From Candidatus Margulisiibacteriota bacterium (GTDB lineage Bacteria; Margulisbacteria; Termititenacia; Termititenacales; Termititenacaceae), in assembly GCA_031267055.1 (NCBI GenBank), contig JAIRZV010000016.1, forward strand, positions 1-37,434: DNA of 37,434 nucleotides, given 5' to 3'. The translations under genes were made by a program, and so were the position numbers. The notes under the pieces are model-generated. The model ran no database searches. It was given only the letters and a program-made list of their open reading frames with translations, and was not told the DNA's origin. Positions 1 through 37,434 of this stretch are shown in pieces (within the stretch, counting starts at the first letter, position 1; each line of letters opens with the position of its first letter).

Positions 1-1
1 A

Positions 2-130
2 CGTCTGGAGCGTGATGTCACAGTGCATCTGGCTGGCGGAGTTTTAAAAATTTCCTGGGACGCTGACGATAATCATGTGTCGATGTCCGGCCCGGCTTTT
101 GAGGTTTTTAAAGGCGAGGTGCTCTTGTAA
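2..130 (+). CDS. dapF: Diaminopimelate epimerase, C-terminal fragment (5' end outside window)
   Basis: Frame 2 reads RLERDVTVHLAGGVLKISWDADDNHVSMSGPAFEVFKGEVLL*, matching the DapF C-terminal pattern (V.V.L.GG.L.I.W......V.M.GPA..VF.GE). It directly abuts dapL. Confidence 0.88.
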   Translation, partial: RLERDVTVHLAGGVLKISWDADDNHVSMSGPAFEVFKGEVLL

Positions 131-1315
131 ATGGTCGAACGCAATCCTAATTTTGCCAGACTGCAAGCCGGTTATTTATTTCCCGAGATCGCCAGACGCC
201 GCCGCACTTTACTGGAGAAACAGCCTGACGCCAAAATTATCAGTCTTGGTATCGGCAATACTACCGAACCGTTGACGCCAGAGATCACCAAAAGCTTGGT
301 GGACGCGGCCGCGCGGTTGGGCACGGCGGACGGTTATTCCGGCTACGGCGATGAACAAGGGCTGCTTGCCCTGCGCGAGCAAATTGCCAAAGTTTTGTAC
401 AAAGACCTGATCCATGCCGAGGAGATCACTATTTCTGACGGCGCGAAATGTGATATCGGGCGGCTGCAAATTTTATTTGGCAGCCGGGCAACTGTGGCCG
501 TGCAGGATCCAGCCTATCCGGTCTATGTCGACGGCTCGATCATCGCCGGCGCGGACTCCGGTTTACAGTACATGACCTGCCGGCCGGAAAATAATTTTTT
601 TCCGGACTTGAGCAAATTGCCACGCGTGAACTTGATCTATTTCTGCTCGCCGAATAATCCCACCGGCGCAGTGGCGACCAAAGCGCAGCTGGTGGAATTG
701 GTAAAATTTGCCTGCAGGAATAAATCTATAATAATTTTTGACGCGGCGTACAGCGAGTTCATCGCGGACAGGGATTTGCCGCGGAGTATTTATGAAATAG
801 ACGGCGCGGACGAGGTGGCGATAGAGGTCAATTCTTTTTCCAAATCGATCGGCTTTACCGGTGTGCGTCTGGGCTGGTGCGTGGTACCGCGGAAATTAAA
901 ATTTGCGGACGGCACGGAAATACTCCAAGACTGGACGCGCGTTATTACCACGCTTTTCAACGGTGCGTCGAATATCGCCCAGTATGGCGGTTTGGCCGCG
1001 CTGACCGCGACCGGCCGTCAGGAAACCCAAACGCTGATCGCCTATTATCGGGAAAACGCGCGGCTCATCCGTGAGGGTTTGCAGGCTTTGAATATTCAGA
1101 CCTACGGCGGTGTAAACTCTCCGTATATCTGGGCGCATTTCCCGGCGCAAAAATCCTGGGATGTTTTTGCGAAAATTCTTAATGAAGCCCAGGTCGTGAC
1201 CACACCGGGCGCCGGTTTTGGCCCGGCAGGCGAGAGTTTTATCCGCTTCAGCTCATTTGGCCGCAAAGCTGATGTACAGGAAGCAATGCGGCGATTGCGG
1301 CCGGTTTTGGCTTGA
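131..1315 (+). CDS. dapL: LL-diaminopimelate aminotransferase (PLP-dependent, class I/II fold)
   Basis: 394 aa. MVERNPNFARLQAGYLFPEIARRR...ISLGIGNTTEPLTPEI...GYSGYGDEQGLLALRE...ISDGAKCDIGRLQ...VQDPAYPVYVD...YFCSPNNPTGA...NSFSKSIGFTGVRLGW are typical DapL motifs. The start codon follows the dapF stop directly. Confidence 0.95.
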   Translation: MVERNPNFARLQAGYLFPEIARRRRTLLEKQPDAKIISLGIGNTTEPLTPEITKSLVDAAARLGTADGYSGYGDEQGLLALREQIAKVLYKDLIHAEEITISDGAKCDIGRLQILFGSRATVAVQDPAYPVYVDGSIIAGADSGLQYMTCRPENNFFPDLSKLPRVNLIYFCSPNNPTGAVATKAQLVELVKFACRNKSIIIFDAAYSEFIADRDLPRSIYEIDGADEVAIEVNSFSKSIGFTGVRLGWCVVPRKLKFADGTEILQDWTRVITTLFNGASNIAQYGGLAALTATGRQETQTLIAYYRENARLIREGLQALNIQTYGGVNSPYIWAHFPAQKSWDVFAKILNEAQVVTTPGAGFGPAGESFIRFSSFGRKADVQEAMRRLRPVLA

Positions 1316-1405
1316 TGTCTCACTTACGCTCGACACCCCACCAGTCTGCCGCTTACGCGCCAGCCAGCCTTAGTAAAGGAGCCAATATGCTGATTCTGCA
1401 ATCTT

Positions 1406-1450
1406 TTGCCGTGGTAAACTCAGACAATTGGTTCGAATTTGTGTTGTAGG
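1406..1450 (+). repeat. Left copy of 45-bp direct repeat flanking the AbiE-like cassette
   Basis: ttgccgtggtaaactcagacaattggttcgaatttgtgttgtagg is identical to 2907-2951; identity breaks on both sides (t/c before, c/t after). Confidence 0.97.
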
Positions 1451-1510
1451 CCTATTCCGACATAGCGGTGGTCAAGGAACAATCGACGGTCACTGTTGCT
1501 TTCTTAGCAA

Positions 1511-1545
1511 AATGTGTTATATTTTTGTATAATAATGTGTTATAT
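1511..1545 (+). promoter_or_regulatory. Candidate autoregulated promoter of the toxin-antitoxin operon: 12-bp direct repeats flanking a TATAAT
   Basis: aatgtgttatat at 1511-1522 and again at 1534-1545, with TATAAT at 1528-1533 between them, ~20 bp upstream of the antitoxin start. Confidence 0.5.
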
Positions 1546-1565
1546 GTTTGCAAAGGGGTTTTGGT

Positions 1566-1979
1566 ATGGCTAGAAGATTATATAACGGCAATTTAACAGT
1601 AGAGGATAGGATTTTGGCGCGAATTAACCGCTCCAGAGCAGCCGTTTTTGTACCCAAAGATTTTCAGGACATTTCTTCCTATCCGCAGGTTTTGCGTGCC
1701 TTGAAACAGCTTGTGAAAGACAGGAAAATCGTCAGATTTGGCTATGGCTCTTATGCTAAAGCAAAAATAAATCCCTTTGACAACCGCTGCTATCCCGCGC
1801 AGGATATGGTCTCCGTAGTGAGGGAGCTTTTTGACAAACTGGGCATTGACTGGGATTACTCGCAAGCGGTCAAGGATTACAATTTAGGATTGTCGATGCA
1901 GATGCCAATGAAAAATTTTTTTGTGTTAAACACCCGTTTTAACCGTAACTTGAAAGGAGCGGAGGAGCTTTATGCCTGA
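1566..1979 (+). CDS. AbiEi-like / DUF6088-type antitoxin (type IV TA family)
   Basis: MARRLYNGNLTVEDRILARINRSRAAVFVPKDFQDISSYPQVLRALKQLVKDRKIVRFGYGSYAKAK: winged-helix-like N-terminus typical of this antitoxin family. Start ATG 1566 preferred over 1548 (aaagggg upstream). Overlaps the AbiEii-like gene by 8 bp. Confidence 0.75.
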   Translation: MARRLYNGNLTVEDRILARINRSRAAVFVPKDFQDISSYPQVLRALKQLVKDRKIVRFGYGSYAKAKINPFDNRCYPAQDMVSVVRELFDKLGIDWDYSQAVKDYNLGLSMQMPMKNFFVLNTRFNRNLKGAEELYA

Positions 1980-2886
1980 CCAGCAATTGCTTACACAGGT
2001 AGCACAATTCTATGGCTTTCCAGACATCGAGTTTGTGAACAAAGATTTTTATGTGGTGGAAGTCCTAAAAATGTTATCCACCATTCAGCCGGATGTCTGC
2101 GATTTTATTTTTTCCGGCGGCACCTGTCTGTCCAAGGCATACAATTTGATAGAGCGTATGTCCGAAGATGTGGACATAAAAGTTCGTTTGCAAAATAACA
2201 CTATGAGCGCCGGAGTTCTAAGAAAAACCCTGAGCAAAACTAAGCATCAGATAGAGATTGAATTAAAGAAAATGTTTCCGCGGTTTTCCGAAACTGATAT
2301 TTCCGCTGACCATGGCAACAGGCATATTGCCTTTAATATTACTTATCCTGCTGTCCGAGAAACGCCAGTGTTAAGGAACGGCATCAAACTTGAGCTTACT
2401 CAGTCCACGATTAGGCTTGTGCCGATAGCCAAGCCGATCAGTTCTTTGATTACCACAGCCCGGAAAAATCACCCTGATATTGCGGAGTTCTTATGCGTTG
2501 ATCCCTTGGAAACGCTTGCGGAAAAAATTGTCGCCCTACTGAGAAGGATTTGCGCCAGACTGGAGACCGGCAAGCAAAAATTCGATCCAGCGCTTATCCG
2601 CCATGTTTACGATATTCAGGTTATCTACTCTAAAATTGATACTAAAAAACTTGTGCCATTGGCAAGAGAGATAATCCAGCAAGACGCAGAATCTTATCGG
2701 ACCTGGCATCCAAAATGGTCTGCCGATCCGGCCGTTAACACCAAACTTGCTTTGGCGGAATTGAAACAGAATGAATATGCGGATATGTTTGAGAAATATA
2801 CTAAGGTGATGATTTATGCCAGGAAAATACCGAAATATAGCGAAGCATTAAAAACGGTTGCCGAAATTGCGGAAAATATATTTTAA
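1972..2886 (+). CDS. AbiEii/AbiGii-family nucleotidyltransferase toxin
   Basis: 304 aa. FSGGTCLSKAYNLIERMSEDVDIKV is the GGTxLSK...R.SEDxD nucleotidyltransferase signature; a downstream DPLETLAEKIVALLRR motif is also family-typical. Confidence 0.88.
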   Translation: MPDQQLLTQVAQFYGFPDIEFVNKDFYVVEVLKMLSTIQPDVCDFIFSGGTCLSKAYNLIERMSEDVDIKVRLQNNTMSAGVLRKTLSKTKHQIEIELKKMFPRFSETDISADHGNRHIAFNITYPAVRETPVLRNGIKLELTQSTIRLVPIAKPISSLITTARKNHPDIAEFLCVDPLETLAEKIVALLRRICARLETGKQKFDPALIRHVYDIQVIYSKIDTKKLVPLAREIIQQDAESYRTWHPKWSADPAVNTKLALAELKQNEYADMFEKYTKVMIYARKIPKYSEALKTVAEIAENIF

Positions 2887-2906
2887 AACGATCAAAGCAC
2901 AGGCGC

Positions 2907-2951
2907 TTGCCGTGGTAAACTCAGACAATTGGTTCGAATTTGTGTTGTAGG
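2907..2951 (+). repeat. Right copy of 45-bp direct repeat flanking the AbiE-like cassette
   Basis: Identical to 1406-1450; offset exactly 1501 bp. Confidence 0.97.
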
Positions 2952-3014
2952 TATAAATTGTGCCTTTTAGGGTATTCTTTTCCTAACGTGAATAGTATTT
3001 AAAATAATGTGGGA

Positions 3015-3065
3015 CGATTTCAGGTTACTTACGATATATTAGTAAGAACTAAAGCCTGAAACTCG
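3015..3065 (+). promoter_or_regulatory. Long inverted repeat / hairpin in the 5' leader of the giant-gene run
   Basis: cga TTTCAGG tta CTTAC gatatatta GTAAG aactaaag CCTGAAA c tcg: outer stem 3018-3024/3055-3061, inner stem 3028-3032/3042-3046, and cga/tcg extension with one bulge. Ends ~20 nt before ATG 3086. Confidence 0.55.
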
Positions 3066-3085
3066 AAAATGTTGGGAGTAAGGTA

Positions 3086-6000
3086 ATGTATCAGTATTTG
3101 CTTAAAGTGATCTCCGATAGAGTAGGTCCGCCGGACAGAAGGGAGATTGCTAACTCAAATGTTCCAAATGCTAATAATGCCGAGACTGGATTAGTAGATG
3201 CATATGGGAGAGAACTGGATGCTCGTTCTCCGGCCACTGTGCGCTTGCGTTTGGCAGACGGGACTATTGTTGACGCTGCGGTTTTAGATTATGTGTATGC
3301 CGGACAACAAGTAAAACTTCTTACCGATGGAGCAGGTCGGCCTTTGTTTATTGCCAAGCCTACCGGTTATGACGTGCACGGAAATATTGAATACGAATTT
3401 ATGGAAGTTGTGCGTGATGCCGCCGGAGCTATTCACGGACAACGTATAAAAAGAATACTACTCTTAAATGCCGACGGATCTATTTATCGAACCATAAAAG
3501 AAGAAAAAATAATCCTTAACGACTCTGATTTATCAAGAGTGGTTGTAATTGGCACAAATACTGCGGCGCGGCAAGCTTCGGAAAATGAGCGAAACGGGTT
3601 TGCCGAGGATGGTACCGAGTTTAATGTTAGCGAGCTAAGTAAAGAAATCGGCACCACTTTTAATCTGCGAGTGTACAAAGATGGAGCCGCCGGGGAAGCT
3701 CCTAGTGTTTACACGCGGATAATAAAATTTGGAAACAGTTCGGTGGAAAATCTGGCTGTTTTTGATAAAAATGGGCTTCTTTACGTGGTTATGCCGGGTA
3801 AGGCCGCGGAAACATGGGAACTTCATAGTGCTAGATTTAAGGATGAAGTTCAGAACATGGTAATTATCGGGGCAGAAGTAACCGGCAGCTCACAGGTGAG
3901 TTTTGCCGGGGCGGTTGTGGGGGCTGAAGCGGCACAGATTATGCCGAAAAATAATGCTGCGGCTGCTACTATTAGCGACAATCATATTGAGCCTTCGGGT
4001 TTGACAACAACTCTCACGCAGGCCGGAGAATATTTTCGAGATAATTATAAAGGTCATTTGGCGATAACCCAAAGTCGTAACCCGGCTCATGCTTTTAGAA
4101 AAGAAATAGGCAAAGAAGGCGGCGATTATGATATTGATATATATCCTATTGTTGAAAGGTTATACGAAAAATCGGCTACAAACAAAGAGCTATTGACAGT
4201 AATAGAGGCGATGAACAAGAGCGAAAAGAAGAAGCTGTTGCACTGGCTAGAAAAGAGAGCCAAGGAACTGGAAAAGAAGGTCGAAGAGACTGAACTGTTG
4301 GGTGGTATTAAAAGATATCCGCTGCGCGCTACAGCAGATATTTTAATGCAGCTATTCTTGCGTACGCTGGCGCCGGAGGCTGGCGTTGGTTCGGAGGCTT
4401 TACTGGGCGCGATTAATCAGATGGTTTACAGTTATTTCGGCGGTTCGATGAATTACTTTTTCAAAAGCATGATGGACTACAGCAAAGAAACTCATTATGC
4501 AGATAAGAGCGGCGGCAGTTCATTTGTGCTTGCTATGCATGGTAATCCAGAATTGGGCAGGTTTTTAGGGACAATACCTAAAGAATACACTAGAGAATAT
4601 GTGAACACGGAAGATGCAGCTGGCCGGTATGGCGATACCGGTATTGTCTTGAAAAAACAAGGAGATGGGAGTATTGATTTCCGTTTTAGTTACGCGACAT
4701 CTTTGCAGGACGCCAGAGAGTTTGGGGTTTACATTAACGGCTTGATTGCCCGCGCCGAGCGTGAGCTGGCTGATCTCAAGACCCGAAATTCTGAATATTC
4801 GGCCAAAGAGCAAGAAATCTTTGCGCGCCGCGAGGCTGAGCTGGAAAAATTGAAAGAGTCTTACGGCAAAGATGCTCATGGCCGAGATATAGGTTATTTG
4901 GCACGGGCCGAGAAACTGCTGGATAATTTTGATAAAGAGCTGGAGGCTTTAACGGCCGAATACAAAGACATAGTTGCAGCGCAGGAGCTGCTTGGCAGTT
5001 TGTATTCTATTCGCTATGCCGCGGACAGGCGTTTTTCTTTGTCCGACGCCGGACGCCGTGACCGAGGCTGGGCCGGAATCTGGTATTTTCAACTGGATAA
5101 AAAGAAACCTTTGACTCTGCCAAAGGAAATACAGGATCATAAGGGTGTATATATTCATGAAAAAAATAATATATTACAAGTCAATTATTTTCTGACTAGA
5201 GCTGAGCTGGATGAGTATTTAGTACCGGCTTTGAAAAATGCTGGTTATAGCAATGATTTTATTGAAAAAGTCCGGATTGGTTTCAAAATTGTTGAGTCTG
5301 CCTATTATGCCGAGATTGCCAATAGAGGGCCTTTCACCGAATTGCCGGCGGATCAGCGGCAAAGACAGGTGACGGAAGTCGCCGCTTTCACCAGCGTGAT
5401 CTATGATCTGCCGATCGAGCATCTGTATATCTCATTTATGCAGGAAGAGTATTCACTGCACAAAGTGACGCTTGCTATTCAGGCCAACAGCCCCGAGGAA
5501 ACGCATAGCGCTAACGCTTATGGCAATGCCGCTCATGCCCGCGAGAGAGAGACCAGAGCTAACGCGGTGAACGATACTATAATGACCAGATACAGCAAGG
5601 GACGTTTGGTGCATTTGCTGGAAGAATTGATGTCCGAGATTAGCAAAAAACATATTGAGATCGGCAGCAATCTGGACAATATACTGGAGTCGATCGTCTA
5701 TATGTTTGACGCCAGTAAAACACAATCCCAAGCCGAGCGTCTGCTGGCGGTCAAGGAAATTGTGTTAAATTTTCTGTCCGGCAATTTGGACACCAAAGAA
5801 AAACGCATCGCCACTTTGCAGGCCGCGATCCAGATGGATGATTTTGTTTCTGCCGACGCGCAGAGAAATGAACTGCTCAGTCATAATTACCGTTTATTGG
5901 GGCTTATATTGGCCGATCAGCATGGCCGCCGTATCCCGTGGAATATGATACTTGATGAAGTGCTGCAGGACCCAAGAATTTTTCCGGCGGACGACCGCGA

Positions 6001-9000
6001 GCGCAGCATAATGACAGTTGGTTTTCAGAAGTTAAATATGTTCCAAAACGAAAATGCCGGTAAACGGGGTGCGGTTCCTTACAAGCATCGAGGAATAGTT
6101 ATTAACGATCTTAACGGATACGATCCCGAAACGGAATTTCCTTTAAGGCAGGCCTTGCGCGAGGTCTTGGCGGAAGAACTGAAAAAAGGCCTGATCCTAG
6201 AGGCGCAGATAGACAATACTGTAAATCTCTTGATCACCGCTACGGAGTGGCAGGAAAAATCCGTTCCGCGTATCGCAGAGATCATGAGCGGTTTTTGGAC
6301 GAACGGCCAATTATCCATAGCCGAACAGGACGAATTGCGCGGGCTGTTGCTCCAGTATTTTGCCGTGGATGCCGATGAGATGCAGCGGATCATCAATGAC
6401 TTGATCGCCAATAAAGAAGCGATTAGAAATCGTGAACAACTTTATCTCGATACAGACATCGGCTCAAATCATATCAATCAGATCAATGCTGAAAACTTGG
6501 GACTTAAAGCCTATCTGGGCGTGTACGGTTACGCGCGTGGCTACAATATTTACACCAAGGGTTCCTCTCGTCCCAATATCAGCGAGGCGCTGGCTGCCAA
6601 ACCAAAAGGAGAGAAATTTAGCGAAAAGGAGATTAAAGAATTATTTGGCGCGGCTTTTATGGATTACATGTCCGGCCGTACCGGATCGGACGGCGGCATA
6701 AATGAAGTAACGCGCTGGATCGAGTCAGAACATCTGCTTCTGGGTTTTTCCGACTTGCGCCGCCAGAATGGTATGCAAAAAGCTAGAGAGAGTCGGATAA
6801 TAGATCCGACTTTTGGCAAGCTTAGGCGCAGGCTTGGTTTGAGCGACATAGATAATCAACTCTATTTTCCTGAAAGTCATGGCGAGTTGTATCAGGAATT
6901 AACGCATGTGAAAGAGACGCAAAAAATTCATAACAACGGCACAATGGCCTCCTTGAGCAAAGATAGCCTTGATCATATTGTTAGGAATTATGACACGATA
7001 GGCTATGAGATCATGTCAGCTGTGGCTGAATATGAAGACACAGCTTCGATCGATGCGACTATCGAGAAACTTAAAGCTGCTGGTTTCAATGTTGTTGATT
7101 TAAAGAATATTGAGCCAGAAACTGATAAGGATAAACAGGAATGTATCTATGATCTTGATAAGAGAACAATTACCGTAACGCCAAATGTGGAAGAGCTACG
7201 CAAAACTATAATCAGAGAATTGGACGGGGACAGCCACAAGATCGTGAGTTACAAAAACGGCATGTTTACAATTGAATTTGATGAGGGCACTGAGGGTATG
7301 GCACTATGGTTAGCGGATAGTCTAGAAGCGAAAGGATACACCGCCCGTGCTAACACTAGATGGGTTACAGTCGAGTCCAATATCAATTTGATAACCGACA
7401 TTTTGGGCGCGGAAGGGGAAAAGGTGAAGTACAACAGAGAATTAACTTTTGTCACCAATTCGCGGGATTTTATAAAGTTGATTCTGGATGAAAAACTAAG
7501 TCAGGACGAAGCGAAAGTGCTGGTAACGATTTTTAATAGTCACGCGGAATATGTTTCGGATTTTAAAGGCGAAGAAGAAAGGAAAATGAATTATTTGTCC
7601 GAGGCTTTGAGACGAAAGGTTGTGGAAGTTCTGAAGGACCCGCACGTTGGTCTTTACGCCAGTCTTGATGATATGGAAAAGTGGATCAATGACAAAAGCA
7701 AGGAAAACCTCTGGTTTGCTGGTCAGACGCACCGCGAGCAAGTCAGAGCTTTTTGGCGAGATAGACGCGCCAAACTGAAAATTAAATTGAATGAAGCTAT
7801 CAAAGAATTTGCTGGGGATCATAAGGCGGATATAGAGGGTTTTACAAGTATAAATGCCGATACTTTAACCGACCGCTATATGGAGGTTATCGAGGACGCG
7901 CAAAATCTGCTGCAGGCCACGGCTGACGGCATGCTGCTGGAGATCAACCGCGCGGTCGATAACTACAAAGTGATCGTCGGCCAAAATATACTGGCGCCTG
8001 TATCCGCCGCGGCTGGCCAAAATTTGACTGTCCAGCAAATCCTGCTGAATATGCAGATCGACGGCGCTAACAGCTCGCGGGCTGAATTAGACGCTGTATC
8101 TTCCGGGATAGATTGGATGGGAACCAATGATAAGAAAATCGTGGATGCGCTGAAATTTTTGCTCAGCGTGCCAAAGAATGTAAATAAGCCAAATCAAAGT
8201 GGAGCAGTAGATCCTAAAAACATTCAACTCTCTTTTGCGCAGTTGGCCAACGGCCGCAAGCTGGATAAAGAAAATCCTGTCGGCTATCTGGCCGGAGCTT
8301 TGAAACTGGCCGCGGCGCATCAGCCCGGACAAAAATATGTTCGTTCCAAACACTGGAATATTTTTGTTTCTGACCTATTGAGTTCGATCAGCGTCAACGG
8401 CGGCAGAGAAGCTAAAAATTATACCGGCGCAGAAGCAACGATCAAGACAGTGGCAGAATTGGCCGAACATGACGAAGTTAAAAAGATTTTAGAACTGCTG
8501 AAAGGTCTTTCGGAAAACGAGATACAAAGTTTGATCGATCAAACTGTCGCTTGGCTGGAAGCTGAAGCGCGCTACAAGGCCAGTTTGGAGCCTATTCTGG
8601 AAGGCAAAGGCATGTCCCGTGACACGGCTACAGTGCTGACGGATATGTTGTTTGCGCAGGATACTGAAGATGGTTATCGAGGAGAGCTGTCAGTTAAAGC
8701 CAATGCTATAGAGTTTGTGGACACCTACCATAAGGATAGTTATCCCAAAGGGGCGCATACCACAGGAGAATATGAAATGCCGGACGGCACAAAAGGAAAT
8801 GGGCTCATACTGAACAATGGTATTTTAAGAGATTATATTAAAGCGAGAATTGACGCTCAGTCCGCGCCTAAACGCGCTGAGCTGGATTCTTGGAAGCGCG
8901 AACAGGAATCCATGTTTAACATTATCCGCATTTCGCCCAAATATGACAGCACTTTTAAGCCGGAAACTTTCAACGGGTCTTACATTGGCCTGACGCCGTT

Positions 9001-11635
9001 CGAGACTATGCAAAAAATTATCAAAGGTATGTTCTTGCATTACTATCAATGGAACGGACAGTACACCATTCAGCAAGTCTGGGCAAATTTCAAAGACGAA
9101 ATGCAGCGTGACACTATCTCCAACGCTATGCCGACTATTCTTTACCGCGGTGTTGAATATCCTTTCTGGGATTTGCTGGATAAAGTTTTTGCGGAAATCG
9201 ATAAGAAAAAACTGCTGTCGCTGCATAGCTTTAAAGCGAACGGAAAAGAAAACTATGACTATGCTTTGGACGCTATGCGCCAGCGTTATAAAAAAGTCGA
9301 TGAAATTTTTGATGATGTTATGTTGAAAGTCATTTCGAATTTTAAAAGTTATGTTGAGGTTACTCAGCCTTATCTGGATGAACTAGCTATTGATCCTGAG
9401 ATGCAGGCGCTAAATAGAGAAAATCAGAAAGAGCTGGATATGCTTTCCACTTTACTGCCTACTTTACTGTTCGTGGCAAATGCCGGCCTGACTATGGACG
9501 AGATCGAGGACGCGCTGGTTTCAGAAAATGCGGATAAAGATAATTTGTTCAATAAATATAATTCTCTTCCGGTATTGTCCGCGTACCGGCCGGATGAGCA
9601 AGGCAATATCGTCAACTGGACGACAGTTTTATTACAGGCGCAGCAGGCTATGTATTATTCAATGTGGAATAAAAATCAGCGCGGCGGCTGGTATGATATG
9701 CTCGATTTCAATAGAACCAAATCTTATGTTGATGAAATGATGGGCTTTTTGCAAAATCAAGGCTGTTTCAATAAAAACCTACGTGTTCACGCGACTTATC
9801 TGCATTTGCTGCGTGGCGTGATCAATGTCGCCGTGCCGGTAGATAATTCTATTATGGACAACGGTCTGCCGAACACTGTTGGCAATAATCCCAATCCGCC
9901 GAGCTATGTACCAAGGATGTCCACAGAGCTGGGCGTTCCGGCCGCTGCCGCTGCCCTGTCCTCGGTGGTTATGCCGCTATTGGGGCCTGTTCTGTCGCCG
10001 CTGCTGCTCAATATTTTGACTTCAGTGTTGTATCTGAATGTTGTGCCCGGGGTACAGAGAAAAATGCAGGAAACTTACCGGCGTGTGTCTGTTTTGAAAG
10101 AGGAGAAAGAGGATGATAACTTTCTGCTTCGGCTGGAAAAATTGCATCAAGTTTTGGACTTGAGTAAGACCTACAGCGCGGTGGAGGATTACCGGATCAC
10201 GCTGGAGATGATGAAGTCTTTTTTGTGGGGACGGCAGATCAGGAGTTTTATCGGCTCGGCCAAAGCGGAAAGCGATCATGACGTCACCGCTCTGGTGCAA
10301 TTCCCACGCTGGTTTGGCGCGATCTTGGAACTGTCGCCAGCGGAGCTGATGGACGCCAAGTTTATGGAGAGATTTGCCAAAGAGCATCATATGCCGAAAT
10401 GGATTATGCGAGAAATAGTTAAATTCCGCGAGGAAGCGAGCTTCCATGACCTGCACCCGATGTCTATGTATTACAATCTGCGTTTTAGCATGGTGATGTC
10501 CATGTACGCGCTGTTCGGTTTTTCGCCGTTCTCTTTTGCCGGGCCGTTGAGCGCTGTGGCTGGCTCCGCGCTGCTGATCGGAGCGGTGGGTATATTTGCC
10601 TTGTTTGATTATATGTTTATTAAAAACCAAATCGCGGCGCATCACTGGACAGCCGCTGGCATCAATAGAGCCAATGAGAGGGTGGCGGAAGACCGGTCCA
10701 ATACGATCAACGGTATTTTAATACCCAAGATCGAGAGCACGCTGGTCAGCGTATATAAAATGAAGTTCATTTCTTCCCAGCCGGTGTATATACCTGAGAA
10801 ACGTTATGCGGATGGTCTGTATTTTGGCAAGGCGGATGCGCTCAAAATGCAAATAGCGGCTAAACTGCAATACCGCCAGAAATTAGCAGATTTGGCAACA
10901 ATGAAAGAACAGGCCGAAAAAAATATAACGGCGCTGGTCAACCAAATCGCCGGGCCTGAGCTGGCTAGATATGAAAAGGAGCTGCGTCAAGATAAACACT
11001 GGCAGAATAAGAGCGAAGCGGAAATAACACAAGAAGCCAAGCAGCGCGCTTATAAAGATATTCTGAATCTGGCACGCGGAGATGCCGGAATTCAAATATC
11101 TCTTAGATCTGGTCTTGAGTTAAACAAAAAACAAAAAGAAGGAATGTTAAGAAAAATAAACACCTTGTCGCAAGCCGCTGACTCGACTGAGGAGCAAAAA
11201 ATGGCTCTGCTGGATAATTTGATCGATATAGCTAAGCTAGATGATGTGATTGTGCGGACAGAAGCCACTATCGCCAGCAGCCGTGGTGGTATTGGTAACC
11301 CGCTGGGAGCATTAAGAGCCAGACGCCCCGGCGTAAGACTTAACAACTGGCACAATATGGTCCGCAAATATATGCCGGCGGTTTCTATGAGCGCTCTCAG
11401 CGCTTCCGCTTTGCTAACAATTGCCAGCAATCCTATGTCTGCGATTCTCTTAGTGCCTGTGCTGGTGTTTGGCTGGTTTAGCACGAGGAATCTTTTTCTC
11501 CGTCCGAAAAATTATGTGGAAAGAGGCATCGGTGGAGCAGTGCCCAGCCTGCGCGAAGCTCAATTATACGCGGAAAGATATTTTGATGGGCAAGGAACGC
11601 ATAATACAGCAAATGGAGGTGGCGATCATGAATAA
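3086..11635 (+). CDS. Giant uncharacterised protein (2849 aa); mostly soluble and helical, with three C-terminal hydrophobic hairpins; no recognisable N-terminal signal peptide
   Basis: Single uninterrupted ORF. SD-like gggagtaagg before the ATG. Coiled-coil-like segment (ARAERELADLKTRNSEYSAKEQEIFARREAELEKLKE). Hydrophobic stretches AAAAALSSVVMPLLGPVLSPLLLNILTSVLYLNVV, FSMVMSMYALFGFSPFSFAGPLSAVAGSALLIGAVGIFALFDYMF and MSALSASALLTIASNPMSAILLVPVLVFGWF. Confidence 0.9.
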   Translation: MYQYLLKVISDRVGPPDRREIANSNVPNANNAETGLVDAYGRELDARSPATVRLRLADGTIVDAAVLDYVYAGQQVKLLTDGAGRPLFIAKPTGYDVHGNIEYEFMEVVRDAAGAIHGQRIKRILLLNADGSIYRTIKEEKIILNDSDLSRVVVIGTNTAARQASENERNGFAEDGTEFNVSELSKEIGTTFNLRVYKDGAAGEAPSVYTRIIKFGNSSVENLAVFDKNGLLYVVMPGKAAETWELHSARFKDEVQNMVIIGAEVTGSSQVSFAGAVVGAEAAQIMPKNNAAAATISDNHIEPSGLTTTLTQAGEYFRDNYKGHLAITQSRNPAHAFRKEIGKEGGDYDIDIYPIVERLYEKSATNKELLTVIEAMNKSEKKKLLHWLEKRAKELEKKVEETELLGGIKRYPLRATADILMQLFLRTLAPEAGVGSEALLGAINQMVYSYFGGSMNYFFKSMMDYSKETHYADKSGGSSFVLAMHGNPELGRFLGTIPKEYTREYVNTEDAAGRYGDTGIVLKKQGDGSIDFRFSYATSLQDAREFGVYINGLIARAERELADLKTRNSEYSAKEQEIFARREAELEKLKESYGKDAHGRDIGYLARAEKLLDNFDKELEALTAEYKDIVAAQELLGSLYSIRYAADRRFSLSDAGRRDRGWAGIWYFQLDKKKPLTLPKEIQDHKGVYIHEKNNILQVNYFLTRAELDEYLVPALKNAGYSNDFIEKVRIGFKIVESAYYAEIANRGPFTELPADQRQRQVTEVAAFTSVIYDLPIEHLYISFMQEEYSLHKVTLAIQANSPEETHSANAYGNAAHARERETRANAVNDTIMTRYSKGRLVHLLEELMSEISKKHIEIGSNLDNILESIVYMFDASKTQSQAERLLAVKEIVLNFLSGNLDTKEKRIATLQAAIQMDDFVSADAQRNELLSHNYRLLGLILADQHGRRIPWNMILDEVLQDPRIFPADDRERSIMTVGFQKLNMFQNENAGKRGAVPYKHRGIVINDLNGYDPETEFPLRQALREVLAEELKKGLILEAQIDNTVNLLITATEWQEKSVPRIAEIMSGFWTNGQLSIAEQDELRGLLLQYFAVDADEMQRIINDLIANKEAIRNREQLYLDTDIGSNHINQINAENLGLKAYLGVYGYARGYNIYTKGSSRPNISEALAAKPKGEKFSEKEIKELFGAAFMDYMSGRTGSDGGINEVTRWIESEHLLLGFSDLRRQNGMQKARESRIIDPTFGKLRRRLGLSDIDNQLYFPESHGELYQELTHVKETQKIHNNGTMASLSKDSLDHIVRNYDTIGYEIMSAVAEYEDTASIDATIEKLKAAGFNVVDLKNIEPETDKDKQECIYDLDKRTITVTPNVEELRKTIIRELDGDSHKIVSYKNGMFTIEFDEGTEGMALWLADSLEAKGYTARANTRWVTVESNINLITDILGAEGEKVKYNRELTFVTNSRDFIKLILDEKLSQDEAKVLVTIFNSHAEYVSDFKGEEERKMNYLSEALRRKVVEVLKDPHVGLYASLDDMEKWINDKSKENLWFAGQTHREQVRAFWRDRRAKLKIKLNEAIKEFAGDHKADIEGFTSINADTLTDRYMEVIEDAQNLLQATADGMLLEINRAVDNYKVIVGQNILAPVSAAAGQNLTVQQILLNMQIDGANSSRAELDAVSSGIDWMGTNDKKIVDALKFLLSVPKNVNKPNQSGAVDPKNIQLSFAQLANGRKLDKENPVGYLAGALKLAAAHQPGQKYVRSKHWNIFVSDLLSSISVNGGREAKNYTGAEATIKTVAELAEHDEVKKILELLKGLSENEIQSLIDQTVAWLEAEARYKASLEPILEGKGMSRDTATVLTDMLFAQDTEDGYRGELSVKANAIEFVDTYHKDSYPKGAHTTGEYEMPDGTKGNGLILNNGILRDYIKARIDAQSAPKRAELDSWKREQESMFNIIRISPKYDSTFKPETFNGSYIGLTPFETMQKIIKGMFLHYYQWNGQYTIQQVWANFKDEMQRDTISNAMPTILYRGVEYPFWDLLDKVFAEIDKKKLLSLHSFKANGKENYDYALDAMRQRYKKVDEIFDDVMLKVISNFKSYVEVTQPYLDELAIDPEMQALNRENQKELDMLSTLLPTLLFVANAGLTMDEIEDALVSENADKDNLFNKYNSLPVLSAYRPDEQGNIVNWTTVLLQAQQAMYYSMWNKNQRGGWYDMLDFNRTKSYVDEMMGFLQNQGCFNKNLRVHATYLHLLRGVINVAVPVDNSIMDNGLPNTVGNNPNPPSYVPRMSTELGVPAAAAALSSVVMPLLGPVLSPLLLNILTSVLYLNVVPGVQRKMQETYRRVSVLKEEKEDDNFLLRLEKLHQVLDLSKTYSAVEDYRITLEMMKSFLWGRQIRSFIGSAKAESDHDVTALVQFPRWFGAILELSPAELMDAKFMERFAKEHHMPKWIMREIVKFREEASFHDLHPMSMYYNLRFSMVMSMYALFGFSPFSFAGPLSAVAGSALLIGAVGIFALFDYMFIKNQIAAHHWTAAGINRANERVAEDRSNTINGILIPKIESTLVSVYKMKFISSQPVYIPEKRYADGLYFGKADALKMQIAAKLQYRQKLADLATMKEQAEKNITALVNQIAGPELARYEKELRQDKHWQNKSEAEITQEAKQRAYKDILNLARGDAGIQISLRSGLELNKKQKEGMLRKINTLSQAADSTEEQKMALLDNLIDIAKLDDVIVRTEATIASSRGGIGNPLGALRARRPGVRLNNWHNMVRKYMPAVSMSALSASALLTIASNPMSAILLVPVLVFGWFSTRNLFLRPKNYVERGIGGAVPSLREAQLYAERYFDGQGTHNTANGGGDHE

Positions 11636-14600
11636 ATGGCTGACTAAAATACTTTCGGATGAAGAGTTATTAAGAAGAGTCAGAATGGGCGGCGGATCGA
11701 AACCGCCGAGAAAACCCTGGCCGCCTCTGGCTAAAGCAGGGATTGCCGTTGCTGGACTTGGCGCAGTTGGTGTTGCTGGCTATCAATGCGAAGCAGCCAA
11801 AGAATCCAGAAGAAGCGAAGTAGAGCCTGCTGAGGCAACGGAAGCCTTAGAACAGGAAACGGCCGAAAGCGAAACGACATCTATCCATGACGAAGGAATG
11901 AAAATTTTAAACGAGGCTTTGGAAAAAACTGACTTGAAAAACGAGGAAAATCTGAACATCAAAATTCAGACCACGCTTGATAATGTTATGCGGGGTGATA
12001 ACGGCAACAAATTAAAAGTGACGCTTGGCGACGCGATATTTATTCAAGATCCCAGCCAGCCACAAAATGGCATTGTTTCGGAAAGTGTTTATTTCCTGCG
12101 CATCGCCGCGGCTAAGCCTAGCGAGGAAACCCAGAAGTTTTTTGACGGGCTGCTGCGTGGCTTTGATCAAATGACTGCGCTGGGTGGCGGCCACGGCGTG
12201 TTCCCGGCTTGGACGGTAAAGATCGAGAACGACCGTTTGGTTTTGAATACAGACAAAGACGCTGGCGCGCATAATTCTGCCGCTGACTCCGATCATGATC
12301 TGATCATGGCTTTGCTGGTAGCCGTGCAAAATGTAAAAAACAATGATTGGGAGGATAGTGATTACGCCGAGCGGCTGGAAAAACTGATCGATGGTCTGGC
12401 TAAAGAATATATTGAGGTGGCTGGCCGCTGGGCGCTGAAGCCTTCAGAAGATTGGTACGGCGATGAGCAGGGCGAATGGTTTTATCTGGACTACTTTTCC
12501 CCAGAAACCTGTTTTGCGCTGGCGCAATATTTAGCTGCCAAAAATGATCCGCGCGCGGCGTTTTGGCAAAAGTGCGGAGAGGACAGTCTGGAAATATATG
12601 CCGCTTGTCTGGAGCAGATCGGCTGGGTGCCTGAGCAGGTTTCCCTTGGCATTGATGAGGATGGCAATCTGCTGGTCGAAGCGCGGCAAGGCCATGGTTT
12701 GCAGGGTTGGGACGGCATTCGCGCGCCAAGCCGTATTGCTGCCGGTCTGCCTTATTATATTAAGGCCAATAAATTGACCGAAGAACAAAAAGCGATTTTT
12801 ACAGAATATCTAAATAAATGGAATGATCCTGCCGGCAAAGCTTCCGGCATGGCTCCGGCTTTGACTGCGGCGGCTTATCTGCCTCTGGCTGTGCAGCTGG
12901 GCGCTGTTGATTTGGCCGCCGAGATGCTGTCCGTGCTGGCCAAAGAAAATACCGCCGCGGTTTATGCCAGTCAAGATCAGTATTACGAAACCTCGTTGAT
13001 TTTAAAAGCGTTGGTTGATGTCAGCGCGCCTTATGATCTAGACAAGTATTCTCGGATGGGCGACTATACTCCGGCTTGGCGGTTAGAAGACATTTGCGAT
13101 CCACAGGCTGGTTATTATGGCCAAGTTGGTGTTTTGAGCGCTTTTGGCGCGCTGGGTTTTGTGATCAACCCCGATCCGCCCAGCCAGTTTAAGATTTATA
13201 AAGGCATTAACACCCATATTATTACCGCCGAGAGTATGCTTTCTGGTTTGGCTGACGCAATGGCCGCGGGTGATATGGCTAAATTTCAGGCCATCTTTAA
13301 TATGATCGATGCGCTGTGCGTAGAAAATTATAACAAGGGCAAAGCCAAAAGATTATTTTTGCCGAGAGTGGTGACCTTGAAGCCGCAGGATAGCGCGCGT
13401 AAATTGTCTTTAGACAATTTTACTATACCCGGAGGCAATGACGGCAAAGCTTCCAGCAGCGGCGCGGATTTAATGCTGCTGGCTTTATTGATCAAGGCTC
13501 TGGACATGGATTTTAATACAGGATTGATGAACGCTCCAAAGTTTTTGTACGATGCTCAGAACCGGATCAGGAATTTTATCGCCAGATACGCCAGCGAGAT
13601 GGTCAAGAGCAGTGGCGATGTTTATCCTTATACGGATGAGACTGGCGCAACGCGGCTGCTATTGACACCAGGTGGTTTGATTGGCAGTAATGAGTCACCA
13701 AGAGATCAGAGCATTATATACGAGTATCATACTGATTATGTACAAAATCTGGATATTTTGCGCTGCATCGTTCAATATTTTAGGCCGGGATTTGGCATTG
13801 GTAATAGTAAAGGTTCCTCAGAGTTGTATACAATTTTTACCGCACTGTTGTCCGATACGGAAGAATTGAAAAAAAGGATTGACGCGAAATTTTCTGACGC
13901 CGTTAAATATCCGCAAGGGATGCCGCAAACGGTGTACATCTACCTGCCCCACGCGTCTGGGCAGCCGGTGCGAGTGCTGGATGCCAATGAATTTAGCGCG
14001 GAGATGAATCCAAATAAGAAAGAGGAATATATTTCATTGAATTACCCGGGCTCCAATGGCTATGATTACGGTTACTATTATACGCAAATCATGCAAGCCG
14101 CCAGCTCCGGCAAACAACCAGCGATAGATTTTAAGCAAACGAAAGCGCAGGTCAATGTGAATGAGGACTATATCTATGGCAAGACCGGCATCGGCGTGGT
14201 GGCCAATCATGTTGCACGTCATCATGGCGTGGCCGGTATATCTCCGTTGCATGATCGGAGATTGCAAAATGATTCGGAAATCGGCCGCGGCCGCCTGCAG
14301 ACAGCGGATTCTAAAGCATATGATAGGACGCCTTACCCGTTTGCTGTGTCAATTCCTATACTTTTTTTCAATATTGATATTATTGGCGACTGGGAAAAAG
14401 TTTTCAGCGACCGGCTGCGCGCGGCGCTCAGGAGAATGAGCGAAGCGGATTATGCGGCGCAGGGCGAACAAATGTACACCAATACTTTGCTGGCTTATGC
14501 CGGATTGCCCACTGCGAAAATGGTCAAAAAGGGCATGACTACCGAGCGCGTTGCCATTACCGCTATACGGGTAGATGACTTTCTGGAATCAGTTCTGGGT

Positions 14601-16295
14601 TTTTCCGAAGAATTTGTCCGTAAAGGTCTTTATATTGAAATTTCTGCCGTTGATGTGGTTTCTTATTACTTGCTGCAGATTAGCGCGATGTTCGGTTATG
14701 ACAAGCCGGAATTGCTGCATCGTATCAATATGCTGCTGGCGGAGATCGAGAGACAGGCGCAGACTAAAGGAAAAGAAGTGGATTTAGACAATCCTATTGT
14801 CAAGGCGCTGAAGCTCCAGCAGCTTTTGCTGTGGAACAATATGTCGCCGCTGCAAAGAGACCGGCTTGATCTTGCCGATCTGGAGCATTACGGGTTAAGG
14901 CCTCTCTATAATTATTTTAAAGACCAACCCGCAACGCAAAACGATATCATTAAGCTGACAGAATTTTCTTGGGATGGCATTGAACTGGATGTGTCCGATG
15001 CAATAGTAGACCCTGTTACAGGAGAAAAAGAGTATACGTTGACGCCGGATAAACTCAAAAAGATGCGCATACCGCAGCAGTTGAAAGATGTGGTGTTTAG
15101 TGAAATAGCGCGGAGAGATATTTTAGAAAAGATTAAAAAGTATCCATTGCCTGTTCCGCTGGAAAGAGAGAAAGAGCGTGAAGAAAACCTTAGAGAAGAG
15201 CTTTTTGATTATATAGATAATTTGCCGAAAGAGTATAAGGTGCCCGGTTTGATCCCGATCCTTTTCTCGGAAGGCGAGCTTGATGAAAATGACGAACGCA
15301 AACCTGACCCGATCCCGCGCGCCATCAAGGAAGAATTTATCCGTACATATCTGGATGAAATCGACTACACTAAAGCCGGCGCTTCTGGAAAGTACAACAC
15401 TTTGTGGCAGGCGTATACTTTGCTTCTTTATAAAGAAGTCAGCAAGGAGATCAGCGATTGGGTAAAGAAAGTAAAAGCCGACGAGAGTGATCAGCCGAAT
15501 GCAAAGACGCTGCTGTTGATAAAACAAAAATTAGCAAATCTGACCGCTATGCTGAATATTATGCATCTGACCGGCCTGCCACTGGAGCAGCAGAGCACTG
15601 ACCCGCTGATCGAACAATTCGCTAAGGCCAGGGAAATTAATGATAAAGCGTTCGACGATTTTGTGGGCACATATGAGGAACAAGGAATCTTGGCGGATAT
15701 ATTCAACAATATCTACTGGCTAGGCAACGATCTAGAACAGCTCAAAGATGCTAAAGAAGACGGAAGCTTGTACAGACAGAGAGGGTTTGATTTATTGAAT
15801 GTCTATACAACAAATAATGCGGATTGGGAAAATAGTGATAAATTGAACGGCGTGTATATGCGTTTGCATCTGCAGGAAAGTGCTAGAAACAAGGAGCTTA
15901 CTCCAGAGCAAATTACAGAAAATTTAAATAAACTGCGGCAGCGGCAAAGAGCAGCCAATGCCTATGGCAATAAACGGGAATATGCTTACTTTTTGCAGAC
16001 GGAAGCGTTTGTATATTCACAAGTGGGTTATAACCCGCAGCCGGATGAAAGGAATGAAAATCCAGAAAACGGGTATAGTAGATATAGGGATATAGTAACT
16101 GACGAAATTCTTAAACAGTTCGATTATATATTGGCTGAGGTGAAAAATATGCAAATGGATGTAGAGTCTATAAATCCGCCACCGCTTTCTCCGGTTTCGG
16201 CAGATGATTCACAGGAAAATAACCCGACGGATACCCATGAAGATCGTACGGAAGAGACTAATATTGACGATGCAAGGAATATATTTGGTTTTTAA
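11628..16295 (+). CDS. Large anchored protein (~1555 aa) with two tandem GH8/BcsZ-like domains
   Basis: Start ATG 11628 preferred (ggaggtggcgatcATG), overlapping the upstream stop by 8 bp; the track start at 11469 lies inside the previous gene. N-terminal hydrophobic segment AKAGIAVAGLGAVGVAGYQC. GH8-like: IVSESVYFLRIAA, NSAADSDHDLIMALL, LQGWDGIRAPSRIA, QYYETSLILKAL. Confidence 0.85.
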   Translation: MNKWLTKILSDEELLRRVRMGGGSKPPRKPWPPLAKAGIAVAGLGAVGVAGYQCEAAKESRRSEVEPAEATEALEQETAESETTSIHDEGMKILNEALEKTDLKNEENLNIKIQTTLDNVMRGDNGNKLKVTLGDAIFIQDPSQPQNGIVSESVYFLRIAAAKPSEETQKFFDGLLRGFDQMTALGGGHGVFPAWTVKIENDRLVLNTDKDAGAHNSAADSDHDLIMALLVAVQNVKNNDWEDSDYAERLEKLIDGLAKEYIEVAGRWALKPSEDWYGDEQGEWFYLDYFSPETCFALAQYLAAKNDPRAAFWQKCGEDSLEIYAACLEQIGWVPEQVSLGIDEDGNLLVEARQGHGLQGWDGIRAPSRIAAGLPYYIKANKLTEEQKAIFTEYLNKWNDPAGKASGMAPALTAAAYLPLAVQLGAVDLAAEMLSVLAKENTAAVYASQDQYYETSLILKALVDVSAPYDLDKYSRMGDYTPAWRLEDICDPQAGYYGQVGVLSAFGALGFVINPDPPSQFKIYKGINTHIITAESMLSGLADAMAAGDMAKFQAIFNMIDALCVENYNKGKAKRLFLPRVVTLKPQDSARKLSLDNFTIPGGNDGKASSSGADLMLLALLIKALDMDFNTGLMNAPKFLYDAQNRIRNFIARYASEMVKSSGDVYPYTDETGATRLLLTPGGLIGSNESPRDQSIIYEYHTDYVQNLDILRCIVQYFRPGFGIGNSKGSSELYTIFTALLSDTEELKKRIDAKFSDAVKYPQGMPQTVYIYLPHASGQPVRVLDANEFSAEMNPNKKEEYISLNYPGSNGYDYGYYYTQIMQAASSGKQPAIDFKQTKAQVNVNEDYIYGKTGIGVVANHVARHHGVAGISPLHDRRLQNDSEIGRGRLQTADSKAYDRTPYPFAVSIPILFFNIDIIGDWEKVFSDRLRAALRRMSEADYAAQGEQMYTNTLLAYAGLPTAKMVKKGMTTERVAITAIRVDDFLESVLGFSEEFVRKGLYIEISAVDVVSYYLLQISAMFGYDKPELLHRINMLLAEIERQAQTKGKEVDLDNPIVKALKLQQLLLWNNMSPLQRDRLDLADLEHYGLRPLYNYFKDQPATQNDIIKLTEFSWDGIELDVSDAIVDPVTGEKEYTLTPDKLKKMRIPQQLKDVVFSEIARRDILEKIKKYPLPVPLEREKEREENLREELFDYIDNLPKEYKVPGLIPILFSEGELDENDERKPDPIPRAIKEEFIRTYLDEIDYTKAGASGKYNTLWQAYTLLLYKEVSKEISDWVKKVKADESDQPNAKTLLLIKQKLANLTAMLNIMHLTGLPLEQQSTDPLIEQFAKAREINDKAFDDFVGTYEEQGILADIFNNIYWLGNDLEQLKDAKEDGSLYRQRGFDLLNVYTTNNADWENSDKLNGVYMRLHLQESARNKELTPEQITENLNKLRQRQRAANAYGNKREYAYFLQTEAFVYSQVGYNPQPDERNENPENGYSRYRDIVTDEILKQFDYILAEVKNMQMDVESINPPPLSPVSADDSQENNPTDTHEDRTEETNIDDARNIFGF
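12027..13060 (+). other. GH8-like domain 1 (within CDS 11628-16295)
   Basis: Order of GH8 landmarks is preserved: SE (Glu codon 12081), AADSDHDL (12282-12302), W-D-G-I-R (Asp codon 12711), and terminal YYETSLILKAL. The C-terminal part resembles GH8 more clearly than the N-terminal part. Confidence 0.55.
13100..13880 (+). other. Degenerate second GH8-like domain (within CDS 11628-16295)
   Basis: IITAESMLSGLADAMAAGDMAKFQAIFNMIDAL aligns by eye with SESVYFLRIAAAKPSEETQKFFDGLLRGFDQM and with GH8 SEG..YGM...A..GD...F; KASSSGADLMLLALLIKAL aligns with NSAADSDHDLIMALLVAV. Confidence 0.4.
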
Positions 16296-16320
16296 GAGAG
16301 CCTAAATTTGGAGGAAAGTT

Positions 16321-19300
16321 ATGACAGATGTAGTGACCGGCGTTAATAACAATTTAAACTGGCCGGAAATAATAACCAATCGGCAAACTCCTCATATAGG
16401 TGGTTTAAATGAGGATGAGTGGAAAAATTTGTTGGGGTTTACTACTTATGTGCAAGAAGATCACTATGATCCTTATATTCAAAATATTTATGATGAAATA
16501 ACTTTTCTAGAGCAAAATTATTGGCAAGATGAAAAGTATCGCAGTAGATTAACCCAAGATTTGGCAGAAATAAATCAAATTATCTCTGAGGCTACTAAAC
16601 CAAAAACGTTTAATTATAGTCCCAGACAATGCCTGTCGTTTTGTTATGCGGCGATCAGTTTGAATATTGTTCTTGGTGACAAGACTGGCAATACGACTTA
16701 TTACAATAATGCGCGCGAATTACTGGCGCGTTTTGATGTAAGACATGGAAATTATGTATTTCGCGCTCGGAATGAGGAGGTAACGCTTGCTTCCCATACT
16801 TTTGATCAAAGTTTATGGTTTGTGTCGCTGGTCGGCCAGTTGATCGAGCGTGGTGTCATTACGCCAGATACAGAAAAGACAAATAATATAGTTGGTCTTC
16901 TTGGTAATACAATAAAAACTATCGGGAATAATTATATTAATGAAAAAAATGAAGAAAAGAAAGCCGAATTATATATAAGAGGAAGATATTTTACTGCGGC
17001 TAGCCTTTATTTAGATGCCAAGCTGGAAAGAACAGAAGCGACCAGAGCCGCAAAGTATAAGGAAATATATGACAATTTGAAGAAGGATGGTACTTCCTCT
17101 CCTTTGTTACTTGTTTTGAGATTAACTGTATTAAATAGTTTGCTTTCCACTTCTCTCGATGCTGATGTTGTGAGGGATTATGGTGTAGATATGGCAGAAC
17201 TGGAACGATTTTTTAATTGGACTTTACTGCCTTCCGCAAATGCTATTAAACAAGCCCCAAATACTCCACGTGAGCGTGCCATAAAAGAAACAGACAAATC
17301 GTATTTGCAGGCTAAATATAATAGTTATGTGCAATACTATATGTCCCGCGCCAATTACTTGCGCACCGCAGCGCAGCAAGCTATAAAACAAATTAAATCT
17401 GCTGCGAATATCAATACAGCTATCAATAACGCCGCCACCGCTGTAAAGAATTTCAATGATTTTCTCTATGTCAGGGTTACTAATGATTTAGCGGACAGAG
17501 AAAATTCTTATTTTAAGGATTTTCTGACCTCAGCCAAACAAGAAGTGGAATTTCTCGAGTTAGATATTGTTTTGACCAGAGCGGAGCGCGGCGATACCAG
17601 TGTTAATTTAAATAGCTTAATGGGTCGTATTAACAGCCTAACGGCCAGCACTCCTGGAAACAACGCCCGCCGTTATTATTTCCGGTCGCGTTTGTTCAGT
17701 TTGCAGATCAAGCGCGAACCGAATCCAGAAAGAAAAAATATAATTCGCCGCAACGCTCTTGCTTTTATTATCGGTGGCCAAACCAGCGATGGAAAACCTA
17801 TTGCAGATAATGTGCTGACGGCTGATTATAATTTGAATAATATTTATAGAACTAACAATGCCGCTGACAATAAAAACTTGCAGCTCAACGCCCTCTGCGA
17901 AGCGGCGGAATTGCTTATGGATTTAGATAGAAAGAGTGAAGCCAAAGACTACTATGCGATTTTGGAAAGGCCTGCGGTATCCAATTTGACAGCTTTATTG
18001 AGTGTTGACCCGAGAACTAATCGATATGCTTTTCAAAGCGCGGATTTGAATGCGACATCCGCCCGAGTGCTGTTTTTGGCTGCCAGCTTAAAAGACAACA
18101 AAACTCTGTCAGAGGCCATTGCTAACCGGTTGATAGATGTGTTTGGTCCGGCGGGAAGTCCTAAAGACGAAACTATATTCAATGGCGCGCTGGCTCTTAG
18201 GGAAGGCTTCCGTTTTGACTATGTTTTAGATAATTTGAAAGCGCTGAAAAAAGCAGGCCAATGGGCGGAAGGTTTGGCTAAGATAGATGAAGAAGCGGCT
18301 TTGTTTGCACAGAACGCGGATAACCAGCGCGAGCGCGCTTTCCAATTAGCGGAGTGTAATAATCTGGCTTACCTTTACGACAATGGCAGCAAGCCGGATT
18401 TGAGCAATTTGGCGCAATACACTAATCCGGCCAGCCGGCAGAGACTGCATTATTTAAGAATGGCACAGTTGGCCAGCGACAAGGCTACACCCAGTGGTAA
18501 AGACCTGTCCGGTATTTTGCGAGAGATTGGCGATTTGGTGCGCTGGGATAAAAACTCCCAGAAACTGACTTTCACTTTGTCGAGCGAGTATGATGTTAGA
18601 CTAGATACTGTAAATAAGGATACACAAAAATCGCCGAAAGAATATAACGACGAGTTTGAGTTTGCGGTAATCGCTGAATATTTTGAGACGCTGAATAGTA
18701 TTTTGAATAGTGAAGAAAAAACCGGCCTGCGTCCAGCTGATCCACAATCCGCCGCAGAATTAACCGCCGCGTTTAGAGATTATTTTGATAGGCAGAAAGC
18801 GCGGAATGTCAACAGTCCTTCAGAACAAGATTTGCGCTTTTTGTTCTTCGCCGCGTTGCTCCTTGACGGCGATCAGTCAAAACCGAAAGACATTTACGAG
18901 AAAATTATCCACTGTTATCCCTTGCCAGTGCCGCGGGGCTATGCAGTGTCTGTCAATGGAGTGTCGCAAACTTATTATTACAATTCCGACGCCAAGCGTG
19001 CTTACTGGGAAGCGCAGGCCGGTCTGGTTAATTATTATGCTAAACAAAAGAATTTTGCCGCGCAGAAAACGGCATTTGATAGGATCGAAACCGAATACAA
19101 AAACCGCATTAATCCGCAAAACGTTGCTGGTTATGCCGCCGATGCCGCCTATATCAAAAATCTTTATTTCAACGCGCTGTTGATGCAGTGCCTGTCCGAT
19201 CTGGAGCAAGAAAACCGGAATACAGCCGTTGAACATTTGGGAGCATGGAAAACCCTGCTGGCAGACCCCGGCATTGCCGGACAATTAACTCCGGCGAAAC

Positions 19301-22300
19301 GTGAGCAGCATAAATATACTTTGATCGAAATGTGGACCCGCGCGGCCATGCTGCTGGACACACAGGAAGATCAGCCGCAGGACGCGCTCGACGAACTGCG
19401 CAAAATTTACAACGACAAAGAGTACAATTTATCCAGCGCGCAAAACGCCGCCGCCCGGCTCTGCGCCGACATTATTCGCGGCAATATTGAGGGACTGATT
19501 GCCGCAGACAGGCAGAGAACTACCGGTCCGCGCCTGACCTTTACTCCTGACGATACTTTTAACCCTGACAATATTTCTAAAAATTATTTTACAAAGAACT
19601 TAACGGTTGGCGCTTATACAGACCTGCCGCTTCGTTACGAAAAACAGTTGTTTATTTCTTCACTGCTCAATCGAGCCAAGCTTGGCGATCAACAGGCGGT
19701 TGAGACTTTGCAGGCCTTGCTTGCGCCGGCGCGCGCCGAGCAGACAACTGCTGAAGTTGACAAGGATTTCTTCTCGCAGATCGAGCCGCGCCTGGAGCTG
19801 GATCAAGCCTGGAATTCTCTGAATGATAAATATCAGGGTTATCGGCCTGCGGGTATCAATGCCGAAAATATTGCCAAAAAATATCTTGCTTCTCCATATT
19901 CTGCTGGCACACACGATGAGGCGAAAGACCTGCTCCGTCTGGCCTGGTCGAAAGGCGCTAATCCACAATGGGCTGTCAACGGGACGACTATTACGATCGA
20001 CAATAGGCCAGTACCGATAAAAGGCTATGCAGACCTGGCCGGATTTACCAATAAGCAGGCTCGCTCTGCCGCGGAAAATCTCCTGACGCTTTACGGTTAT
20101 ACTACGGCGACACGCGATGAGAACAAACTGGCCGGATTGATTAAGAATATTCTAACCCCGGGGGTGGCCGACGAAGAATTGTGCTGCAAGGCCCAGTTGG
20201 CCGAAGCCGAACAATACCTGCGGCTCAGCGGCGATCCGGACGCTGTAAAAAATTTACCGGCAGTCCTGTCAGCCTTGGGCTTTCTGTCCGGCGCCAGGAC
20301 CGACCGATACATTCGTCCGGCTATCGAGAAAGCTTTGGAAACCACTTTGGATGTTCTGGGTGATATTTTTACTGAAAATGCCGAAAGCCGTACTTCGGAC
20401 GATTATTATACTTATTGCAATCAGCGTATCCGCTATGTGCTTTTGCAATATGAAAATGCCCCGCAAAACGCTTATGACGCGCTGGAAAAACTGAGCAAGC
20501 CGCTGAATGAAGGTGGGCTGGGCTTGTCCGGCGACAGCCTTACCGGAAAACTCCTGCTGGATACAATTACTGCCAATAGGAATACGTTGCTTCTAGAAAA
20601 CGCGGATAAAATAAATGGCGCCGCAGAAAAGCTGAATTTTGTGCCACAGCCACAGTCGGATCAGGATCAGAAAAAAATTCTTGATGAGTACCTGCATATT
20701 TATGACGAAGATTGCGCCACAAAATTCCAAAAACAATTGCTGATCGGTATCTTGCTGCTTTTGGCCGCTCAGACCCGGATAAGCGGGGCGGAGCCTGCGG
20801 AGTCCGGCGATGATGACGCGGCGGAGATGGCTGTGGAAATACTCCTGGGTCTGCGTCCGAATGATGATCCGCGTAAATTGACTTCCGCAGAACGCTTGGC
20901 GGAAACCGTAGAGTTTATGGGGCAGGAATATTTTGACCTGCTTGAACCGCGCCTGCGTCTGGATTATGCCTGGGCTTTGCTGAAGCCGAATAACCCATCA
21001 GCGGCGGCTTTGAATATTACGGAGCGGATCGCCAGAACAATTATTGAACAGGGTGAGAAAGTCACGGCCAAGATAATTTCTGAAGCGGAAGACCTGCTCC
21101 GTCTGGCCTGGGCTAAGTCTAAAGATAGTGCAGATGGCAAGCCTAAGCCGCAATGGGCTGTCGACGGCAAGAATATTGGCACGGATGACCAGCCGGTGTT
21201 CATAAAAGGTTATGCCGCACTGATCGCTGAACCAACGGATTTTACCGACAAACGAGTGAACGGCGCGTTTGAAAATCTGATCTCACTGTACGGCTACAAT
21301 CCTCTGACGCGCGATGCTGAATCAAATAAAGGCAAATTGGCCGAACTGGTTAAACAATTACAAGAAACTTATGATAGCGCCACGTTCTCTCCACAGCTCA
21401 AACCGGCCGTCAAAAAACTGTACATCAAAGCTCTGCTGGCGCAGGCGGAGACTTATTACCGAGATAAAAATATGATCGACATGGCTAGGGCGCTGGATCT
21501 TTTGTTAGCGAAACCGACTGAGTCTACCGGTGATTACAGCGGCCTGTTATCTGGAGAAATCGGTATTCCAGAAAAAACCGAGGAGTATTATGCCTACTGC
21601 GAGCAGCGCGTCCGTCTGGTTTTGCAACAAGCGCAAGACAACAATAAATCCAAATCGGCGGTGGAGACCGGCAATGATCTGGAAATTTTGCGCGGAGAAT
21701 TAAATCTGATCAGTCCGGAATGGCTCCCGACCAACTTGACCGAAAAATTATTGAATTCTTTTATTACGGTCAACAAGCCGAACATCACACCTCAAGAGAC
21801 CAAGGATGTTATGGCTAATCTGGGTTTTGACATCACAGCAAGCCGCGAGTATTTCGAGAAAACCTGCCGGACCGATTATCAACGCCGCTTATTCATCGGT
21901 ATCTTGTGCAAGCTGGCTGATTCGACCTCAGACGCGCCGAACACCCTTACCCCTGATCAACGCGCGAAGCTTCTTTCGGACGGCGATAACGACATTTATG
22001 AACAGATCGTGGAAGATTTGTTGCTGGACAGCCAAAACCAATACAGGCCCACGACTTTTGCGCAGGATCTTCTGAGTCCGGAATACGCGGCGACGATCCT
22101 GCCGCGTCTGCGTCTGGGCATGGCTTGGCGCGGACTGACCGGTAATGATAATGAATCAGCCGACCAAGTAATTTCCAAAGACTGGTTGGCTGTGGCTGAT
22201 GGAGTGGTCAGTGTTGTTGATGCTTTGTGCGCTGTAAATTTGACGCTGAGAAAAGAACTGCAGAACGAAGTCGATTCTTTGCGTTATTTCGTAATGATCA

Positions 22301-25300
22301 AGAATAAAGATGAAAATAAAGATACACATATAAAGAAAATCAATGAGGCTTTGACTGATTATTACTTGCCGCAAATCGCCGACAATCCGGCAAACATGGA
22401 TGCCAGGACTTTGGTGCTAAGCGCCTATGCCTATGATTTGCAAGAATACTCCGTAGCGTTGAGTTATATCGACGAGAATATTCGATATACTGGCGAAAAT
22501 ATTCGACGTGATGCCGCGCTCGACCCGATTCTTTTCTCTACAGTAGTGGACTGCTGGAGCAAGCAAGAGCCAAAGACGGTAATACCAGAGGTTAGAGTGC
22601 GACAATACATCACTGCTATTCAAACCCAGCCGGAACTTTACGCCAGCGACAAAGCCAAAACCGCGCTGGCCAATATTATCTGTGCTTATGTTTCTCAACA
22701 GTTGGAGGACGGCAATCTGGACGATATCAGTTGGCTGAAAAATATTATTTTGCCGTCAGCCGAACATTCGCCGGGGACGCGTACATATATTGAAGCTAGG
22801 ATCGGTAAGCTCAAAGTTGATGCGTTGATAAAAGAAGGCAGATATGAAGAAGCGCTCAAGCTCTTGCAAGGAACGGATAAAAAGAGTGGAGTTCCGCTAA
22901 GCGGAACGGCTGAAAATGGCGTGGTATATACGCCGGTTAGTTTTAGTTTAAATAGAGAGAATGCGACAACCGGAATTAGCGCGATACTTACAGCAGATAC
23001 TGGTCCAGCTGCGGCGGTTGAAAGTGATGCAAAATCCGGAATTTTGCAAAAATTAGATAGCTTGGAGACAGAATATAATGGCAAGCTGGATTCGCGGCTT
23101 ATTGTTTCCCTGCGCAACGATGTGCGGCGGCAGCAGGCGCAGATCAAAGAGGCGCAGGGTTTTTACACGGAGGCTGTGGCTCGTTTAGACGAAATTGATT
23201 TGAGTTTTATCGATGACGAAAAAGAAAAAACTCAGGCGCAGTTTTATGACGACTTACAGCACGCGCGTATTTTTATTAAGCAGGAAAAATTTGCTGATGC
23301 GCAGAGCATACTAGAAACTCTCCCTGCTCTTGCTGATTCCGCAGAGCTCAAACCCGATGAGCGATGTCTGATTTATTTCAATCTGTTGGACATCGCCCTG
23401 CAAAACCCAGAAGTCGCCTTGGGTTATTTGGCCAAATTAGCAGAATTGTTGTCCGCCGAAAACAATGACGCGCCGGAAAAAAATATTAAACCGGAAACTG
23501 TTTTACTTTATGACTTACAGCGTGTGGCCGCGCGCAAATTGTTGCAAGGACAAATGCCCCCGGACGAAAATATGCCCACGCTGGAAGATGTGGAGCAAAA
23601 AATAAACGCTCTGCCTGCGGGCTACAAACAACAGACTTATAGAAACTTGCTGGCCGAGCTGCAAGCCTACGAACATTTAGAGAGCCGGAGTTATTTACAG
23701 ACAGGCAACGGCGCGATTATTGCGGAATTTGCGTTGCCGCAAACTTTTGAGCCGGCGGACGGTCTGGATTCCGAGGAACACGCGCTGAACATGCGGAAGA
23801 TTTATCTCGATAGCCAGATTACCGCCGGCGGAGCCGCCGCGGCAAACGCTTTGACCAAGATGGATGCGGATCTGGAAAGCGTTGAGACAGCACTCAAAAC
23901 AACAAAAAGCGAAGGTCTGCAAATTGTTCTGCAAAAATATGAAACTGAGTTGCTTTTCCTGAAGTACAGTTTTTTAAGAACTCATTCCCAATATGACGCC
24001 AGCGACAAAAAAATAGAAGGCCGATTGGCTGAAATTAATGAACGGCTGGACAAATCCATAAAAGCCCTGAAAGATTTGGCGCCGTATTCTGCTGTTAATG
24101 TTGAGGAACGGCGGGAAAATCTGCGCGAGTCTTCCAGCGACACGCCGCCCTATGATCTTTTGGAAACGCAGATCAAAGAAGATCTGGATTATTTTTATAA
24201 AGAGAATGGGAAGGATATTCAGCCGGGACAGTTGGAATTCTGGAAATTCAAGAAAAAACTCGACGATCTGTTGAATAATTTTGTCTTGCTGGGCGATAGT
24301 CCGCAGGCCAGCGCCGAGGAAATTATCTTGGCGGTCGACAAACTCTATGATCTACGGCTTGGTCTGGTGGAGTCTGGCGCGGTCTCTGGCGGTCAGCTTC
24401 TGCCCAAGATTGAGGCTTTCCGCGCGCAAATGCCGGCAGGTTTTGTTTTTACCGGTGAGGAAAAGGGCTACGGTTATTACTTGATCTTGAACCTGTTGGA
24501 AAAGGATCTGGCCAAATTCAGCCAAATTGCCAAAAAAGTTTATGACGCGGGTTATTTAAGTAAAAATGAACCGAACGATTATTATGCGCAGTCCAGCGTT
24601 CTGTTGATCGACTTGATAAACACCCAGCTTAAAAACAATGCTGAGTTTAACACTTATATTGGAGCAAACACCCTACCCCAAATTAATTATAAGCCGGATG
24701 GCGACAATCTGGTTACCAAATACGGTGATATGAGTTTGACCACAAATCTAAAGAAAAAAATCGCTTTAGTCGAGGACGAAAATTCTCTAGCCGAGGACGA
24801 AAATTCTCTCAATCTGCCGGCGGAGTTTAAGGCATGGGAGAAAGTGTATAAAAAACGGATAAGCGGCGCGTTGTCCGGAAGCTATAAATACACCGCCGGC
24901 AAGATGTTGCTTGATTATCTCGGCGCCTTGATCCGGCAGCGTGATGAAGGGCGGCCTGTTTCCGGATTGACTACTGTGAATAAAAAGATCAAGTTGTTGT
25001 TTGATTTCCTGAACACTCTGCCGTCGGACAATTTGTTTTCCGACTCGCATTATTATCAGCTCAAAATAGCCGCTTTGAAAATACAATACGCTTCGTCTTT
25101 GTTGTCTAAGGCCGTCGACGCTCGGGACTGGAATACCCCGGCTGCCGGACAGCCCAAACCGCGAAAGATAAGCGATACTTTGCCGGACTATCTGGGCCAA
25201 GCGCGGGATATTCTCGAGGAGCGGCTGGAACACGTCGCGTCGGACAGTGCGGAGCATAAACTGTGCTCGTATTTGCTGTCCGTGCTGAACGGTGAGGACC

Positions 25301-26622
25301 AAGAATTGCCAGAGATTTCCGGTTTGCCGGAAGAAGCTAAATATTTGTATATAGAATTAACTTCTCGTCTGGCCTCCGCACTGCTGGCTCAGCAGCAGTC
25401 CGGTATTCAGCGTTTGGGCGGTGTGGAAAAAAACAAAATCCTCTCACTGACCGACACTATAAAATCCTGGGAACCTGATCATGCCGGGTTGCCGTATCTA
25501 GAACAAAACATAAAAAATGCGACGCAAAAATTGTCCCTTAGTCTGCTGGACAGGCTTGACTTAACCTCCAGCGAAAACACTTCCGTTTGGTGTTCTATTG
25601 ATAATCAGAATGTCCAGCTGGTTAAGAACGGACTTTTCGGCAGTTTGGCGTCTAAGACTGAAAAAATAAATTTAAGTAAAGAGGTTCCTATTATCTGGAC
25701 ACCGTGGAATTTCCTGAACCTGCGGGCGACTCCGGGCGTAGATCTGCAGTGGCTTAAGTCGACGGACAGTATTTCTCAACAAGGCCTATACGAAGGTCTT
25801 TTGTTTACAAAACAAGAGACACATTCATCTGAAACCCCGTTTTTAGAACCGATAATTGTGCCGAAAATTGGCCTTGGTTTTGACCTTATTGCGCCGCAGG
25901 GTTGGCTGCTTGGTTTTTGGCAGCCTTCACTTAGCGGAGATGTTAACTATAGCTATTCGCCGCAACAGCGCTCGCCTTACAATGCCAGTCGTTTTGGTGA
26001 AAAAAATTATTGGGATCATCACTGGTCTTTCGATGTGGCATTCAACAATAAGTTTGCTGTAAACAAATTTTTCGGTTTTGAAATTAATAATGCGCTGCAC
26101 TGGAGCCTGGATAATGGCATGTTGGCTACGGAATCCTACTATTATAAAGAAGAAAAAACGCTGTCCGGCGCTTTCCAATACAATCCGAGGGGACGGGTGA
26201 ATTTCAACTTTGGTGAACTAAGTACGTATTTAGGCGGCGGTTTGTTATTTGAACAGGCCAACAATCTCAATAGCGGCTGGCAATGGGCTGACCGTTTCGG
26301 CTGGGCGGCTGAATTGGGCTGGTCTTATTATAGTCCGCGCTGGTCTGGGAGTGTGGCTGGCAATTTTAGTATACTTGGCAAAGATATTAACACCGGACTG
26401 AATTTCCGTTTTACCCGGCCAAATTGGCCGACCCTGTTGCTGGGCCTTAATTATACGCTGCTGCCCAAAAGGATAACTAACAGCAGTCAGGATATTACTT
26501 ATGATTCTGGTAAGCATACGCTGACGAACACTACAGACACGCGCTCTTCGCAGAATAATCTCAGCGTGTCTCTGAGCGTGGAAATCCCGCTTTCGCCATT
26601 TGACAAACATAACAAAAAATAA
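16321..26622 (+). CDS. Giant TPR-like helical-repeat protein with C-terminal outer-membrane beta-barrel-like domain (3433 aa; BcsC-like architecture)
   Basis: ATG after ggaggaaagtt; in-frame stop 16303-16305 just upstream. TPR-like segments (e.g. GRYEEALKLLQG, GFYTEAVARLDEIDL, EKFADAQSILETLPA). C-terminal ~300 aa are rich in alternating amphipathic aromatic strands (LSGDVNYSYSPQ, HHWSFDVAFNNKFAV, RVNFNFGELSTYLGGGLLF, GWAAELGWSYYSPRWSGSVAGNFSI, NNLSVSLSVEIPLSPF). Confidence 0.85.
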   Translation: MTDVVTGVNNNLNWPEIITNRQTPHIGGLNEDEWKNLLGFTTYVQEDHYDPYIQNIYDEITFLEQNYWQDEKYRSRLTQDLAEINQIISEATKPKTFNYSPRQCLSFCYAAISLNIVLGDKTGNTTYYNNARELLARFDVRHGNYVFRARNEEVTLASHTFDQSLWFVSLVGQLIERGVITPDTEKTNNIVGLLGNTIKTIGNNYINEKNEEKKAELYIRGRYFTAASLYLDAKLERTEATRAAKYKEIYDNLKKDGTSSPLLLVLRLTVLNSLLSTSLDADVVRDYGVDMAELERFFNWTLLPSANAIKQAPNTPRERAIKETDKSYLQAKYNSYVQYYMSRANYLRTAAQQAIKQIKSAANINTAINNAATAVKNFNDFLYVRVTNDLADRENSYFKDFLTSAKQEVEFLELDIVLTRAERGDTSVNLNSLMGRINSLTASTPGNNARRYYFRSRLFSLQIKREPNPERKNIIRRNALAFIIGGQTSDGKPIADNVLTADYNLNNIYRTNNAADNKNLQLNALCEAAELLMDLDRKSEAKDYYAILERPAVSNLTALLSVDPRTNRYAFQSADLNATSARVLFLAASLKDNKTLSEAIANRLIDVFGPAGSPKDETIFNGALALREGFRFDYVLDNLKALKKAGQWAEGLAKIDEEAALFAQNADNQRERAFQLAECNNLAYLYDNGSKPDLSNLAQYTNPASRQRLHYLRMAQLASDKATPSGKDLSGILREIGDLVRWDKNSQKLTFTLSSEYDVRLDTVNKDTQKSPKEYNDEFEFAVIAEYFETLNSILNSEEKTGLRPADPQSAAELTAAFRDYFDRQKARNVNSPSEQDLRFLFFAALLLDGDQSKPKDIYEKIIHCYPLPVPRGYAVSVNGVSQTYYYNSDAKRAYWEAQAGLVNYYAKQKNFAAQKTAFDRIETEYKNRINPQNVAGYAADAAYIKNLYFNALLMQCLSDLEQENRNTAVEHLGAWKTLLADPGIAGQLTPAKREQHKYTLIEMWTRAAMLLDTQEDQPQDALDELRKIYNDKEYNLSSAQNAAARLCADIIRGNIEGLIAADRQRTTGPRLTFTPDDTFNPDNISKNYFTKNLTVGAYTDLPLRYEKQLFISSLLNRAKLGDQQAVETLQALLAPARAEQTTAEVDKDFFSQIEPRLELDQAWNSLNDKYQGYRPAGINAENIAKKYLASPYSAGTHDEAKDLLRLAWSKGANPQWAVNGTTITIDNRPVPIKGYADLAGFTNKQARSAAENLLTLYGYTTATRDENKLAGLIKNILTPGVADEELCCKAQLAEAEQYLRLSGDPDAVKNLPAVLSALGFLSGARTDRYIRPAIEKALETTLDVLGDIFTENAESRTSDDYYTYCNQRIRYVLLQYENAPQNAYDALEKLSKPLNEGGLGLSGDSLTGKLLLDTITANRNTLLLENADKINGAAEKLNFVPQPQSDQDQKKILDEYLHIYDEDCATKFQKQLLIGILLLLAAQTRISGAEPAESGDDDAAEMAVEILLGLRPNDDPRKLTSAERLAETVEFMGQEYFDLLEPRLRLDYAWALLKPNNPSAAALNITERIARTIIEQGEKVTAKIISEAEDLLRLAWAKSKDSADGKPKPQWAVDGKNIGTDDQPVFIKGYAALIAEPTDFTDKRVNGAFENLISLYGYNPLTRDAESNKGKLAELVKQLQETYDSATFSPQLKPAVKKLYIKALLAQAETYYRDKNMIDMARALDLLLAKPTESTGDYSGLLSGEIGIPEKTEEYYAYCEQRVRLVLQQAQDNNKSKSAVETGNDLEILRGELNLISPEWLPTNLTEKLLNSFITVNKPNITPQETKDVMANLGFDITASREYFEKTCRTDYQRRLFIGILCKLADSTSDAPNTLTPDQRAKLLSDGDNDIYEQIVEDLLLDSQNQYRPTTFAQDLLSPEYAATILPRLRLGMAWRGLTGNDNESADQVISKDWLAVADGVVSVVDALCAVNLTLRKELQNEVDSLRYFVMIKNKDENKDTHIKKINEALTDYYLPQIADNPANMDARTLVLSAYAYDLQEYSVALSYIDENIRYTGENIRRDAALDPILFSTVVDCWSKQEPKTVIPEVRVRQYITAIQTQPELYASDKAKTALANIICAYVSQQLEDGNLDDISWLKNIILPSAEHSPGTRTYIEARIGKLKVDALIKEGRYEEALKLLQGTDKKSGVPLSGTAENGVVYTPVSFSLNRENATTGISAILTADTGPAAAVESDAKSGILQKLDSLETEYNGKLDSRLIVSLRNDVRRQQAQIKEAQGFYTEAVARLDEIDLSFIDDEKEKTQAQFYDDLQHARIFIKQEKFADAQSILETLPALADSAELKPDERCLIYFNLLDIALQNPEVALGYLAKLAELLSAENNDAPEKNIKPETVLLYDLQRVAARKLLQGQMPPDENMPTLEDVEQKINALPAGYKQQTYRNLLAELQAYEHLESRSYLQTGNGAIIAEFALPQTFEPADGLDSEEHALNMRKIYLDSQITAGGAAAANALTKMDADLESVETALKTTKSEGLQIVLQKYETELLFLKYSFLRTHSQYDASDKKIEGRLAEINERLDKSIKALKDLAPYSAVNVEERRENLRESSSDTPPYDLLETQIKEDLDYFYKENGKDIQPGQLEFWKFKKKLDDLLNNFVLLGDSPQASAEEIILAVDKLYDLRLGLVESGAVSGGQLLPKIEAFRAQMPAGFVFTGEEKGYGYYLILNLLEKDLAKFSQIAKKVYDAGYLSKNEPNDYYAQSSVLLIDLINTQLKNNAEFNTYIGANTLPQINYKPDGDNLVTKYGDMSLTTNLKKKIALVEDENSLAEDENSLNLPAEFKAWEKVYKKRISGALSGSYKYTAGKMLLDYLGALIRQRDEGRPVSGLTTVNKKIKLLFDFLNTLPSDNLFSDSHYYQLKIAALKIQYASSLLSKAVDARDWNTPAAGQPKPRKISDTLPDYLGQARDILEERLEHVASDSAEHKLCSYLLSVLNGEDQELPEISGLPEEAKYLYIELTSRLASALLAQQQSGIQRLGGVEKNKILSLTDTIKSWEPDHAGLPYLEQNIKNATQKLSLSLLDRLDLTSSENTSVWCSIDNQNVQLVKNGLFGSLASKTEKINLSKEVPIIWTPWNFLNLRATPGVDLQWLKSTDSISQQGLYEGLLFTKQETHSSETPFLEPIIVPKIGLGFDLIAPQGWLLGFWQPSLSGDVNYSYSPQQRSPYNASRFGEKNYWDHHWSFDVAFNNKFAVNKFFGFEINNALHWSLDNGMLATESYYYKEEKTLSGAFQYNPRGRVNFNFGELSTYLGGGLLFEQANNLNSGWQWADRFGWAAELGWSYYSPRWSGSVAGNFSILGKDINTGLNFRFTRPNWPTLLLGLNYTLLPKRITNSSQDITYDSGKHTLTNTTDTRSSQNNLSVSLSVEIPLSPFDKHNKK
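19636..20724 (+). repeat. Internal long repeat unit A (~363 aa) of the 3433-aa protein
   Basis: Starts YEKQLFISSLL; contains IEPRLELDQAW (Pro codon 19786), EAKDLLRLAW (Asp codon 19927), PQWAVNG, IKGYADL, NLLTLYGY..TRD. Confidence 0.8.
20725..21876 (+). repeat. Internal long repeat unit B (~384 aa) of the 3433-aa protein
   Basis: Starts FQKQLLIGILL; contains LEPRLRLDYAW (20947), EAEDLLRLAW (21091), PQWAVDG, IKGYAAL, NLISLYGY..TRD. Same order and spacing as unit A. Confidence 0.8.
21877..22140 (+). repeat. Internal long repeat unit C, partial
   Basis: Starts YQRRLFIGILC; contains ILPRLRLGMAW (22102); similarity then stops. Confidence 0.65.
24771..24809 (+). repeat. In-frame 18-bp tandem duplication (EDENSL-A-EDENSL)
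   Basis: cgaggacgaaaattctct at 24771-24788 and 24792-24809, period 21 bp. Confidence 0.95.
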
Positions 26623-26636
26623 AAGAGGTGAGGACA

Positions 26637-28517
26637 ATGTTTAACAAACTTATAAACGACGAGCAAAACTACTTGACCGGCTCCGGCGGCGGCAATCCGC
26701 TAAATTTGCTGAGGTTGGGGTTGGTCAGTCTATTTGGTTCGTTATTTTTATTCGGCTGTCTAAATCCTTTTACGGAAGAGGTGACTAAAGAGACGGAATT
26801 TATCAAGTCGGCGCCGGATCCTGTTCCGGATCATATCGATCAACTGATCCCTTACGGCGATCTTACGGCCAAACTCGCGGCAACCTCCGGCGATACGGTC
26901 GAAGTGACTGTGCGTAGCAGCAGAAAAGAAGACTGGAGCACACAGCAAAAAGAGCTGGCCGGCCTAAAAATTTTGCTGGACAAATACTATAAGAATTCGT
27001 CGAATGCTGAGGAAATTAAATTTACTTTTGAGGGATTGACCGGAGAAAACAAAAAATTTGATTTTAAGCGGTTGATCGTCACACTGCTGGACGCTAAAAC
27101 CAAAAATTACGACCATCTGGGCAATGAGAACCTTGCAGAATACGCTGAGTATATGCGTTCGGCGATTTTTGTGCCTTTGTACAGGATGAATCTGGATCCG
27201 TCGTACAATGAACCGTATGCTTGGGACAATCCGCGGACTTACGGCGTCAGCGTGGATCTGGATAAACAAGAAGTGACACTCGACCTGTCTCAGCGTGATG
27301 TGCTGATTCATAATTTGATGCACCGCGATCCGGATACCAAACTTACGAATATTACTATTTCCGAAATTGGGGATCGCTTCGTTAAATTTTCTGTGCGTGA
27401 CACTAGAGGTCTGCCGCCGGAACAAAAATGGTCGTATCTGGGGCTGGACCTCAAAAACCAATTCGGTATAGACGGTCAGATAATTCGAGCGGACGGCGGT
27501 GTGTCTTTTGCCTTGAAAAACACTCCAGCGGATGTTCAATACCGCGTTGTGCTGGAAAACAGCGCCAAAGAAAAGCTGATATTTTACCCGGAGGAGCATC
27601 CGGGAATTAAAGATAGCAGCTTGATCCCGCTAAGCTACTTCCATGAGGATTTTTTTGCGGCGGAGCTTGGCGCTAAGGCAAATTTTACCGAAGGCGCGTT
27701 GCAGGTGAATTTTGCCGGCAAGAATTCCCGGGTTACGGTTACGGATAAATCTGAGACAAAAACCGCGGTCGACCTGCGCCAAAATTATACTGGACAACAA
27801 AATGATTATTTGAAGCTGACTATCGCCGCTGGCACGGAATTTGACTGGCAGAAATTCCTGTTAAATGTGCGACCGACTTTAAGCTGTATCGACGCTTCCG
27901 GTGTGGAAAAATATTACTCGCTGGACAAACAGCTCTCTTATACCACAGACCAATTGGCCATATTTGCCGTTGAAGACACGGCGCGTGGCTGCTGGAATAT
28001 AAATATCCCGCTCTCCTGCGTCGATACTGGAAATGGTTTGCCGGCTGCCGCGCTTACTGTCACCGGCATCTCTCTGGCCGCTACCGACGAAAATTTTACT
28101 GAGGCGTATAATATTCTGGCGATCGAGTTGCGCGACGATGGCACGGCGCCGGGACATATTATTCCATTCCACGCGGTGGATAGAAATACGCCGTTCATCG
28201 CCGCCGGTATTTCTCTGTGCTCGGAGTCCGCGGCTATGCCGGATCTGGAGTTGCGGGATTTTGTTTTGCAGGCTTCCGCGGCTGAGGGAAAAATCGCGCT
28301 GGATTATTTGCGGCAGGAAAAATCTCTGGTCAGCAAAGGAGAGGCGGTGTCGCTGGTATTTTACACCGGAGATTTTGCCGATAAGGAAGAAAAAGATTTT
28401 CATTCAGACCCAGAGGGTCTGGAGACCGCTTACAGAGTTAAAGCCGATTGGCCTATAGTCGATACGTCTATTGCACAACAACTGCTAGACGAACAGACAG
28501 AACAGGAAGGAGAATAG
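26637..28517 (+). CDS. Predicted lipoprotein (~626 aa), paralogue of the next gene
   Basis: aagaggtgaggacaATG start; N-terminus MFNKLINDEQNYLTGSGGGNPLNLLRLGLVSLFGSLFLFGCLNPF with lipobox-like LFGC. Shares LDKYY, LTLLDA and VTVTDK landmarks with the next ORF. Confidence 0.8.
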   Translation: MFNKLINDEQNYLTGSGGGNPLNLLRLGLVSLFGSLFLFGCLNPFTEEVTKETEFIKSAPDPVPDHIDQLIPYGDLTAKLAATSGDTVEVTVRSSRKEDWSTQQKELAGLKILLDKYYKNSSNAEEIKFTFEGLTGENKKFDFKRLIVTLLDAKTKNYDHLGNENLAEYAEYMRSAIFVPLYRMNLDPSYNEPYAWDNPRTYGVSVDLDKQEVTLDLSQRDVLIHNLMHRDPDTKLTNITISEIGDRFVKFSVRDTRGLPPEQKWSYLGLDLKNQFGIDGQIIRADGGVSFALKNTPADVQYRVVLENSAKEKLIFYPEEHPGIKDSSLIPLSYFHEDFFAAELGAKANFTEGALQVNFAGKNSRVTVTDKSETKTAVDLRQNYTGQQNDYLKLTIAAGTEFDWQKFLLNVRPTLSCIDASGVEKYYSLDKQLSYTTDQLAIFAVEDTARGCWNINIPLSCVDTGNGLPAAALTVTGISLAATDENFTEAYNILAIELRDDGTAPGHIIPFHAVDRNTPFIAAGISLCSESAAMPDLELRDFVLQASAAEGKIALDYLRQEKSLVSKGEAVSLVFYTGDFADKEEKDFHSDPEGLETAYRVKADWPIVDTSIAQQLLDEQTEQEGE

Positions 28518-28519
28518 TT

Positions 28520-30388
28520 ATGTATACCAATCTCAAAGCTTTTGAGGACAAACCCGGACAACCACCTGTTCCGCCGAGCGGCAATCCACCGCCACTGGAC
28601 GACAAATCCAAAACTGTGTTGACAACTGCCGCCATTGTTATTACTGCCGCCACTGTAAACTCTTGTGATTTGACTTTTGGCACGGGCAATAAGGTTTTTG
28701 GAGAGCCGATTCCTAACAAAGAAGACCCCGAAAAGATTCCAGAAATGCCGCCGTATGGTCCGGCTCCAGGAACAGGCGCAGTAGAACATCCTGAAGGCAG
28801 CGGTTCCAAGCCGCAGCCGGAGAGCGAAAGCACGGTTAATTCTTGGGGTAAATCCAATTATGAAATCAAAACCCCTAAAGAACTGGATGTAATATTTTAC
28901 GAGTGTGATAAAGATCATCCGGCTGGTATAAAAATCGATCTGGATAAATACTATCGCTTACATGAAGAAGCTGGCCTTGCGCTGCCGTCTACTATTACCT
29001 TGAGATTTGAAAACATAACAAATTTGACGTCTGAGCAGTTAAAAAACTTTACGCTCACTCTGCTGGACTCCACCGGCGCCAAAGAGGAAAAACCCTCGGA
29101 CGCGCACACCGGTTATGTGCGCTTAAAAGACCAGCGTAGTCTGACGAACTCCAATACAGTTTTTAGCGCGAACACCATGACCGTAACTCTGGATCTGACC
29201 AAGCGCAAAATAGAAAGCGCCAATATTATGATGGATGAAGGCGAAGAGTCTGATCCGACGGACGCCAGTTATATCAGCAATATTAGAAGTAACGCTGTCG
29301 ACAGTTTTAGTTTTGACATGGCGGCCAGACAGACTGACAAGAAAGACTGGGCTTTTACCGGCGTTTATTATTCTAAAAAATTTGATCTGCCTGTGAGCGC
29401 CACGTTCAGTTATGGCTTGTCTGATTTTACGCCGCCGAATAAAGAAGACGCTGGTTATCGGATCGTTTTCAGTTTCGGCAAAAAACAGAATGGCAATTAT
29501 AGAGAATTAGTGTATGACCCGACGGGTTTTACGAATGGCCTGACGACTAACGTGCCGGCTGGACGCTTACAAGAGAGCTACCTGTCCCTGCGCGACGCCG
29601 AGGCGGAAGTTCTGGGCAGCGACAATCTGCGGATAAAGTTTTACGATTATCCTAGTGCGCGCGTGACGGTGAAAGATCAAGCGGCCGAGAACGCTAGGTT
29701 TAAATTTGATCTTTTGCATGAAGGTGATGGGAGCGATCCGACGCGCTTGAGTTATCTCAAAATGAAAGTTAAGAAATATCCAGGCTTTAGCAAAGAGGAT
29801 TTTCTGTCCAAAGTTAACCCCGGTTTAATATTAGACGATGGCAAAGAATGCCCTGCTGGTATCAGCTCTGGAGATATGGATTATGTTTTGGCGACCGATC
29901 TGGGAGATAGTTATGAATTGGCTATACCATTATTGCTTATGAACAATATTAATATTGTAGATCAATGTACATTAGGGGGAGTGTTTTTTAGTAGTGTGGC
30001 TGGCCGCAATGAGTTTGAGATCGCGGATATAAAAATCTCCGCGGTCGAGCAGGGGGAGCGTAAATTGGCTTTATCTAAGACTGACCGTACTGGTTTTACC
30101 GGCTTTGGTGTGGCTTTGGATAATAGCGGCGCGCAGACTGGAATAACTCTGAGCGGCCTGAAGGTCGGCTCTCAGGAGATCAATGCCCCGCCCGCGGATC
30201 TGGACAGCGAAGTCCAGGCTATTACATTGACGACTAATACGGGTTATTATCTGAATGACGATGAGGAGCAGTCTTTTATCAGCACTGGACTTATAAATTT
30301 TAAGCTCAAGCTGCCTGAGGAAACCCAAGGTGCGTTTTTCAGAAGTGAGGTCAAGAGCCAGACTGAAGAGACTGGATCGTCTGAATGA
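28520..30388 (+). CDS. Predicted lipoprotein (~622 aa), paralogue of the preceding gene
   Basis: Start ATG 28520 after gaaggagaatagtt; N-terminus MYTNLKAFEDKPGQPPVPPSGNPPPLDDKSKTVLTTAAIVITAATVNSC. Body matches the preceding protein in order (LDKYYRL, LTLLDSTG, VTLDLTKR, ARVTVKDQ). Confidence 0.8.
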   Translation: MYTNLKAFEDKPGQPPVPPSGNPPPLDDKSKTVLTTAAIVITAATVNSCDLTFGTGNKVFGEPIPNKEDPEKIPEMPPYGPAPGTGAVEHPEGSGSKPQPESESTVNSWGKSNYEIKTPKELDVIFYECDKDHPAGIKIDLDKYYRLHEEAGLALPSTITLRFENITNLTSEQLKNFTLTLLDSTGAKEEKPSDAHTGYVRLKDQRSLTNSNTVFSANTMTVTLDLTKRKIESANIMMDEGEESDPTDASYISNIRSNAVDSFSFDMAARQTDKKDWAFTGVYYSKKFDLPVSATFSYGLSDFTPPNKEDAGYRIVFSFGKKQNGNYRELVYDPTGFTNGLTTNVPAGRLQESYLSLRDAEAEVLGSDNLRIKFYDYPSARVTVKDQAAENARFKFDLLHEGDGSDPTRLSYLKMKVKKYPGFSKEDFLSKVNPGLILDDGKECPAGISSGDMDYVLATDLGDSYELAIPLLLMNNINIVDQCTLGGVFFSSVAGRNEFEIADIKISAVEQGERKLALSKTDRTGFTGFGVALDNSGAQTGITLSGLKVGSQEINAPPADLDSEVQAITLTTNTGYYLNDDEEQSFISTGLINFKLKLPEETQGAFFRSEVKSQTEETGSSE

Positions 30389-30448
30389 AAATAATTTAGG
30401 CTGAAAAAATGGGGGAGGTTGTGTTAAAATAAACTAAGCGGAGCCACT

Positions 30449-33400
30449 ATGCTTAGAAAACCGTATAAGATTTTTTTATTATTGGCTATGGTTTTCTATT
30501 TGTGCAGTCCTGTATATGCAGTGCAGATGCATATTAATAGTTCTGGCGGGACGTATACTGGTTCATCAGTAAAAGTGTATTTGCTGGATAGAGATACAGG
30601 AAAATCAGAAGATATCGGAAATTTTAGTCTTGGTGGAGGGGTAGCTCGTCAGAGTAATTCTCCTAATATTACAGTTAAAATTTCTTCCCCGAATTTTATT
30701 GTTGCCGCTTATTCCGGAGAAAAACATCTTTATAGAACAGCGAGCACAGTAGACCTTACAGGAAGCAGTATTGGTACACATGTATATGTTACTTTCAACA
30801 TCCCCGACAAAACCATCTCCGGCGTGGTCAAAGACGCCAGCGGAATTAATGCTCTGCCCGGTGTGACTGTCCATATTTTCGAGGCGGATTCTGCCAACGA
30901 CCCGGATCATTATTGGCTGGCGCAGGTTACGACCGATGCGTACGGCAGATACGAATTCAAAGGCGTATACAGCGATGTGGACTATCATATCAAAGCCGAG
31001 AAAAGCAATTTTTTCCCGATGTTTGCTTCGAAGACAGCAGACGGCGGCACGTATGATCCGAGTAACGTTAGGGGCGGCGAGACTGTTAACGAAATCCGGT
31101 TGCGTTCCGCCAGCGTTATCAAAGGCACGATCACCAACGGCGACGCGAATACCGAAATTGTGGCTTTCCTGGCCAGCGACGCGCAGAACGATAAATATAC
31201 TTATGTTGGTAAAGTGGTTGGTGCGTCTGCTTACATCTCGACCGGCTTGGCAGTCCCGCAGGGTATAGCGGTGGTTGTAAAAGCCCAGCGCAATGGGTAT
31301 ATGCCGGCTTTCCATAGATCCGGTCAACATCAAACTTACAGCGGCAAAGCCGCGACACCTGTGCAAGGCGGCGCTGCCGGCGTGAATATCACACTGGAGC
31401 AGGCGGGAAGTATCAAAGGGACGATTAGCGGGACAAGCGGGCAGGTGACAATTAACGTGTATGGCAAGAGTGGGCAGACCTTGGAATATCTGAACAGCGT
31501 GACGTGGAACGCGAATAGCGAGTACACTTTGCCCGCGCCTATCAGCAACCGCGCGCTGGTGGTGCAGGCGGAAAAGACGAGCTATCTGAAACGTTTTCAC
31601 AACAACACGTATGAACTGGATAAAGCAACAACATTTACTTTGTCGGATACTGCAGCGAAGTCTGGTGTGAACATCGCACTGGAGCAAGAGGGTAGCATAA
31701 CCGGAACGATCAGTGGGGCGACTGGGACGGTGTCGGTGAATGTGTACGGAAAGAGCGGTAATACGCTGGAGTACCTGAATGGAATAACGATAAATGCCGG
31801 AACAACGGGAACGACTTATACATTGCCCGCGCCAGTGAATAGCGTCCGTACATTAGTGGTGCAGGCGGAGAAGTCCGGCTACCTGAGCCGGTTCCACGGC
31901 AATGTGTATGAATTGGACAAGGTGGCGACATTTACTTTGCCAGATACGGCAGTTAAGTCTGGGGTGAATATCGCATTGCAGTCAGCAGTAACAATCTCCG
32001 GCACGATTACCAATGGCGACAATGCCAAAGTCAGCGCTTTCAGCAAGAACGGTTCTGTTTATGAATACGTCAATAGCGTGACAGCGAATTCCTCCGGTGG
32101 TTACGATTTGCCGATACTTTCCGGTATTGAGCAGGTGATCCTGGCTTCCCGCGCCGGATATATCGACCGCTATTATCAGCTCGGCACGTATGGCACCTAC
32201 AACCGCGATAAAAAAGCCACGCCGCAAAAAACTGCTTCCGGTGGTATCAATATTACTTTACAACAGGCGGTGGACGTGGCCGGCAGTGTCAAGTATAGCG
32301 ACAACACGATTTTGGGTATTCCTCTGACTGTCAACGCTTTTATCAGCGGGCAGGATTATGAGGCCGGTTATGTTACCGCCGCCGCTGTCAGCTCCGCGAC
32401 CGGCGCGTTCAGTATGCGGATACCGAGCGACTCCGCGGGAATTGTTTTGCAGGTGACGCATAACAACAATCAGCTTATCGGTTACAAAGACGGCTCGTGG
32501 TTTGTGGACAACGGCAGTGTCATGTCCTCCGCCAACGCCAGAGTTTTGAAAAGCGGACAGTCCGGCTTGGACAGTCTGCAGATCCGTCTGGACAAATTCT
32601 GGATAGTCACAGGCTCGGTCAGCCCCGCTAATATTCAGGGTGTGGTTGACCTGTACGAATGGGAATCCAACGGCATCAATTACAATAAAAACAAAGGCTG
32701 GGTCACGGCCAATGCGAGCGGCGCGTATGAGATACGCGGCACGGGCAATGTTCAGGTAGTCCTGCGCGCCGGCACGGAAAATTATGTGACCAGGTATCTC
32801 AGCAATACAAATATGTCCAGTCCGGCCTGGGTCGATAATTCTCTGGATTTGGTGACGAACAATGCGCGGCTGACCCTGACGCCGCTAAGCGCTTACACCT
32901 ACAGTCCGTCTTTGACTCTGGGCGGTCAGATCTCGGGCACGATCTCGTCGTCGGGCGGTTCCGGCGTGGTGACAGTCAGCGTGGAGGACGTGACGGGGAA
33001 GTTTTTCAAAGAGGTTACGGTCAATGTTGGCGTTCAATATACAATTAAAGGCATTCCGACCGGCGACTGGAAAGTCCGCGCGGCGCGAAGCGGCGCGATG
33101 CAGACTTACTATGGCGGAGTGTACGGACACAATGACGCCACGACGGTTAATTTAACGACGGCGGGCAGAAATGATATTGATATTACCTTGCCGGCCAGTT
33201 ACGTTATTACCGGCGTGATCAACGGAGTCAGCGGCGGGACCGTAACAATTAGCGCTTTTGAGCTGGCAAACGGTCATCTGGGACGCTGGGCTAGTTCTTA
33301 TACCAGAAGCGGAAACGGGGATTATAGTTTGAATGCGCCGTCCGGCGTGAACTCGATTGTCATGGCGGAGAGCAATGGCTATATAAACCGCTTCTATCAG

Positions 33401-36400
33401 TCCGGTTCCGGCGGCGCTTACTCCGACGAACAGGCGACGACGGTCAACGGCCAGACTGGCGGAGCGAGTATCACTCTGGAGCAGACGGGAAAAATCGAAG
33501 GAACAATAACGAGCCAGACCGGCAGCGGCATAGTGACGGTCAGCGCTTTTGAGAAAAATGGCGAGACGCTTACCTATATAAGCAGCATCACAAAAAATAT
33601 CGGAGCAAGCGGGACGTATGATCTGCCGACACCGGTCAGTAGCGGCAGGACGCTGGTGGTGCAGGCAGAGAAAGCCGAACATATTAAACGCTTCTATGCC
33701 AATACGTACAGCTTAAATCAAGCGACTGAAATTAAATTGAGCAGCACGACGCCGCGACAGGATACAAACATTGATCTGGAGCAGGGAGTTGTTTTGTCCG
33801 GAGCGATTAACGCTATGGGCGTGACTGTGCAGGTCTTTGTCCGCGAGGCGGGGGATACCGAGGACACTTTTTTGCTGCACATGAAAACAGCCGACAACAA
33901 CGGAGACTACACTTTCAATGTCCCGGTAAACAAAAATTATTTTATTCGCGCCGAGAAAACCGGTCTGTTCCCGGGTTTTTATCGGGCAGACGATCAACCT
34001 GCGGCGTTTGGTGAGCAGGATAGGAGCGCTATAAATGTGGCGTCCGTCGCCGTTACTGGCAAGAATTTTAATTTGTATAATGCGGGATCTATTGCCGGAG
34101 ACGTGAAATACCGTGACAGTAGTGACATTGGCAGCGTGGTGACGATCAATGCCTTTGTCGCCAGCACGAATTATACTTTTGTCAGCGCGGTTACGACCAA
34201 TGCCGCCGATGGTTCTTTCAATTTGCCCGTGCCGCAAGATGTGGATTTGGTTTTGCAAGTCACCGCAAACTCTGCTCTGGGTCATGCCAGCGGCACCTGG
34301 TTTCCCGACCGCGAATCTTCCGCCAACTCGACGATTTTTAAGATTACCGCTGACTTGCCGGGGCAGCATTTTATTATTGATAAATTTTGGTATCTGACTG
34401 GCAAAATTGCTTTGAGCGATAATCAAAGTCCGGTCGGCGTGTCGGTTGATGTTTTTGACTATACGAGCGTGACGAGCGGCACGGATTGGCAATGGCTGGC
34501 CGGCGTGACCATCGATAATATTGGTGGTGATTTTGCTATTACCAGTATAAATAGTGTTGAGGCTGTAGTGCGTTTCTCCAGAGACGGATATGTAACGATG
34601 ATTTATCCTGATCTGGTAACGCTAAATAAGATCGGCACGAGCCATAAACAAACCTTGACGATTGGTTCCACGCCGACCAATCTCAGCTTGCAGACTCTCG
34701 CTCGGGGCGGCTCTATCAACGGCAATATTGTGACGCAGGGCGGCTCCGGCACGGTCACTATCAATGTAGAAGATTTGCAGGGCAATTATTTTACCGCGGT
34801 GACCCGCAACGGCGGCGGTGTATACACTGTCCCCAATTTGCCGTCCGGTAATTGGCTGGTGCGCGCCTCACAGGACAACACGATTGCTGAATATTACGGC
34901 GAGACCGCTTCGACATCCAATGCCTTGACGGTCAATGTTGTCGCTGGCCAGACTACAAATAATATCAATATTTACATTGCCAAAGAATGGACAATTTCCG
35001 GCAAGATTTCTGAAAAAGACAATTCGGCGCAGAATATTACTGACGCTTTAGTGTCGGCTTATTTTGTCACCGAGCCAAACACTTGGTTTTGGATCGCTTC
35101 GGCCAATACTGACACCAATGGCGATTACACACTGCGTGGCGGCTACAGCAATAAACAAAATAATCCGACCCAAATTTTCCTGCAAATATCCGCGACGGAT
35201 TATACGGAAATAACAACTAATCCGCTCAGTGTCGAGGTTGCTAAGGATTATGCCGATCAAGACTATCAGCTGGAAGGCGCGGCGTATGTGCAGGGCACGG
35301 TGGTCAATGTCTCGGCGAATCAGACAGTGACTATCAGCGCTTTTGAAAAAGGCTCCAATTTTGTTTTTGTCAGTGAAGTTACTGTCAATGGCAATGACGC
35401 CGCGCCGGTCACTTACGTTTTGCCGATCAAGGCCAATCAAGACCTGGTGGTGCGCGCCGCGGTCAGCGGTTATGAAGACTTGTGGTACAACGATAAAATT
35501 TCTTCCGCGGACGCGGAGACTGTCAATCAAGCCGTGGGCACGACGAAAGACGCGGTGAATTTTAATTTTGCCGGACACAAGCAATGGCTGATCAGCGGCA
35601 GGGTTACGGATACGGACGACAATCCACTGGGCGGCTTGAGCGTGAATGTTTTTGTGAAAGATTCTGATTACGCCGGACCGGACGGCGGCAGCGTCTTGAC
35701 CGGCAGTGACGGAATATTTAGTCTGCAAATCGCGCCGACCGAAGATCTGGTTTTGCAAGTGGCTACGGCTAACCCATATCTTGGTTATCCGACCGGCACG
35801 TATTACAAAGAAAATACCTTTGGCGTGATCGCTTCGGCGGACGCGACTCCGCTGCAATACAGCGCCGGCGATTTAGATATAGACTTTGAAATTAATAGAT
35901 TTTGGCTTGTGAGTGGCGTGATTACTCCTCCAAATATAGAGGCGGTCATTGATATGTATGAATACGACGGCGCGGATATTAACTGGGCAAAAAGCAAAGG
36001 CTGGGTCACGGCTGACGCCGCCGGCAAATATGATATTCGCGGCACCGGCAATGTTACAGTGAATATCCGTGCGGCGACCGGCAATTATATTTCCGCCGGC
36101 ATAAATAAAACCACGCTGGCGCCGGAAAATACTTACACGTACAATTTTAATTTGACGCTCGGCGCGTCGATTTCCGGCCGGGTCACCGCCAACGGCTCCG
36201 GCGTTGTCACGATCAGCGCGCAAGACATCGACGGAAATTGGGAAACTTTTGTGACGCGCAACGGCTCCGGCGACTACACTATACCGCGTATGCCGGCTGG
36301 CGTTTGGCTGGTGTATGCGCAGCATACTGACTGCGTGGCCGAGTATTTCGGCGAGACCGCTTCGACCGGAAACGCGGTCAGAATAAATCTGACCGCCGGA

Positions 36401-37333
36401 CAGACTACGGACAATATCAATATTGAGATCGACCGCGAGTGGACTATCGCGGGTTATGTTAAAACTTCCGGCAGCGCTCCTGTTCAGGACGCCGAAGTCG
36501 ATGTCTGGCGAAGTCTAGAGCCGACATGGGATTTTATCGGCCGCGCGAAAACTGACTCTTTAGGCTACTATATAGTGACCGGCGGGTACAATGATGTCGA
36601 TGTTTATGTCCGCGTTTCGGTTAACGGTTATGAAATTCAATATTACGATGGCCAATACATTATAGCCAGCGCCAATACTGTCAATATGATTCCGGGTACC
36701 CAAAAGACCGATGTTGATTTTACTTTGAGCCAGGTTTGGAAAGTTGCCGGCAATGTCAAAGATACACGCGGCGATCCTTTGTCTGGTGTCAAAGTTTCTT
36801 TGATCGATCAGGCAGATACCCAAAATATTCTGGGCGTCTACACTACTGATGCGTCCGGCGAGTATCAATTTATTTCCGTCAACGCGGTGACGTATCAATT
36901 GTTCTTGCTCGTGGAAAAAGATAATTATATTCCGTCGTCTTCCGCGGTTTTCGATGTGACGCTGGGAGACAGCGTGGAAATTTATTTTGAGCTGCCATTG
37001 AGCGCCGCGCCGGTACAGCCTTTGCCCGCCGGCCAGTCCGTGCTGGATACAATAAAATCCGGCCCCAATCCCGCCGATCCCGAAAAAGGGCCGATCCATA
37101 TCGGCTTTATTCTGGACAGTGCGGCGCGCGCGCGGGTAAAAGTTTACACGCTGGGCGGCGAGTTGGTATTTCAGGACGATCAGCGTTTTCCGCCCGGCTA
37201 CAATGAGTTCGTCTGGAGCGGCGCCAATCTTTACGACCGGCGTCTGCCCAACGGCGTGTATCTGGCCTATGTGGAAATCGACACCGGCCAGGAAAAACTG
37301 CGCAAAGTTTTGAAGATCGCTATCTTGAGGTAA
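30449..37333 (+). CDS. Giant secreted surface protein (2294 aa): array of CarboxypepD_reg-like/Ig-fold repeats with C-terminal FlgD/T9SS-like domain
   Basis: Clear signal peptide MLRKPYKIFLLLAMVFYLCSPVYA. Recurrent junction motif such as GVNIALEQ-G-SITGTISG and INIEIDREWTIAGYV throughout. C-terminus SGPNPADPEKGPIHIGFILDSAARARVKVYTLGGELVFQDDQRFPPGYNEFVWSGANLYDRRLPNGVYLAYVEI. Confidence 0.9.
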   Translation: MLRKPYKIFLLLAMVFYLCSPVYAVQMHINSSGGTYTGSSVKVYLLDRDTGKSEDIGNFSLGGGVARQSNSPNITVKISSPNFIVAAYSGEKHLYRTASTVDLTGSSIGTHVYVTFNIPDKTISGVVKDASGINALPGVTVHIFEADSANDPDHYWLAQVTTDAYGRYEFKGVYSDVDYHIKAEKSNFFPMFASKTADGGTYDPSNVRGGETVNEIRLRSASVIKGTITNGDANTEIVAFLASDAQNDKYTYVGKVVGASAYISTGLAVPQGIAVVVKAQRNGYMPAFHRSGQHQTYSGKAATPVQGGAAGVNITLEQAGSIKGTISGTSGQVTINVYGKSGQTLEYLNSVTWNANSEYTLPAPISNRALVVQAEKTSYLKRFHNNTYELDKATTFTLSDTAAKSGVNIALEQEGSITGTISGATGTVSVNVYGKSGNTLEYLNGITINAGTTGTTYTLPAPVNSVRTLVVQAEKSGYLSRFHGNVYELDKVATFTLPDTAVKSGVNIALQSAVTISGTITNGDNAKVSAFSKNGSVYEYVNSVTANSSGGYDLPILSGIEQVILASRAGYIDRYYQLGTYGTYNRDKKATPQKTASGGINITLQQAVDVAGSVKYSDNTILGIPLTVNAFISGQDYEAGYVTAAAVSSATGAFSMRIPSDSAGIVLQVTHNNNQLIGYKDGSWFVDNGSVMSSANARVLKSGQSGLDSLQIRLDKFWIVTGSVSPANIQGVVDLYEWESNGINYNKNKGWVTANASGAYEIRGTGNVQVVLRAGTENYVTRYLSNTNMSSPAWVDNSLDLVTNNARLTLTPLSAYTYSPSLTLGGQISGTISSSGGSGVVTVSVEDVTGKFFKEVTVNVGVQYTIKGIPTGDWKVRAARSGAMQTYYGGVYGHNDATTVNLTTAGRNDIDITLPASYVITGVINGVSGGTVTISAFELANGHLGRWASSYTRSGNGDYSLNAPSGVNSIVMAESNGYINRFYQSGSGGAYSDEQATTVNGQTGGASITLEQTGKIEGTITSQTGSGIVTVSAFEKNGETLTYISSITKNIGASGTYDLPTPVSSGRTLVVQAEKAEHIKRFYANTYSLNQATEIKLSSTTPRQDTNIDLEQGVVLSGAINAMGVTVQVFVREAGDTEDTFLLHMKTADNNGDYTFNVPVNKNYFIRAEKTGLFPGFYRADDQPAAFGEQDRSAINVASVAVTGKNFNLYNAGSIAGDVKYRDSSDIGSVVTINAFVASTNYTFVSAVTTNAADGSFNLPVPQDVDLVLQVTANSALGHASGTWFPDRESSANSTIFKITADLPGQHFIIDKFWYLTGKIALSDNQSPVGVSVDVFDYTSVTSGTDWQWLAGVTIDNIGGDFAITSINSVEAVVRFSRDGYVTMIYPDLVTLNKIGTSHKQTLTIGSTPTNLSLQTLARGGSINGNIVTQGGSGTVTINVEDLQGNYFTAVTRNGGGVYTVPNLPSGNWLVRASQDNTIAEYYGETASTSNALTVNVVAGQTTNNINIYIAKEWTISGKISEKDNSAQNITDALVSAYFVTEPNTWFWIASANTDTNGDYTLRGGYSNKQNNPTQIFLQISATDYTEITTNPLSVEVAKDYADQDYQLEGAAYVQGTVVNVSANQTVTISAFEKGSNFVFVSEVTVNGNDAAPVTYVLPIKANQDLVVRAAVSGYEDLWYNDKISSADAETVNQAVGTTKDAVNFNFAGHKQWLISGRVTDTDDNPLGGLSVNVFVKDSDYAGPDGGSVLTGSDGIFSLQIAPTEDLVLQVATANPYLGYPTGTYYKENTFGVIASADATPLQYSAGDLDIDFEINRFWLVSGVITPPNIEAVIDMYEYDGADINWAKSKGWVTADAAGKYDIRGTGNVTVNIRAATGNYISAGINKTTLAPENTYTYNFNLTLGASISGRVTANGSGVVTISAQDIDGNWETFVTRNGSGDYTIPRMPAGVWLVYAQHTDCVAEYFGETASTGNAVRINLTAGQTTDNINIEIDREWTIAGYVKTSGSAPVQDAEVDVWRSLEPTWDFIGRAKTDSLGYYIVTGGYNDVDVYVRVSVNGYEIQYYDGQYIIASANTVNMIPGTQKTDVDFTLSQVWKVAGNVKDTRGDPLSGVKVSLIDQADTQNILGVYTTDASGEYQFISVNAVTYQLFLLVEKDNYIPSSSAVFDVTLGDSVEIYFELPLSAAPVQPLPAGQSVLDTIKSGPNPADPEKGPIHIGFILDSAARARVKVYTLGGELVFQDDQRFPPGYNEFVWSGANLYDRRLPNGVYLAYVEIDTGQEKLRKVLKIAILR
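31406..31690 (+). repeat. Tandem ~95-aa module 1 in the surface protein
   Basis: GSIKGTISG...VYGKSGQTLEYLNSVT...LVVQAEKTSYLKRFHNNTYELDKATTFTLSDTAAKSGVNIALEQE; near copy follows immediately. Confidence 0.85.
31691..31987 (+). repeat. Tandem ~99-aa module 2 in the surface protein
   Basis: GSITGTISG...VYGKSGNTLEYLNGIT...LVVQAEKSGYLSRFHGNVYELDKVATFTLPDTAVKSGVNIALQSA. Confidence 0.85.
32270..33190 (+). repeat. Super-repeat unit 1 (multi-domain block) of the surface protein
   Basis: VKYSDN...IVLQVT...DGSWF...DKFWIVTGSVSPANI...KGWVTANASGAYEIRGTGNVQV...GSGVVTVSVEDVTG...TGDWKVRAARSG...YYGG; block order recurs at ~34090 and ~35580. Confidence 0.75.
34090..35010 (+). repeat. Super-repeat unit 2 of the surface protein
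   Basis: VKYRDS...LVLQVT...SGTWF...IDKFWYLTGKI...GSGTVTINVEDLQG...SGNWLVRASQDNTIAEYYGETASTSNALTVNVVAGQTTNNINIYIAKEWTISG. Confidence 0.75.
35580..36460 (+). repeat. Super-repeat unit 3 of the surface protein
   Basis: VTDTDD...LVLQVA...TGTYY...INRFWLVSGVITPPNIEAVIDMYEYDG...KGWVTADAAGKYDIRGTGNVTV...GSGVVTISAQDIDG...AGVWLVYAQHTDCVAEYFGETASTGNAVRINLTAGQTTDNINIEIDREWTIAG. Confidence 0.75.
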
Positions 37334-37337
37334 AACA

Positions 37338-37434
37338 ATGCGGAAAAATTTAATTTTGTTTTTGCTAATCGCTTTGCTGCCGGCCGCGGAATTTTTCTCC
37401 GAATCGACCGGCGCGGCCTTTTTGGACAACGGCT
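37338..37434 (+). CDS. N-terminal fragment of a secreted protein, possibly PorV/PorQ-like (3' end outside window)
   Basis: ATG 37338: MRKNLILFLLIALLPAAEFFSESTGAAFLDNG..., a signal peptide followed by a GAAFL-type N-terminus often seen in PorV-like/UPF0164 barrels. Only ~32 aa visible. Confidence 0.45.
   Translation, partial: MRKNLILFLLIALLPAAEFFSESTGAAFLDNG

Follow-up and report, generated by a model that had tools for sequence, protein, structure and literature searches.

The analysed window, a stretch of 37,434 nucleotides from the genome of an uncultured termite-gut symbiont of Candidatus Margulisiibacteriota, close to Ca. Termititenax (assembly GCA_031267055.1, contig JAIRZV010000016.1), carries on its forward strand a row of genes which includes P0001, a protein with two GH8-type domains:

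3086 to 11635, forward strand: P0002, membrane protein of 2,849 aa, highly diverged candidate for a processive GT2-like synthase (judged from motifs and position)
11628 to 16295, forward strand: P0001, 1,555 aa, two GH8-type domains and a helical C-terminal part of about 594 aa (open reading frame with GGAGG)
16321 to 26622, forward strand: P0003, 3,433 aa, TPR-like helical solenoid with C-terminal beta-strand periodicity (TPR matches in its equivalents, periodicity)
26637 to 28517, forward strand: P0004, predicted lipoprotein, conserved in the cassette
28520 to 30388, forward strand: P0005, predicted lipoprotein, distant relative of P0004
30449 to 37333, forward strand: P0006, secreted protein of 2,294 aa that carries CarboxypepD_reg repeats (Pfam-type repeats; relative in G001)

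Upstream of the cassette lies a gene for LL-diaminopimelate aminotransferase (131-1315), found likewise upstream in Ca. Termititenax aidoneus (G001) and Ca. Termititenax persephonae (G003). Between this gene and the giant cassette, two genes (1548-2886) match DUF6088 and AbiEii, and are likely a type IV toxin-antitoxin pair.

The open frame of P0001 spans positions 11469 to 16295, and its likeliest start is the ATG at 11628, which has GGAGG on its 5' side and overlaps the stop of the upstream gene. A preliminary description of this DNA had proposed tandem GH8/BcsZ-like domains in an anchored giant protein, the second domain being degenerate; all the motifs that it named were present in this single open frame. 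The following features were assigned to P0001:

11730 to 11789, forward strand: candidate lipoprotein or signal-anchor region, hydrophobic with a terminal Cys, AKAGIAVAGLGAVGVAGYQC
11952 to 13040, forward strand: domain 1, GH8 glucanase domain, BcsZ-like (PF01270, PDB profile matches, hhalign with BcsZ)
12081 to 12083, forward strand: Glu152, general acid, equivalent to BcsZ E55 (alignment; invariant among relatives)
12285 to 12287, forward strand: Asp220, substrate-positioning Asp, equivalent to BcsZ D116 and CelA D152 (alignment)
12711 to 12713, forward strand: Asp362 in WDGIR, general base, at the position of BcsZ D243 and CelA D278 (alignment)
13125 to 14510, forward strand: domain 2, degenerate GH8-fold copy, acid retained and two Asp gone (hhalign, Foldseek)
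13230 to 13232, forward strand: Glu535, domain 2 counterpart of BcsZ E55, retained (alignment)
13461 to 13463, forward strand: Gly612, replacing the first Asp of DAD (BcsZ D116), which is Asp in five relatives (alignment)
14511 to 16292, forward strand: C-terminal helical region, conserved among relatives and unrelated to the GH8 domains
Motif starts, forward strand: VSES 12075, SDHDL 12288, WDGIR 12708, YYETSLILKAL 12981, ITAESML 13221, SSSGADLML 13452

In the comparison of the whole of P0001 with Pfam, GH8 was the sole family detected (PF01270, 26.9 bits; curated cut-off, 24 bits), and phmmer against PDB returned noise only. As a single query against the genome contigs, P0001 retrieved no close relatives; these were found with an alignment as the query, and comprised Ca. 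Margulisiibacteriota MAGs together with T. aidoneus and T. persephonae, both listed as congeneric with the window's genome. Full-length relatives were those of G001, G003 and G007. The description of the protein as anchored agrees with the hydrophobic segment and its final Cys, and with the canonical lipoboxes of three relatives (VSGC, MTGC and AVSC), whereas the corresponding GYQC of the window's P0001 is non-canonical; P0001 may thus be lipidated, to judge from these motifs. The "~800 further residues" reported after the GH8 pair were reduced to about 594, because domain 2 reaches about position 14510. A third GH8-like domain in this C-terminal part was considered and rejected (E 0.4-0.7 when aligned by hhalign with either GH8 domain).

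The PF01270 search that had been suggested as a check gave 26.9 to 30.4 bits for domain 1, above the cut-off, the higher value being obtained with the isolated domain. The profile built from domain 1 together with nine relatives matched 12 PDB chains at E <= 1, all of them GH8 (12/12), including CelA, chitosanases, BcsZ and other glucanases. Alignment of the domain 1 profile with BcsZ (3qxq, 9b87; reference sequence from the E. coli K-12 genome) by hhalign ran end to end over 331 columns (E 2.9e-6), with E55, D116, D243 and R246 all conserved, the last being the Arg of YDAIR. The two codons previously singled out as active-site candidates, Glu at 12081 and Asp at 12711, aligned with E55 and D243, respectively. 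In GH8 a Glu is the proton donor and an Asp the acceptor, the latter defining subfamily GH8a (PMC5407803); at this position (CelA D278, BcsZ D243) domain 1 has Asp362. Hydrolysis by BcsZ is required for cellulose secretion, the E55A variant being dead and D243A nearly dead (PMC11379886). Since the catalytic residues of domain 1 match those of BcsZ and their published roles (PMC5407803, PMC11379886), domain 1 is very probably a working GH8 enzyme.

Domain 2 is also of GH8 type. Its profile, built from six sequences, aligned with the domain 1 profile from the SE motif through the position of the YDGIR block (hhalign E 5.1e-8, Prob 94.8), the E-values of six control comparisons of unrelated regions being 0.1-0.8. 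PF01270 matched one of the six domain 2 members (E 1.3e-7), and neither this model nor the rest of Pfam gave a match above cut-off to the window's domain 2 alone. The structural comparison with BcsZ that had been proposed was made for domain 2, with an AlphaFold2 model (five sequences, mean pLDDT 57) that was fair over the first ~300 residues and poor afterwards. When this model was searched against PDB with Foldseek, ranks 1 to 18 were all GH8, with BcsZ first (E 1.4e-4, prob 1.00), and GH126, a related (alpha/alpha)6 family, made its earliest appearance at rank 19; TM-scores were modest (0.3-0.4), as expected because the last third of the model is unreliable. The fold of domain 2 is therefore predicted to be closest to GH8. 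The second block had been described as repeating the pattern of the first one, which was correct as to the family, but its end is at about 14510 and not at 13880.

A joint alignment of 25 GH8 domains (6 domain 2 copies and 19 others) served to compare the catalytic positions. All 19 domains other than domain 2 kept the Glu, Asp116, Asp243 and the Arg. Among the domain 2 copies, the acid Glu was kept in the 5 that could be read at this position and Asp116 in 5 of 6, the exception being Gly612 of the window, while the general base position (Asp243) held Asn, Pro or Ser in 5 of 6, and D-x-x-R was retained in G021 alone. The view of the second block as degenerate and lacking a convincing YDAIR was thereby borne out, the acid being retained and the GH8a base missing. 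The six copies formed one group (support 100/100), in which the window's copy had the longest branch (1.72). Among 74 genomes from the phylum, 7 contained domain 2, counting a weak partial match in G050. Overall, the tandem arrangement observed in the preliminary description was confirmed, and its interpretation as an active domain next to a degenerate one was supported.

Domain 1 copies clustered with standalone GH8s from the same phylum (support 100/99). These include Termititenacaceae genes located beside GT2 synthases (G006:C51 and G007:C93), which, unlike P0001, encode single-domain proteins of 385-553 aa with no obvious signal sequence. In two regions, L050 (5997-9165) and L047 (7961-10285), standalone GH8 genes are convergent with GT2 synthase genes. 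GH8 domains were also detected within other ORFs of 2,000-2,600 aa (G008:C28, G015:C14, G021:C14 and G010:C57), so giant GH8 proteins recur in the phylum. The notion that G021 has GH8 only within its cassette was abandoned, as several others were found in that genome. One further GH8 gene (L088 8601-12789, G010:C48) is divided between two overlapping ORFs, by either a frameshift or a sequencing error.

The gene order P0002-P0001-P0003-P0004-P0005 is conserved in T. aidoneus and T. persephonae; in G007, P0001 and P0003 occur together and the P0002 relative lies on a separate contig. A relative of P0006 adjoins the T. aidoneus cassette with 67% identity, the other cassette proteins sharing 23-41%. 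The cassette core is also kept in G008, a cave MAG. There, a separate gene encodes domain 2 (1,223 aa), and the P0003-like giant that follows it begins with a fused GH8 of the domain 1 type, ahead of TPR-like and barrel-like sequence. In more distant families of Margulisbacteria (G014, G016 and G050), a synthase-like giant, a GH8 protein with helical repeats and a TPR/barrel-like giant stand in one row; these cassettes share the three-part arrangement with that of the window and differ from it in having a single GH8 domain with an intact triad. Their synthase-like proteins showed BLAST links solely among themselves. Partial second copies of the cassette were observed in T. persephonae (L072, G003:C71) and T. 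aidoneus (L040, G001:C97). In G008, an exact 3,969-base tandem duplication with a GH8 domain lies inside an ORF of >5,000 aa (L051 9883-18004), and is either a recent duplication or an assembly artefact. Among the openly accessible papers that were searched, none described the cassette.

Processive GT2 enzymes carry the motifs DxD, (T)ED, QxxRW and a gating FxVTxK in this order. P0002, whose location 5' of the GH8 gene is conserved, contains candidates for them:

9533 to 9541, forward strand: DKD, candidate DxD of P0002 (invariant in the family alignment)
10184 to 10312, forward strand: ED-x36-QFPRW, candidate TED and QxxRW of P0002 (pattern search, shuffle test)

In the alignment of the P0002 family DKD, GC, ED and QxxRW were invariant, followed later by F-x-[STI]-[ST]-x-P, so that the motifs are collinear in the GT2 order (DxD, GC, ED-x36-QxxRW, FxxSxP). 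The gap from ED to QxxRW measured 35-36 residues, and about 44 in G008; the order and rough spacing of the motifs were kept over nine proteins. When the 351 ORFs of the retrieved regions (175,000 aa) were scanned for ED-QxxRW, the pattern was confined to relatives of P0002 and true GT2 synthases; it arose in 0.35% of trials with shuffled P0002 (P 0.0035). The motifs were also compared with BcsA and local GT2 sequences: the G014-type proteins carry DADY, a WGSC-like motif, SED, RWxRGN and FxxSPK, and the spacer between the second and third motifs is 120-140 residues in these proteins and in P0002 vs. about 24 in BcsA. Searches of P0002 against Pfam and PDB gave no match, and for P0002 and its G014-type counterparts nothing significant was found in Pfam, PDB or GT2 profiles. 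The P0002 profile gave non-significant E-values with GT2 enzymes (0.43) and with the G014-type proteins (0.44), and the G014/G016/G050 profile reached at best E 0.0018 (Prob 15) with GT2. The BcsA model TIGR03030 reached its cut-off in no genome and did not match P0002, and the AlphaFold2 model of a 685-residue stretch of P0002 was unusable (pLDDT 38). A synthase role for P0002 is thus suggested by a motif argument, which is not a proof.

TPR models matched the P0003 equivalents of G016 (4.6e-12) and, weakly, of G021 and G001, and gave no match to P0003 of the window. Over the last ~300 residues of P0003 and two relatives, composition and periodicity shifted from helical to strand, and this C-terminus is a candidate outer-membrane channel with BcsC-like architecture. 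Models for BCSC_C (PF05420) and BcsB (PF03170) found no match in any of 14 genomes.

The order of a synthase-like protein, a GH8 and a TPR/outer-membrane-type protein, together with the GT2-type motifs of P0002, resembles the Bcs system (BcsA-BcsB-BcsZ-BcsC). The likeness to BcsZ extends to the full-length alignment of domain 1, to the best structural matches of domain 2 and to the neighbours of P0001, which are synthase-like on the upstream side and TPR/barrel-like on the downstream side. Nevertheless, BcsZ is one soluble periplasmic domain of 368 aa, whereas P0001 is a probably anchored protein of 1,555 aa with two GH8-type domains and a helical tail. In addition, P0002 and P0003 are about three times the size of E. 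coli BcsA (872 aa) and BcsC (1,157 aa), neither BcsB nor BCSC_C was found in these genomes, and P0002 is unmatched by the BcsA model.

Our preferred reading, to which we give a probability of about 60%, is that P0001 works as an envelope-anchored GH8 glucanase within a giant machine for exopolysaccharide that resembles Bcs. The cassette is most likely a diverged machine for synthesis, trimming and export of this kind, because P0002 carries GT2-synthase motifs in order, its own part in the proposal being motif-based. In such a machine, P0002 would synthesise a beta-glycan chain at the inner membrane; chains that stall or go astray in the periplasm would be trimmed by domain 1 of P0001, as cellulose is by BcsZ. 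Domain 2 would mostly bind and guide the chain instead of cutting it, a role proposed from its GH8 groove without the GH8a base. P0003 would lead the chain over its solenoid to a C-terminal outer-membrane channel, through which it would leave the cell, and the lipoproteins P0004 and P0005, with P0006, might serve surface assembly or adhesion. The proposal draws on the complete triad of domain 1, the GH8 fold of domain 2, the conserved gene order, the three-part cassettes of more distant families (G014, G016 and G050) with their one intact GH8, the fusion of GH8 to a giant in G008, the GT2 motifs, the TPR matches, the same-clade standalone GH8s adjoining GT2 synthases in G006 and G007, and the precedent of BcsZ (PMC11379886). 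Against it stand the lack of Pfam or PDB matches of P0002, its non-significant profile alignments with GT2 enzymes and the G014-type proteins, and its low pLDDT (38), the lack of any BcsB or BCSC_C match in these genomes, the lack of a TPR match in the window's P0003, and the completeness of the genome, which is 74%. The results establish that both domains are of GH8 type, which residues they carry and how the gene order is conserved; the synthase role of P0002 and the channel role of P0003, like every function and the polymer named in this reading, are inferred.

The named Termititenax relatives live in a wood-rich habitat, and an external polymer is the substrate of many GH8 cellulases. P0001 could accordingly be a degradative glucanase that helps the cell to feed in the termite gut, on wood or on glycans of the host; domain 2 would then be a carbohydrate-binding module and the giants adhesins unrelated to synthesis, a view to which the resemblance of P0006 to a surface repeat protein would lend itself. 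We consider this unlikely, given that P0001 appears anchored and not free, that P0002 has GT2-type motifs, that GH8 is joined to a TPR/barrel giant in G008, and that the order of synthase-like, GH8 and TPR/barrel proteins parallels bcsA-bcsZ-bcsC and is kept in lineages from outside termites, for example the cave MAG. The lack of a detectable family and of a significant GT2 profile match for P0002, and the large repeat proteins in its neighbourhood, would also suit an apparatus for protein secretion or surface assembly, whose GH8-fold domains act on peptidoglycan or another envelope glycan; the P0002 motifs would then be coincidental, which the specificity of the ED-QxxRW pattern and the stable order and rough spacing over nine proteins make improbable.

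As for domain 2, the label of pseudo-enzyme, read from its residues, agrees with the loss of the D116 and D243 equivalents in the window's copy. The position of the general base nonetheless differs within GH8, in subfamilies GH8b/c (PMC5407803), and the acid Glu of all 5 readable members and the D-x-x-R of G021 would be compatible with an active domain 2 whose base lies elsewhere, and with P0001 as two working glucanases. Yet the window's copy lacks the substrate-positioning Asp (Gly612) and is the most diverged member (end branch 1.72), and all single-GH8 cassettes keep the standard Asp, so that two working glucanases appear the least probable of these alternatives.

Taking the Bcs-like machine as the preferred reading, we tentatively suggest that Margulisbacteria carry a separate lineage of giant trans-envelope glycan machines in which the GH8 catalytic part has been replaced within an otherwise conserved machine. 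Taken jointly, and with the same reserve, its parts would be a processive glycosyltransferase of a new family that existing models do not recognise, a giant porin with TPRs and a partner of GH8 type; the original GH8 would have decayed to a glycan-binding domain in the Termititenax branch and G008, and an active GH8 of another clade would have been added, in one branch by fusion ahead of the decayed domain and in the other by fusion to the porin. If this is right, the known forms of bacterial polysaccharide export would come to include a branch, found in ectosymbionts that attach to hosts, which has neither BcsB nor a recognisable BcsA or BcsC. It would also be a clear example of decay in an enzyme domain that lies next to a fresh active copy, and the role of the decayed domain 2 would be testable, because sister lineages hold intact relatives for comparison.
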